Positions 1-64,000 of a DNA stretch of 64,000 nt are shown here, piece after piece. This DNA comes from Craspedostauros australis (Eukaryota; Bacillariophyta; Bacillariophyceae; Mastogloiales; Achnanthaceae): assembly GCA_026770025.1 (NCBI GenBank), contig JAMXDE010000045.1:186001-250000 (forward strand), written 5' to 3'. A program made the position numbers and the translations under genes. Positions within the stretch are counted from its first letter, which is position 1, and the number at the start of each line of letters is the position of its first letter. The notes beneath the pieces were generated by a model that had not been told where the DNA came from, did not search any database, and saw only the letters and a list, made by a program, of their open reading frames with translations.

Positions 1-171
1 AAAAGCGAAGGGGGACATCGAGGGGGACATTGAGGGGGACAAAAAAGCGAAGGGGGACATCAAGGGGGACATTGAGGGGGACAAAAAAGCGAAGGGGGAC
101 ATTCAGGTGGACGTCGAGGGGGACAAAAAAGCGAAGGGGGACATTCAGGTGGACGTCGAGGGGGACATTCA
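1..171. repeat. G-rich minisatellite cut by the window edge
   Basis: Short GGGGGACA-containing subunits of about 15 bp are grouped into higher units separated by AAAAAAGCGAA spacers. The array begins before base 1, so its full length is unknown. It reads open in one frame as an RGT/KKRRGT peptide, which is expected for a repeat whose unit is a multiple of three and is not evidence of a gene. The many G5 runs lie on the plus strand. Confidence 0.9.
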
Positions 172-1197
172 GTCACGTGTATTCGGATGCAACACGCGCA
201 GCCATGCCGGCGCGGAGAAGAGCGGGCTGGCGCGTGACGTTATATGTGGGTAATATGGTACTTTCATAGGCCCAAATTGGAATATCGATGATACCACAAA
301 TACGCGTAACTCTGCCAGTTCGGTGAGACACGGATAGTGAGCACATGGCCATGCCGGCGCGTTTCTCGACTGGCTGGCGCGCGTCATAGGCCTAAAACAT
401 TATAGGTCTATCTAAGTACCTTCTCGTTTGGGCCTACTGGGGACAATTTACCGTGCGCCCCAGATCGCGATGCGTTGATGCCGAGTTCGCTTTTTGGATT
501 GGGATTCATGTGACTCACGATTGATCCATACCGTTGACGTACGGACTTAAAAGTGCCAATTGAAACGGAACAATCATTTGGACGGAATCATCTAAGAGGT
601 ACCGACAACAGACTCTGGTATACTGCGATGCGAGTCCACCAACATCTGAGAAATCTAACAAACGAGCAGAGCAGAGCAGAGCAGAAGGGCTCACACATCA
701 CAAAGAACACGAAGAAGCAACGAATTCAGATAGAGAAGCAACAGAATCGCACTCTATCACTGATGGTGCGACCATATTGATGTTCATCTGAACTTAGGGA
801 TGTTCGACAGATTGAAGTTGTTCTTCATCGCACTCCACTTTCCGTCATGTCGCCTATCCTCGACGCAACGATGGGGCAACCCTAAATAAAGGATAGCAAG
901 GGAAAGCACAAGCGAAGACGGCTTCTCTCTCTCTCTCTTTCTCTGTATGATCGCACCGATCGCGATCAACCAGAAATTAGGCACTTTGTAACGATTCTGC
1001 ATCATTCTAGAGGCTGTCTGAGCAATATGGCTGCGATGCTGAATCAACGATGCAATAGTGCACCATGTGTAGAAGGTAATCTCGATGATCGAAGCGTGAA
1101 TCTCGGTGATTGTGAGGTCGTTTGTGCAAAGATCACTATTTGTTGTCATAAAATCGAAACCCAAACACTGAGCATCAAGCACCAAGCACCAAGCAAC
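172..1197. other. Intergenic region with a short diverged duplication
   Basis: No gene can be supported. Two imperfect copies of a segment containing GCCATGCCGGCGCG followed by GGCTGGCGCG lie near 200-235 and 347-386, each followed by a TAGGCC motif. A CT-rich tract is at about 922-945. The last ~170 bases are open in frame with the following membrane protein, but that extension lacks hydrophobic or conserved sequence and is more likely 5' UTR. Confidence 0.6.
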
Positions 1198-2343
1198 ATG
1201 AATCTCACCCAGACCGTTATGAACGCATCGATGGGATGCGTGAACCCCATCGTCGACGGACGGCTTACGGGGACCAGTTGTGGCGAAGGACACGCCGACT
1301 TTGGATTTGAAGAAGGCACAGCATGGACTGGCTACGAGGATGGCCCTGAAGCACCACCGCCACCGCTCTTCGATGTCATCATCGGACCCTTTGGCTGGGC
1401 AGTGCTCATCGTCGTCTCGATGACCCTGTCCCTGATGATCTTCAACAACTGTGATCTCAATATCCCCCCGACCAAGCTTACACGTCTGCTCGGCATCATC
1501 AGCCTCGCCTACAGCATGTTCGCTTCAATCCCGTTCCTGAACTACCTCCGGACCGGGAAGAGCGCGGCCGCTTCGGTGCCAAACAATGGCGACAGCGTCC
1601 GAATCCACATCCATGCATTCGTCATGGTGGTGTGGCTTGTGATCCAAACATTCCTCATCACGACTGCGATCTGCGGGAGGTATCGCCTTCACAAGCGCAT
1701 CGGGCGGTATGCCCTCAATGTGCAACTCCCGCTTACAGCATTGGAGAATATGCTGAACGCCGGGATCCTTTTCCTGCCCAAACTGGCGGGCCTGGCACAG
1801 GCCCATCGTTGGCCTCAGGTGACCACACATCCTTCGGCGTGGCAGGCACTCATCTACGCCTTGCCATATTCCGCCGCTCTCTTGACGCCAGAATTAATCC
1901 TCGTCTATGGATACCTGGCCACCAACATTTACGAGAAGGTGGAGGGACGTGAGCTCCGCCAGCTGCAGAAGAACCTGCATGCCTACTATATGACGAATGC
2001 CATCCTCACTATCATGTCCACCGGCAGCATCAGGCATATCTTCGAGGTTGTGTACGAGAGCAGTGGATGCCCACGATCGTTGCATGAGGCGATCTCCGCC
2101 TACGTCCAGCACAATAGCGGCCAACTTCAAGCGATTCTATACCCAATCTTCATGTCGCTGATTGCGGCGACTTTGCCACTGAAGGTCCGCGTCGGGCCAG
2201 CGAGAGTTCCTGGCGTCGTCTTCGGATATTACGTCTTCGTGATGAACGCGTATGCCATGGTCGTGACATCGGCTCTATTCGGCTTCCCTCTTGTCTTCCG
2301 CTGCAATCCACATGGTGTTGAGGCATTGCTCGCAGGGGCCTAG
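1198..2343 (+). CDS. Multipass membrane protein A (paralogue of 36780-37958)
   Basis: A 381-residue protein with several hydrophobic segments, after an N-terminus of about 60 residues without one. The segment IHIHAFVMVVW and the following RLHKRIG recall uncharacterised bacterial membrane proteins with an HxHA...W...Q...HRRxG signature, where His residues sit at helix ends; the actual activity is unknown. A diverged paralogue lies 35 kb away on the same strand. The two align through LHK-x-x-G, the (P/S)KL-x-x-LAQ stretch, the LHxxYMT...STG-x-IR helix and the SSGCP/LTGCP loop. I chose the ATG at 1198 because it matches the paralogue's start; an in-frame ATG at 1027 would add 57 residues of unremarkable sequence. 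No intron is needed. Function is not assigned. Confidence 0.75.
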   Translation: MNLTQTVMNASMGCVNPIVDGRLTGTSCGEGHADFGFEEGTAWTGYEDGPEAPPPPLFDVIIGPFGWAVLIVVSMTLSLMIFNNCDLNIPPTKLTRLLGIISLAYSMFASIPFLNYLRTGKSAAASVPNNGDSVRIHIHAFVMVVWLVIQTFLITTAICGRYRLHKRIGRYALNVQLPLTALENMLNAGILFLPKLAGLAQAHRWPQVTTHPSAWQALIYALPYSAALLTPELILVYGYLATNIYEKVEGRELRQLQKNLHAYYMTNAILTIMSTGSIRHIFEVVYESSGCPRSLHEAISAYVQHNSGQLQAILYPIFMSLIAATLPLKVRVGPARVPGVVFGYYVFVMNAYAMVVTSALFGFPLVFRCNPHGVEALLAGA

Positions 2344-3109
2344 CGAGAAGGTACACGACAGTAGCGCTCTGTCGGCGCCCTGTTGGCACGTGTCGGTAGC
2401 GCCGTTGGCCGCACGCTTCAAGCCGCGACCTGGAGGTCTCGCAGACGAGAGCAGGAAGAGAGGGAGAGAGAGAAAGAACGAGTGTCAACGGTCAGCAGAG
2501 ATGGCACAGTAGAGGTGGTACCAGTAGTAGATCACAAACTTTAGCAAAGGTATCATGCTCAGCACGTGCTCTATCAAGTGTTGCAGATGCGCGTACGCCA
2601 TCGAGCATTGTGTGGCCATCGTTGTGAAAGAGTTTGGAGGATGATCGCAAGCGACAAGATGACCGAAGGAAGCAAAGCCCGATGGTTCGCACAAACACAA
2701 AAACGCGATCAAAGCTGATTTGGCGTGACTGTGCTGGTGTTGTTGCGGCTTCCAGATCAGTTCCACGCTGTTCTCTTCGTCCGCGCTCCGTTTGATCAGT
2801 GCGACTATGAGCGCTGATCACAGTCGCTGGCATCGACAGGATTCGATGCGGTTTTTCGAATGCGACATCAAGTTGACACACGCATGCATTGGTCTTGAGG
2901 GTAATAGTACTGTACTATAACGGTTATCAGATCGTGTAGACATGTCACAGGACGCCTTGGGCTCCTATGCCCGTGTTCGCATGGTGACCCTGTCTTAGCC
3001 GTTTTACATGTATCCCTGTTTGACATCATCCTCAGACTCGCCGAAGTGGTCCACATACCCAACACTATTTTAGAGAGCGCTCTCTCTAGAAAATATTCAG
3101 ACTGCGAAC
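2344..3109. other. Intergenic, tail-to-tail
   Basis: This region separates the 3' ends of membrane protein A (plus) and the PPR gene (minus). I see no conserved coding frame; the small ORFs here do not resemble known proteins. A short GAGAG-rich tract lies near 2455-2475. Confidence 0.5.
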
Positions 3110-4909
3110 CTACGCTATGGACCGCTGGAGCTTGCTCACAAAAGCAATGCCATCCGCATCGTCGATCGATGTCACCAGGACTAGTGCGGCGTCGAGCATC
3201 ATTTTTGCGGATTTGTTCCTCCGCTCACCGTGGTGGTACAGCATGAAGGTCTGTGTCAGCATGGAACGACATTGGGATGATGCTTCCGCGAACAGCTCCT
3301 GGTGGTCATCAAGCCCGCCCTTCTCGGCTTCCGTCTTGACGGCATCGATCGTGGTCAGCCATGCCCTCAGAACGGCGTCAACGACAATTGCGTTCGGCCT
3401 CCATTCCTCGTCGCCTGAAAGCACATGATTCTCCACCATCCGTTGGAATAGAACTGAAGATGCGGGTCCTGCATTGACGAGGCACTTGCTGTTGGCGTAG
3501 GCATTGATGACGGTAGAATATGAAATCACGCTTGGCTTCACGTGGTTGTTGTTTTGCACGAAGTACTGTTCCTCCATCCACTCCAAGATGTCGTTCGCCT
3601 TTTCCGCGTAGTTGGAATCATCCGAGCTTGCAGATGACGATTCTGCTGTGACGGGACTCCCCGGAGTCGCATGCCCATCCTCGGAATTATCGGCTGCCTC
3701 ATGGATGATGTCGGTCGACGGTTTCCCTGCGATCTTTGCGAATGCGTTCATGCAGGAATTATAGACGAAGGTGTTGGGCCGAACGGATTCGTACCCCAGC
3801 TGGTATAGCGACGCCATCCGTTGCAGCATCTGGATGGCCTGTTCGACGGATGCCGGATCCTGCTCGTGGGCGTATGCGTTGATGATGGCACCGAATGACA
3901 CGGCATTCGGCTGCATGTCACGGTCACCCTCAGTGTGCAGCTGTTCCATTTCATTAAGCAGCGCAACAGCCTTGCCCGCGCAGTTTGGCTGGCGTGATCG
4001 TGCGACGACGTTGATCACCATGTTGTATGCTCGGGCCGTGGGCTTGAACTCTTCGATCGGCCTCTCCTCATACTTCTGCTGCAACAGTCGCAGGACTTCA
4101 ATCGCCCGCTCTCCGGCATCAGATCGTTGGCATCGATTCCAGGCAGATAGCACAGCATAGAACGCAAAAGCGTTGGGTGTTAACTCCTTGTACCCGATCT
4201 CTCCCGACAGCTCGAGCATCCGTTCCAGAAGCTCTTGCGCCTTCTCCGGAGCATCGGGGCGCGAACAGCGGGACCATGCGTTCAGCACAGCGGTGCAGGA
4301 CACCGCATTCGGTTGCACCAGCTGGGATTTGACATCGCTCTCATGGTGCTTGCCGCGGTACTTGCCATCGTGGTTGGGCGTGATGGCAGCGACCAGCCCT
4401 GTTTCGACGGCTCGCTGGTACGCATCCAATGCCTCGTCCAGCATCTTTTGGACTTTCGGCGCCGTTTTCCTGTCGTACGCCTTGCTCAGTTGATTCAGTT
4501 TGCCGTTGAAGTCCAGCGTTGCGCGATTCACGTATTCTTTTTGATTACGCCCGTGATTGTTGCTTCGATGACGAGAATCGGAGGATGACGCGGGACTCTG
4601 ATGACTGTGATTGTTCTTGTGTTTGTTCTGGTGGTTGCGTCGTTCCGGATGTTGCCGCCTGTCGGTCTTCTCAGCGTTTTGTCTCTGCACGGACGCGTGC
4701 AGCGGTGAAGTGCGGCGCTGGAATCCGCCGTGATGCAGGTGATGCGAATGGCTGTCGACGACAGCATCATCTGTCGTGATTGGTCGGCTGCGGATTTGGC
4801 CCACGCTGGATGGTTCGGCGATGGAACGGTGGGCAACAAATCCTTGGGATGTCGCGCAAAGCATCAGTATCGCGATCAGCGCGAACGTTGTTTGATTCAT
4901 CAATTTCAT
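3110..4909 (-). CDS. Plastid-type pentatricopeptide repeat (PPR) protein
   Basis: A 599-residue protein with about seven degenerate PPR units in its C-terminal two thirds. They are recognised by recurring NAxxxxAVLxAWxR / AxxxLxxM helical pairs, for example NAVSCTAVLNAWSR and NAVSFGAIINAYAH. PPR proteins bind organellar RNA sequence-specifically for processing, stability or translation. The start at 4909 gives MKLMNQ, a signal-peptide core, then SQG|FVAHRS, a diatom-type cleavage site with Phe at +1, so plastid import is predicted. A basic, Asn/His-rich linker follows before the repeats. The frame is open upstream for 90 further residues without an ATG that would leave the signal peptide terminal. 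There is no PPR-associated editing or nuclease domain. The RNA target cannot be read from the sequence. Confidence 0.85.
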   Translation of the reverse strand: MKLMNQTTFALIAILMLCATSQGFVAHRSIAEPSSVGQIRSRPITTDDAVVDSHSHHLHHGGFQRRTSPLHASVQRQNAEKTDRRQHPERRNHQNKHKNNHSHQSPASSSDSRHRSNNHGRNQKEYVNRATLDFNGKLNQLSKAYDRKTAPKVQKMLDEALDAYQRAVETGLVAAITPNHDGKYRGKHHESDVKSQLVQPNAVSCTAVLNAWSRCSRPDAPEKAQELLERMLELSGEIGYKELTPNAFAFYAVLSAWNRCQRSDAGERAIEVLRLLQQKYEERPIEEFKPTARAYNMVINVVARSRQPNCAGKAVALLNEMEQLHTEGDRDMQPNAVSFGAIINAYAHEQDPASVEQAIQMLQRMASLYQLGYESVRPNTFVYNSCMNAFAKIAGKPSTDIIHEAADNSEDGHATPGSPVTAESSSASSDDSNYAEKANDILEWMEEQYFVQNNNHVKPSVISYSTVINAYANSKCLVNAGPASSVLFQRMVENHVLSGDEEWRPNAIVVDAVLRAWLTTIDAVKTEAEKGGLDDHQELFAEASSQCRSMLTQTFMLYHHGERRNKSAKMMLDAALVLVTSIDDADGIAFVSKLQRSIA

Positions 4910-5250
4910 CTTTGGGGGAGTAGGGATGCCGTGTGGAATTGTGGTGGTGAGCACTTTTGCTCGTATTAGTATGTATCCGATGTTGCCAGCCCTCCTTCGC
5001 TTGAGCCTCTGTTGCTGTGTTGCGAAACGAGCACGGGCTGCGAGTTGGGTGGTCTGTGATGTGTTGTTCTTGTCTGCGCGGATTGAAAGCAACCAGGTGG
5101 TTTCGTTTTTGGAGATGTGTTGCTCGGAATTTGAGTTTGTTGGTTGTCCTCTGCTTTTGTTTTTTAGTGTACGATACAAAATGTACTATGGAGAATATGT
5201 CTTCTCATGGTGGTATCAATGAATGATATTATTGAAAAGGTACCTCTAGT

Positions 5251-8013
5251 TTAGGCTACTTGATCCGGCACAGGTCCGGCCCTGTGGGTTGCCCATCGCA
5301 TTGAAATCACAGGGTGTTTCGACACAATGCTCTTTGCGCGCTTTGTGGCGGCGCGATCTTTGTTGTCAGGGAAGATGAAACGACAGGACATGATGCTGTT
5401 GGTGGGGTCATGTTTCGATTTGTGCGATTCGTCGTGATCGTCGCCGTCGCCGTCGATGCGAATGATCGAAACCTGGCGGCTCCTGTTGGCATCATGATTG
5501 TCGGCGCTGTCGCCATTACCATTGCCACCGCCGTCGCCATGTGCGTGCTTGTCCACGAGCACAATCTTCGCGTGCACAAGCTCCATCGCCTTGTTGAGCA
5601 GGACCGGCGACACCGCCGCATCCAGAGCCGCGTAGACGATTTGATCCGAAGTCAACGGGCGACTGGACCAGTTGCTGGTCTGCTGTGCCTTGTTGAGCAC
5701 CTTGTTGTTCAAAAGAAACTGGCAGACCCGACCGAGCGAGGAGATGTGCACGCGAGCCTTCCGCGTGCGTCGCTTCGCCATCGCATTGCGAACAACCGTG
5801 GAGACTTCGATGACGGCGCTGTAGTGCTGGAATCCTGTCATGTGCGGAAAGCTGGAGGCTAGACGTTGTAGATCGCCGAATAGCTGGAAGCCCACCTTGA
5901 CCACTGCTTCGGAGGAAAAGAGTCGTGCCAAGGCATTTGACAGCATGGTCTCCGTATCGTTCATTTCGTGCGTTGGGGACAAGCATTGGCGACAAAGCAC
6001 CTGCGTGTCCAGGATGTACACCTTGTCGAGCGGGTGGAATGCCATCTGCAACACCGTCACTGGCTGCTCTTCTTCCGACGATTCCAACAGAAACGATGGC
6101 TTCCATTCGCAGTCGATGCCGATCAAAATAGGCGAGTTCGTTGCTTCTGCTGCTGTTGGGGTGGCGCACAACATGGTTTGAATGTCCTTCGCGAATGCTT
6201 GCACCGATTCCCAATCATCGACGACCTGTACCGCAGATTGTGCATCGGTCAAGATATCCGATAGCTGCAAGTATTCAATGTTGGGATCGATAGTTTTTGC
6301 ATTCGTGATCCGTTGCATTGCGGATACATTTGTGGTTGGTGGTGATGCTCTGAGGTGATTATCAGATGATGCTGCCGGCGCTGCGTTGTGTAATTCGTCC
6401 GGAATAATTTGAAAGCCAAAGACCACCAAATCAAGGCTGCGTTTATCGATCCAATGTTGCAAAGAGCTGCGATTGCCGACGTTGGTTTTGGCATCCACTA
6501 GGATCAGCTTGCCAGGCTTGAGGTGCTTGAGAGCCTTGGGTCCCTCCACGTCGCCGAGTTTTTGACACAGTGTCTTGCCCGCAATGAGCTGCACCGCCAT
6601 GTCTTGGCCGTCCACACCAGATCGCCATGGCAAGTCAAATGAATCCTTCTTGGTGCCTGTTCCCATGTAGTCGGGCGGCGCCAGATCCACGAAGACGAGC
6701 CGCTTCGCCAATTGACGGACTCCGTTGATGCGACCGAACAGCGTTGTGCGGTGTGATTGCAGTGGGATTGACTGCGGCGGATCGGCTTTGTTGGAAAGAA
6801 CTTGCGCGGCGATACGAGTGTGCGGTGGTTCCAGTGGAAAGAATGGCTTTGGTGATGGTGGTGGTGGTGGTGATGACGATGTTCGTGCTGACGATGATGA
6901 ATTGGAGAGCAGGTCATCACTGGGAGCTTGCTGCGCTTCAGTTGATCTGGAAGCCTTGGAGGTTGCCGTTCCACTGTTCTCGTTGCCACCACCGTCATCA
7001 TCGCTGCTGCTATCGTCGCTGTCGCTGTCGCTGCCATCACCAACGACGACATCGGCTACCTCCGTACCTTCCATACGCAGCAGAGTCTCCACGCGAATCC
7101 AGCATTGGCAGTCGGGATGACCGCCGCCGCTCACGAGCATGGTGCCTTCTGTGCACAATCCAGCATCGACGATCGTCCGTAACGCCTCAGGGGCATGACC
7201 CAGTGGCGGGACGGACATGGGGGGAAAGCCACATTCGGATTCCACCAGATCCGAGGACAGAAGTTGCACCGAGATACGTTCATCATCGTCATTGCGTTCT
7301 AGGTGCGATTCGACCTTGCGCAGGTCGACCTTTGCACAAGAGGGAGATATGATGACTACGACGCCTTGGCTTGTGACATTGAAGAGCAGTGAATTGATGG
7401 GCGTATTGGTGATGGTGATGTCCGTTTCGTCGTTGCTGTTGTTGTCGTTGTTGTTGTCGTCTTCGTCTTCACCTTTGTCTTCTGCGTCTATATCATTACC
7501 ATGCTTGCTGTCTCCATGCCGCAAATCGAGATGGATGTTCTGCTCTCCTTCGAAGGCAGCGATGGACCCGACGATGTTTTGCAGCCGTTGAAAGCGTTGT
7601 CAACGTTGCTCGTCCTGCTTTGGATCAGCTGAAAAGGTCAACGACAGAGGGTCGATCGTCCGCGATGGCTGGCTGGGCTGGTCTGTACCCGCAGTGTTGG
7701 TATCGTGTGTATCCTGAGACAAGGAGTCTGCGCGGGGATCGCAGTCGTTGGTCGAGTGTTTGCCATCCAGCGCGGTCATTTTTGTCGTCGTCGTCGACAG
7801 TGGTGCTGATTCCGATTCCGATGCTGCCAGTTGTCGACAGAGAGGAGATCGGGATGATGCGAAGGAGTGTGTTCGTACGCGTAGTTCGAAGGAATGGACA
7901 GACGCGATGAAACGGGGAGGTGGTGATGCTCGATGACCCGTGCTGGTGGCTCGAAAGGAGGTCGAAGCTACCAGAATTGTCCCTCCAATCGCGAACCCGA
8001 TTGTTCTCATCAT
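5251..8013 (-). CDS. YbaK-like editing domain + OB-like + DEDDy 3'-5' exonuclease fusion
   Basis: Reading down the minus strand, an N-terminus starting MMRTIGFAIGG has a hydrophobic core and STS|FRATS, a possible plastid presequence. After a Ser/Thr/Asp-rich linker comes a YbaK/ProX-type domain with CGFPPMSVPPLGHA (about 7190-7240), the family of tRNA deacylases acting on misacylated tRNA. A middle module (about 6440-6760) containing GRINGVRQLAKRLVFVDL looks OB-fold-like; that is inference. The last domain (about 5600-6140) is a DEDDy exonuclease: GIDCEWKP, VKVGFQLFGDLQRL and YAALDAA, as in RNase D, WRN and EXD2. The two open blocks are in one frame but interrupted by a single TGA at 7600-7602. 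No in-frame ATG precedes the YbaK domain downstream of it, so an unrecognised intron, a sequencing error or a nonsense change must be invoked. Exact exon structure is unresolved. Confidence 0.7.
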
Positions 8014-11000
8014 TGTTGTTCTTCAAGTGAACATGATTGACGCCTGCCGGAGATGTCCGCCAAGAGACGGTGATGTCGATGTTGTCCAGGCTGAGTTGTT
8101 GAAGAGGCTGGCGGATGGCCAGCCACATCCACGTCCACGTCCACATCAATGACAACGACATCAGCAAGAACACAGAACAAGAACAACGCCAGTGATGGGA
8201 TCTCCCATCAATCTTTGGAACCACGACATCATCACCAACAAGAATGAAACAAGATTCATCGGAGGTTATCGGATGAGTCCCGCTTGGAAGCGATCCCCGG
8301 AACAACCACCAAATCGCGGAACAAGGGAGCCAACAGCATTCCATCGCCGCTGATGCATCTTCCAACAAAGGCAGCGCCGGGCGGTCGGTTGGTTGCCCAT
8401 CGCGATCACCATCTTCGTCCCAATACGGTGTACTCATAGTATTGTACCTGTATAGCACGATGGTAACATTGGAGCAACACCTTTGTGTTTGCGAGCATTT
8501 TTGAATACGTCCATGCACTTCGTGTGGGTATGGACCCTGGTCGACTTGGAGAATAGATCCTATGCTATCACAACGTTAGCTCCGTAGACTGCTATACTCC
8601 CAGATTGCAATTCCACATCGTCGTGGTCTCCACACATTCCAAACACAGAAGGAGCGCCAATCTTCTCTCTCTCTCTCTCGCTGATTGGCATGCCAATGTT
8701 CTCTGTGCAGTCATTTGTGATCGCAGAGAACGAGCCAAAGAGTCGCAGCAGAATGATGACACACATCTTTTGCAATTGTTCCACGAGAGAGAGAGAGAGA
8801 GAGCAATGGCCAAAGAACGAGTGATTTGTTTCGGTAGGGAAGAGACGAAGAAGAAAGGGACGAAGACGGAAGAGGAGAACATGGTTTCACAGATTCTCGG
8901 CACTTCGTTTCAAACTTTTTCGACCGGTAACGGCACTTGGGCGGACTCGTGAGTTAGACCAAATGGGCGCCCTATTGATATATGTGTGTCGAATTTTTGG
9001 GACGGTCACATAGGGCATCCTCACTGAGTCAAAATTTCTCGCGTGTAATTGATGCATATCGAACGGACAAAGATCCGGGAATACTGGAGGAATCGACTAT
9101 TTTAGCGGGAGAGAATTTTGAATGCATAAGGTATCGCGAGCCAGCCAGATTTCCTTCCCGCAAAATTTGTCGTAATCGGGAAACGTCACATCCGCTTTTG
9201 AGGTGTTCAAGCACGACAACCTCCACAACAACGCCATGAAGCCTTGCGTAAAATGGGGGCCACAAACCATCCCGGTTGCGTGACCATCCCACATCGTTGT
9301 GTGACTGTATCGACGGGAGCCTCGCGGCAACACGACACACAACGTAAAGCCACCGCAAAGTGAGCGTGCACAGAGAGCAAAAGCACCACAGAGGTGAAGA
9401 GAAACAAGAAGGACATCAACATTGCCGTTGCTGTCGCTGTTGTTGTTGGAGATGCCATCATCATTCTCAGTGTCGCCAGCACAAACAGGAACAACAACTC
9501 CCCTGTCAAACAATTCCATCGCACGCATCGTTTCAATCGCAACACACCATACACAACAGAACCACACACACACACACCGCAGGCGTGCTCTGAGAGATCA
9601 CATTCCTGTTCAGAACGAGAGGTCAAGTGGCGAAAGACAATACTCGTGCTCTGCCATCAGTCATAACAACGGCATTGACATTGACATCCACCACACAACA
9701 GCAGAGGCAACATCCATACCAGGAAGAGTTCCAGTGGAAGCCCAAGCAAGATTTACAAAATCGATTCTCTTCACACCTGAAGCCAACTCGAAGCAAGTTG
9801 TTCCACTTCGTGTCATAAATCATCCTCAACGACTTCACTCAACCACGGCCGCCACACTCCAACTCGCATTCCCATTCACATCCATACTCCGGACCAGTCG
9901 GCACAAGACCACAACAAGAACAGCACACAAATCAGTTCCGTCTCTGTCTCGCACCAGAACCTCCGCTTCCCGAATTGTTCTCTGCATTCCCATCCACCAA
10001 TACAGAAACAAGAGAAGCCACTACCCCGCGAGTACACCCAGCACGCATCGCTTCCAACAACCCGAAACGGCAATCGAGTGGAGCAATACCATACGCATCA
10101 AGGTGAGATTCGAAATGAAGAAGACATACCGAACGCTGGTTGTTGTGTCGCTCTTTGCAGATCTGTCTCTCGGAATCCTTCGCATCTCTCTTGATGCCGA
10201 TGATCACTCCGATGCGTGCTCGCATCGCATCAGCCTCATGGACACGTGCATCTGAATCTGCAGCTGCATCTGCAGCTGGTGTCTCTCGGAAGCGCCGTCA
10301 TGGTGCGGAGGGATCTCCATGGTCCAGCCATCCATGCATATTGTCAGCTATACATATTGCTGCCAGTATTGATGAGATGCCGCTTACCACGGCGTCTCTC
10401 AATGGTACCACTTTATGCAATGCTATGCCATGTGATGCGGTGCGATCCTTGGCAAGCCTCGCTGCGCAAGTGGTTGCGTGATGCAGCAAACGGAGATGCC
10501 TCGGTGGCGCAGATGGTCCACGGCGACAGGCACCCAGACCGAGGTGCATGGTCGTCTCAGACGGACAAAAACCGAGATCACGAACCTCGTGCTGGCGAGA
10601 TCCACGAACATGGGCAACAAGACTGGGTCCACGCACAATTATGCGTCTGGAGCATGTCAATGATACAATTTGCACGTGCAACAGCCGACCGCTGGGGTCA
10701 GGGACTGAGATCAGAACCATCTCTGTGATCGATTTCGGCCTCGTCCTCGTGCCTCCTGTGGCCGTTCTTCCACTTCACTTCCTGCAGATCGTGTCACACA
10801 AATCCCTTCTGAATCTGTTTGACTTGAAACCGACCAACCATCTCACACCACGCTCGTGCCATACCTGCCATTTACGGCCACCCTCTGCCATAATCGCTGC
10901 AACATACCGCACACGTGCTCATGTCCTTTGTCCGCTTCTCTCAATCTTTTCCGTCGACAATACCCTCGTGCATTGATCTTGGTGCACCGCAACTGCCCAC

Positions 11001-11312
11001 ACATCTTCACCACCCCACCACCCCGCCACACCCGTAACTTCGCATTGTGTGCAACCCGCCACTCGATTTGGGAAGCGCAGCGCACATCGACCAACCGAAG
11101 CGCAGCACACCAAATCGTTTCTCTCACACAGAAAGAATCCTTTCCGCATACGACCAACAGTAGCAGCCAACCACCTGCACACGTCTCCCACCTTGTCCAA
11201 CCCAACGACGGAACCAGTCCACAGTCTCCTCATTATTTTGACAGATTCAAACTGAATTGACCTCACCATTCGATCAGCAAGCAACTGCAGAAGCAACAAA
11301 CAAACATTCGCC
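8014..11312. other. 3.3 kb without a secure gene
   Basis: Several long ORFs exist on both strands but none has a recognisable domain, and their composition follows simple sequence. CT/GA microsatellites lie at about 8663-8680 and 8785-8803. A short Met-initiated reading at about 10114-10255 (MKKTYRTLVVVSLF, then SLG) resembles a signal peptide and could be a first exon, but I found no convincing continuation. The 3' part is the upstream region of the MOSC gene. Confidence 0.5.
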
Positions 11313-12879
11313 ATGACGGACACCATCACAGACAACAGCATGAAGGCGGACAAAAGTTGCGCACAACCCACACTCACGGTGCGTGCGCTCTTCGGAAGAC
11401 CATTGGAGTACGCTGCCGAATCATTCGATGACTTCTGGTGGCGCGATCTCCCATCCTACGCTCAGAAACAGGCCACGATCCTCGGATACACCGAGGCCAC
11501 TTGGAACAAGGAAGATGACGAAGACGACTCCGATGCTCCCGAGATCATGGCGAGAGCTTGGAAAGATCTCACCGCAGAGCAGAAAAGCGCCAAGCTCTAC
11601 TTCGGCTGGGATTGGGACGCAGATGAGAGCGACGACGAGAGCGACGATGAAAGCCTTGACGCAGAAGCCAAGGCCGACGAGATCTCCGATGACTGCTTGG
11701 GCCGAGTCCGCAGACACGCCAGTGACTTCATTCCGAAAAGGGGCCTCCAAGGAGACAACCAGGAGTTCTGGAACACACTCGGAGAGGTCGAGGGTCGCGA
11801 TGTGCTCATTCAGACCGTCGAGGCTTACGAGGCCTTGCTCAGCCACGGTTCTTTCGGCAAGTACCTGACCACGCATTACACCAAAAAGATGGGAGGCCTC
11901 GTTGAGACCGACGTGGACACTGACAGCGATTCCGACTGCGGCAGCAGCTGCAGCACCAGCGTCAGCAACAAGAACGTTGCTCAAACCGACATCACCAAGC
12001 AACGCGGCTACCTCCATCACCCCACATTCGGCGAGCAGGTCATAGTCGAAGGCTTGGATTCGCCCGATATCTGCGTCGGTGACATCTTCGAGGTCTCCAA
12101 GGATGGGCTCAAGCTCCAGGTGTCATCTCCACGCGTCGCCTGCGCCTATGTCGATAAGAAGCACAGATCGGCGTTTGGAGCCAAGGGTATTCGTCGGCAC
12201 AGCATGGTCGAAGGGCACGCCGGATTCTTCGTCCGTGTCCTGCGCGCTGGAAGTGTAAGTACTCTGCTCAACTCTGCTCTATTTGATCTCATCTTGCCTT
12301 GTGTGTGGTTGGTCTAAACACGTGCTCTGCCCTGTTTCTCCAACTTACTCACGCTCCCACCATTTTCTCTCCTCTTCTCTCTCTGTGACTCTTTACTACG
12401 CACGCATCCATTCTTAATACTGTTATCTGAAACTGCAGCTCCGTGATGGCGATGTGCTGCATCGGACGGAAAACCCACGCCCCAAGTTCACTCTCGCCTA
12501 CCTTGCCAAGTCCATGTATGGAGAGGGCAGCATCATCGCCGCCTTGTCCAACAGGGTGGACTGGAAGCGCAGCGTTGAGGAACTCGAGGAGATCATCAAC
12601 ATCGAAGAACTCGCCGAGTACGAATGGAAGGATCCAGCACGCAAAGCGTTGAAGAAAATTCAGCAGAAGGGCAGCAAGGCCACAGGAGCAACGAAGGCGA
12701 CATCCAGCAGGATGCAACTGAGACAACCATGGAGTGGCCGATCGCTGTCAAGGCCGGTCGATTTGGGAGCCTTCTTCCAGAGACTACGGTTCTTGGGTGC
12801 AATGTGGCACCTGTTCCTGCAATTCATCGCGCCATTCACAAAGGTCGTTACTGCATCTGCGAGGAACGGCGCGCCATGA
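11313..12879 (+). CDS. MOSC-domain protein, two exons
   Basis: CDS is join(11313..12254,12439..12879), 460 residues. The intron has GTAAGT and CTGCAG ends and joins codons in phase 0, restoring RAGS-LRDGDVLHR across the junction. The MOSC beta-barrel region spans roughly residues 215-345: GDIFEVSKDG, SSPRVACAYVD, then GHAGFFVRVLRAGSLRDGD, which matches the YiiM-like pattern of this sulfur-carrier fold that handles Mo cofactor or N-hydroxylated substrates. I do not see the Cys needed for cofactor sulfuration with certainty. Residues about 36-70 carry FWWRDLPSYAQKQATILGYT...W, a short W/LGY motif module common in diatom proteins. An acidic linker (DESDDESDDES) follows. The C-terminal ~70 residues are low-complexity and could end differently if another intron exists. 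Confidence 0.8.
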
Positions 12880-13319
12880 AACCAGCATTGATTCGCAATG
12901 CATGGAATGATCATCCACAAACCGGATGCGCGCGCAACATATCTTTGGGACCGTGCACTCTGTAAATCGTCGCGAAGCGCGCCCAGAAAGCCGCTGCGGC
13001 CCTCCACCCGTGCGTGCCTGCGCAACTTGCATGGCACAACAACCAAGCATCCCAATCTTGCGGGATCATCACACATCTTTCCTACTTGTCCACATGTTTA
13101 ACGTAATTAGATTGTCCATTGAATGAAAACACGTAGCCGTAGCTCTTGTTGTTCTCCCGCTGGGGGTACTGGCAACTGATTCTCCTTCGCATTTGCACGA
13201 CTATTTTTATACCATGTCACTATATCTTCGTTAGCATTCTTGGATCATTCGAACCGAGTCGAATGCCGCGATTCACTCTATCCATTATGGTAGCACAATC
13301 ACAATTACAATCACAACAT
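12880..13319. other. Intergenic between convergent genes
   Basis: 3' flanks of the MOSC gene (plus) and the Sec14-like gene (minus). AT-rich stretches near 13090-13130 and 13200-13260 could hold polyadenylation signals; nothing coding is seen. Confidence 0.5.
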
Positions 13320-14025
13320 TCACTGGCGGCTGTCCGCACTCGCGCTGGAGTCATCCACGAACTCCGACAGCCGCTCCCGATGCATGGCATCGACCATCTC
13401 TCGCGGAATGTACTTGACGAGCTCCGCAACAGGCGTCGGCGCCGAGACAGAAAACAAGCCGCAGATGACCCCGATCTTGCGCTTCGTGCGCACATCCAAA
13501 CAGGGCTGGATGCACCGCGACCACAGCCAGAAGTAGGATTTGGGAATGGGCACGAGGACGCACTGATGCAACCGTTCCGGAAAGATCTGGGTCAGCAACG
13601 AGATGCCTTCGCGCAACGTGGACACGAGCTTCAAAGCGTGGCAGTTCCTCCAGCCTTGGCCGGGACGCAGATCGACGAGGAGGGATATCTTGGTGGCGGC
13701 ATCGTGCTGGTGTTGCTCGAAGTAGAGATGGAGGTAGTAGGCCAGGGCGAGGGAGTACGTGGAAGGCTCGGCGAGGGTGTCGTCCAGGATGGCGGGTAGG
13801 ATGAGGAACACGGCCGTACCGTCGGCGTCTTGGATGAGGCTGTTGCAGCGCAACGTGTGACGAATGAGTCTTGGGACTGTGCGTGCAGCGTCGTAGCGTC
13901 GATCGTTGCGATGTCTCGCCGCGACCATCGTGGCGACGTTCCATCGTCTGGTGTCATCTTCCACGGCGTGGCCGGATGGTGGCGATTCGTTGCGTTCTTT
14001 CTCCGAGGGCTTGTGGGTGGTCTGC

Positions 14026-14056
<31 letters not shown>

Positions 14057-14906
14057 GCTGAGTGACAAGTGGGTTCGTAGGAGTGAATTGGAGCTGTTCG
14101 CTTTGTGAAAGAGACTGGACGGTCTGCTGCATCTGCTGCCTCCACTGGATGGTGAAGGCGAGCTGCTTGACCGACTTGGCGACATTCCCGTTGTTGCCCC
14201 TGAGGAAGTTGAAGCGTTCCTGTTGCGGGACGAGGGAGACTGCGGTCTCGGTGGCATCCGCGTGGTCGGCATTGACGTCGGCTTCGCCATCCATGACGGT
14301 CCTCAAGTCGCTGACGAGCTGCCGATCCAGGCGAAGCAGGTCATTCTCTGTCAGCGCAACCGCATCGCTGGAGTAGCTGAAGAAGCTGCCGGATTCACCG
14401 TCGTCGCTGCTGTCACCGTCGTCGCTGTTGGTCGTTGAGACCGTGCCGTCATCAGCAGGGTCGTCCTTGCCGGTACAGAGACTGCGAGTGCGCTCCCGAT
14501 GCTTTCGAAATGGCCACCTCCACAACGACTTCTTGGTGCTTCCGTCGGTCCCGCACGTGGTGGTTGTCACGGCGGTGGCTTTGCGAGGGAGGTATGTCCT
14601 CTTGCCGTTGCGATTGCGATTGCCGTTGGCGCTGTTGGTCATCGTCGCGTCTCCGCTGGTGGACTTGTTGGGTATGGTGTTGAGCTTCCAGACAAGCCAT
14701 AGCAGAGCAAAGGAGAGGCAGCTGGAGAGGATGGTGCTGTGATGCTCCATCACGGTGGCCGCCGCGAATCGTCCCAGCCGATGCAAGTGTCGGGAGGCGT
14801 CCTTGAGTTGCTGTGTTGGCATGAACTTGCCGTCCTCGTACATCGGAGGTGCGGAAGTGCCAACGAACGGTTCTCTGTCCAGAATTACTCCGTCTTGTGG
14901 GGACAT
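13320..14906 (-). CDS. Sec14/CRAL-TRIO-like lipid-transfer protein with polyQ tract
   Basis: A 528-residue protein. The C-terminal half carries the CRAL-TRIO pattern: an N-lobe helix ERFNFLRGNNGNVAKSVKQL, then the lipid-binding lobe with KISLLVDLRPGQGW, a helix with ISLLTQIFPERLHQCVLVP, and KSYFWLWSRCIQPCLD followed by TKRKI. Such proteins shuttle phosphoinositides or other lipids between membranes. Near the N-terminus (about residues 55-75) a hydrophobic segment STILSSCLSFALLWLVW may anchor it. A run of 13 Gln encoded mostly by CAA (about 14024-14058) lies between the two lobes of conserved sequence. The ATG at 14906 is the first in frame; the upstream open frame has none. Which membrane or lipid is involved is unknown. 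Confidence 0.75.
14024..14058. repeat. (TTG)n/(CAA)n trinucleotide repeat, coding polyQ
   Basis: Uninterrupted TTG units with a terminal CTG on the plus strand, read as glutamine codons in the Sec14-like gene on the minus strand. Confidence 0.9.
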
Positions 14907-15772
14907 TTCGTGGTGTGGGCGTTGTTGTTGGCTTGTTCGGTTTTCTTGGCCTTGTTGGCCTTGTTGGCGTTTTTGCTTTTGTGTCTGTTGTGTTGGAACG
15001 GCCTCGTTTGGGTTCTTCGTCGTGGCCGTCAATTGCGGCTTTCACTTGTCAAGGAAGCTTTCAGCGGGTGTTGTCAACAGAGAGCAAACCCCTCGTGGAG
15101 TGCAATGGCTTGCAGTTAGTAATGTGTATAATGCAATAGTACTTTGGATAGAGTATGTTGAGTAGTATAACAGCTTTGGTGTCAACGATCCTGTGTGGAG
15201 TGGAGCAATGCAAATTTGTGCTGTTCACAAAGGAGAGGTACCAATACCGCCACGGCAGACATGCCGCGGATGAAGTTGCCGCCTTCCGTTGTGTTTTGTT
15301 GAGAGCGTGTTCTGCTCTTTGGCGAGGAACGCCTCCTTTCACGCCCCATGAAGTCGTGTCATTCTCGTGTCTTCCAGTGATGCCTCCAATTCGCACACAA
15401 CGCAAACACGAAGAAGGAACAATCGAGAGTTCGTTCACACACGTTCGTTGGAACGCAAAGGGTGAAGCCTTTTCGTGTTCTCATTGGCACACGCGAGCCT
15501 TGAGGTGTTTATGGATGGGTGTTCGCATACCGCGCGGTCGGCCAAGCGTGTTTCGCAACTCGTGATCCGCCGTGATGTCAACAGAATCTCCTTTGGTCGT
15601 GATCGGTGCCGTCTTCGCATTCGACCAACTTGACTGAATCTTCGCTCCTTGTGCAAAAACAAGACAGAATCCGCAAAGCGAATCCACAAAGCGAATCCTT
15701 CCCACTTGGAGACGACAACGAACAAAACGATACAACAGAAACACGAGGAGGGACAACGACGAATGCGGCAGC

Positions 15773-15803
<31 letters not shown>

Positions 15804-15970
15804 GCACTCACACAAGAAGGGAAGAATCAAGATCGAACACTCCACAGAAAATAGCAACCGAGAGGACGAGAATACGTGCGGGAAGGGACGCCGCAACTCC
15901 AACACAAAGACAAAATCAAACTGAACAAAGGAACGTACGACTACAATAGCAAGGAACTAAGCAAGAGAGG
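14907..15970. other. Divergent promoter region between Sec14-like and Lnt-like genes
   Basis: The two flanking genes are transcribed away from this region, so it must hold both promoters and 5' leaders. It contains a (CAA)n microsatellite at 15772-15802 within the likely leader of the downstream gene. No motif can be called as a core promoter with confidence, and the ORFs seen are simple-sequence products. Confidence 0.5.
15772..15802. repeat. (CAA)n microsatellite
   Basis: About ten perfect CAA units immediately upstream of the Lnt-like gene; noncoding in the reading proposed here. Confidence 0.9.
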
Positions 15971-18658
15971 ATGAGTCAGGATCACTTCGTTCCTTTGTTG
16001 GACGGCGATGAAAGGGATCGAGCTCGAGCATTCGAGAATGGCAATGGCAATGGCAATAGCAACAGCAATGCTCAAAACGGAGGGGATCCGCTTCGATGGC
16101 GGAATGACTCGAGCGGGGTTCTGAATCCAGATTTTGGGTCTCGCGCTGCGCATGCGCCAAGCAGGCACCACCACAACCACAATCACAACCATGACACCAA
16201 CAGCTCCAATCTGGACTCGCAGGAGATCCCCCACTCCTTGGTCTCCTTCGGCTTCCTGCCAAAGCAGCAGCAGGATCGGCAGCATCTGGAACGATCGCTC
16301 ATGGGCATACAGATCCTCCTGTGCGTCCTCACCTGCATCTGCTCCTTCTTCTCGGATGCTCTGGCGATTCCCATCTTCCAGTACGGCTTTCTCACCTTCC
16401 TGCTCACTTGCGTCTGCGTGGGATTCGGCAAGTACATCATCTTCGAGCTCATCGACTCCTTCGCGTATGATGACCATCCCTATGAGCATGACGAAAGATC
16501 CAGGGATGCTCCCAGCGTGGGTAACATGGACATCATGATGGTCGTCACGCACACGCAGGTCAGATCAAGCGCAGGTGCCAACACAGCCAACACTAACCGC
16601 AACAGCAACGGCTCGGTCGATGGTGTTGGTCACATCGATGGCGATGGTGGGAACACAGGTCAAACCAACTCCCGAATTGATGCTGTCAACCAAAACGACA
16701 CCACCAACGAAAATGAAAATGGAGCTTTGATGGGATTGGGGGTGAGAGTGGGAACTCGAGGTGCGGATGGAGACGATGGCAACAATCACGACGACAACAG
16801 CAACGACAACCAGCAACGGTTCAACGTCATGCAACGTACGGCGCCCAAACAAGCGCGTGAAATGTCGATGATACGTTTCTTTCTCTCCTTCATCGTGCCC
16901 ATATCACTCTCCCGTGCCATCCCAGCCATGGACTACTTCCAGTTCAACATACCCACGAAAACGGCCTACATGATCACTGCAGCCATCAGCCTCGCCTTGA
17001 TCACGGTCGTCGTATCCTTCGTGGGCTACGTCCAGTTCATGGTGTGGAACAACATCACCCTGCAGCGGCAAAGAACGGTGGCGGCTGCATCGGCGTCGAC
17101 ATCAGCAACCAACGTCCTCCTGCGACCGCAATTCAATTCAAACAGCAATGTCAACGGCAACGGCAATAAAGACATCATATGGATGCCAACTTTCACGCAG
17201 ATGCTTGCTTCGACTCTCGTCTTCCCGATTGGACTCACTGCCCTCTATCAGCTCATTTTCAAGTATTCGCCAATCGGCGCTGTCGGCAGCCCGGCGATGA
17301 GTTCGGGAATTGGCGGCATGGACCCAATCTCGTTGCAACTATCCAGCATCGCCGGTCAGATCGGTGTAGTCTTTTGGATGGGATGGATGGCATCCTGCGC
17401 TGCTGCGATCATCATCCTGGAGATCATGCAGCGCATGATATCGTCTGTTCTGGAAAGGACAACTTCGACGGCACCGACACCGACAGCGGTGGCAATGAGA
17501 TCTTTCAGACTGAAGCATCAGCTGCAGTCCAAGCAGAGAACGTTCGTCATTTTCATTGCTTGCCTGGCCCTTCTCGCGCACATGTTCGGCAGTCTGCGAT
17601 ACATCCAGTACACCAACACCCATCCAGTCGTCGCTTCCATCTTCAACACCAACGGCATCCAGATGTGGCACGAGGCCACTGCGCCCATTCTGCAGGTCTC
17701 GTGTCTGTTGCCAACCGTCTTCAAAGCTAACCAGGATCCGTCCATGGTGTCCTCCCTGATCGAACGCACCAACGAACGGCTGCGGGCAGGCGACGATCTG
17801 ATCATGTGGTCCGAGATTGCCGTCGATCAATACGTCGATCCCACTGCGTTTGATTGGCCAACGACCACCAATCCTGGTGCAGTTGTTGCGATTGCATTCC
17901 TTGAGGAGGCTGACTCCTCCTCCAGTTATTACAATTCCATGGCCATCTTTCAAAATGGCACGCTGCTCGGACGGTACAACAAGAATCATCCCGTGCCCGT
18001 CATCGAAGCCAACGTGATTGCTAGCAACACCCCGCCACCCGTGATACCCATCCAATGGACGCCCAAAATGACTCAGGGTGACGAATCCTTCATCCCGGAT
18101 GCCAGCACCTTCCTTGCAACGGATATCGAAACCAACGGCAGGATCATGCCGCGAACCAACGTTGCGCTCAACGTCACCATGGCGATTTGCTTCGACTTTG
18201 ATTTTCCCAACTTCATCCGTGATCAGGCCGCCGACGTCGACCTCATGATCGGCCCCAGCGAGTACTGGGGGTCTTTGGGGTGGAATATCTGGGGCGACAA
18301 CACGTACCGTGCCGTCGAGAATGGCATGACGTTGTTCAAATGCTCCAACGATGGCATCTCCGGTGCTGTCAATCCATCCGGCAAGATCCTTTCCGCCAAA
18401 CCCACCATCCAAGGCGAGACCTACACGACCACCATCTCCGTGCAGAAGGGCATTTCCACTATCTACGCCAACCTTGGGGGGCATTTCTTCGGTTGGGTCT
18501 GCCTGGTGATGTATCCAATGATCGCGCTGACCATTCTGGGTTGGTCGATACGTTTGCATCGGCAGGAATTGAGACAGCATGCGCTGCAGCAGCAGCGGCA
18601 GCTGATTCGCCAGAATGATTTGTTGTTGTCGCCGAGTGCACCTGATGACGATGATTGA
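15971..18658 (+). CDS. Membrane nitrilase resembling apolipoprotein N-acyltransferase
   Basis: An 895-residue single-exon protein. Low-complexity Asn/Gly/Asp-rich stretches interrupt a membrane domain with several helices (for example LCVLTCICSFFSDALAIPIF and MIRFFLSFIVPISLSRAIPA). The C-terminal CN-hydrolase domain carries a plausible catalytic triad: Glu615 in MWSEIAVD, Lys671 in RYNKNHPVPVIE and Cys740 in AICFDFDFP. The KNHPVPVIE loop and the order membrane domain then nitrilase domain, closed by a final helix (WVCLVMYPMIALTILGW), match bacterial Lnt, which N-acylates lipoproteins. Eukaryotes have no such lipoproteins, so the substrate is unknown; an amidase or transacylase acting on a membrane-bound amine is possible. 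The ATG at 15971 is the first in the long frame. Confidence 0.8.
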   Translation: MSQDHFVPLLDGDERDRARAFENGNGNGNSNSNAQNGGDPLRWRNDSSGVLNPDFGSRAAHAPSRHHHNHNHNHDTNSSNLDSQEIPHSLVSFGFLPKQQQDRQHLERSLMGIQILLCVLTCICSFFSDALAIPIFQYGFLTFLLTCVCVGFGKYIIFELIDSFAYDDHPYEHDERSRDAPSVGNMDIMMVVTHTQVRSSAGANTANTNRNSNGSVDGVGHIDGDGGNTGQTNSRIDAVNQNDTTNENENGALMGLGVRVGTRGADGDDGNNHDDNSNDNQQRFNVMQRTAPKQAREMSMIRFFLSFIVPISLSRAIPAMDYFQFNIPTKTAYMITAAISLALITVVVSFVGYVQFMVWNNITLQRQRTVAAASASTSATNVLLRPQFNSNSNVNGNGNKDIIWMPTFTQMLASTLVFPIGLTALYQLIFKYSPIGAVGSPAMSSGIGGMDPISLQLSSIAGQIGVVFWMGWMASCAAAIIILEIMQRMISSVLERTTSTAPTPTAVAMRSFRLKHQLQSKQRTFVIFIACLALLAHMFGSLRYIQYTNTHPVVASIFNTNGIQMWHEATAPILQVSCLLPTVFKANQDPSMVSSLIERTNERLRAGDDLIMWSEIAVDQYVDPTAFDWPTTTNPGAVVAIAFLEEADSSSSYYNSMAIFQNGTLLGRYNKNHPVPVIEANVIASNTPPPVIPIQWTPKMTQGDESFIPDASTFLATDIETNGRIMPRTNVALNVTMAICFDFDFPNFIRDQAADVDLMIGPSEYWGSLGWNIWGDNTYRAVENGMTLFKCSNDGISGAVNPSGKILSAKPTIQGETYTTTISVQKGISTIYANLGGHFFGWVCLVMYPMIALTILGWSIRLHRQELRQHALQQQRQLIRQNDLLLSPSAPDDDD

Positions 18659-18974
18659 GTATGTATCATATGGTACTTGGAGGCAAGCAGGAACATGGTT
18701 AGAGCACGTGCGTATTGTATGAGAAACATGACACACTCCATTTGAACAACCATGATCAATGTGCGAATGATTACGGTGATGAACTTGGACATGGTAGTAG
18801 GATAATGCCTGTGGAGTACCATGCGTGCAGATGAATACAATACAATAAAATACATTACATTTATCTATACGGATGTAGCAGCGATGTGCATTGTGCTTTG
18901 ATGCCATTCTCGTCCCTCCTCGTCATGGCAAGCTGATCACGTTCAACTCTCTCTCACACACACAACCTTTCTCT
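18659..18974. other. Short convergent intergenic spacer
   Basis: Separates the 3' ends of the Lnt-like gene (plus) and the coiled-coil gene (minus). An AATAAA is seen at about 18843, suitable as a polyadenylation signal for the plus-strand gene. Confidence 0.5.
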
Positions 18975-21900
18975 CTAGATGTCCATGTATCGTATCTCAG
19001 TGACTTCGATGTTCCCCTGATCGCAGTAGACTGCATTCAAGATGTGAGCTCGTTCTTCCGACGTGCTGTTCTCGCCAGGTTCCGCATGCCTGGTCTCTTC
19101 ACCATCGCCTTGACGCTGTTCCACCAGCCCTTCGCTGTTCACAGAATCCTGCGACAGATGTTGCTGCGAGTTTTTGACGGGTTCTGGTTGATAAATCGCC
19201 TTGCCCAGCTGCTGCATCGTTTGGTACGACGACTGTTTGTTCTTCGGTCGCGGCGGCGTCTTGGTGGCCTTCATGTTGGTGGATGAAGACTTGAGGCGTT
19301 GTTGTAGTTGCTGCTGCTGCTGTGATCTGGTTGGGAAGAACGGTTGGTTGGAACTGGATGTTTCTGGTGATCCGCGAGATCCCGCAGGGCGCAAGGCTGG
19401 CACGATCCAGCTGTTGCTGTCATCGGTCTGTACTGCGGATGGTGGTTGTTTCGAGAACTTCATGGCACTGGTGTTGGTGTTGGCGGTGGCGCTGCTGTTG
19501 CTTCCTTCACTCTCGTTGCTCCTGCCGTTGTTCGCCGAAGTCCTTTTCAGCTTCTCCAGACGTTTCTTTGTGGATTGCATTGCCGCTCGTGCTCTCATTC
19601 CCGCGCGGGGGGACAACAGCAACGCCGATGCAATTATCGGCGCCGACGAGGAAGATCGTGGTGTTGCCGACAACTTGGTAGCCGCGACTGCATCTTCGCC
19701 ATCGATTTGCGTGGCGAAGGATGCGGAGAACAACCCATTGTCTTCCTCGCTGGCGGGCGAGCTGATCGATTGCATCAAGGACGCTGTCAGTCTTGCGGAG
19801 TCCCTCGCGTTCGTGGTAATGCCGGCGGTGGCTGCCGTTGTGTTCGGATCGGTGGATGTGGTTGATAATGCTTGTTCGCGTTCGTGCTCGTGTTCTTGTA
19901 CTTGTTGGCTTGATGATATCACCATTTGGTTCGCTGGTGGTCCATCTGCGGCTTCGGCCTCCATCGTGGAGACAGGCGAAATCATGGTGAATAGACGGTT
20001 GCGGCTGTCCTCGCTGGATGAGAGGGTCGAGACGGCGCCGACGTCTGACAAATCGTCATCAGTGCTCTCGACGTTTTGGCGGGACGTGCCTGGCACCATG
20101 TCTGAGCTGTTGCCCTCCATCGGCTTGTCGACGGTTGCCACGGATTCGGACGATATCTCCAACGACGATGAGTTGGGGGAATGCTGCGCAATCTCAGAGC
20201 CGAGCAATTCGTCTTCGTCGTCCGTATGATCATTGTTACCTGTGTGGCGAGATGGGGTGGTGGTGGTAATGATCATGGCTTCTGGTTCTGAGGCGCCAAC
20301 TGCGCTGCTACGTGCAGAACAAATCCCGCTGTGCATGGAACCCATGAGCTCGTCTTCGGAGTTGACAGGAATGGATGGCAGCGAAGTAGGTTGCTTCGCG
20401 CCGTCCGTTTTCTCGCTATCGAATAGCTTCGACTGCTGCTGCTGGTGCTCGTTACCGCCATCCTGTTCATAGTCACTTTCATCACCCTCGTCTTCGAACA
20501 GCGTACTCAACCGCCTTCCATTGCTTGCGGATGAGTGGAAGGAACGTGATCGATCGAACGGGCTCAGTTCGTCACTTGGTGCATCTCCAGAGGAAGACGT
20601 TGAGGCCCATGAGGACGTCTGCTTCTTCTTCGTGCAGAACTCATCCGATGGACATCCGGATACTTCTAAGTCATCATGCTCATGTTCATGTTCATGCTCC
20701 TCTTCGGCTTCGTCCTTGTTGTCGTCATGCTTGTCTTCACGTCGGTGCTCATGCTCATCCACGCCATCATTGCTCCTTTGATCAGAAACTGCATCGCCAT
20801 GCTGCATATTGTTCACCTGGTCGTTTGTCTTGGCAGGTTCGTGCTCGGCTTGTTCGAACTTGGTGAGCAACGATTGGGATCGTTCGTCTTCCGGTTCCTC
20901 CTCATTCTGCTGCGTGCGATTGCGCTTCTTCAGTGGCATCGGTGATGTGGCCTCGATGGCCTGCTCAAAGCGTTGCCGTGCCTTGGCCATGCGTTCGCGC
21001 AGACGTTGCACGTTGGCGTTGGAACTGGAGGCTACCGTGCTGCCGCTGCGCGATCGGGACAGGACCGGGATCGGCGGACCCGCGTTGTCATCAGTCTCAT
21101 CCATGGGCGTGTTGCGTTGCGTGCTGGGCGTGAGCAGCGGTGAGATGGCGAAGGAGTGCTTGGGTGTCTGGTCTTCCTCTTCTTCCTTGTCTTGTCGATC
21201 AATGCCGATCACGGGGGATAAACCGAGCGTCGAATCCTGTTCGAGACTTCGCACATCTGTGAGCGTCGTGGCGCTGTTGGAGAGGAATGCGGAAGCTGGT
21301 GTCTCAACCGTACCGCCCATTGTGGAATCGTCAGGATCCACCGAAGACAATGACAATGATGTTGCCGCGCCCGACCCTGATCCTGCCGTGATAGCCGATG
21401 GCTGCGACGCGCTGTGATCGCTTTGCAGATCGATGGAAATGTCCTGATGGCGCTCCTCGGTCTCAGATGGCATGACCATGGCGTTGTAGGACGTAGAGGT
21501 GGATGCAGATGCGGATGGGGTGCTTTGCTGATTGTGCAATTCTTCGGCCTGCGTCTTGAGACGCGCCGTGAGCTGCGTTTGCTCGAGCTGCGTTGGCTCG
21601 TCGTGGAAGCGCTGGAAGGGCGCGGTGATGCCACAGAAGTTGACCGTCGAATTGATGGATGACTGCAGCTTGCTCTTGAGAATGGCAACCTCATTCCTGT
21701 GCGCTGTTTCCCTCGCGTCGTATTGCAGCATGCGTTCCTGCATATCCCGCGCGTTCTTCGTCTCCAGCACCTTCTTCTCTGCTTCCAGATGCTCGATGCG
21801 GCGATGCAGCAGCCGGATCGTTTCGCTTTGGACGGATGATGCGCCGTCGTTGCTGGCGTTTCCGAAATTCGTGATGAGAGACGTCGAGGCGTTGCTGCTG

Positions 21901-23408
21901 GCCATAGCGATTGATTCGCCCACATTGTTCTCCATGCTGCTTGACGGTTGGACGTGGCTGATGTCACCGTTGTTGCCCGAAGTGTTGCGCAGCGTATCCT
22001 GCTCCAACTTGCGGCGCTGTTCGACGTGGGTGGATTTGCTCTGCGCCTCCTTCAGTCGTCGTTCTGCACGTTCTCGGAGATGCCGTTCCTTCTTGAGTTC
22101 CAGTCGCAGATGCGCCTCGGTTGATCGGGCACGCAGCAGATCGTCCTGGAGTTGGCGGTACGATGCCGATGATGACGAGGTGCTGGAGATGACGCCCGAC
22201 AGGAAGGTTTGCGATGCGGAGCCCTGCGTCGATGTGGGAACCGAAGATTCGCACGATGACGAGGACGACAAGGATGAAGACGAGAATGCTGATGAGGATG
22301 AGGGAGAAGATGACAGAGATGCGAGTGCCGTGGTTGGCAAGTTGTCCACGTTGTGTTTCCGCTGTTTCGTCTGCGGAGACGACACCTTCGAGTTGGACGC
22401 GGAGGAATTGGATTGCGCAAGGCTGAGCTTGGCCTTGAGCTGTTGGATCTCCTTCTCCTGCCTCTGCACCTTCTCCTTGTTGCTCTTGTTCTCCTGCAGC
22501 ACGTCCGACATGACCTTGCTGAGCTTGCGCCTGTCCTTGAGATGTTCCGTGCCCATGAGGATGGTGCCTTCCGTCGCTTCCCTGAGCTTGGACTTGCAGG
22601 CCGCCAGCTCCTTCCGCAGGTTGTGGAACTGCTTGGTGGAAGCGCCCTTCTCCTGCTGCACGGTCTGCTTTGCCTTGCTGATCTCTTCCTTCGCCTTCTT
22701 GTGCTGCACCATGAGACGATCCAACCGCTCCTGCACCACCTTGTGATCCCGCTCCTTCTTCTTGTACATCGCCAGCTCCTTGCGCATGGCGAACTCCTTG
22801 CTCTGCGCGATGCGCAGCTTCGTCTCCAGTTCTGACCTTTGTGCTTTCGTCGATGCCTCCATGCGCTTCAGCTTCTGCCTCCAGGTGAGGCTCAGATGTC
22901 GCAGCTCTCCATCATGAGGAGCGCTGGCAATGCTGCGGCCGCTTCCGCTCAGGGTGCTGTGGCTGCTGGTGCTCTCATGCAGGTGCACGTCGGCTTCATC
23001 CAGCGCCGCGTGTTCTGACATGGTGTTCGTGTTGTCGTTCGTCTTGTCGTTCGTCTTGTCGTTCGTCTTGTCGTTCGTCTCAGTGTCAACGGCTGGTGTT
23101 GTGATCGGCGCGGTACTGCTCAAGATCCCGACGTGATCAGCCTCGCCTTCTTTTGGTCTGCAATTTTGGTCGTTGCCTTTGCTATCCGCGAGACTACTGC
23201 TGTCTGTGTTGCTGCTACTGCCGCTGTGACGATCCGATTTGTGTGCCGAGCACGAGGATGATGGTCCACCCGCAACTGTTGCGATCCGGCTGCTGTTGTT
23301 GATTCTGGCTAGTCTCGCAGATCTTGTGGATCGTGTGCTATCGCTGCTGGCGCGCGAGTGCGTGGAGGATGTGTTGTTGGTTTGTATCGTCCTGTCTCCC
23401 ATGACCAT
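18975..23408 (-). CDS. Large coiled-coil protein, function unknown
   Basis: About 1,477 residues from the ATG at 23408; a second ATG two codons later is equally possible. The N-terminal quarter is Ser/Thr-rich with an NDKT tandem. Around residues 190-345 is a strong heptad coiled coil (KLRIAQSKEFAMRKELAMYKK, QQEKGASTKQFHNLRKELAA), and two shorter coils follow (DDLLRARSTEAHLRLELKK; RRIEHLEAEKKVLETKNARD). The remainder is Ser/acid-rich and probably disordered, with short conserved-looking islands such as NVQRLRERMAKARQRFEQA. Such architecture suits a cytoskeletal, centrosomal or vesicle-tether scaffold, but no named domain is visible. The frame is uninterrupted over 4.4 kb with no matching repeat element, so it is a real gene. 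Confidence 0.8.
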   Translation of the reverse strand: MVMGDRTIQTNNTSSTHSRASSDSTRSTRSARLARINNSSRIATVAGGPSSSCSAHKSDRHSGSSSNTDSSSLADSKGNDQNCRPKEGEADHVGILSSTAPITTPAVDTETNDKTNDKTNDKTNDNTNTMSEHAALDEADVHLHESTSSHSTLSGSGRSIASAPHDGELRHLSLTWRQKLKRMEASTKAQRSELETKLRIAQSKEFAMRKELAMYKKKERDHKVVQERLDRLMVQHKKAKEEISKAKQTVQQEKGASTKQFHNLRKELAACKSKLREATEGTILMGTEHLKDRRKLSKVMSDVLQENKSNKEKVQRQEKEIQQLKAKLSLAQSNSSASNSKVSSPQTKQRKHNVDNLPTTALASLSSSPSSSSAFSSSSLSSSSSCESSVPTSTQGSASQTFLSGVISSTSSSSASYRQLQDDLLRARSTEAHLRLELKKERHLRERAERRLKEAQSKSTHVEQRRKLEQDTLRNTSGNNGDISHVQPSSSMENNVGESIAMASSNASTSLITNFGNASNDGASSVQSETIRLLHRRIEHLEAEKKVLETKNARDMQERMLQYDARETAHRNEVAILKSKLQSSINSTVNFCGITAPFQRFHDEPTQLEQTQLTARLKTQAEELHNQQSTPSASASTSTSYNAMVMPSETEERHQDISIDLQSDHSASQPSAITAGSGSGAATSLSLSSVDPDDSTMGGTVETPASAFLSNSATTLTDVRSLEQDSTLGLSPVIGIDRQDKEEEEDQTPKHSFAISPLLTPSTQRNTPMDETDDNAGPPIPVLSRSRSGSTVASSSNANVQRLRERMAKARQRFEQAIEATSPMPLKKRNRTQQNEEEPEDERSQSLLTKFEQAEHEPAKTNDQVNNMQHGDAVSDQRSNDGVDEHEHRREDKHDDNKDEAEEEHEHEHEHDDLEVSGCPSDEFCTKKKQTSSWASTSSSGDAPSDELSPFDRSRSFHSSASNGRRLSTLFEDEGDESDYEQDGGNEHQQQQSKLFDSEKTDGAKQPTSLPSIPVNSEDELMGSMHSGICSARSSAVGASEPEAMIITTTTPSRHTGNNDHTDDEDELLGSEIAQHSPNSSSLEISSESVATVDKPMEGNSSDMVPGTSRQNVESTDDDLSDVGAVSTLSSSEDSRNRLFTMISPVSTMEAEAADGPPANQMVISSSQQVQEHEHEREQALSTTSTDPNTTAATAGITTNARDSARLTASLMQSISSPASEEDNGLFSASFATQIDGEDAVAATKLSATPRSSSSAPIIASALLLSPRAGMRARAAMQSTKKRLEKLKRTSANNGRSNESEGSNSSATANTNTSAMKFSKQPPSAVQTDDSNSWIVPALRPAGSRGSPETSSSNQPFFPTRSQQQQQLQQRLKSSSTNMKATKTPPRPKNKQSSYQTMQQLGKAIYQPEPVKNSQQHLSQDSVNSEGLVEQRQGDGEETRHAEPGENSTSEERAHILNAVYCDQGNIEVTEIRYMDI
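23030..23085. repeat. 12-bp tandem repeat (TTCGTCTTGTCG)
   Basis: Four to five near-perfect 12 bp units inside the coiled-coil gene encode repeated NDKT on the minus strand. Confidence 0.85.
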
Positions 23409-24672
23409 GGCTATTCTTACTCCCGTCAGCTGATTTTCCTGATGTATGGTATGTTGGAGGCTGTTGGTGCTGCTGATGACTTGCACCTCTCTCGCCAACG
23501 ATCACAAGTCGCAACTCGTCCGAATAAGTGTGCAGGCTTCGTCTGGTCGTGTGTGGAGTGTTTCAATTGCTCAGCTCTGTTCTGTTCTCTCTCGCGCAAC
23601 TCGTGCTCAGACTCGTGCACTGCCGCGCTCCGCCGCTCTGTGCTTGGGCTTATTGGCGTCTTCTGCGTTTCGTATAGTAGCTCGAATAGTACTATCGGCA
23701 CTCTGTCGATTCAGATGCCGCGGTAGCAGGTATCCTCTGCTCTATGTATCTGGAAATACCGCGCTCTTCCGATGGATTTTGGGCGGCGTGCCACAAACAC
23801 ACACAAAGAGAGGCGCTCAGTGAACGGTCACAACCAAGGCGCCAAAATCTGGGTTTCCGGCCGTTGCTCGATCGGGCTCGATGTATTATATTCCTTGGGG
23901 TTGCTGATGGGTATCGTCGGTTGATGGTGATGGTTGCGACAATGGTGATTGCTTTGAGCAGCTTCTTTCTTGTTGGTTGGGTGCTTTGCTTGAGTGCTTT
24001 GCTTGAGTGTGCATTACTTTCTGGGGAATGGAATGGCGCCGATCCTGAGAGCAACCACGACAACCACGCTTCTATCCGCACAAGTGAAATGGTTGTCGAG
24101 TGGGTACCAGTGATGATGGAGCAGCGTTTTCGTTCTTGTTTCCTCACCAACACAGGCAGGCACACGCGCGCACACACGCACGAGGCGAGAGGCAGTTGGC
24201 ACCAAGATCTGGCGGATGGCGATCACTCTTTCTACGAACTCACTTTTTTCCTTTTTTTCTCGTGTGAGAGGTGTTAAGATGACATGTTCTTTGGCGACAT
24301 CCGTCAAACGCCCCGCTCTTCTTCATGTGCTTGAGGAGTGTCCGTTGCATTTCGTCTCTTCAACACACGATACACCTCACTAACACATGTATATCTGTTA
24401 TTCAAGTATGAATATCTATATAATTTGGTAAACTATCACTTCAGGGTTCGCCGTGCCAGCAAAAACAAATTGTAATATATTAGTATATTACCTCATACCC
24501 AAAGGTCACGAATACAAATCAAGGCAGGTATTACCGCGACTTCCAACGCATCAAGATTTCGATTCTGTTCGTCGAGATCTTGGAAAAGAGCACAACACAG
24601 GTTGTGCAACCACAACTTTTCCAATCGGAGGAACGAGAACGAGAACGAGAACGAGGACATCCATCATCGACC
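23409..24672. other. Divergent intergenic region
   Basis: 5' flanks of the coiled-coil gene (minus) and the small membrane protein (plus). A (GA/CG)-rich GAACGAGAAC tandem is at about 24630-24656 just before the plus-strand start. No conserved reading frame; AT-rich sequence lies around 24360-24490. Confidence 0.5.
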
Positions 24673-25269
24673 ATGCCCTCCCCCTTCGTTGGTGGAAGCG
24701 ACGATGACGTCAGTGGCGATGCTGCTCAGATTGCGATATGGATGCTGTACGGGTTCTTGGCGGTGATTCCGTACTTGGCGTACTGCCACTTTGGCCTCGA
24801 TGGTCGAGGACGGTTGCAGATCCAGCTGCTCGGGCGCGGGCTGGTTGGCGCCGCCTTGGTGTACGTCGGATTTGCGCTGTACCATCACAGCTTCTCAGGG
24901 AACAGCAGCGACGGCGACAGTTTTTGCTTCACGCAGTCATGCCTGGAGATGGAGATCGCTGGGCTCTTTCTCTACGGTCCCTTCTACCCGCTTGCGATGC
25001 GATCCTTGCACGGACAGCAACGAGGTCAGCGCAAGCATGAACTGCGCCAGCGCAAATCAGCGCCCACCGCGATGGCCTGCTACTGTCTGGCGATCGGTTG
25101 GATCTTGCATCCCATGTGGGATATATTCTTGCACAGTCCAGGCAAGGCAGCAGCCCACATTGCGCCGGAGTGGTACGTCTGGTTCTGCATTGCGTTCGAC
25201 ATTGCCGTCGCTGCGTACCTGGTGTGGTTGGCGCGGCGAGGACGGAGTGCCGCAGACCGGCAAAGATGA
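24673..25269 (+). CDS. Small integral membrane protein with HPMWD motif
   Basis: A 198-residue protein with about five predicted helices (IAIWMLYGFLAVIPYLAY; LVGAALVYVGFALY; a helix around EIAGLFLYGPFY; AMACYCLAIGWILHPMWD; WYVWFCIAFDIAVAAYLVWL). The motifs GWILHPMWDIF and APEWYVWFCIAFD resemble small bacterial membrane families (DUF6010-like) that I recall only loosely. The start is the ATG at 24673, which follows a GAACGAGAACGAG simple-sequence leader. The C-terminus is basic. Function unknown; a bacterial-type origin is conceivable but not shown. Confidence 0.65.
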   Translation: MPSPFVGGSDDDVSGDAAQIAIWMLYGFLAVIPYLAYCHFGLDGRGRLQIQLLGRGLVGAALVYVGFALYHHSFSGNSSDGDSFCFTQSCLEMEIAGLFLYGPFYPLAMRSLHGQQRGQRKHELRQRKSAPTAMACYCLAIGWILHPMWDIFLHSPGKAAAHIAPEWYVWFCIAFDIAVAAYLVWLARRGRSAADRQR

Positions 25270-25688
25270 TATCAAGAGATCTCGAGAGACTGATGAAGGA
25301 TCATTTACCAAAGGACACAGCAGGGAGAAAACACAAGTAGCAGAGCATCGCACCACAGCAGATGAGCGGAACAACTCAAATCGAATGATGCCAAATCAAA
25401 GTCTCTCTCTTGACAGAGAGGATGCCGCTCTATCTTTGTGTCGAGGTGCTACCATGACGTCACCATTGTGGACAACCTCGTGTTCGCAGGAACGCCGAGG
25501 AACAATGACGCTCCATCGTCATTCAGAACACGCCTGAAAATGTTACACGCGAGGGAAAATGCACAACAAACACCCAACACACGTTGTGTTCTGTGATGTG
25601 CATCCTCAACAGCACACAAAGATCTCACAAAAGAAAGATCTCACAACAGAAAAGCAACAGAGTATCAACAGAGCAGAAAGCAGCAACG
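25270..25688. other. Intergenic, tandem genes
   Basis: Lies between two plus-strand genes. The last ~100 bases are open in frame with the AAA+ gene and include an upstream ATG at 25596; nothing else is seen. Confidence 0.5.
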
Positions 25689-28600
25689 ATGGATCAAGAA
25701 CCAGCATGGGTGGACCCGTGCAGCGAGGAGGGCAGGAAGGCTGCCGCGGACAAGGCGAAGGCCGACACGAAGATGGAGCTGAAGTCCATGGCGGAGGCGA
25801 TGGAGCCCGAGGATAGCAACTACAAGTACCGCGACCTCATCCTGCAGCTGTCCGACCTCAGGGAGAACATGCCGCAGGGATGGACCATGCGCAGCAACCC
25901 GAAGAAGGGTGAGGCGCTGTACGTCCACGAGAACGGGAAGGAGTCCTGGAAGCACCCCAACACGAAGGTCATCAACGAGCTCATGGCGGAGTACGATGCC
26001 CGCGCCAAGGCCGCGGAGGAGGCCGAACGGGTTACCGTCGCCGCTTCTCGTCCAGCATCAGCCCACGCGGTGTCCAACGATGCGGTCGCACAGGCCAAGA
26101 TCAACAAGCTGCGCAAGATGCTGCAGAAGGGTCTGCCGGAGGCCGCCGTGGCGCAACGTGCTCGCTTGGAAGGCATCGACATGGTGCTGGTCCTGCAGAA
26201 GGACGAGCCAAGCACCGTCGACGAGCCAGAGAGCAGCGTTGCAGGAGGCAAGCGCTCTCGCAGCGACTCCTTCGGTGAGACCGGCAGCCCCAACGATCCT
26301 TTCAGCAAGGTCAGCCCTCGTCTCATCAAGAAGTACAAGAACATGCTCAAGCGCGGAGTTGCGCTTGCCGCCGTGCAGCAGATGGCCTTCGTGGAGAGCC
26401 AGCTGCAGCCAAACGAGCTTCTCCAGGTCTGCGATGTACCGCAAGACGGCGATGGCACTGCCGCAGACGCCGTCGGAGAAGGCAACCTGCAGTACGCTGC
26501 CAAGACTCTCTCGCCAACCACAATCCAAAAGGACCCCATGCGCAAGTACAAGGCCATGATCAAGTCCGGCGTCCCCGCCCTCGCAGTTGAGCAAACGGCG
26601 CTGCGTGATGGCATCGATGCCAGCGTCATCGTCAAGGAGCTGGGCGTCACGCCATCGACCGAACCTGCCAAACCTGTCTACTTCACCGCAGCCGATGATA
26701 ACAAGTCCGTCGACATCCCCAAGGAGACCGATCTCAGCAAGGTCGTCATTCGCATGGTCCAGACCGTGCAACGAGCTGCTGGCACCCGCGCTGCCTCCTT
26801 CCACTACAGCAAGCAGTCGTCGGCCGTCACCAATTCCACCATCCGCGTTAGCACCCAAACTCTCTACAACGCGCTCGGTGCTCTGCAGGGTGTGCAATGG
26901 GCCATCGACAAGTACAATGGCACGACCACATTCAAGGACTCGTGGCTCGAAGCCAAGGCGAAACGTCAGGCCTACGCCGAGATGGCGACTTCGCTGGGAC
27001 TCCCCCTCCCACCCTCGTTCCGCGATACCGTTGGCGTGGATGGATTGTCACAGCTCATTGCGCACGTGAAGGAGGTCCACGAAAAAGAACTCCGCGACAT
27101 CCAAACCAACTGCCAGGACCGCGGACTTTACGATTTTGATTCCTTGGCCTTCTTGTACACCCCTGGAAGCCGCGTGCTTGCCAAGCACGCCGGAGGTGGC
27201 GGGGTGGACATGATCTGCCAGGTGGTTTGGAACCGGTACGAGCAAGGCCGCACCATCGCTGGTCAAGTCACCAAGTACTTCCGGGTCTGTTTCCAATTCA
27301 TCGTGGCCGTCAGCGGATCCCACTTCACCATTGCGGAGGTCGTCGAGGGCATCCAATCCTTCGAAGGCACGCGCTCCATCTCCACGCTCAACTTCATCCC
27401 CTTCTCCACCTTCCCTGCCGCAGAACAGGATCGTCTCATCGCCCAGTACCGTGCGCGCGGCGAGATGTACAACCGCGTGGCGACAGGAATCCCGACGTAC
27501 ATGGAGTACGACAAGAACGCCTTCTTCTTGAAGCGTGGTGGCGGCCTCAACATGTCCAAGACGACGAGCGGAAATTCCGCGGCTGCTGCGATGGCGACGG
27601 GTGGCCGCGTCATGATCGACACGCAGGGCGCATACGATCACGGTCACTCCATCAGCACTGGGTACGAGACCATGGTCACCGCCATCAAGCACAAGTACAA
27701 GGAGTACAAGCTCCACTTGCGCTCCGTTAACAAGGACCAAGGTCCTGGTGCAGCGTCGTTTGGTGGCAATGCGAACAACAGCAACAACCATCATCATCAT
27801 CATGATGGCGGAACGGGCATTGCGCTCTTGGAATCCATCCCGGACGACCATATCGACCTCGTGTGGCCCGCGGTCGTTGGTTTTTCCTTCACCAGCAAGG
27901 CGTGGGGAGATGTGCTGATCGACTCCTTGTCCAGCATTCAATTTCAAGATGACATCTTCGATCGTTTGGTGCTGCCGCCCAGTCGCAAGCGCATCGTCAA
28001 GGCCCTCATCCGCAACGGCAACACGGAGTTTCAGGACGTCATCCAAGGCAAGGGCGAAGGCTCCGTATTTCTGCTGTACGGGCCGCCGGGCGTTGGGAAG
28101 ACGTTGACCGCAGAGGCGGTGTGCGAAGTGTTGCACAAGCCGCTGTACTCCGTTTCGTTGGGACAGCTGGGAACGACGCCAGGCGATTTGGAAACAAATC
28201 TGGGCGAGATCCTGAACCTCTGCGCGCGTTGGGATGCCTTGATTCTGCTGGACGAGGCCGACATCTTCTTGGAGAAGCGCACCTCGACTGGTTCGTTGGA
28301 ACGCAACGCCATGGTGAGCGTCATGCTGCGCCTCGTCGAGTACTTTCAAGGCATTCTGTTCTTGACGTCCAACCGCGTCGATTCCTTGGATCCTGCCTTC
28401 CAAACTCGCATCACCTTGGCGTTGCGCTACGACAACCTGGACCGCCCGGGACGCGCCCAGATCTGGAAGAACCTCCTTGAGAAGTCCGGTTACTCCGTGC
28501 AGGGCGGCGCTGTCGCAGCGCAGTTCGATCCCCACAGGCTGGCCGAGGCCCCTTTGAACGGACGCGAGATCAAGAACTGCATCCGCATGGGCTTGGCGAT

Positions 28601-28805
28601 GGCGGCCGAAGAAGGCAAGACCTTGTCGCAGCAGCTGCTGTTGGAAACTGTCGAAACCGTGCGTGATTTGAACGAGCAGATGAACATGTCGAAGGATTAC
28701 TACAACTACGACGGGTCCGGACGTGGCAACAGCACCAAGAAGAAAAAGAAGGGCGGTCTTCGCTCATTCTTCTCTCGCAAATTCAGCCTCGGTGCAAAGG
28801 AGTAG
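25689..28805 (+). CDS. WW / CCDC53-like repeat / AAA+ ATPase
   Basis: A 1,038-residue protein. Residues about 63-91 form a WW-like fold (QGWTMRSN...ENGKESWKHP). Three copies of a short helix-turn motif follow at about 137, 214 and 285: KLRKMLQKGLPEAAV, KYKNMLKRGVALAAV and KYKAMIKSGVPALAV. It resembles the KMLKxGVPxxAV repeat of the WASH-complex subunit CCDC53. A middle region with FRVCFQFIVAVSG and FEGTRSISTLNFIPF looks like the DUF7025 domain that accompanies this ATPase type in fungi and oomycetes. Walker A is GPPGVGKT (about 798), Walker B LILLDEAD (about 851), sensor-1 LTSN. The C-terminus is Lys-rich. Substrate and partners are unknown; the repeats suggest an actin-related or scaffold interaction (inference). 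Start at 25689; an in-frame ATG lies 31 codons upstream. Confidence 0.85.
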   Translation: MDQEPAWVDPCSEEGRKAAADKAKADTKMELKSMAEAMEPEDSNYKYRDLILQLSDLRENMPQGWTMRSNPKKGEALYVHENGKESWKHPNTKVINELMAEYDARAKAAEEAERVTVAASRPASAHAVSNDAVAQAKINKLRKMLQKGLPEAAVAQRARLEGIDMVLVLQKDEPSTVDEPESSVAGGKRSRSDSFGETGSPNDPFSKVSPRLIKKYKNMLKRGVALAAVQQMAFVESQLQPNELLQVCDVPQDGDGTAADAVGEGNLQYAAKTLSPTTIQKDPMRKYKAMIKSGVPALAVEQTALRDGIDASVIVKELGVTPSTEPAKPVYFTAADDNKSVDIPKETDLSKVVIRMVQTVQRAAGTRAASFHYSKQSSAVTNSTIRVSTQTLYNALGALQGVQWAIDKYNGTTTFKDSWLEAKAKRQAYAEMATSLGLPLPPSFRDTVGVDGLSQLIAHVKEVHEKELRDIQTNCQDRGLYDFDSLAFLYTPGSRVLAKHAGGGGVDMICQVVWNRYEQGRTIAGQVTKYFRVCFQFIVAVSGSHFTIAEVVEGIQSFEGTRSISTLNFIPFSTFPAAEQDRLIAQYRARGEMYNRVATGIPTYMEYDKNAFFLKRGGGLNMSKTTSGNSAAAAMATGGRVMIDTQGAYDHGHSISTGYETMVTAIKHKYKEYKLHLRSVNKDQGPGAASFGGNANNSNNHHHHHDGGTGIALLESIPDDHIDLVWPAVVGFSFTSKAWGDVLIDSLSSIQFQDDIFDRLVLPPSRKRIVKALIRNGNTEFQDVIQGKGEGSVFLLYGPPGVGKTLTAEAVCEVLHKPLYSVSLGQLGTTPGDLETNLGEILNLCARWDALILLDEADIFLEKRTSTGSLERNAMVSVMLRLVEYFQGILFLTSNRVDSLDPAFQTRITLALRYDNLDRPGRAQIWKNLLEKSGYSVQGGAVAAQFDPHRLAEAPLNGREIKNCIRMGLAMAAEEGKTLSQQLLLETVETVRDLNEQMNMSKDYYNYDGSGRGNSTKKKKKGGLRSFFSRKFSLGAKE

Positions 28806-29170
28806 GTGCGTACTCGTACGAGGGCAGTGAAGCCCAAATTGAGAGCGGGAAATGAGCCGGCAGACACAAATCGACAGTAGCTTCGACGCAACAAATAATT
28901 GGGTTAGGAGTAACACGAAACATTAAGATGGCAGCAGCAGACTTGCGAGGATGGTATGCTATGCTATGATGCAATGTTCGCGTTGCTACTCGCATTGTTG
29001 CTCTTCTTTGATGCCAGCCATTCTTTTCGAAATTGTGACCAACTTGTATCGTATCTTTTATCTGCAGAGATTCGCTGCCACTGACGCAGTACAGACACCA
29101 ACGTCAGAACCTTCGCAAAAATGCGTTCGTTTCTCTCGTTCGCGAACAACGCACCAACCGCATCAGATGG
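28806..29170. other. Intergenic, tandem genes
   Basis: 3' flank of the AAA+ gene and leader of the DUF4336 gene. No supported feature. Confidence 0.4.
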
Positions 29171-30823
29171 ATGAAGAGGATCGCCATTCAATCGCAACCC
29201 ACTTCGCAAGAGCGACAATCCACAACCAAAACGAGCCACAGATCGAACGAGAGACCACCTTTGATGCCGATGCCCATGCCGATGCCGAATGGGAGCAGGA
29301 GAATAGGGATGGGATCCCTCATCAGCCTCACCAGCTGCTGCATTGTGTTGCTGTCGCTGTCGCTATCATCACCGTCCACGACTTTGACCAACGCATTCGT
29401 CGCGCCATCGCAGTCTTCGAGACATGCTCATCCTGCTGAGCTGCGTTCCTCCATCACGGATCCAGACAACAACAACAACAGCAACGATGATGGCGACAAC
29501 CAGCTCTCCCGCCGCCAATTCGCCGAGCTCTCGGTCGCCGCTCTCGGATTGGGCGTCTCGTTCATCGGCACGCGCGAACTGAAACCCACGGATTATGGGT
29601 TGTGGGGCATCCTGCCGGTCGGCACGTACAAGCAGAAGCCGACCCTCATGGAGACGATCGTGCCGGACCGCATCTGGACCTTCGATCAGAAGTTCGGCAT
29701 CCTCAACGTGCAGGTCCCGCTGCGCATGACGGTAATCAAACTGAGCTCGGGCGGCTTGTTCGTCTACAACCCCGTCGCGGCCACGCCCGAATGCTTGGAT
29801 CTGCTGCGGCCTCTCATCGAGCAGCATGGTCCCATCCGGCACATCGTCGTGGGATCCGTCGCACTGGAGCACAAGGTCTACGCCGGCGTGTTGGCTCAGA
29901 AATTCCCAAAGGCGCAGGTCTGGCTCACGCCGGGACAATACTCCTTCCCCGTCGATCTGCCCGATCCCTTCCTGGGATTCCCCGCGTCACGCACCAAGGA
30001 CATCCCGTCGTCGATGGCCGACGCGCCGGCGGAATGGAAGGGCGACTTCGAATTCCAAACGTTGGGACCATTCATCAGCCGCGATGGTGCTTTCGGTGAG
30101 ACGGTGTTCTTGCACAAGGACACCAAGACGCTGGTCGTGACGGACACCGTCCTCGAGGTCACGGACGAGGTGCCGAAGGTGTGCGAGGTGGATCCCACGC
30201 CGTTGCTGTACCACGCTCGCGACACCGTCACGCAAGTTTTGGAGGATACTCCGCAAGTTCGCGAGATCGGCTGGCGACGCGTGGCCTTGTTCGGCCTCTT
30301 CTTCACCCCCAGCGCGATCGACATCAAGGATGCCGACGTGGCCTTCCAAGAGCGCCGACCGGATATCAATCCCGACTTCATCGGAATCTACCCCTGGGAC
30401 TGGGTCCGGGATGACAAGGCCAGCTTCGACGCATTGAAGGGCGGTTTGCTGGTGGCGCCAATCCTGCAAACCCTCATCCTCAATCGCAACCCTATCGAGG
30501 TGCTGGATTTCGCCGACGAGGTCGCCGCATGGGACATCGGACGCATCATCCCATCACACTTCAAGAACGATCTCAAGTACAGCGGGTCCGACTACCGCAA
30601 GGCATTTTCCTTCCTGGAGGCCAGCGGGGTTCCACCCAGCCTGCCGAAACCACTTGATGCGGATTTGCAGTTTTTGCGAGAGAGCGAAGAGGGATTGCTG
30701 GCGAGCGGCGCCATCAGCCCCGTCCCCGCGTTGCCAGGCGGCTCTGTGAGTCGGGAGGAGATCCTGAAACAGACAGTCTACCAGTGCAGAGCAGGCATCT
30801 GCGGTCAGCAGTCAAAAGTGTAG
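29171..30823 (+). CDS. Plastid-targeted DUF4336 protein with Tat-like motif
   Basis: Up to 550 residues. The hydrophobic core SLISLTSCCIVLLSLSLSS ends in TNA|FVAPSQSS, a textbook diatom plastid cleavage motif. About 35 residues later, LSRRQFAELSVAALGLGVSF has the SRRxF twin-arginine plus hydrophobic layout of a thylakoid Tat signal, so a lumenal or thylakoid-bound mature protein is plausible. The rest matches DUF4336, a family of cyanobacteria and plastids with a distant metallo-hydrolase-like fold: SGGLFVYNPVAATPE, GPIRHIVVGSVALEHKVYAG, and VFLHKDTKTLVVTDTV. Later in-frame ATGs at 29264 and 29309 leave a better signal peptide and may be the true start. No substrate is known to me. Confidence 0.85.
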   Translation: MKRIAIQSQPTSQERQSTTKTSHRSNERPPLMPMPMPMPNGSRRIGMGSLISLTSCCIVLLSLSLSSPSTTLTNAFVAPSQSSRHAHPAELRSSITDPDNNNNSNDDGDNQLSRRQFAELSVAALGLGVSFIGTRELKPTDYGLWGILPVGTYKQKPTLMETIVPDRIWTFDQKFGILNVQVPLRMTVIKLSSGGLFVYNPVAATPECLDLLRPLIEQHGPIRHIVVGSVALEHKVYAGVLAQKFPKAQVWLTPGQYSFPVDLPDPFLGFPASRTKDIPSSMADAPAEWKGDFEFQTLGPFISRDGAFGETVFLHKDTKTLVVTDTVLEVTDEVPKVCEVDPTPLLYHARDTVTQVLEDTPQVREIGWRRVALFGLFFTPSAIDIKDADVAFQERRPDINPDFIGIYPWDWVRDDKASFDALKGGLLVAPILQTLILNRNPIEVLDFADEVAAWDIGRIIPSHFKNDLKYSGSDYRKAFSFLEASGVPPSLPKPLDADLQFLRESEEGLLASGAISPVPALPGGSVSREEILKQTVYQCRAGICGQQSKV

Positions 30824-30893
30824 TGATTCGCACATCATCGCAGGAATAGAGTCCGTTGGGACTGCTTCGCATTCCATCATCATCAACCGATAT

Positions 30894-31043
30894 CCATGAG
30901 GAAATTCGTCCACGATAAAAGTCCAAAATTGTCTCAGGAGACAAAGTGAATTTGAGGAGTGCCAAAATTGGTCTCCTCAGACCAAAATCAAGTAACGCGA
31001 CGTTTTATCGCGATGGCATTTTCTTCGACCACCTCGACTAAAA
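30894..31043 (+). repeat. Left terminal inverted repeat
   Basis: Pairs with 34295-34457. It contains TGTCTC-AG-GAGACA and GGTCTCCTCAGACC, small internal palindromes repeated at both ends, which are candidate transposase-binding sites. Confidence 0.8.
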
Positions 31044-31407
31044 CTATTTGTTCGCGCTCACTTTTTCCCCCCCTCATATCGTTTTTCCCGATTTATCACA
31101 ATGTCCTGGCATGCCCTCCTGTTTACTATGGCTCAATGCTTCTCCTGGATGCATTGAGTCACTTGCATCTCATCACAGTTCTTCGTATACATACGTTCAT
31201 TGCATGATTATCCACGTCCTCCACGCTCTTCACAGGACATGATCGTTCTGCAGCGTTCTTTCTCTTGCATCACAATGATTTGTGGCCGCACCTCTTTGCA
31301 GGAACGATACACACGCCATATTTGATGGACGTTTGTGTGTTATTACTTTGCTATATGTTACATCTTGACCCATTCCCATGGCTGTACTTTCCTTGTTGAG
31401 CAGCTGC

Positions 31408-34065
31408 TCACGTTCGCGGTCGTTGTGGAGTTGTCTCCGAGCGCATCCGCGGTCTCTGTGGTGCTGGTGCATTGGTGTTTCGCACCACCCCCACTTGGTA
31501 CGTCGCCTTCACTTGCCTTCCCTTGCCGCCCACTCCAACAGAGTGGAGGGCCTGCTTCATGAGGGGAGCTTCGTTTTTGTGGCCCACCTTGGCGAGCTTT
31601 CCAGCCTTGCCCCGAACCAACTTCATGAACCACGATTGTAACATGAGAGTCGTGAGGTCGTGGTCAAGTTTGTGCATCCACTGTGAAGTGGTGCTTCCTG
31701 CCTGGAAACTGGATGGATGGTCAGGATCCTGCTCAATCTCCTTCATCCCCAGGGCAACCAATCTCTCCACAACCTTCTCTCGTGGCATTTTCGTTGTGTT
31801 GGTGTTGGGGAGACAAGCTTTGAGGTCTTTCTTGAGGGAGGCGTCGCTGACAGCCACGAATCGCCGTCGAACCTTGTCGTCATCAGCGAGGATGGTTTGG
31901 AGCATTTTGCATCGTGTGGCTCTGGTTCGCTGGGCCTTGCTGCGGTAGAACATAACCATGAGTTCGATGAACTCTTTGTCAGAGTGGGCATCCTCTTCAG
32001 GGGCATCGTCGCGGAGAGAGGAGAGAAGTGCAATTTCAACATGACGGGAATCGAAGGTGGGAGTTGTGAGTTTGGAGTATAAATCAAGTGCGCGCAATCT
32101 CGCCTTTTCTGCTTGCAATGCTTGGAGGTACTTTGCCTTCCGACCAAGCACGTCATATCCCAAGTAGCGGCCAATGCACTCCCATGCAGGTTGATTGAAT
32201 ATGGTGGCGTTGTTGGCGTTGCACCACTCTCCACTTTCAAGCACCTTCTGTATCATGCTGTAGGTGGAGGTGCTTGTGAACGCGAAGCGGCGGTGGACGA
32301 ACCACAGATGGTCACCCTGGCCACAGGTGAGTCCACCCACAGGCAGATCCCACACCATATCTGCCCAACGCTGTTTCACATTCTTGGATGCGGCAGCCAC
32401 AATGCTGGTTGCGCCAAGGGGAGTTTGGGGATATGGCAGCTCTGACTGCCAACGATCATGTTGGATTGACAGTGCATGTTTGGAAGAAATGTGGGTAGTG
32501 TGGAGATCTTGGATTGCTCCCATACTTGTCCTCCACCATGTCTTGGTACTTTTGTTGGTCACTGGCATTGGTGAGGGTGAGGTCCCACTCGAAGCCACTT
32601 GATCTTGTGGAGAGTGCAAGTACAGTTTGTTCGTTGAGTCGGTATCCATAGCATGTCAATTGTCGTTTGCCAATGCTGTTGGTGACAGCGCCATGCACCA
32701 TCCTTGGCTCCTTCCTCCCAATATTCATCTGGAGTGTACCCTTGCCAATGGATGGGCCGAAGGTGAATGGTAGGTATCCGGCTCGCTTGTGTGCACCCTC
32801 CAGATTGGCACCCCTGGTAGTGAGGAAGGCGGTAGTGCTGTGGCAATTGTATCCCCGATCTGTCATGAGGGTTAGATTTCGAACAGAACCATCTGGCTCT
32901 TTTAGTTGGGTGAACAACCGATAGGTGTCGTCATCAAACCCATCTCGGCAAGCGGCCAACCCCACAACAAGTCCAGAAGCAGACTGGACAAGAGTGTTCA
33001 GGGTTAATCTGAAGGAATGCAGAAGACGGAAACGAGACGGAGACCTGGGGTGAGGAATTGAAATATGAAATGGAGATGCCACCCCTCTGCAACAAAACAC
33101 ACAATGCTGTTCGTCACTTACCCATTACGATTTGCATGAGTATGTCTCATGCCAAGCAGATAGCTGGTCTCTGCACGGCTGCTGAAATGAACCTTGTCAT
33201 CATCCAATGTGACGATCCGATTCGGGCAACGATGACGAAGACAAAGAATCTCAAGCGTCATGTTGAAAGCCCTTTCGAATTCGGTCCAAACAAAGCGATG
33301 GCCATTCCGAGAGACAGAGTTTCCATTGCGTCGAATACGATCCCAGAGATTGACGTACTGCTGTCTGGTGGGAAAGCTGGGAAGCGTGGCAGCATTGCCG
33401 CCATCATAGAGCCGACGAATGGTGCAGCCTTCCACCATCTGTGATGTGATGGCATAGAGGAACTCCATGTACTCAGCATATGAGAAAACCAGCCCATTTG
33501 GGCCAAATGCACAGATGAAAATGGGAGATGTGGGGCCCAGCACATCTTGGATCAAGTCGTGGGGTGTTGGCACGTATGGTGGAGACCCAGGAGGAGTCTT
33601 GGGGAAGCGTTGCAAGACAGCTGCTCACAGTGAACGAGTCTCTTCCTTTGCATGGAGGAGAGCAAGCTTGTGGGCTTCTCCAACAGTCACTTTTGTTGCA
33701 TGCTCGTAGGCCGAGAGCACCTTCCACTCCACAGAGATCTCCCTACTCCCCTTCTTGGGAGGGAGGACGCTGCGATAGCTGTAACCAGGAAGTGAGCACG
33801 GTTGGACTCCAAAATCACCAACCGGATTTCGAAGCACCAATGTTGGCACCACACCCTTGTCATCACTGTTGACACAGATGCCATCTCCTTCTTCTTCATG
33901 GGTGTGCTTGCCTGCATCACCCATTCCATCATCCAAAACTTGTCCAAAGGGATGAAGCTGCTTGGATGGAGAGACATTGCGATGGCCGGTTGTTGCAACT
34001 GGAGTGGAAGCTGTGGGCAAGTTGTCATTGGCATTGGGAGAATCAGGTGGAAGAGAAGATGCCAT
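31408..34065 (-). pseudogene. Decayed DDE-type transposase
   Basis: From MASSLPPD at 34065. The first block contains TLDDDKVHFSSRAE (first catalytic Asp candidate, about 33195-33235). A 35 bp intron with GTAAGT...TTGCAG ends (33087-33121) then joins to a block with LMTDRGYNCHST (second Asp, about 32835-32870), FTFGPSIGKGTLQMN and a CYGYRLNEQTVLALST stretch. The last block, in another frame, begins in the overlap 32456-32649 and contains DLPVGGLTCGQGDHLWFVHRR; it runs to 31408 with a basic tail. An in-frame TGA lies at 33622-33624, and a frame change is needed around 32456-32520, so the copy looks inactive. The DDE order and the TDRGY...GYRLNEQTVLALST arrangement loosely recall the piggyBac/IS4 fold; the family is not established. 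Confidence 0.65.
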
Positions 34066-34294
34066 GATGAAGGTGACGTATCGAAGAAGGCAAGCTGGAA
34101 GGAGAAGGCAGTATGGGAGATGCTGCGAATGACAAGCAAGGAGGTGCGAGGTTGGTGATGGAATGAAATGAACCACAGCAGGCAAGGAGGTTGGAGAGAG
34201 AGGGTTGTTGCCATCTGGAGGAAAGCGAAGAAACAATGACGATGAAGAAAATCTTGGAGGAGAAGATGTCAGAACGAAGAGCTGGCAGAGTTTC

Positions 34295-34457
34295 TTTTAG
34301 TCGAAGTATTCGACCGCAAAATCCTATCGTGGAGATTTATCACGTGGAACTGAAAATTGTCTCCTCAGACCGGATTTTGGCGAACCTCCGGGTAACTTTG
34401 TCTCCTGAGCCCAAAATGGCCATTTTTGGTCTCCCCAGACAGAATCTGTCCTCATGG
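34295..34457 (-). repeat. Right terminal inverted repeat
   Basis: Reverse complement matches the left repeat: identical outer CCATGAGGA, then CTCAGGAGACAAAGT, GCCAAAAT and inner CGACTAAAA with diverged spacers. Confidence 0.8.
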
Positions 34458-34461
34458 ATAT

Positions 34462-34872
34462 GCCCACATCAACGAGACAACGGTACGAGTACTAGTACTA
34501 GTATGATACGTAGGACGACGATACACAGCTACATCGGGGAGAGTGGGGGTGGAGGATGCAGTACTCTTCGTGTGCCAGAAAACACTAGATTTCCAAGGGA
34601 CGCCAAGATGGGTTCATGTCATAGCGAAAGTGTCATCTTTCATTGTTGCCTTATGCGCGCTGATGTAACGAAATGATTTGTGGGGACCGATGCAACAATT
34701 GCATGGAACGAATTCCTCGGATGGTCGGAATGGTTTCATACCTACTCTCTGAAGTGTATAAGTTCGTATAGGACCATGTCAATGATTGTGCGCCTTCGCA
34801 ACATGCAAACAGGCAACAGCACAGCTCCCGTGGCACACCAATACCAAAAACGAAACTGAGCACTGCTGGAGC
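34462..34872. other. Spacer between transposon and tRNA
   Basis: No gene seen. A short TACTAG tandem lies at about 34489-34505. The region lies downstream of the tRNA terminator. Confidence 0.4.
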
Positions 34873-34879
34873 AAAAAAA
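34873..34879 (-). terminator. RNA polymerase III oligo-T terminator
   Basis: Seven T on the minus strand, three bases after the end of the tRNA 5' half. For a normal tRNA gene such a run follows the acceptor stem; here it follows the anticodon-loop half, as expected for a permuted gene. Confidence 0.85.
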
Positions 34880-34882
34880 GAG

Positions 34883-34960
34883 TCGTAGTCAGACGCCTTG
34901 CCGTTGGGCCAACAGGTCTTCCGCAAACCTGCCCGGGATTCGAACCCGGAATCTTCTGAT
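34883..34960 (-). tRNA. Circularly permuted tRNA-Arg(ACG)
   Basis: The 3' half (34925-34960) is transcribed before the 5' half (34883-34918), with six bases between. Reordered, every arm pairs. Acceptor GACCTGT/GCAGGTT has 7 pairs, two of them G-U. The D arm has A14, G18, G19 and A21. Anticodon stem TCTGA/TCAGA is perfect, with loop CTACGAA giving anticodon ACG (wobble A, probably inosine, reading CGU/C/A). The variable loop has 5 nt, and T stem CCGGG/CCCGG carries loop TTCGAAT. The break lies between positions 37 and 38, where canonical tRNA introns sit. A TATA-like box lies 31 bp upstream and a T7 terminator follows. Maturation would require end joining in the anticodon loop, then opening at the acceptor end. 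Position 73 reads T, which is unusual. Known permuted tRNAs occur in red algae, prasinophytes and an archaeon. Confidence 0.88.
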
Positions 34961-34990
34961 AACCATTCCTACAAAGCTGCCTCCAAATAG

Positions 34991-35000
34991 AATTTTTATA
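34991..35000 (-). promoter_or_regulatory. TATA-like element of the tRNA gene
   Basis: TATAAAAATT on the minus strand, 31-40 bases before the first tRNA base; a position compatible with upstream pol III initiation. The internal A and B boxes are present but in reversed order. Confidence 0.55.
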
Positions 35001-36779
35001 CTTTGAAATACGGCAAAACAAAACATAATTCTTGTGTTCTTGTTCGATTTCGCACCGCTTCGCTTCCCGGTCGTGATCATCAGCGCAGACCACACACGTC
35101 GCACGAAGTGACGGCGACGCACGTCGACATATTTGTGTGACCTCGTCGGTAGTGATGCAATGTGCGATAGTAGAGTATTGGAGAGCTATATTGCGCAACA
35201 ATTGACAGTACCGTTCCATCTGTAGACCTACCGCTCTCTTCGTCCTTGCGTAACCGGGTCGAGCCTACCGCCCCATTGTCTGCGAAACCGAAAGCACCAA
35301 TCAGAGGACGCTGGTGCCACACAGCATCGCGCTTGCAGTCCTTCCCAGACGCGCGCTGTGCGTTCAACTGCATTGTTCGGAGCAGTCCCCTATGGTACCT
35401 ACCTATGGTGGTGGTATGATAGGATGGTGCTAGTGAACGATGTCGTTGCGTTCATCGCCCGCTGTCATGAAATTCAACGATCCCTTGGCAGTCGAATCAT
35501 CGCCGATCGTCCCAATCGGCGAGGCGATCCTGACGAGCGCTGAAGGTAGAATCAAATGACCTTCGAATCACAAGTTTCGAGTGGGGCGATCATTCCGAGG
35601 TTCGGGTTGTGCACGTGCGATGGGGAACGATATTGAGAGTGAAATGCGCTTGGAATAGGCACCTTCGAGGGCAACTTGTCGGGTCGTCTCCATTCTTACT
35701 TCCATATATGTAGTTGGATGGATCGCGCTAGCAACTGCGGCGATCCTCTAACACTTGCGACTACTGGGATCGCCGTCGACTTCTCTTTGGTCTTGTGCGG
35801 ATCAAACAGCACGCCTCTTTGTCGAAACCCTTTGTCGAAACCCCTTTGTGAGTTCGAACTTGTCCCTGTTTCGTATACAATCATCCCACTTCGACATAGA
35901 TGTTAGCGATCATTCCTACTAGTATGCAGATTTCCCAAAGTTCGGGACAGAGAGATTGTTCCGAAAGCAGTCCTGGCGATGTGCGATGTGCGATGCCAGG
36001 ATCGCAAATTCCAAATCGGAGAAAATTGAAAAACAGTCATCGCACAACATTCGAAAAGCTTGATTCCACATCGCACTCATGCGTGTGCCGCCTATTCCTT
36101 GTCGCTCATACGAGTGCTACCTCGATATTCTCCATCGCAGCCTATGGATATCATTGAGTTATTTATAATCGCACTCTCTTCCTTTTTGCATCAAGATCCG
36201 GCCTCTTGATTACACTCTTCCTTCTCTATCTCCTTCTTCCGCTTTCTCTCTCTTCCTGTCTCGTGACATCCGATAAATTCTGCGCAAACTTGATGATTCG
36301 AATAGTTGCAAACAGGGTGCCATCGTGGGAAAAGTGCGTTGTCCAAGAGCATCGATGTCAAAAGCACCAGCGAATGTGGCGGTGCCGATCGATTTGCCAC
36401 ATCGCAAGAAAGAGCGAGATGAATTGCTCACAATTTGCAAATCTCGAGCCAATCCCAACGTCAACCGACTCGTACCTAGACCACGTTACATCAACAAGAT
36501 CTCGAACCATACTAATACACATAGCAGACACAGGCATAGCCAAACGCAAGCACATATGTGAGTGAAAATTGAAGTGACAGTACGAAAGATCCCTGGCATC
36601 TATTCTCGTTCCTGATATTGCTTCAACTTTGGTATAATATAATGCGATTCTACTATTATGTTACTGCTAATATTGCTACAAAACAATGCTGTCATAATCC
36701 TCACCTTCCATTTGATGCCCGCACTTCACGTCTCCTCGCTGTCTTCACTCTCTTTCTCATCTCCACAGAATACGCCACG
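35001..36779. other. Intergenic region upstream of membrane protein B
   Basis: No supported gene. A pyrimidine-rich stretch ending in CTCCACAG at 36769 looks like a splice acceptor eleven bases before the proposed start of membrane protein B, so a leader intron is possible. A short duplication (GTCGAAACCCyTTTG) is at about 35820-35850. Confidence 0.45.
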
Positions 36780-37958
36780 ATGGAGCAACTCAAAAACACA
36801 TTCACTTATCACGATGCCGGATCGGGCATGCTCAATGCAACCCACCTGCGGTACTTCTCGGAGATCGAGAAGGGGATGAATTCCACCTACTCCACCTATG
36901 CCACCATGAACTACACTGGGACCTTCGCCAACGCATCGAAGACCGCGGCAACCGCTATGTCTCCAATAGCGGCAGAGGCTGCCGCGCGCATGTTCGTGCC
37001 CGTCCTGTCGTCCTCATGGTGGCTAGTTGGCACCATATTGGCGACTGCGGTGTCGCTATACACATACCACAACGTCACATTCCAGGTATCCTCCCGAACC
37101 ATCGCGTACGCGAACCTCCTTGCGAGCACCATCGCCACGGTGCCCTTCGCGGCGTTCATGATGTACAAACTGAGCTGGGCCGGATCTGCACCCGACGAAG
37201 CGCACCGCTTTATCATCGAGAACGTCCACCTCGTGTCGATGTTCGCCTGGGTGCTTTGCTCCTTCGCCATGATCCTCTCGATTTGCTTCAGATCCATTCG
37301 CCTCCACAAGGCGCTCGGTTGGCTTGCCATGAACATCCATTTGCCCTTCATCATCGTCGAGCTGTCTGTCAACGCAGGCCGTGCTTTCGTCCCAAGCAAG
37401 CTCATCGCCCTCGCTCAAGGGCATTGGCCGGATACAGCGGCGGATCCCACAATCTTACAATGGTCTGCGATGGCCTTGCCAATGATTGCTGCGCTCTCCA
37501 CACCTGCTATCATCGGCATGTTCTGGTGGTTCGGCCGATGCATCTACGACAAGAAGCGCTTCCCCAAGGCAGACATCCGGCACCGCCTTCATGTGCTGTA
37601 CATGACCATGTTGAACACGACTGTTTTCAGCACGGGGTTGATCCGCTGGCTTTTTCGCCTCTGCTTCAAGTTGACAGGATGCCCGATGTACAAAGATGAT
37701 ATCTTGTCGGTGTATGCCCAACACCTGGCCGGCAACTATAACGCCCTAATCTACATTCCAGCTTGCGGATTCATCTACGCAACACTTCCAAAGGAGATGA
37801 GAGTCGGTGATAACAAGGTCCGCAGCGTCCAGATCTCTTTCACAATCTACATGTGCCATGGACTGCTCCAGTTGCTGTCCACCTACTTGATGGACTTCAG
37901 CTTCTTTTACCGCTGCGATGCTGGTGCAGTCCAGGAATTCCTCGCGGCCAGAGTGTAA
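36780..37958 (+). CDS. Multipass membrane protein B (paralogue of 1198-2343)
   Basis: A 392-residue protein with the same arrangement as protein A: an N-terminal stretch with potential N-glycosylation sites (for example NATH, NYTG), then a chain of helices. Shared landmarks are RLHKALGWLAMN against RLHKRIGRYALN, SKLIALAQGHWP against PKLAGLAQAHRWP, YMTMLNTTVFSTGLIR against YMTNAILTIMSTGSIR, and LPKEMRVG against LPLKVRVG. B lacks the HIHAF pair of A but keeps a His at the equivalent helix start (NVHLVSMFAW). The ATG at 36780 agrees with A; upstream the frame stays open to 36618 without a better start. Identity is low enough that the duplication is old. Function unknown, possibly a transporter or redox membrane protein. 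Confidence 0.75.
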   Translation: MEQLKNTFTYHDAGSGMLNATHLRYFSEIEKGMNSTYSTYATMNYTGTFANASKTAATAMSPIAAEAAARMFVPVLSSSWWLVGTILATAVSLYTYHNVTFQVSSRTIAYANLLASTIATVPFAAFMMYKLSWAGSAPDEAHRFIIENVHLVSMFAWVLCSFAMILSICFRSIRLHKALGWLAMNIHLPFIIVELSVNAGRAFVPSKLIALAQGHWPDTAADPTILQWSAMALPMIAALSTPAIIGMFWWFGRCIYDKKRFPKADIRHRLHVLYMTMLNTTVFSTGLIRWLFRLCFKLTGCPMYKDDILSVYAQHLAGNYNALIYIPACGFIYATLPKEMRVGDNKVRSVQISFTIYMCHGLLQLLSTYLMDFSFFYRCDAGAVQEFLAARV

Positions 37959-38106
37959 ACGATACTATACGATATTCTATTCCATGATGCCACGCCAGCA
38001 GCACCAGCCAAGAGGAAGGGAACCCTCGAGCAGACGAGATCCGTCTACCTGTAATTAACCGTTTTCGACCCCTACTCTTACTCGTGCATTCATGACACAT
38101 CAGCCA
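37959..38106. other. 3' flank of membrane protein B
   Basis: The copia element inserted about 150 bp after the stop codon, so it may lie in or just after the 3' UTR. Confidence 0.5.
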
Positions 38107-38111
38107 AAACG

Positions 38112-38775
38112 TAATAACACATCGAGCACTCCAACTACACTCGTCTTGGTAGCATTCGAATGAGTCGTGTGGTATTCGTGTACCACAGGACGAATACTGA
38201 TGCAGTCACGAGACTCTTCGTGTGTGATGAATCGTAATGTCTTGATATCCGCAATTGCCGCAACTCCCATGCGGGATCGCTTTCTCGTCTCACAGACTGA
38301 CTCGCAATTCAGATATATTGATTCCTCAATTCCACACCATCTTGTTGACACCTTGCAATTCAGATATATTGGTTCATCCAATAGATCTGAATAAGAGGTC
38401 CTCAATTGCACAGCTTCAGAATTATGGCAGTACTGGTCATCGTGGACCTGAACGTGCCATCTGATCTTGTCTTCACCTCTGTGCTTGCAAACATGCATTT
38501 CCTCCCACATGTGAATCCAACAGTGCAAGGCATCATTTTACAGCAGTATTGCTGTGTGCAACTTGTGCAATCTCATTGCATCATCATCATCATCTTGCAT
38601 TGCACTCTTCATGCTCACAATTCTGACGTCAACAGATCAGAATTGGGCCAGCTTTCATTAACTTAATCACCTACTTGAGCACACACACACAATACCAACC
38701 ATCTACATACTTCATTGTCGGATCTGATCAGTCTCTATTTGAAGTAAGTACCCTGTATTGTATTCTGTTCTATCA
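38112..38775 (+). repeat. 5' LTR (664 bp)
   Basis: Begins TAATAACACATCG and ends TGTTCTATCA. The opening TA instead of the usual TG is noteworthy; the boundary is fixed by the AAACG duplication. Short ORFs inside it recur identically in the 3' LTR. Confidence 0.95.
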
Positions 38776-39052
38776 GATTAACAGTCGCAATTCTCTACGT
38801 CCTGCGCTGAACGCGTGACCATCATTTCAAAGACTTTGTGACATTCGATAACGACCATCCTGCAACTCTCGTGACGACGTGAAGTTGCCTTCATCTCTGT
38901 GATTCAGCCATCGCTGCGCAGAACATAAGAGCCATTCGGCTTGTGCACACTCACCCATTCACTATTAGACGTATCCGTCAGTGAATTCTCTCTTTGCTTC
39001 TTCAGCATTCATCATCCCATCATTCGATATCGATCGCATTCGATCTATCGAC

Positions 39053-39213
39053 AACACAACAAACATACAAACACAGACAAACATCCAATCACAACCAAAC
39101 AGACATACAAACACAAACAAACAGACACATCAACAAATAAACAAACATACAAACACAAACAAACATACACACCAACAAATAAACAAACAAACAAATAAAC
39201 CAACAAACAAACA
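39053..39213. repeat. (ACAAACA)n simple sequence in the element leader
   Basis: AC-rich imperfect tandem just before the polyprotein ATG, with no cytosine-to-guanine balance; it is a low-structure 5' leader. Confidence 0.8.
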
Positions 39214-39221
39214 ACATCATC

Positions 39222-42200
39222 ATGACTACTCCCTCCTCCACCATCTCCGAAGCCGAGATCTTCAACCATGTTGTCAGGTCCGTGGGCATTGCTGACGATT
39301 CTGATGCCAGAAGTCTGCTTGACCAACAGGGCATACTCAGCATTGCCGACCTTCTTCTCCTCTCCAGGGAGGACCTACAGGCCTTCCAATACCAAGGTCT
39401 TGATGAGGATGGTGAAGCCTTTGTGTACGAACTCGATGCTCCTTGCATCCGTCGTATCCTCGCCCTTCCTCGCTGGTGGCAATATCAGGTTGACCCAACC
39501 TTCGTCACCTGGTACACCATCTCCCGCCATTCTCTTGCCGAGGCCATCGCATCGCCAATTGTCGCTCCAGCGGAAGCAGCAGCGGCGCGCGCAGCCACCA
39601 CAGCAGCCACCACAGCAGCAACTGCAGCAGCCACTGCAGCAGCTACTGCGGCAGCATCTTCAGCTCCAACACCTGATCCCATCACCTCAACCCCGGTCTC
39701 TTTGTCAGAATCCCGTCTCCAAGACTTCCGAAAGGGGATGAGACGCAACAGCGAGCATTTTCCCAAGCTCAAGGATGATCGATTCTTCCTATCCTTCCGT
39801 CGCACCTTCATGACGGTCGCAGCCTCCCAAGGTGTCTCCGATGTCCTGAACCCGGAGTACAAGCCTGCAGATGAGGACATGGTCCTCTTCCAAGAGCAGA
39901 ACACCTTTGTCTACTGCACCTTGGTACTCTCCCTGAAGACTCAGAAGGGTCAGAGATGCGTCCGGAAGCTCGAGGACACCATGGATGGACAGGCTGCATT
40001 TGCAGCCATGCTCTCTGAGTATACCACTGGCGTGACTGCATCCAATGCTGGGAAACATCTTCGCTCCATCCTCAACACCCTCAAACTAGACAAGGATTGG
40101 CGTGGCACTCGAGAGTCCTTCCTTGACTCGTGGTCCAACAAGGTGTACGATCTCGAAGTCATCCAAGATGACGAGGTTGATGCTGATCGCAAACGCGATT
40201 GGTTGGAGGAAGCCATCTCCCCAGACACCGAGCTCTACCGTGCCCTATTCGAGTCCCAGTACCTCGAGGCATCCCTTCATGCAATGAGCATTGATGGTGT
40301 CTCAACAGAGTTCACACTCGACTTCGAGCGTACTTTCGCGCTCGTACGCAGCCATGCTCAACGTCTCGACCGTGTCAAGCCTCGCGGACGTTCCAGTCGC
40401 AAGGTGCATAATGCCAAGCACTCCGGTGTTCGAGGCCAAGCACAGGCATGGAGCAAGGATAAGGATTACTCCAAGGATCCTCGTCCTCGTATCCCACGCG
40501 AGGAATGGATGAAGATGGAGCGATCTCAGCGTCAAGCATTCCTTGAAGCCAAGGGAAAATGGGATCCCAATCGCGGAAAGGGCGGACGTCAGCGCGCAGC
40601 CAACAAGGCAACTACCTCCAAGTCGGATGGGCATTCTGCAACTCCATCTGCCAATGCCGACACGACCACCACTCCTCCTGCTCAACCTGGAGATGCCATC
40701 AACCGCATGTTGGCGAATGCCAAGTCCACACCTTCCACTGACGAACCCATCCTGACCTACAAGGGTCAGACCTGGCGCCTTGCCAACCAGGCCATGGTCC
40801 GCTACGACTTCCACAAGACATCCAAAGCTCATCATGGATCTCTCGTCGACAGCGGTGCCAATGGTGGCCTGGCTGGTGACGATGTCCTCGTACTGTGCAA
40901 GACTGGTCACACAGCGGATGTCAATGGCATTGGCGATTCTGCGATTGCCAACCTTGACATTGGGACTGTTGCTGGACTTGTCGACACCACCGAAGGTCCC
41001 ATCATTGCTGTATTTCACCAATACGCTCTATACGGAAAGGGGAAGACCATCCATTCTTCCAACCAACTCGCTTCCTTCGGCATCGACGTCAATGAGCGGC
41101 CACGACACCTGCCAGGCGGTCGACAGACCATCATCACAACCGATGGTCGCGTCATTCCACTCTCGATTCGTCATGGTCTGTCCTACATGGACATGCGTTG
41201 TCCCACTCGTGATCAGCTCGGCAAGTACCCTCACGTCGATTTCACAGCTGACTCTGTGTGGGATCCCTCTGCCCTCGATCAAGAGCTCGACATCTCCGAT
41301 GTCAGCGGAGCCAACAACGAATCTTCCATCCCAATTTCTGGACAAGAGCTCGACGTGTTCGTCACTGATGGTGAACCAACACGTGGCAAGACCTCGGACC
41401 ACTCAGGAGGCATTGAGCTCAGCTCTGCTCCTGTTGACTATGAGGCCCTTCGTCCTCATTTCGGTTGGATCCCGGCTCGCCGTGTCCGCGACACATTGCG
41501 ATGCACCTCGCAGTGGTACCGGACGGCGGAGCGCTTTTCCATGCGCAAACACTTCAGGACACGATTTCCGGCTGCCAACGTCGATCGTCTCCATGAAGTT
41601 GTGGCTATGGATACTCTCTTTTCGGACACTCCTGCACATGATGACGGCATTGCTGGACACGGCGGATGCACCATGATGCAGATCTACGTCGCTCTGCAGT
41701 CTCGATTCACAGCGGGGTTCCCCATGTCTTCCGAGAAGCAAGTTTCCAACACCTTCCTCGACTTCATCCGACACCATGGTGCGCCCGACCTTCTCATGTC
41801 GGATAACGCCAAGTCCGAGATTGGCTCCAAGGTTCAAGAGATCCTCCGTCAATACGCCATCAAAGACCATCAGAGTGAGCCCGAGCATCAGCATCAGAAC
41901 GGTGCGGAGCGGCGTATTCAAGACGTCAAGCGGACCACCAATGGGATCATGGACCGCACTGGGACACCCGCCAAGTTTTGGTTGATCTGCACCCAGTACG
42001 TCATCTCTCTGCTCAACCACATCGCGCAGCGCACGGTTGGCAGCATCACTCCTTTCCAGGCCGCATACGGGCACCGACCAGATGTGAGCAAGTTCCTTGC
42101 TTACCGATGGTGGCAACCTGTATACTTCCGAGTCGACAAGCCAGGCTTCCCCAGCCATTCCAAGGAGAGGCTGGGACGGTGGGCCGGTCCATGTTTTCAC

Positions 42201-44717
42201 AAGGGTGACGATCTCACTTTTTGGATCCTTGATGGCGCGTCGCAACGGCTTCTTCCTCGATCCACCATTCGCCCAGCGGACGATCCATCCACCAAGAACT
42301 TGCGTGCAGACTTTCCCCTTCCCATGGTTGGGGAGGACGAGGATGCAGCGACAGAGGCATCAGACCATGGGGAGTACGAGGATGACATCCCTGACTCTCC
42401 TGAGGCCGATCCTGTTGTTCACACTCTCTCCGACGCCATTCTTTTCGACTCCATGAGCACTGCATCAGGAACCATGGACAAGGGAGCGGTTTCTGTCCCC
42501 AAGTTCACCCCAGAGGAGCTCATTGGTATGTCCTTCATTCACCATCAAGATGGACACAAGGTCCGTGCCGAGGTCATCCGCAAGGTCAATGATATTGACG
42601 CGGACAACCACCAACGCATCAAGATGATTCTCTCTCTCAATGATGGGGAGACCAATGATCTGATGGCCTACACTGAGCTGTCAGACATCATCGAACAGCA
42701 ACAGGCAACGGGTGAAGCCGATGGCACATGGACCTTCATTGACATCATCGGTCATGAGGGCCCACTCTCATCCTCATCATCATCTTACAAAGGATCAAGA
42801 TACAACGTCAAGGTCCAATGGGATGATGGATCTACATCCATGGAACCCCTCTCTGTCATGATACAGGATGATCCCGCGACATGTGCTGCATACGGTCGGA
42901 CACATGGTCTACTCCAAGAGCCAGGATGGAAGCGTCTCCAGCGTCTCTCCCAACGGCAGACTCGCATGAGACGTGAAGTCCATGTTGCCAAGTCTCGCAC
43001 CTCCGGTTCGGTCCCTACCTACCAGTTCGGAGTCCAAGTGCCCAACAATCATCGTGAGGCCATGACCCTTGACCAACAGAACGGCAACACCTTCTGGGCT
43101 GACGCAGAGAGGAAAGAGATGGACCAACTCTTTGAGTATGGTACCTTCGAAGTCCTCGGACACCTCTCCAAGCCTCCAGATGGACACCAGAAGATCAGAC
43201 TCCAATGGGTGTATGCTGTCAAACACGACCTCCGCCACAAAGCGAGATGTGTCGCTGGAGGGCATCTAACACGACCATGCAAGGACATGTCGTATGCGGG
43301 TGTGGTCAGCCTTCGATCACTGCGCCTCGCTCTACTGGCTGGTGAGCTCAACGGTCTCACCACAATGGTGGGTGACATCGGGAACGCATATCTTGAGGCA
43401 TATACGCAGGAGAAGATCTGCTTCATCGCTGGTGAGGAATTTGGAGAGCATGCCGGTAAGATGATGCGTATCGTCAAGGCACTCTACGGCCTGCGCACAT
43501 CAGGCGCTCGGTTTCATGAAGCTCTTGCAGATACCCTCAGAGATGTCGGATTCGTCCAATGCCGCTCTGACCCAGACGTATGGATGCGAGATGCTACTTC
43601 CCACTGGGAGTACATCTGTGTCTATGTCGATGACCTGATGGTCACCATGAAGGATCCCCAATCCTTTTTCGACCTTCTGATCTCCAAGTATGGCTACAAA
43701 CTCAAGGGAGTTGGGCCAGTGCAGTACCATCTCGGTGCTGACTTCAATCGAGATCCAGATGGAACCATGAAGATCAGCCCCCGATCCTACATCAAGCGGA
43801 TTCTGATCAACTACGAGCGCATGTTTGGAGAGCTGCCAAAGAAGGCAAGCTGCCCCCTCGATAAGGCAGACAGCCCAGAGCTCGACACATCCGAAGAGCT
43901 CTCCGACGTGGACAAGAACAAGTTCATGTCTATCATCGGCACCCTCCAATGGTGCGTCACGCTTGGCAGATTTGACATATCTGTTGCAGTGATGACACTC
44001 TCCAGATTCCGAGCCTCACCGCGCAAGGGCCACCTCGATCGAGCCAAGAGAATCTATGGCTATCTCCGCAAACATCAAGATGGGGCCATCCGCTTTCGCA
44101 CAGGAATACCACAACATGAGGAGCACTTCGAGGTACCACAGCAGGATTGGCTGTACTCCGTGTATGGCAACACATCAGAAGAAATCGCGAAGGACGCTCC
44201 TGTGCCAAGAGGCAAGATTGTCAGAACCACTTCCTTTGTTGATGCCAACCTCATGCATTGCAAGGTAACCGGTCGATCGGCCACTGGAGCTCTTCATTTT
44301 GTCAACCAAACACCCATCGAATGGTTCAGCAAACGACAGGCCACCGTTGAGACCGCAACCTATGGGTCTGAATTCGTCGCGGCCCGTCAAGCCACCGAAC
44401 ACATCATATCTCTTCGTCTTGCTCTGAGAGAGATGGGCATCCCTCTTGATGGTCCCAGTTGGCTGTTTGGTGACAACCAATCAGTCATAACTTCGTCCAC
44501 CGTGCCCATGAGCATGCTGACCAAGAGACACAATGCACTTGCATACCATCGTGTCCGTTCCGCCATCGCATCTGGAACCATCCACTTCATCAAGATCCCA
44601 GGAACACAGAATGTGGCTGACATCTTGACAAAGTTCCTACCGTGGGCAGCATTCTGGCCTCTCATCCAACCAATCCTATTCTGGAGAGGTGACACCATCC
44701 GTTCACACAACAAGTGA
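39222..44717 (+). CDS. Copia gag-pol polyprotein
   Basis: One long frame of 1,831 residues. The N-terminal ~400 residues are the gag part, preceded by an Ala/Thr-rich stretch; I see no CCHC zinc knuckle. The protease has SLVDSGANGG near residue 541. The integrase core lies at about 785-930. Between integrase and reverse transcriptase, near residue 1190, a segment with YNVKVQWDDGSTSMEPLSVM looks chromodomain-like. The reverse transcriptase is at about 1330-1560 with YVDDLMV, and RNase H at about 1670-1800. Gag and pol are in one frame, as in many copia elements. Confidence 0.95.
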   Translation: MTTPSSTISEAEIFNHVVRSVGIADDSDARSLLDQQGILSIADLLLLSREDLQAFQYQGLDEDGEAFVYELDAPCIRRILALPRWWQYQVDPTFVTWYTISRHSLAEAIASPIVAPAEAAAARAATTAATTAATAAATAAATAAASSAPTPDPITSTPVSLSESRLQDFRKGMRRNSEHFPKLKDDRFFLSFRRTFMTVAASQGVSDVLNPEYKPADEDMVLFQEQNTFVYCTLVLSLKTQKGQRCVRKLEDTMDGQAAFAAMLSEYTTGVTASNAGKHLRSILNTLKLDKDWRGTRESFLDSWSNKVYDLEVIQDDEVDADRKRDWLEEAISPDTELYRALFESQYLEASLHAMSIDGVSTEFTLDFERTFALVRSHAQRLDRVKPRGRSSRKVHNAKHSGVRGQAQAWSKDKDYSKDPRPRIPREEWMKMERSQRQAFLEAKGKWDPNRGKGGRQRAANKATTSKSDGHSATPSANADTTTTPPAQPGDAINRMLANAKSTPSTDEPILTYKGQTWRLANQAMVRYDFHKTSKAHHGSLVDSGANGGLAGDDVLVLCKTGHTADVNGIGDSAIANLDIGTVAGLVDTTEGPIIAVFHQYALYGKGKTIHSSNQLASFGIDVNERPRHLPGGRQTIITTDGRVIPLSIRHGLSYMDMRCPTRDQLGKYPHVDFTADSVWDPSALDQELDISDVSGANNESSIPISGQELDVFVTDGEPTRGKTSDHSGGIELSSAPVDYEALRPHFGWIPARRVRDTLRCTSQWYRTAERFSMRKHFRTRFPAANVDRLHEVVAMDTLFSDTPAHDDGIAGHGGCTMMQIYVALQSRFTAGFPMSSEKQVSNTFLDFIRHHGAPDLLMSDNAKSEIGSKVQEILRQYAIKDHQSEPEHQHQNGAERRIQDVKRTTNGIMDRTGTPAKFWLICTQYVISLLNHIAQRTVGSITPFQAAYGHRPDVSKFLAYRWWQPVYFRVDKPGFPSHSKERLGRWAGPCFHKGDDLTFWILDGASQRLLPRSTIRPADDPSTKNLRADFPLPMVGEDEDAATEASDHGEYEDDIPDSPEADPVVHTLSDAILFDSMSTASGTMDKGAVSVPKFTPEELIGMSFIHHQDGHKVRAEVIRKVNDIDADNHQRIKMILSLNDGETNDLMAYTELSDIIEQQQATGEADGTWTFIDIIGHEGPLSSSSSSYKGSRYNVKVQWDDGSTSMEPLSVMIQDDPATCAAYGRTHGLLQEPGWKRLQRLSQRQTRMRREVHVAKSRTSGSVPTYQFGVQVPNNHREAMTLDQQNGNTFWADAERKEMDQLFEYGTFEVLGHLSKPPDGHQKIRLQWVYAVKHDLRHKARCVAGGHLTRPCKDMSYAGVVSLRSLRLALLAGELNGLTTMVGDIGNAYLEAYTQEKICFIAGEEFGEHAGKMMRIVKALYGLRTSGARFHEALADTLRDVGFVQCRSDPDVWMRDATSHWEYICVYVDDLMVTMKDPQSFFDLLISKYGYKLKGVGPVQYHLGADFNRDPDGTMKISPRSYIKRILINYERMFGELPKKASCPLDKADSPELDTSEELSDVDKNKFMSIIGTLQWCVTLGRFDISVAVMTLSRFRASPRKGHLDRAKRIYGYLRKHQDGAIRFRTGIPQHEEHFEVPQQDWLYSVYGNTSEEIAKDAPVPRGKIVRTTSFVDANLMHCKVTGRSATGALHFVNQTPIEWFSKRQATVETATYGSEFVAARQATEHIISLRLALREMGIPLDGPSWLFGDNQSVITSSTVPMSMLTKRHNALAYHRVRSAIASGTIHFIKIPGTQNVADILTKFLPWAAFWPLIQPILFWRGDTIRSHNK

Positions 44718-44742
44718 TATCATCGACATACGCTTCGGGGAG

Positions 44743-45406
44743 TAATAACACATCGAGCACTCCAACTACACTCGTCTTGGTAGCATTCGAATGAGTCGTG
44801 TGGTATTCGTGTACCACAGGACGAATACTGATGCAGTCACGAGACTCTTCGTGTGTGATGAATCGTAATGTCTTGATATCCGCAATTGCCGCAACTCCCA
44901 TGCGGGATCGCTTTCTCGTCTCACAGACTGACTCGCAATTCAGATATATTGATTCCTCAATTCCACACCATCTTGTTGACACCTTGCAATTCAGATATAT
45001 TGGTTCATCCAATAGATCTGAATAAGAGGTCCTCAATTGCACAGCTTCAGAATTATGGCAGTACTGGTCATCGTGGACCTGAACGTGCCATCTGATCTTG
45101 TCTTCACCTCTGTGCTTGCAAACATGCATTTCCTCCCACATGTGAATCCAACAGTGCAAGGCATCATTTTACAGCAGTATTGCTGTGTGCAACTTGTGCA
45201 ATCTCATTGCATCATCATCATCATCTTGCATTGCACTCTTCATGCTCACAATTCTGACGTCAACAGATCAGAATTGGGCCAGCTTTCATTAACTTAATCA
45301 CCTACTTGAGCACACACACACAATACCAACCATCTACATACTTCATTGTCGGATCTGATCAGTCTCTATTTGAAGTAAGTACCCTGTATTGTATTCTGTT
45401 CTATCA
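44743..45406 (+). repeat. 3' LTR (664 bp)
   Basis: Same length and, where compared, the same sequence as 38112-38775; ends TCTATCA immediately before the AAACG target duplication. The purine run CGGGGAG just before it is the likely polypurine tract. Confidence 0.95.
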
Positions 45407-45411
45407 AAACG

Positions 45412-47231
45412 CGAACCAAGTTCTTGCTCCGAGGGGATCTCTCTTACTTTCCATCGACGCATGATCGTCCTCTGCTATCATATTCTTGTGCACTATGATA
45501 TGACGGAATAGGTATTTTGATGTGTTGGGACAAATAACCATAGGTGAACGACAATGAACGTTTCGGGCATTTAACTCGTCCTCGTCCAGTTCTTCACCCA
45601 TTCCCTGAGGGCCGCATGGTGCAGCCACACACCCAGACAAGCCGACGAACAAACAACAATCGATTTTGCCATGCCATGATTCGCAGCGATGTGCAATAGG
45701 TCCATCATGGACAGATTCGTCTGGCGATGTGTGGTATTCTATTGTATTATATAATAGAATATTATATAAGATTAAAGCAAAATCGGGCTCCACAGTGAAT
45801 CTTATTTTTATATAGTTTAAGAATATGTGAGTGATTTGGTCGAAAGCCCCGTATGTTGCCAGCACCCCAGGATGGACTGCAGGTCTCGTGGCTCAACTGG
45901 GTCTCATCATGACATTTGTGGCAAACAAGACCAACGCAAACCTTTTGCTGGCAGGACAGAGGCAAGAGTGCTTTGCCATTGCATCTTGGTTTCTCACTGG
46001 ATCTGTTGAAAAGTATAATACTTTTCAGGTTGGAGCAACTCTTTGTATTCGTTGTAGGGGACGTGGCAGAACAGCGACGTTGTTGTTCATGGTAGTGGCG
46101 GTACTGGTGGCTTGCGTGGCACATCACCCTTGCTGTACATACCATACACGTTGTCGTAGCGAACTGCTGTTGGCATTGCAACAGAGAAATTGCCACGAGC
46201 GCTGGCGTGAATGTGAGAACGGGCGTGGGTGGTAGTGTGCGTTTGAGAGAATGGATTCGAACTGTGTGGTGGCTCCGAACTGTTGTTGTGGGAACATCTG
46301 GGATTGGGAAATTCGATCTGCGCCGCTCACCTCTGTGCGAGTAGCAACACGATTTCGAACAGATCGTCGAGTTGAGTGGAGCATAGAGGGGAGTAGCTTT
46401 GAGTCCTCCTTTTTGGTGGCGGTCTCCACACACCAAGCCCCCTTTGGGTGAATGATTCGACGCGGATGAGTTTGCCGAACGTTGTGATGGACCTTCTTGT
46501 GCGAGCTGCGGAAGACGTGCACGCTCACGTGTCAGCGAGGATGGATACAAGGGTAGGTGTGTACGGCGGGGCGTGGTGGCTGCAATGCCAACCCGCTTGT
46601 TAAATGCTGGTCGGGACCATTTTCGCTTTTTCGATGACTTCGGTCAACCAAGCAATGACTGTACCATGTTGAAGCAATGATTGGTTCCAAATAACACTTC
46701 ACAACATCTGTAGCCGGACAAGCACCATGTTGAAGCAATGATTGATTCCAAATAACACTTCACAAATTCTGTAGCCGGACAAGCGATTGATTCGAGTGTT
46801 TTGGCCCGCCCACTGGGGAACATGGACACAAGGTCACCCCAAACGATATCGCCACGTCATGCGTCGCATCATTTGCGAAAACACATGAGCGATAGGAGGA
46901 AGCTGTTTGGGATCTGCGCGGCCCGATCCTTGCGGTGCAAGGTGCAAGGTGCAACAATGCAACGTATAGCCATGTAAGGAACGAGCACGAGTTGCATAGC
47001 TCGTACATACGAACAATGATGTCATCAGGCACCGGAGCGCAAACGAGAAACAGGTGTTGGACATCACCAATCCTGCACCGAAACGCGAGCGTTCCAACTG
47101 CGCAAGTCGAAGCATCATGATCCGCCAAGTAGCTCTTCCTCACAAAAAATCACTGATCCTCCCGGGGAGCTAGTCAACACTAAGGTCGTATTCGTACCCA
47201 CACCCACACCCACACGCACGGACTACTGACC
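45412..47231. other. Intergenic region upstream of the cyclase gene
   Basis: No supported gene; the long minus-strand ORF here has no recognisable domain. AT-rich around 45735-45790. Contains the 61 bp tandem duplication listed separately and a CCCACAC-rich leader at about 47200-47220. Confidence 0.5.
46663..46784. repeat. 61-bp tandem duplication
   Basis: Two adjacent copies beginning ACCATGTTGAAGCAATGATT and ending TGTAGCCGGACAAGC, differing at only a few positions. Confidence 0.9.
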
Positions 47232-50200
47232 ATGTCTCCAGCTCCAAGCAACAACGCCGGGTTGCCCCGCGATGGGCAGCTGGACAAATCGCTCAAGACC
47301 GTGTCACGCAGCGACGCCATCGACTACTCGGGTGATGATGGCAGCAACAGCAGCAGTGCCAGGGGTTTCCCAGCCACCTCGAGCACTGGTAACGGAACCA
47401 CCATGTTCGGTGATCACGAAAGTCACCCTGAATTCAGCACCACCGCCGACAGCAACGACGATGAAATGCAGGCCGTTCGCAATGTTGCACGAAAGGATAC
47501 GTTCCAGGTCCGCTTGTGGCGTCTCGTGACAACAGCAGCATTGCTCGCAACTGGAGTCGCTGTCACTTGGACGACGTACCACGTGAGTGCAGTTCCGATC
47601 TGATGCAGTGAAGGGATGAGCAACAACGCAAGGGAGGAGATGGCAGTGAGTCTGTCTCTACCAGCGAAGCATCCTTCACACACCCAATATTGGTTTGACA
47701 GCGAGTGTGCGACTATGGTGCTCGCACATCAGCGTTGCCCATCCGAACACCCTCCATATCCCAACCGCTCTGCTTATATCATCTGTACGGCGCGATTTCA
47801 TCTCATCTCTTCCCTCTCCCTTCTCGAACCATACTACTCGTACGAGCCTCTTGCGATCGCGATTTTCTTGCTCTGATCTTCCTTGCCTTCGTCCTTCTGC
47901 ACATTTGGTTGCCTTCCTTGCTTCCGTCACCTCTCAATCAGTTCCTCGATCAACAACAAACAGACACCTTCGAGACAGCGGTAAGTGTGTCGTGTCTGGC
48001 GGCAGCAAAAGAGGCCAAAACTTGTATCGTAGAATACCTAGCGCACAGCACTGCATCATCATAATGATACCGCTCCGTTCAATTGTCCTTCCCACTCGGC
48101 TCGGACGGTGCTCAGTATGGCTCTACGATACTCTATTGTGTACGGACACTTGCTCTTTGCACCCACGAGCTCACGGATCTCCTCCAACCTCTGCCTGGAT
48201 AGCGCATCTCCTTCGCGTTCTCACATTCGTTCACTCTCCGTCTCTCACTACTCGGCCCAACACAATCTCCAATGCCCCCATACAATTCACACCTCCATAC
48301 GGCCACATATCGATACATTCCATACAATCCATGCACCAGTTTGAGCAATTCGCTAGAACTGTTGGAGATGCCGCTGTTGACCAGCAGCTCAACCTCCGGC
48401 ATGCCTACATTGGTCTTGCCAACCACGTGTCGAACTACGTCGTGAGCACGAACGCAAGTTGGCCGGACGTCACCATCCCGTTCTTCCGAACAACCGCAGA
48501 AACGGTCCTGGAGTACTCCGGCACAGAGATTGTGACTCTGCTTCACATGGTAAAAAACGAAACATACGATGCCTGGGTGGAGCATAGCATCAAGGACCAT
48601 GGTGCCGTCGTGAAAAATGCCAACCTCGAAGAGAATGGCAACCTCGACGACTTCGCCCCAGAAAACTTTCATCCCTACGTGACTAAGTTCGACCTCTTCG
48701 CGGGCGGTTTCGTGCCGGACGACGCTGGACGAGAACGCCAGTACGTGCTCTGGGAGTATGCGCCGGCACCATTCGATTTCAACTTCCTCAACTGGAATGT
48801 GATGTCCGCCGAAATCATCGGGACTCCCCTGATGGGACGCAGTCTGGTTGCACTGAGAACTGAAACTCTGTTCCAGAATGCGGGCTCATTCAACAGCTTC
48901 GCATTTAAGAAGGAAGAGCATGAAGCAATGCACGCCAGATTGCCCGGTTCCAAGGTCAGCCACCCGCACACCTTCGCCTATCACCCAGTGCACGAGGTCG
49001 CTTCGGATCCAGACTCCGAAATCGTCGGTATTTTGATTGGTGTAACAGCATGGGACACTGCCTTGAACCAGCTGCTGCCCAATAACGTGCAGGGAATCAC
49101 AGCCGTGATTTCCAACACCTGCAACCAAACGTTCACATACAAGATTGATGGAGAGGATGCCTACTTCCAGGGATACGGTAAGTGCGAACATCAAATCGCT
49201 GGTGTTTCTGCTGGTGTCTTTACACGTTGAAATCAATCTCTTCGGCGGGCTTCATTTGTGTATGCTCGATTCGCGTACATGGTAGCCTGCTTTGCTCACC
49301 TCAATGTACTATCTACTTGCACCATGTGCTTGTGCGTACTATATTTGCTCAACTCTATCCATCCGTCCATTCGAAATGCATTCTCCTCATGCATTCGTGC
49401 TGGTGCCGACTCGTTGCTGACGACCTCACCAAATCGAACAAATCGAACAAACAACTATTGTACCAGTCGACACGCATGATACGAAGTACGACAAATACGA
49501 GAAGGTGCGCCTGCTCACAACGTCCGATCATCCGGACTTCGCCAAGACACCCGGGCATTGCATCTACACGATGCATATCTACCCATCCAGGCAATTCGAG
49601 GAGGCGTACGACACCTTCCTCCCCGAAACATTCGCGATCGTCATCTTCTGCGCATTCGTTGGGGTGATTGCGATCTTCTTCGTCTACGACATGTTCGTCA
49701 ACCACCGCAACGAGAAGCTCATCGAGAATGCCGCGCGCTCCAACGTCATCGTGTCAACGCTCTTCCCCAGTACTATTCGAGATCGGCTCATTTCTGACAA
49801 GAACACGCACGGCAACACAGCGAACATACGCATCTCCAACCTCAAGAGCTTCTTGCATGGAGAGGCGGATGCAAACGCAGGAGCGGGGCAGCCGTTGGCC
49901 GACCTGTTCCTCGAGACGACGGTCCTATTTGCCGATATTTCCGGCTTTACTGCGTGGAGTTCAGTTCGAGGTGAGTGTGGCAGCACATGGGAACAACAAC
50001 CGTGACGAAGGGATTGTGGTCATTTTGTTTGCAATACTTCAACTGAGGCGATCTATCCTTTCACTAACCTTCGCATTCATTCCAACATCATCACCATCGT
50101 CATCATCATCATCATCATCATGCCCGTACACACAAAATCAACATCAAACTTCAACTACAAAAGAACCGACGCAAGTCTTCTCATTGCTCGAAACCGTTTT

Positions 50201-52393
50201 CTCTCAGTTTGATCAAATCGCCAAAGCCAGGCGAGTGTTCAAGGTTGAGACTGTTGGGGACTGTTACGTGGCCGCCACCGGTATTCCGGAACCAAAGAAG
50301 GATCACGCCACCATCATGGTCCGTTTCGCACATGATATCCTCAAGCGGATGGATGTCCTTGTGAAGGGGTTGGAAATCACGCACGGTCCGGACACAGCCG
50401 ATCTCTCCCTGCGCATCGGCATGCACTCAGGACCGGTCACGGCCGGAGTGCTGCGCGGGGAACGTGCACGATTTCAGCTGTTTGGCGACACCATGAACAC
50501 CGCATCTCGCATCGAAAACACCGGCGAGATTGGCCGCATCCATGTATCGAGAGAAACGGCGGAATGCGTGCGTCGGTGCGGCAAAGGATACTGGCTGGTG
50601 AAACGAGAGGAGAAGGTATACGCCAAAGGCAAGGGCGATATGCAAACGTGAGTTCGTGCGCTACTACTGTGACTGCCTTGAGTTCGCTCGAGAACTTTGA
50701 GGGTGCAGCAGATTACCAGCAACGCACTGTCATATTCTATCGCACATCGTATATGCTTCTGATACTGATCCTGATACTGAAATTCGCACGTTCATTTCGC
50801 CTCCCCATCGCGGGAGACTCTCGCACCCCTTTCCAATCTCACCCATTCATCTATCTATCCATCAATCCATCCATCCATCGACACATGCTAAAATTTCACA
50901 CTGTGCATCGGGATCATCTCTTCTCTCAATCACACTCTCGCTACATACGTATATCTCTCAGATACTGGATTGCTCGCTCCCTTTCGCGTCCCAAAAACGG
51001 TTCCGTGACTGGTAGCTGCAGCAGTGACATGGATGATGCCCACGATTCATTGGACAATGCAGAAGACCTTTCCTTGCTCGGCATCCAGCAACGAGTTAAA
51101 TCCAGCGGCCTGGATGAAAAACAGCTGCGGCTGGTGGATTGGAATGTGGTGATGCTCACCCAGATCCTGCAACAAGTCGTCGCTCACAGACAAGCAGTCG
51201 GCCCCCAAGCACCTGCCATTTCAAGAAAGAAGGCGGACGAAGGCTCGCAGATTCAGCCGGCTATATTCATTCCGCTGGATGAAGTCTGCGAGATCGTCCA
51301 TCTTCCAGAATTCAATCAGAAGGCCGCCCACGGCTCGGCATCGGCCAAGGGTGCCGCTCCAGCCATCGACCAGAGAGTTGTCGACCAGCTGCGATCCTTC
51401 GTGGAGGCCATTGCGGCCATGTACCAGGACAATCCTTTTCACAACTTCGAGCACGCATCGCACGTGACCATGTCCGTCATCAAGCTGCTTGCCCGCATCG
51501 TCGCCCCGTCCGATCTCGACTTCGCCGACAAAGGCAACGCAGCAGTCCCTGTTAGCAGCGGCAACAGCATCGCCAGTGGTAAAAGCAGCGCCACCAGCGG
51601 CAATAGGAGCGCAAAGCACGTGGCTGCATCGCTGCACGACCACACCTACGGCATCACGTCGGATCCGCTGACGCAGTTCGCATGCGCATTCTCCGCCATG
51701 ATTCATGACGTCGATCATCCAGGCGTCCCGAATGCCCAACTGATCAAGGAAAAGACGCGCGTTGCGGCCATCTACGACAACCGATCCGTTGCCGAACAGA
51801 ACTCTTTGGTCCTGGCTTGGGATTTGTTCACATCCGACCAGTACGCCGACTTCCGCAACTGCCTTTGCGGCAACGAACAAGATCTGCAGCGCTTCCGACA
51901 GCTCGTTGTCAACGGAGTCATGGCGACAGACATCGTGGACAAGGATCTGAAGCAGCTGAGGAACGGCCGCTGGGACAAGGCCTTCTCGGACAACACTTTC
52001 GACGAATCCACCAAGGACGCCACCGACCGCAAGGCGACCATCGTCATCGAGCACTTGATTCAAGCCTCGGACGTTGCTCACACAATGCAGCACTGGCACG
52101 TGTACCGCAAGTGGAACGAGCGCTTCTTCAAGGAATGCTACGCGGCCTACCGCAACGGCAGATCTGAAACGAACCCGGCCGACGGCTGGTACAAAGGGGA
52201 GATGGGCTTCTTCGACTTCTACATCATCCCGTTGGCGAAGAAGCTGAAGGAATGCGGCGTGTTCGGCAAGTCCAGCGATGAATACTTGAACTACGCCATC
52301 GCCAACCGCGAGGAATGGGAACGCAGGGGGGAAGAGCTGGTGGCGACGATGACCGATGCGATGGATCAAAGCATTCGCAGCAACGAAGCATGA
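47232..52393 (+). CDS. Receptor-type nucleotide cyclase fused to cyclic-nucleotide phosphodiesterase
   Basis: CDS is join(47232..47582,47942..47980,48340..49177,49467..49970,50164..50647,50962..52393), 1,215 residues. All five introns are GT-AG and keep frame; exon 2 is a 39-nt microexon (FLDQQQTDTFETA). Order: cytosolic tail, TM1 (about 92-113), extracellular domain of ~340 residues, TM2 (about 463-486, TFAIVIFCAFVGVIAIFFVY), class III cyclase domain (about 545-735), class I PDE (about 850-1190). The cyclase has metal Asp in FADISGF and VGDCY. Glu in FKVETVGD favours GTP, but the second base-selecting position is Gln (RFQLFGDTMN), neither the guanylyl Cys nor adenylyl Asp. The PDE has HNFEHASHV, HDVDHPGVPN and SDVAHTMQHWH metal ligands. 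One protein can therefore make and destroy the second messenger. A related bifunctional enzyme is reported as pheromone-responsive in Seminavis. Confidence 0.93.
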
Positions 52394-54619
52394 GGAACAC
52401 CTCGCTTCAGAGTAGGCCAGCCGTGCCGCGGAAGAAGAACTCGTAGCATGTGGCATGGTGCATGCTCTCATCGGATTCAAGTGCTTTAATATTTGGCAAC
52501 TATTATATTACATTAGATTGCGTGCGAGTAGTTCGTCGGGAGCCATCTCCGCTCAGGAAGGAGAGTACTCTATCTCGTTTGGTGTTGGTATCATTGCCGA
52601 TGATGTATTTATTATATGAAAGCCAATCACGAAGCTCAGTGATCGAGGATCACGAATCAATCCAAATGGCGACACGTGATCAACAATCACGCCATCGAGT
52701 CTGCACTCAATCGTACTCTCGAGCTCGTGGAGCGCAGGAGTGAGCCAGCCCTTCCTCCGTTGCCCAAATCTAACACTCTGCTGGTGGAGCACGAAAGCTT
52801 CGAGGATACTCGTAAGTACCCGATCAAGACCCACGCGATCTGTACTAGTAGCCTCACATTTTACTATTGCACATGAGGAAGACAAAGAATTGCAATCTTC
52901 AATCATATTCTATATATAATAATATTCTACAATAGTTTGGATCATTGGTTACTTGTGAGAAGGTGTTCATTCGATTCGCTCAGAGGGAGGAACCGAGGCG
53001 GGGCCAGCGTTGCCAGGAACTTCGACTGCCCGCCATCTATTGGTCTGATACATCAGTCAACACCGACACATCCTCGTCGTCGTCATCGCCACCGCCATTG
53101 TTACTGCCACTGCCTTCTCCACTTGTAGCCTTGCTCCGATCACTTGACATAAACGACGCAGCACCAGTACCTCCCTTGGATCTGTTGGGCCTACTGTGGG
53201 TATGCGAGTGTCAGGAATCGGGTGTTCTGAAACACGGAATTGACGCACCTCCCAAGAGTCAGGAGTTGAATATTATGATATTATACATTACCGCAACCCT
53301 ACGTTTGATCTTTGTGACAGAAAACAATGTGAGCTGCGCGTGTCTTGCGGTGGAGAACACCATGTGCCGAATGCAAACCGGACTGTAATGTTTGTGACCT
53401 CAATGCAGGAATGTGAATCACATATGTATGTTGCAGGGGGCAGGGATGTTGGAATCATGACCAACATCATGATACACGCGACTACGGCTCCCATGTCGCA
53501 TCCAATGAAAAAAGTACTGGAGGAAGGCCAATGTCACAAAGAGTGAGATGGCCTGTGAACGGATCAGTGATGATGAACCTGCAAAGAACCGGTGAAGTGA
53601 TTGGTGAAGTGATCAGAGAAGCATCTGGGATGATCAGAGAGGCATCGGAGATGATTGGAGATGATCGGAGATGTGTGACGACAAGGAGCTGAATGAGCCC
53701 TCATCCAAGGCATTCCTGTGACGAATGGGAGACCGCAATTCGATCGAATGAAACGAGCCATGTGATGCCTGCAACTCAGTGATGTCTAAGTCAACAAGAC
53801 TATCAGTGGAGGACAACGTGTTTGTGTGCACGGACATGGGGCACTTGGTGGTGCATGCATGTCCATGATGAATTTGTAATGAACGCAAGATGAATGCATG
53901 CGAGACCAACTGATGGACCCATGGAGATCTCAGGAGGAGATCGAACTTGGAAGTTGAGAGCAATGAAGAGCTCACAGTTCAGAGAAGTAGATTCTAACAA
54001 ACGATTAGCTTTCTACTATCACACCACCCCAGATTTCCAACAGGTACATGTCCCCATGCATACCATACACGCCTTTCTGCTCTTGGCACCTCTGAACCTG
54101 AGAGTATGTACCAGTGCGATGGTCGGACTACGATCGCAGGCGCGCGACGTGATACGGTTTGTCTATTGTCTGTTTGTGACAACAACTGAGATAGCAGCTG
54201 TCAGTTGCAGTTTGCATTTCTTGTTGTTTGTGGACGTGTCTGTCTGTTTGTGCAAGAAGCAGTTTGCGTATTCTCGGTTTCTGCAAACGGCTGCCAAATG
54301 ACAAGCGCGGCGAAGTCCTGTTTGAAGTCGTTCGTGATTGGCCGAATCCAACGTGAACGTTCTTGACCACATCAACAAGCGAAAGTACATGGGAGAACTC
54401 GTGCGCCGCAGGAACCCCAAGATCCAAAGATCTCTGGCTTGCGTCGATGATCACACAGCAACAACCACACACACATCCACAATCGTAAATCAATAATCCC
54501 CACAATCTCGGCAAGAGCCACAAGAATCACAATCACGCCAAGCAACAACACAAGACAAAGACCAATAGATCAAGCCGAAGCAGGCCCGATTGCACCGGAT
54601 TGACCGTCTGGGATCAACC
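52394..54619. other. 2.2 kb intergenic region
   Basis: No gene is supported. A GATCAGAGA/GATGATCGGAGATG minisatellite is at about 53590-53670. TGTTTGT-rich sequence is at about 54160-54270 on the plus strand. The last part is the leader of the cyclophilin gene. Confidence 0.5.
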
Positions 54620-55084
54620 ATGACGACATTGCGGATCGAGACAGAGCTGGGGATCATCGGTCTCAGACTACGCCCCGACGCGGCGCCTACCACGGTGCGG
54701 CACATCGCAGAGGCCGTCCGACTGGGATTGTACGATGGCAATGCCTGCTGCTTCTACCGCTCCGACTTTGTCATTCAATGCGGGTTGCACGGCACCAACC
54801 GCAGGCATCCGAACGGAGATCTGCCGGTCAATGAGACCAACCACGGCGCGGTCTTGACAAACGCACGTGGCACCGTCGCGGTGGCGCACTTTGATGTTCC
54901 CGACAATGGCAGCACGGAATTCTTCATCAATCTGCAGCACAATGCCCATCTGGACACTGCGTACGGTGGATACTGCGTGTTCGCGCAGGTGGATGGCGCA
55001 GCCTCGTTCGGCGTCGTCGATGCGATCGCGGCGAGCATCAAGCAAGGAAGGAAGGTGAAGATCTCTGCAATGGCGCTTGTATGA
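54620..55084 (+). CDS. Cyclophilin-type peptidyl-prolyl isomerase
   Basis: A 154-residue single-domain protein, about the size of the small PPIL1/PPIL3-like cyclophilins. TELGIIGLRLRPDAAPTTV is the first strand region, and FYRSDFVIQCG contains the catalytic Arg and the Phe/Gln of the active site. NGSTEFFINLQHNAHLD and YCVFAQVDG complete the fold. The usual GT between QCG and the Pro loop is altered (GLHGTNRRHPNG), and the central Trp of the cyclosporin site is His (NAHLDT), so it should be weakly cyclosporin-sensitive. No targeting peptide is visible, which suggests cytosol or nucleus. It catalyses cis-trans isomerisation of X-Pro bonds. The start ATG at 54620 matches the family N-terminus. 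Confidence 0.88.
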   Translation: MTTLRIETELGIIGLRLRPDAAPTTVRHIAEAVRLGLYDGNACCFYRSDFVIQCGLHGTNRRHPNGDLPVNETNHGAVLTNARGTVAVAHFDVPDNGSTEFFINLQHNAHLDTAYGGYCVFAQVDGAASFGVVDAIAASIKQGRKVKISAMALV

Positions 55085-55658
55085 CGCTTGTATGACGCTT
55101 GCATGAAGAACATTGATGAGGACTCTCTCCATGGTGGAGTACAATGTGCACATTGGTCATCGAGTGGATTGAGAGCAACGAAGGCGAGAAAGACTGTTCT
55201 CGATACAGACAGGCCAGAGAGAATGAGAGGCAAGTGACGATTTACATTGCCATGTCGAAAGACGAACGCATTCCAGTGCACATAACAGTCGAATGCGACA
55301 ATCTGCCATGAATGTATGCGTGCTATCATCTATCGTGAAGGTTGCTATTTTACTTCGTCGCGACTATTGTCTCTGCGTTTGCTTCGCTATGGTACTTGTT
55401 CTGTTGCGTGCTTTGTGTGAGAGTCTGTGTGTGGCATGGTGGTATCTGTGCGCCCGTGCATGCGGTGGTATGGCAATCAACCACAGTTGTTGTGGTTTCG
55501 CTGTTGATCTTTTGTATGTATTTGGTACATGGATGTGGTGTGTTGGTACGGATATGCTATGGTACGGTTGCTTCCTTTCGTGCTGCCTTGAGTGTGTCTG
55601 CGCTGATTCATTGGCGACGTGTCAAGGGAACAGTCGATGTTGATGCCTCATTCTTATC
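55085..55658. other. Convergent intergenic spacer
   Basis: Between the cyclophilin gene (plus) and a hypothetical gene (minus). Starts with a triple GACGCTTGTAT/C repeat at 55083-55104. TGTG-rich sequence follows; nothing coding is recognised. Confidence 0.5.
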
Positions 55659-56447
55659 TTAGTCAGCGTACGATTCTGAATGAGCGGTGGAATGGATAGA
55701 GAAGGAGAACTGCGGTGCGCCGTCGAGGTAGCACGAACTGTCATCGAAGAGGTCGCTTCTGGAATCCATGGTGATCTCAAAGGCAGGATTGAACTCCATC
55801 GTCCCCGTCTCGATGGACCCGCAGCCGTCGATGCGTGAGTCGTCTTCGTCGTCGTAGGATATTGAGTATTCTGTTTCATGGTAGACCGTGCCCAGCAGCG
55901 CCAATGAGTCGAGGTCGTTGTCGGAGGACGTCGTGGAGTTCTCGTAGGCTTCCAGATTCAGCGGCAGGGGGCTTCGTGGCTGTTGCTGCAGTTTCATCTG
56001 TCGCATTCGTTCGATTTCTCGCTGTTGCTCAATGTATGTATTCTCCTGCATGTTCTCCGCCATACTCGATTCCGCCGTTCCGCCATCGATGCTGGTGGTC
56101 GCCATGCCGAGGATCTGATCGTCCGTGGGCGAGTCCATCATCTGATGCAGCGGTTTCTTCGCGGTTTGCGAATTCTTCTTCGAGAAGCAATTGAGACGCT
56201 GCAGGATGGATCGTTTCTTGGTGTCGTCGTGGTCGTTGAAGATATGCTTGTTCTTGTTGCTGTTGTTCTTGCCGTTGTGACGGTGAAACACCTCATCTTC
56301 CGCAGATGGATTGGGTGACATCGTGCCACCGGAATTGTCCAACGATGTATCATCGCCCGACGCCGCCGACAGCTCCAAGTGGCCCGTCTTGGTGCGCCGC
56401 TGCTTCTTGCGTGAGAGCCGTTGGCGGAGTGCGCGGAACATCTTCAT
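55659..56447 (-). CDS. Hypothetical protein, basic N-terminus and acidic C-terminus
   Basis: A 262-residue frame from the ATG at 56447 (MKMFRALRQRLSRKKQRR). Upstream of it, GCT repeats would encode poly-Ala only if the frame began earlier. The N-terminus is basic with several Arg/Lys clusters (FRALRQRLSRKKQRRTKT, KKRSILQRLNCFSKK). The middle has a short coil (IEQQREIERMRQMKLQQQ). The end is acidic and Ser-rich (YSISYDDEDDSR, SRSDLFDDSS). I recognise no family. Codon regularity and length argue for a real gene but not strongly; it could be a regulatory or disordered nuclear protein. Confidence 0.5.
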   Translation of the reverse strand: MKMFRALRQRLSRKKQRRTKTGHLELSAASGDDTSLDNSGGTMSPNPSAEDEVFHRHNGKNNSNKNKHIFNDHDDTKKRSILQRLNCFSKKNSQTAKKPLHQMMDSPTDDQILGMATTSIDGGTAESSMAENMQENTYIEQQREIERMRQMKLQQQPRSPLPLNLEAYENSTTSSDNDLDSLALLGTVYHETEYSISYDDEDDSRIDGCGSIETGTMEFNPAFEITMDSRSDLFDDSSCYLDGAPQFSFSIHSTAHSESYAD

Positions 56448-57202
56448 CTCTGCTGCTGCTGCTGCTGCTGCCGAAGTGTATTGTTGGTTGATCGGTGCGA
56501 TGGAAAGGAATGCAACGGTGCGTCGTGTTTCTGTTGGTTGTGTGTCGCCACTGATTGTGTCTCCAGCGCGTTTTCGTTGGCGGCGATGCAAAATTTTGTG
56601 GCGCTGCCGAGTCGCGGCGATGGGTGCATTTGAGACGAGCAGAGATTGGAGAAGAGGAGATGTCCATCTGGCGATGACTTGTGAAAAGTGGGGCGTAACA
56701 CACTGGGACAGAGAACGGAGGCATGGAGGAGCGCGATTTGTTTTTTTGGCGCCTTTTGTGACCAAGTTGGACTGTCTCCGGAAAGGACATGTCCGTCACA
56801 CGCACACCCCACCTCGCCAACAAAGATTGATTGCATATGTATTGGCGTACAAGTATTGTCTTATGCGACATTAACACGAACACTATCGATGGCGATGAAT
56901 CGCCGACCAATCCCGGTATCTTCCATTCGACTGACTCATTGGATTGCATCGTCTGAGCCTACCGATTACTATTCCATCGAAACGTCGGACAGACGGCGAA
57001 TGAAAACAATCGCAACGTTGAGGCGTTGCCTCCAACGAAGGCGAAGAGACAAGGTCGCGATCAACCTCCGTGGACAGCCGCAACAACAGACCCACCCGTT
57101 GGCGACCTCCGTCAACTTCGATGCACACACACAACCAACAATCCTTTTTCGTGTTTTGCAAAATACGACGAGCATCCCAAACGCCACCGACAACCGTCCA
57201 CC
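56448..57202. other. Divergent promoter region
   Basis: Between the hypothetical gene (minus) and eS10 (plus). A (CTG)n run lies at 56451-56470, just upstream of the minus-strand ATG. No core promoter can be named; the long ORFs here overlap each other and are not conserved-looking. Confidence 0.45.
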
Positions 57203-57610
57203 ATGTTCATTCCCAAGGAAAACCGCATCGCTGTCTTCTCGTACCTCTTCCAGGAGGGCGTCTGCGTCGTGAAGAAGGACCCAAAGCCTGCCACGCACCC
57301 GCACATCGAGGGACCCACCAACCTCGAGGTGCTCATGCTCATGAAGTCCCTGCAATCCAAGGGGTTCATCCGCATCACCTTCTCCTGGCAGTACAACTAC
57401 TGCTACCTGACCGACGAAGGTATTGAATACCTCCGCTCGTACTTGGCCCTACCGGCCGAGATCGTCCCAGCCACCCACAAGAAGACCAACGCCCGTCCAG
57501 AGGGCCGCGATCGTGAGGAGGAGCGTCCGGCCTTCAACCGCGGAGGCGGCGGCGGAGGATTCGGACGCGGCGGCGGTGGCGGAGGATTCGGACGCGGAGG
57601 CGGAATCTAA
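57203..57610 (+). CDS. RPS10: Ribosomal protein eS10
   Basis: A 135-residue protein beginning MFIPKENRIAVFSYLFQEGV, which is the conserved start of eukaryotic eS10. It continues with GVCVVKKDP, HPHIEGPTNLEVLMLMKSL, the WQYNYCYLTDEGIEYLR winged-helix signature and a LPAEIVPATHKK stretch. The C-terminal tail is Gly-rich with FGRGGG repeats, shorter than the human tail but of the same type. eS10 belongs to the small ribosomal subunit near the mRNA entry. No intron is visible. The ATG at 57203 is fixed by homology. Confidence 0.97.
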   Translation: MFIPKENRIAVFSYLFQEGVCVVKKDPKPATHPHIEGPTNLEVLMLMKSLQSKGFIRITFSWQYNYCYLTDEGIEYLRSYLALPAEIVPATHKKTNARPEGRDREEERPAFNRGGGGGGFGRGGGGGGFGRGGGI

Positions 57611-58102
57611 GTCTCCCTCCGGATCTGAGCAAAGCCAATGGATGAAGCGGTGCCTCTTGTCGGCGACATCGGGAACAGAGATTGCCACCGACCACGCGTA
57701 GCTCTAGCATGCATAGGGGATATGCATGTAGCACTGAGTTGCAACAGGCGGCGGTCACTAAATCGATAGCTAAACAGGGGTTACTTCATTTCTATTTTAT
57801 GTACAATACGTTACATGGCGCTTCCACCTCATCGATTATACGTACTCGTGCGCTGGAAAAGTGCTGTATGTCATGTGGACGTCGTGAAGGAAGCGAGCAC
57901 ACCATACCACCAGCATGGGGTTGGCGGCTGATGCTTTCGCAACCACCCATTCGTGCGATGATCCCAAACATGCTCACAATTCATCCACCATTTGAATTCT
58001 TTGGAATTTGTGCGGATCACTCATGACACAAAACCAAACAAGCACCAGCACCAGCACCAGCATCCACTCTACCAATACTCTAGTGCACTTCCTCACTCAA
58101 CC
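57611..58102. other. Intergenic, tandem genes
   Basis: 3' flank of eS10 and leader of the EEP gene. A CAGCAC tandem (about 58038-58060) is simple sequence. Nothing else is supported. Confidence 0.45.
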
Positions 58103-59956
58103 ATGCCATCCATACAGGTGCCTTTGGCGGCTACTCTTCCGAAGCCAAGCATCATGCCAACATACCCTGTCGGCACATCGTTGCCGACGATGGTCAAGCC
58201 ATCAACAACAGGCATCGCTCCCGCCACAAGTACTGTAAACAGTGACACTGCCAGCGCGACAGCGTCGTCAACGACGACAGCGACAAGTACACATGATCCC
58301 ATCCACATCTCCATCATGAGCATGAACCTCCTCGCACCAGCCTACGTGCGTCCCATAGACAAGCGCACAGGTCAGATCCAGCCATTTGCCGCATTCGAAT
58401 GGATCCAAGACAGCAGCTTCCTGGATTGGGATCACCGACAATCCAAGATCGTCGACATCCTCTCCCATTCGCAGGCCAGCGTCATTTGCTTGCAGGAACT
58501 GCAGGTCGAACGCGATGTCACGTCATCGCATCTCGGCCTGCCGCAATGGTTGACGGATTTCGTCGCGCACCATGGATACGATGCCTTCCTGCCACCGCAG
58601 GCGGAGCTGGAATCCTTGGCGCAACGCAATGTGCGCGTGCTGGATGCCGATGTGGCCGTCACGTGCGCCGTGCTCGTGCAGCAACTGGCTTGCGGATGGA
58701 AACCCGTGCGCGGATTGCCGGGCGATACGACGACGGCGGTGTCGGTGTGTTTGGAGTATTGCGCGTCGCGCGGTGAGGATGCGAACGATGGTGACGCAGC
58801 AGCGGTCACTGTGGATCCCATCATCGTGTCCTCGGTTCATTTGGATGCCACCAACGAGAAGAAGCGCGTATCGCAGCTCATGAAGTGCTTGGGACGATCC
58901 AGAATACTGTTGGATGCAGCGAGTGCGACAGATGCGACAAGTACAGCAAATGGAGCAAATACAGCGAATGTGACGACAAACGGCACTGCCGCCCATCCGC
59001 CGCACGCGAAGAAATCGTTGACATGCATCATGGCAGGCGATATGAATGCCGAATTCATGCCCGGTTCTTGCATCGAAGCCGTCTTGGTTGACCGGCAATT
59101 CCAGCATCGCACGGACGAGCAGCTGCACGAACAGTGCGCCGCAGCGTTGCGATTGAAATCCAAAGCTCCGCCAACGCCGGGGCAGCTCAAGGATTGGAAG
59201 AAGGTGCGCAATGAAGCCATCACGTCGACGCGGGATCTATGCGTCTCCATGCAGCGTGTGCCGACGCAAGGCACGCGGTCGGGGCATGAACATTTTGATG
59301 AAGACTGCGACGATGAACAGAGCAAGCCCGATGCCAATGGCAATGACAATGGCGGAACCATGGAGCAGATGGATACGGATTCTGCCAAGCCGCCAACGAA
59401 GAAGACGCCCAGCATGATGCAATGGAAGCTTGATCATATGCTGTACACGCAAGATCGCTTGAAACCGCTGGGGCGTTGGTCGACATTGGAGGAGGAGGAC
59501 GTGGCCCGCAGATTTGGTCTGCCAACCGCGACGATACCATCCGATCACATGCCGATCGCATCCGTCTTTGAGGTTGTGCCCAGCGTGCAGTTGGACCCGG
59601 ACAAACGAGAACGATTGATCGCAACCATGGAACAGCTCGCGCAACAGCACAAAGGTGAGAATAAGGCCATGGAGGATGCCATCGACAAACAGATCGATGT
59701 AATCGAAGCAGCGTTGGGTGGCGAACTTGCTGAGGCAACGCAACCCAACCAACGCAAACGCAAGAAGCGCAACTCGAAGCCGCCGGAGGAGGTCATGGAA
59801 TTGATGCGACAGAAACGCACGCGCAAACGTGAGCTCAAAGCTCAGCATAAGGAAGCCAGGGCGGCGTTCGTTGCGGAACTCAGCAACCAAGAACGATTGG
59901 TGGTGCAAGAGACCTTCAACATCTCAGCAAGCACTTGGGCGGGTCGAGGGGCTTGA
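58103..59956 (+). CDS. EEP-family nuclease/phosphatase, CCR4/nocturnin-like
   Basis: A 617-residue single-exon protein. After a Thr/Ser/Ala-rich N-terminus come the motifs of the endonuclease/exonuclease/phosphatase fold: MSMNLLAPAYVRP, ICLQEL (catalytic Glu), VHLDA, CIMAGDMNAEF (Asp, Asn) and SDHMPIASVFE (Asp-His). The order and the NLLAP start fit CCR4-type deadenylases and relatives such as nocturnin or 2'-phosphodiesterase 12. Low-complexity insertions (ATDATSTANGANTANV, a Gly/Asp stretch) interrupt the fold between strands. The C-terminal ~130 residues are a charged helix with KRKKRNSKPPEE, possibly for RNA or nuclear retention. I see no leucine-rich repeats, so it is not canonical CCR4. 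Likely role: removal of poly(A) or oligoadenylate; the substrate is unproven. Confidence 0.8.
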   Translation: MPSIQVPLAATLPKPSIMPTYPVGTSLPTMVKPSTTGIAPATSTVNSDTASATASSTTTATSTHDPIHISIMSMNLLAPAYVRPIDKRTGQIQPFAAFEWIQDSSFLDWDHRQSKIVDILSHSQASVICLQELQVERDVTSSHLGLPQWLTDFVAHHGYDAFLPPQAELESLAQRNVRVLDADVAVTCAVLVQQLACGWKPVRGLPGDTTTAVSVCLEYCASRGEDANDGDAAAVTVDPIIVSSVHLDATNEKKRVSQLMKCLGRSRILLDAASATDATSTANGANTANVTTNGTAAHPPHAKKSLTCIMAGDMNAEFMPGSCIEAVLVDRQFQHRTDEQLHEQCAAALRLKSKAPPTPGQLKDWKKVRNEAITSTRDLCVSMQRVPTQGTRSGHEHFDEDCDDEQSKPDANGNDNGGTMEQMDTDSAKPPTKKTPSMMQWKLDHMLYTQDRLKPLGRWSTLEEEDVARRFGLPTATIPSDHMPIASVFEVVPSVQLDPDKRERLIATMEQLAQQHKGENKAMEDAIDKQIDVIEAALGGELAEATQPNQRKRKKRNSKPPEEVMELMRQKRTRKRELKAQHKEARAAFVAELSNQERLVVQETFNISASTWAGRGA

Positions 59957-60306
59957 CGTGAGCGTAGTTGTGACATGCAACAGGAAAAGAGCGCCGCGTT
60001 GCACTGCGCGTCAGGGCATCAAGAATAGTATCGCCATGGTTTCGGTCCAAATAAATCAAGCCGTTGTTTTGGAAGCAGTATGAAGTTGTGGTTACAGTAA
60101 AACTCACTGTGCCATGTTCGAAGACGCTGCTCGCTGCAGCCCGACCAGCATGGTTGTAGATGCCGAGAGACGGCAAAGGTAGTTACTCTACTCTATGGGT
60201 GTTTTACATGCATTTTGTATTTAAAAACAAGCTCATTGGGCACAAACCCACGACAGACTTAGACCAGGTCCACAAGCTCAACGAGCGGGCAACTTTACAC
60301 ATTCAT
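59957..60306. other. Convergent intergenic spacer
   Basis: 3' flanks of the EEP gene (plus) and the methyltransferase gene (minus). An AATAAA is seen near 60049. Confidence 0.5.
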
Positions 60307-61302
60307 TCATTCATTTCCATCAGCTTCGCATGTATCACCCAGCACCTTGTACACGTTCAGGTAGTATGCTGGATAGACCATGCGCATCAGGAAAGGAAAC
60401 CAGGTCAGCAGGAAGCCGAAAGGAAAGTCGATCTTTGCTGCGATTTCCTTTGGTGGGTTGAAGAAGTTCTTTGATTCCATCAACTTGAGCTTGCCGTTCG
60501 TCCACTGCTCAACCTCTGCAGGATCATCACACTTCCAACGAAACCAGGATTCCTGGGACAGGTGCTTCATCAGGTCGCTCTTTGCTTGCCCGTCAACCAT
60601 CTTGGTGCCTGTCGTGTCCATGATGATCGTGGTTGTGGGATCAGGGAAGTTTTCGATGATCTGAAGAATGGTCTTCTGAACCAGCTCCTTCTCCAGGTAG
60701 ATAATGACAGCCTCTGACACGAAACAGTACGGACCACCGGTCTGCTGCACCGTCTCGATCCAGTCCGTGTCCACGATGCTGGCTGCGATGGTCGTGCGAC
60801 GTGGTCCATCGTCAAAGAAGTTGCGACGCAGTGCCATGGTATCCGGCAGATCCAGATCGAACCATTGCACCTGTCCGTTATCCAGACGTTCGAAGCGGGT
60901 GTTGAGGCCACTCCCGATCTCGATGACGGTACCGGTGGGATGGTCATCCAGAAAGGATTGGACGAATTCATCCATCATGAGAGTTCGCATGGCACAGTAG
61001 CTCGCGCTCGGAGCAGACTCCCACTTTGTGAAATCGTAGTTGAGCTGTTCGATGATCTCGACCGACTTGGGATCGTAGATGATGCCTTTGTCCTTGCCCT
61101 TGCGCGTTTCCATGGCCCGGCTTGTCAGCGGAATGAGCAAGGTCTCCTGCACTGCTCCCAATTCTGGCGTGATGTCTTTGTGTGGAGTTTGATTGCCCTG
61201 TGAGCTGGCTTTCGGGTCCGTTGTTCTGTCCGTGCCTGATGTCTTGGTTGAGGTGGGCACCACGGTCGGGTCGACGACTTCTGCTGCTACGTTGGATACC
61301 AT
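60307..61302 (-). CDS. Leucine carboxyl methyltransferase-family SAM methyltransferase
   Basis: A 331-residue protein from the ATG at 61302 (MVSNVAAEV); an in-frame ATG at 61443 would add 47 basic residues. The SAM site is TVIEIGSGLNTRFERLDN, followed by WFDLDLPD and the conserved motif CFVSEAVIIYLEKELV. The layout, with YDFTKW and ASYCAMRT before the SAM site, is that of the bacterial LCM/PCMT type found beside polyketide genes rather than the PP2A-specific eukaryotic LCMT1. The methyl acceptor is therefore open: a small carboxylic acid is more likely than a PP2A tail. The C-terminus has a hydrophobic FLLTWFPFLMRMVYPAYYL stretch, perhaps peripheral to a membrane. Single exon. Confidence 0.85.
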   Translation of the reverse strand: MVSNVAAEVVDPTVVPTSTKTSGTDRTTDPKASSQGNQTPHKDITPELGAVQETLLIPLTSRAMETRKGKDKGIIYDPKSVEIIEQLNYDFTKWESAPSASYCAMRTLMMDEFVQSFLDDHPTGTVIEIGSGLNTRFERLDNGQVQWFDLDLPDTMALRRNFFDDGPRRTTIAASIVDTDWIETVQQTGGPYCFVSEAVIIYLEKELVQKTILQIIENFPDPTTTIIMDTTGTKMVDGQAKSDLMKHLSQESWFRWKCDDPAEVEQWTNGKLKLMESKNFFNPPKEIAAKIDFPFGFLLTWFPFLMRMVYPAYYLNVYKVLGDTCEADGNE

Positions 61303-62391
61303 GGTTGATCGCTCAGATGTGGCACGGCACGTGTTGCTACTGCGTTGATGTTGGTGATGGTGATCTCTCGCAGGCGCAATCAAGATGGCTGCGTTCCGAT
61401 TTATGAGCTGATGTCCGGATGTCACGTTCCGCCTGCGCTCCATCGTCGTGAACGCAGATCACCCCCAACACCAACTTCGCACATTCTTACTTCAGACTCG
61501 CAGCGTCCTTCATCGTTTCGGTCGTGTGCTGGTGGGCCATACCCACCCTTCGGACGCATTCCATTACAAGTTCCCATGTTTCTCTTTTCCATTCTTCGAT
61601 CTGTTCGCTTTCAGGTTCTTGTCTCATTGCGGTGCTTGACACATGTCTGTTCCGTTTGCCAGCAAGAGATGCCAAGGAGCATGAAGGGGGCTGTTGCACC
61701 CATCACCATCGACACCCATGACTCGTGCCACGCGACGCCCTGCCCCAACTTGCGGACACCCAAAGATTCAATCAGCAGAATCGCCGACCGCAACAGTGGG
61801 ACGAATCAATGCGTTGGGATCAACAAGGTGCGATGCGATGAATGGCCAAGGAAGGCTGTGGCTGATCGTCGTCTGCCTGTTCATGGCACGGTTGCTTGCC
61901 TGCTCTGACTTGCGCAAACCGTGTGCCTCGCATGTGTCGTCAGAAACTTGTGTGATGATCGGGACAGATCGCAGTTCTCGTTTCGCTTCTCATTTCTCTT
62001 GTTTTGTGATGTGTTTGATGTCAATAACAAGACTCCAATTCGTGACTGAATATTTCTAATCGAGCGGATCGAAGATTCTGTTGAATTCTGTTCGTTCGAG
62101 TTGTGAAGATCCGCGACAACACAACGCACTGCTCCAAACGGAACAAGGGTGTCAACATGCCAACGATGACAGCAAACGCCGATGGAATCACAATGGTGGC
62201 AAGAGCGCGAGAGTACGACCTACCCATTGTGAACGACACAGAAGAAGACGGTGCTTGGCAGACAGCATCGGCATCATCCATCAAGGAAAACAAGCGAGAG
62301 ACAGTCGTCCTTGGCTGATATAATAGCATTCTCCGATCCTCGACATCAGCAAGCATCGCCATCGCAGAAGACCGATCGAAATCCAGCAAAA
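61303..62391. other. Divergent intergenic region
   Basis: 5' flanks of the methyltransferase (minus) and the plastid protein (plus). Several overlapping ORFs are seen but none has recognisable sequence. No promoter element can be named. Confidence 0.45.
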
Positions 62392-63316
62392 ATGAATCAT
62401 TTGAATTCGCAAAGTCGGTGGATGCCGATGCAGCTTTCATTCATCGTTGGTGCAATCCTTTTAAGTTGCGCATCGGGTTTCCATGTCCCATCGCAGTACA
62501 AGCACAGTCAGTGCCGACAAGTCCGAGGTTTCCGTGCCGCAACAGTCAAGCCATTCGCCGTCATCGCAGCGGTACGTTCTCATGCGTGGCATCGATCAGG
62601 TCTCGGCCATGCGATCACGTGGCGATCATTCATGCATCCCTGCTGTCAAGCTACTATGCTTCGGTGGGCATGCGCGTTGCGTCGAATAACGTTCTGCTTT
62701 TGTCTATGCACCGTGCGCCGATCTGGATGTTGCATTTGCTATTGCTGCAGATGCTGTTGATCATCTTTCTTTTGACTCATCGTTCAACCGTTTATTTGTG
62801 TACGTGCATCAACTTCGTGCGCACAACAATGCAAAAAAACAAAACCACACAACCACGCCATTATCGTTGCTATGACAGGATACCCGACTCTTTGGACAGA
62901 AGATGAACCCGGCCGAGAAGTATTTCCAACTGGAGGAGCTGGAGGATGCAGAAACGGCGACGACCGAAGTGTTCTTGCATACGGATCAGACAGTGTCCGT
63001 GGGTGAGACGGATGGTCCGTTGCACATCCAAGCATCGGGAACATGGTCGCGATTGGACAATGGCGGACTGTCCATGACGCTCAGCAGGACGTTCCGGGCT
63101 GGAACCGAAAAGGAGGATTTCACCGCCATCGGCGAGTTCGAGTTCACCGTGGAACGCCAGTTTACCGGCGAAATGACGATGGTGGGTGGCAAGGTTGCCG
63201 TGTCGGGAGCTGTGGTGGCCATCGATGAGGTGCTGGGAGACAAGGAGGTTGGATTCTTCAACATGATCGACACCACGGATGAACGTGGCGATGCTGCTGC
63301 AGCCCCGCCTCTGTGA
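62392..63316 (+). CDS. Two-exon plastid-targeted protein, unknown function
   Basis: CDS is join(62392..62571,62900..63316), 198 residues. The 328 bp intron has GTACGT and GGACAG ends and joins in phase 0 (FAVIAA-KMNPAEKYF). Exon 1 is a bipartite plastid presequence: MNHLNSQSRWMPMQL, a hydrophobic core, then ASG|FHVPSQYK with Phe at +1, and a basic transit region. Exon 2 is rich in alternating strands (TFRAGTEKEDFTAIGEFEFTV cluster, VERQFTGEMTMVGGKVAVSG, DKEVGFFNMIDTT), suggesting a small beta-barrel. I believe similar short plastid proteins recur in diatoms but cannot name the family. The ATG at 62392 is the first in frame. Function unknown. Confidence 0.8.
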
Positions 63317-64000
63317 TCGGCGCAGATAATTGGCGGATGAATGTTTGGAACGCTGTTGCTCTGTTCAGAATCAGTCATTGGACGGAATCTCTGACGACGG
63401 AGCATGTCGCGACCGCATTCTCTACTCTGGAGAATAGATGGAGAGAACGCCAGAGAGGGAGTTGGATCGATGGATCCATCGCAGGCTTTGCTCACTCTGC
63501 GAAACTCCACACTCGCAATTTATGGCCACAATCTCTGGTAAAGCATGCGGAGAGTGCTGCTCATAGCTCGTACTCGTGCAAGCACTCAAGTAAGTACCAA
63601 TAACATCATTGCTGCTACCGCAAAAGGAAAGACGTAGCAGATCGCATACGAGCGGTTTCATCTTTTACTCATGCTTCGTGAGAGTGGAACGAGTATGCAT
63701 AATTGCGCATGCTGTACAGGCTTGCATAATCTAACAGAGGAGAACACTTGGGGCTCCAACCATCTTGTCGTTGCTCTAAGGAACAACACCATCGAACACG
63801 CCATTGGGCCTCCCCCGCAGGTACTATGACAATGGCCTTCTCGCGGCACCCCTGTTGCGGCGTGTCGTTTATTCGTTCTGCCCGTCGGAGTCGTTGATCC
63901 CGTCGGGCATGCTCGTCGCTCCTTGTGGCGCATCATGGATACAGGTGAGGTCGACCCAGGAAGAATCAATACCGATTCCAGGTCAAGAAGGAGCACGACA
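63317..64000. other. Terminal intergenic region
   Basis: No supported gene; the ORFs are short and unconserved in appearance. The next gene is presumably beyond the window edge. Confidence 0.45.

What the first reader, a model, noticed from the sequence alone, without database searches (positions are those of the whole stretch)
34883..34960. Circularly permuted tRNA-Arg(ACG) in a putative diatom
The T arm and 3' acceptor strand lie upstream of the D arm and 5' acceptor strand, so the gene is inside-out. All conserved positions (T8, A14, G18 G19, A21, T33, T54 T55 C56, A58, C61) are present after reordering, both stems around the anticodon are perfect, and the break is exactly at the canonical intron site 37/38. 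A decayed pseudogene would not keep this. The six-base intervening sequence is very short. Permuted tRNAs are established in Cyanidioschyzon, some prasinophytes and Thermofilum; I know of none in diatoms.
Basis: partly seen in the sequence, partly recalled or inferred. Interest (0 to 1): 0.93.

Follow-up and report, generated by a model that had tools for sequence, protein, structure and literature searches.

The report
Inside-out arginine tRNA gene, probably diatom
A eukaryotic gene, most likely from a diatom, carries the two halves of an arginine transfer RNA in reversed order, with signals that would fit the cell splicing the transcript into a circle and reopening it; such genes are known in a few other algae and one archaeon.

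Summary
Confirmed, on the minus strand, 34960 down to 34883: the 3' half (A38-U73), a 6-nt linker, then the 5' half (G1-A37) of one tRNA-Arg(ACG). Joined, they give a full cloverleaf (acceptor 7/7 including two G-U, anticodon stem 5/5, T stem 5/5). A tRNA score applied in permuted order gave 60.4; the best of 600 shuffled windows gave 18.4.

Flanks fit expression: TATAAAAA 40 nt upstream, seven Ts from the fourth base after the break, and leader/trailer pairing that can form a bulge-helix-bulge with cuts at 37/38, one central pair short of strict. A different pairing at the junction folds 5.8 kcal/mol better. Best reading: a type II circularly permuted tRNA gene, probably functional; expression untested.

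Lineage: position 20 is C. A 2022 survey reports C20/U20 in diatom nuclear tRNA-Arg, A20 in the other photosynthetic groups surveyed. A diatom is likely, not proven.

Against: U73 with G1-U72 is unusual for arginine, and ordinary copies elsewhere cannot be excluded because no genome is held. New member of a known kind, in a lineage for which my searches listed no report.

The parts
34993..35000 (-). TATA-like box TATAAAAA, 40 nt upstream of the first base of the 3' half
   Evidence: 3 copies on the minus strand and 0 on the plus strand in 64 kb
34961..34970 (-). leader AGGAATGGTT: outer BHB strand AGGA, unpaired A, central strand TGG, bulge TT before the cut
   Evidence: geometry; the lowest-energy fold keeps AGGA paired but pairs the centre differently
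34925..34960 (-). 3' half of tRNA-Arg(ACG), A38 to U73, with the B-box/T arm (GGTTCGAATCCCGGG at 34932-34946)
34919..34924 (-). intervening linker GCGGAA; in the predicted fold its last A pairs with U73, leaving a 5-nt loop
34883..34918 (-). 5' half of tRNA-Arg(ACG), G1 to A37, with the A box (TGGCCCAACGG) and C20
34884..34886 (-). anticodon ACG
   Evidence: position counted coordinates
34873..34882 (-). trailer CTC followed by TTTTTTT: first C is the third base of the 3' bulge, TCTT is the outer BHB strand, T7 (34879-34873) the predicted Pol III terminator

Best explanation
A type II (37/38) circularly permuted nuclear gene for cytosolic tRNA-Arg(ACG) in a stramenopile alga, most likely a diatom. 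Inferred pathway: RNA polymerase III starts downstream of the TATA box and stops in the T run, giving leader - 3' half - linker - 5' half - trailer. The halves pair as in a normal tRNA, and leader and trailer form a relaxed bulge-helix-bulge. Splicing endonuclease cuts GA|C and TT|A, and ligase joins A37 to A38, making a circle closed by the 6-nt linker. RNase P and tRNase Z remove the linker and CCA is added. A34 becomes inosine so that CGU, CGC and CGA are read. Shown: gene order, cloverleaf, possible BHB pairing, TATA and T7. Inferred: transcription, splicing, circle, charging.
For: Permuted tRNA score 60.4 against a maximum of 18.4 in 600 shuffled windows and 1.9 / -3.6 elsewhere on the two strands. 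Acceptor 7/7 and anticodon stem 5/5; 0 of 188 foreign 5' halves and 0 of 188 foreign 3' halves pair as well with the window's halves. BHB: 3 of 4 central pairs, 4 of 4 outer pairs, Watson-Crick C32-G(-3); a fraction 0.0016 of 200,000 random leader/trailer pairs do as well. TATAAAAA 40 nt upstream and T7 from the fourth base after the break; most C. merolae permuted genes have a TATA-like box within 50 bp and a T stretch. One match only in the window, within 3 mismatches, to the T-arm motif and one to the D-arm motif, so no trace of an ordinary tandem gene beside it. C20 matches diatom nuclear tRNA-Arg. [quoted passage not shown]
Against: No RNA data. The drawn BHB has one A-C mismatch and evaluates at -26.0 kcal/mol against -31.8 for the lowest-energy fold, which keeps the anticodon stem and outer helix but pairs the centre differently. 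The precursor fold is not unusually stable (z -1.00; 31 of 200 shuffles fold as well). U73, where A/G73 is described for arginine, with a G1-U72 pair; U73 can also pair with the last linker base. The target scores below all 34 held-out bacterial/phage tRNA-Arg(ACG), and only 15 of 154 training tRNAs score lower. No relative with this order was found, but eukaryotic genomes could not be searched.
Confidence: 0.8

Rival explanations
1. Young non-functional relic: two tandem intron-containing tRNA-Arg genes lost their outer halves, leaving the inner halves by accident; the partial BHB is inherited intron structure and nothing is made from it.
For: Tandem duplication with loss of the outer halves is the published origin model. 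U73 and G1-U72 look slightly off. The BHB is imperfect and not the lowest-energy pairing. The flanks could be old intron sequence.
Against: A run of seven Ts inside an intron would be expected to stop Pol III, so it fits the permuted layout better than an inherited intron (inference). TATA box 40 nt upstream. Acceptor, anticodon and T stems intact. No second match to either half's core motif in the window.
Confidence: 0.13
2. A tRNA-mimic RNA of the YrlA (bacterial Y RNA) kind, used linear and never spliced; YrlA has a tRNA-like domain with T arm, acceptor hairpin and D arm in this same order.
For: The only Rfam match to the locus at E up to 1 is YrlA, 23.0 bits, E 0.014.
Against: Far below the family cut-off of 69 bits. 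A full anticodon stem-loop with U33 and anticodon ACG lies at the break, with T7 downstream, in a eukaryotic setting. Of the two YrlA-like viral RNAs seen here (32.0 and 27.3 bits), L058 carries outer stems beyond the module and L093 lacks U33 at the corresponding place (read).
Confidence: 0.03
3. Chance assembly of tRNA-like motifs, or the junction of two ordinary neighbouring tRNAs.
For: ARAGORN on doubled segments hits 112 of 1000 shuffles. In phage tRNA arrays, junctions of two complete tRNAs reach 57.2 on the permuted score.
Against: No ordinary tRNA in the window. 600 shuffles reach 18.4 at most. Six of the eight best array hits examined are junctions of two ordinary tRNAs and have 5 of 7 acceptor pairs, against 7 of 7 here.
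Confidence: 0.01
4. The gene is as described but the organism is not a diatom (another stramenopile, a fungus or another protist).
For: C20/U20 also occurs in fungi, Microsporidia, Endomyxa and some other stramenopiles. No genome or taxon is given.
Against: Guanylate cyclase next to PDE, a combination reported as a bifunctional GC/PDE in the diatoms Seminavis and Pseudo-nitzschia; leader sequences with a phenylalanine after the cleavage site like those of red-type complex plastids (seen by eye, motif recalled), one of them on the DUF4336 protein.
Confidence: 0.2

Closest known systems
Type II (37/38) circularly permuted tRNA genes of Ostreococcus and Micromonas, and the Bigelowiella natans nucleomorph (Maruyama et al. 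2010, through the review PMC3978253)
   Same: Break at 37/38, BHB at the termini, linker of 5-64 bp, no extra intron in most
   Different: Table 1 of the review lists no Arg(ACG) gene there; green-lineage organisms; junction BHB described as the hBH form, whereas here both bulges and both flanking helices can be drawn but the central helix has 3 of 4 pairs
Permuted tRNA genes of Cyanidioschyzon merolae (Soma et al. 2007, through PMC3978253)
   Same: TATA-like box within 50 bp upstream of most, T stretch downstream, linkers from 7 nt, six of eleven are type II, BHB present
   Different: Red alga; also other break sites (20/21, 50/51, 59/60); the permuted Arg there is Arg(CCT), type IV
Permuted tRNA genes of Auxenochlorella (PMC12636532, passages seen)
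   Same: tRNAscan-SE gave an incomplete set; permuted genes with reversed halves were then detected
   Different: Green alga; which tRNAs are permuted was not visible to me
YrlA / bacterial Y RNA tRNA-like domain (RF02553)
   Same: T arm, acceptor hairpin and D arm in the same permuted order
   Different: Bacterial; not spliced into a tRNA as far as I know (recalled); score here 23.0 against a cut-off of 69 bits

Membership tests
Circularly permuted tRNA gene, type II | 3' half upstream of 5' half on one strand, separated by an intervening sequence at the acceptor ends | tested here: met
   coordinates; linker 6 nt, published range 1-74
Circularly permuted tRNA gene, type II | Rejoined halves form a complete tRNA with the conserved bases | tested here: met
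Circularly permuted tRNA gene, type II | Sequences at the junction can form a BHB (strict or relaxed) with cuts at 37/38 | tested here: met
   Relaxed form only: bulges TT|A and GA|C, outer helix 4 of 4, central helix 3 of 4 pairs, C32-G(-3) pair. Strict form not met, and a rival pairing is 5.8 kcal/mol better. Published members include relaxed forms
Circularly permuted tRNA gene, type II | Upstream TATA-like or AT-rich stretch and downstream T stretch, none in the linker | tested here: met
Circularly permuted tRNA gene, type II | Circular RNA intermediate and mature, charged tRNA | not testable with these tools
   no RNA data
Diatom cytosolic tRNA-Arg | C20 or U20 in place of A20 | tested here: met
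   D loop AACGGCA gives C20; rule from PMC8975779
Diatom cytosolic tRNA-Arg | Sequence match to known diatom tRNA-Arg(ACG) genes | not testable with these tools
   no eukaryotic genomes or tRNA database on hand
YrlA (RF02553) | Covariance score at or above 69 bits | tested here: not met
   23.0 bits

The most novel reading that the evidence does not exclude
A diatom depends on this permuted gene as its only, or its main, source of tRNA-Arg(ACG), so that reading CGU/CGC/CGA codons requires a circular RNA intermediate. Because the tRNA carries the diatom-type C20, it would be an independent, in-lineage origin of gene permutation in stramenopiles, not an inheritance from the red or green algal endosymbiont.
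Probability: 0.3. Interest if true: 0.75.

Novelty: new member of a known kind. Interest (0 to 1): 0.6.

Why it matters
In what I saw, permuted tRNA genes are reported for one red alga, four prasinophytes, two chlorarachniophyte nucleomorphs, Auxenochlorella and one archaeon. A case in a diatom nucleus would carry the phenomenon into a further supergroup. The C20 mark would suggest that it arose there from the host's own tRNA-Arg, favouring repeated recent origins over an ancient relic. It would also mean that tRNA sets of diatoms predicted by standard tools can lack genes that are in fact present.

Tried and rejected
Whole-genome tRNA census: not possible, no genome is held. Search for the same permuted Arg pattern in IMG/VR and GTDB contigs: 0 and 0 stretches; the 5'-half pattern in IMG/VR: 0. 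Those collections are viral and prokaryotic, so this says little about algae. Phage BLAST: 221 records matched, none over 80% of the query; the 20 listed matched 24-28 nt of the 3' half, mostly under annotated tRNAs. ARAGORN on doubled segments was dropped as the main test because shuffles also hit. Fold stability as evidence was dropped: z -1.00. Primer-binding region of the nearby Copia element against this tRNA: longest shared word 6 bases, no link seen. A PDB search with the DUF4336 protein, made for lineage hints, matched nothing. YrlA rejected on score and anatomy. Absence of A20 was first counted against the gene; the diatom survey turned it into support.

Full report
OBSERVATION. The feature lies on the minus strand. 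Reading down from 35000: TATAAAAA (35000-34993), leader ending AGGAATGGTT (34970-34961), 3' half ATCAGAAGATTCCGGGTTCGAATCCCGGGCAGGTTT (34960-34925), linker GCGGAA (34924-34919), 5' half GACCTGTTGGCCCAACGGCAAGGCGTCTGACTACGA (34918-34883), trailer CTC, then TTTTTTT (34879-34873). The raw window gives no tRNA with ARAGORN and no Rfam match at gathering cut-offs. The joined halves are called tRNA-Arg(acg). Acceptor stem 7/7 with G-U at 1-72 and 7-66; D stem three pairs plus C13/A22; anticodon and T stems 5/5.

CHANCE. A score was trained on 154 real tRNAs from IMG/VR loci, with the 34 Arg(ACG) tRNAs held out (for the set of 188, for the model), and applied in the order 3' half - linker 0-60 - 5' half. 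The target scores 60.4. The best hit on the plus strand is 1.9, and the best minus-strand hit away from the locus is -3.6. The best of 600 dinucleotide-shuffled windows, both strands, is 18.4 (mean 0.45, sd 4.6). Of the 154 training tRNAs, 15 score lower than the target; of the 34 held-out Arg(ACG) tRNAs, none does. So it is tRNA-like by a bacterial/phage yardstick, in the lower part of the range. The simpler test, ARAGORN on doubled segments, is weak: 0 of 10 shuffled windows hit, but 112 of 1000.

A tougher background is natural tRNA arrays. Over 1.087 Mb of IMG/VR loci (244 sequence-strands) the best permuted score is 57.2, close below the target. Of the eight best hits examined, six are junctions of two adjacent ordinary tRNAs with 5 of 7 acceptor pairs, and two are YrlA-like RNAs with 7 of 7. 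The window locus has 7 of 7 acceptor and 5 of 5 anticodon-stem pairs and no ordinary tRNA in the window. Pairing each of its halves with 188 foreign halves never gave 7/7 with 5/5, although 257 of 35,156 cross pairs among the foreign halves did; 150 of the 188 real tRNAs have 7/7 with 5/5.

SPLICE JUNCTION. With the usual tRNA numbering, the bases before A38 are AGGA-A-TGG-TT|A38 and those around A37 are G36 A37|C-TCTT. The central helix pairs C32-G, U33-G and A34-U, with a C35/A mismatch; each bulge is three bases; the outer helix AGGA/TCTT is 4 of 4, including one G-U. C32-G(-3) is a Watson-Crick anticodon-intron pair. Of 200,000 random leader/trailer pairs from the window, a fraction 0.00198 reach 3 of 4 plus 4 of 4, and 0.00157 also have the Watson-Crick pair; with the real trailer kept, 0.0027 and 0.0022. 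The geometry is the published one, but I looked for it on this sequence, so the fractions are descriptive. Against it: the drawn BHB evaluates at -26.0 kcal/mol and the lowest-energy fold at -31.8; the latter keeps the anticodon stem and the outer helix but pairs the centre in another register. The precursor's stability is unremarkable (z -1.00; 31 of 200 shuffles fold as well). I therefore call the BHB relaxed. The sequence alone would allow the join one base to either side; the BHB drawing picks 37/38.

EXPRESSION SIGNALS. TATAAAAA occurs three times on the minus strand and never on the plus strand in 64 kb; one copy is 40 nt upstream of the 3' half. Runs of at least seven Ts occur twice per strand; one starts at the fourth base after the break. 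In C. merolae a TATA-like sequence lies within 50 bp upstream of most permuted genes and a T stretch downstream (PMC3978253, section read). A T7 run inside an intron would be expected to stop Pol III, so it is more easily understood as a terminator fitted to the permuted layout than as inherited intron sequence (inference).

LINEAGE. The D loop is AACGGCA, giving C20. Igloi 2022 (PMC8975779; abstract, introduction, results and discussion read) reports that nuclear tRNA-Arg of 15 diatom species carry C20 and/or U20, whereas the surveyed other photosynthetic groups (dinophytes, cryptophytes, euglenophytes, haptophytes, red and green algae, eustigmatophytes, pelagophytes, brown and yellow-green algae) have A20. 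C/U20 is otherwise mainly fungal and microsporidian, with other scattered cases. The paper's Table 2 also lists A beside C/U for two diatoms. A second review repeats the exception (PMC9976931, passages). This makes a diatom the best guess, explains why A20 is lacking, and argues that the permuted gene was made from the host lineage's own tRNA-Arg. Supporting context: a guanylate cyclase domain (49668-50651) next to a PDE (50564-52393), known as a bifunctional GC/PDE in Seminavis and Pseudo-nitzschia (PMC5485032, passages); leader sequences with F after the cleavage site (by eye; motif recalled). None of this is proof of species.

MECHANISM. Following the pathway published for algal permuted tRNAs (PMC3978253 sections 5, 6 and 8 read): transcription from the TATA box to the T run; endonuclease cuts at the BHB; ligation of 37 to 38, giving a circle; removal of the linker by RNase P and tRNase Z; CCA addition. 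Here the linker is 6 nt and U73 can pair with its last A, leaving a 5-nt loop. B. natans has 5-bp linkers and Thermofilum one of 1 bp, so this is tight but has precedent. U73 is unusual for arginine (A/G73 described), though arginine identity in yeast does not need base 73. All steps here are inferred.

KNOWN OR NEW. The review lists 34 permuted genes in six algae and one archaeon. Later additions seen are the Amorphochlora nucleomorph (PMC4494063 passages) and Auxenochlorella (PMC12636532 passages). Searches pairing permuted tRNA with diatom (5 listed of 6), stramenopile (1), Phaeodactylum (2 listed of 3), 'circularly permuted' with diatom and tRNA (12), PlantRNA and related terms (10 listed of 11) and 'permuted tRNA genes' alone (31 listed of 33) showed no title or abstract start that reports one in a diatom. 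I opened passages of PMC12636532, PMC13353863, PMC4090602, PMC8450103, PMC11528492, PMC10085705, PMC4494063 and PMC4929541 and saw none there. (30 listed of 3,083) was uninformative. The library holds only open-licence papers, so this is not proof of absence. The gene is a new member of a known kind, in a lineage for which I found no report and, against Table 1 of the review, a new isoacceptor (Arg-ACG).

LIMITS. No RNA data, no genome, no eukaryotic relatives. The main open question is whether ordinary tRNA-Arg(ACG) genes exist elsewhere in this genome.

Noticed in passing
window 38111-45406 (+): Recent Copia-type LTR retrotransposon: two identical 665-nt LTRs (38111-38775 and 44742-45406), one uninterrupted 1831-aa frame with RVT_2, possible 4-bp target duplication AAAC.
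   Followed up: partly
window 5251-7524 (-): One reading frame joins a 3'-5' exonuclease domain (PF01612) and an aminoacyl-tRNA editing domain (PF04073), to my knowledge an unusual pairing.
   Followed up: no
window 49668-52393 (+): Guanylate cyclase domain next to a cyclic-nucleotide phosphodiesterase in overlapping frames, probably one interrupted gene resembling the diatom GC/PDE.
   Followed up: partly
L058:2986-3062 (-) and L093:1647-1720 (+): Permuted tRNA-like modules near viral tRNA arrays with 7 of 7 acceptor pairs; weak YrlA matches (32.0 and 27.3 bits, cut-off 69), so possibly divergent viral Y RNAs.
   Followed up: partly
window 1027-2343 (+) and 36618-37958 (+): Two membrane-protein-like frames are paralogues (31% identity over 327 columns, E 1e-46) and match no Pfam family at E 0.001.
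   Followed up: partly
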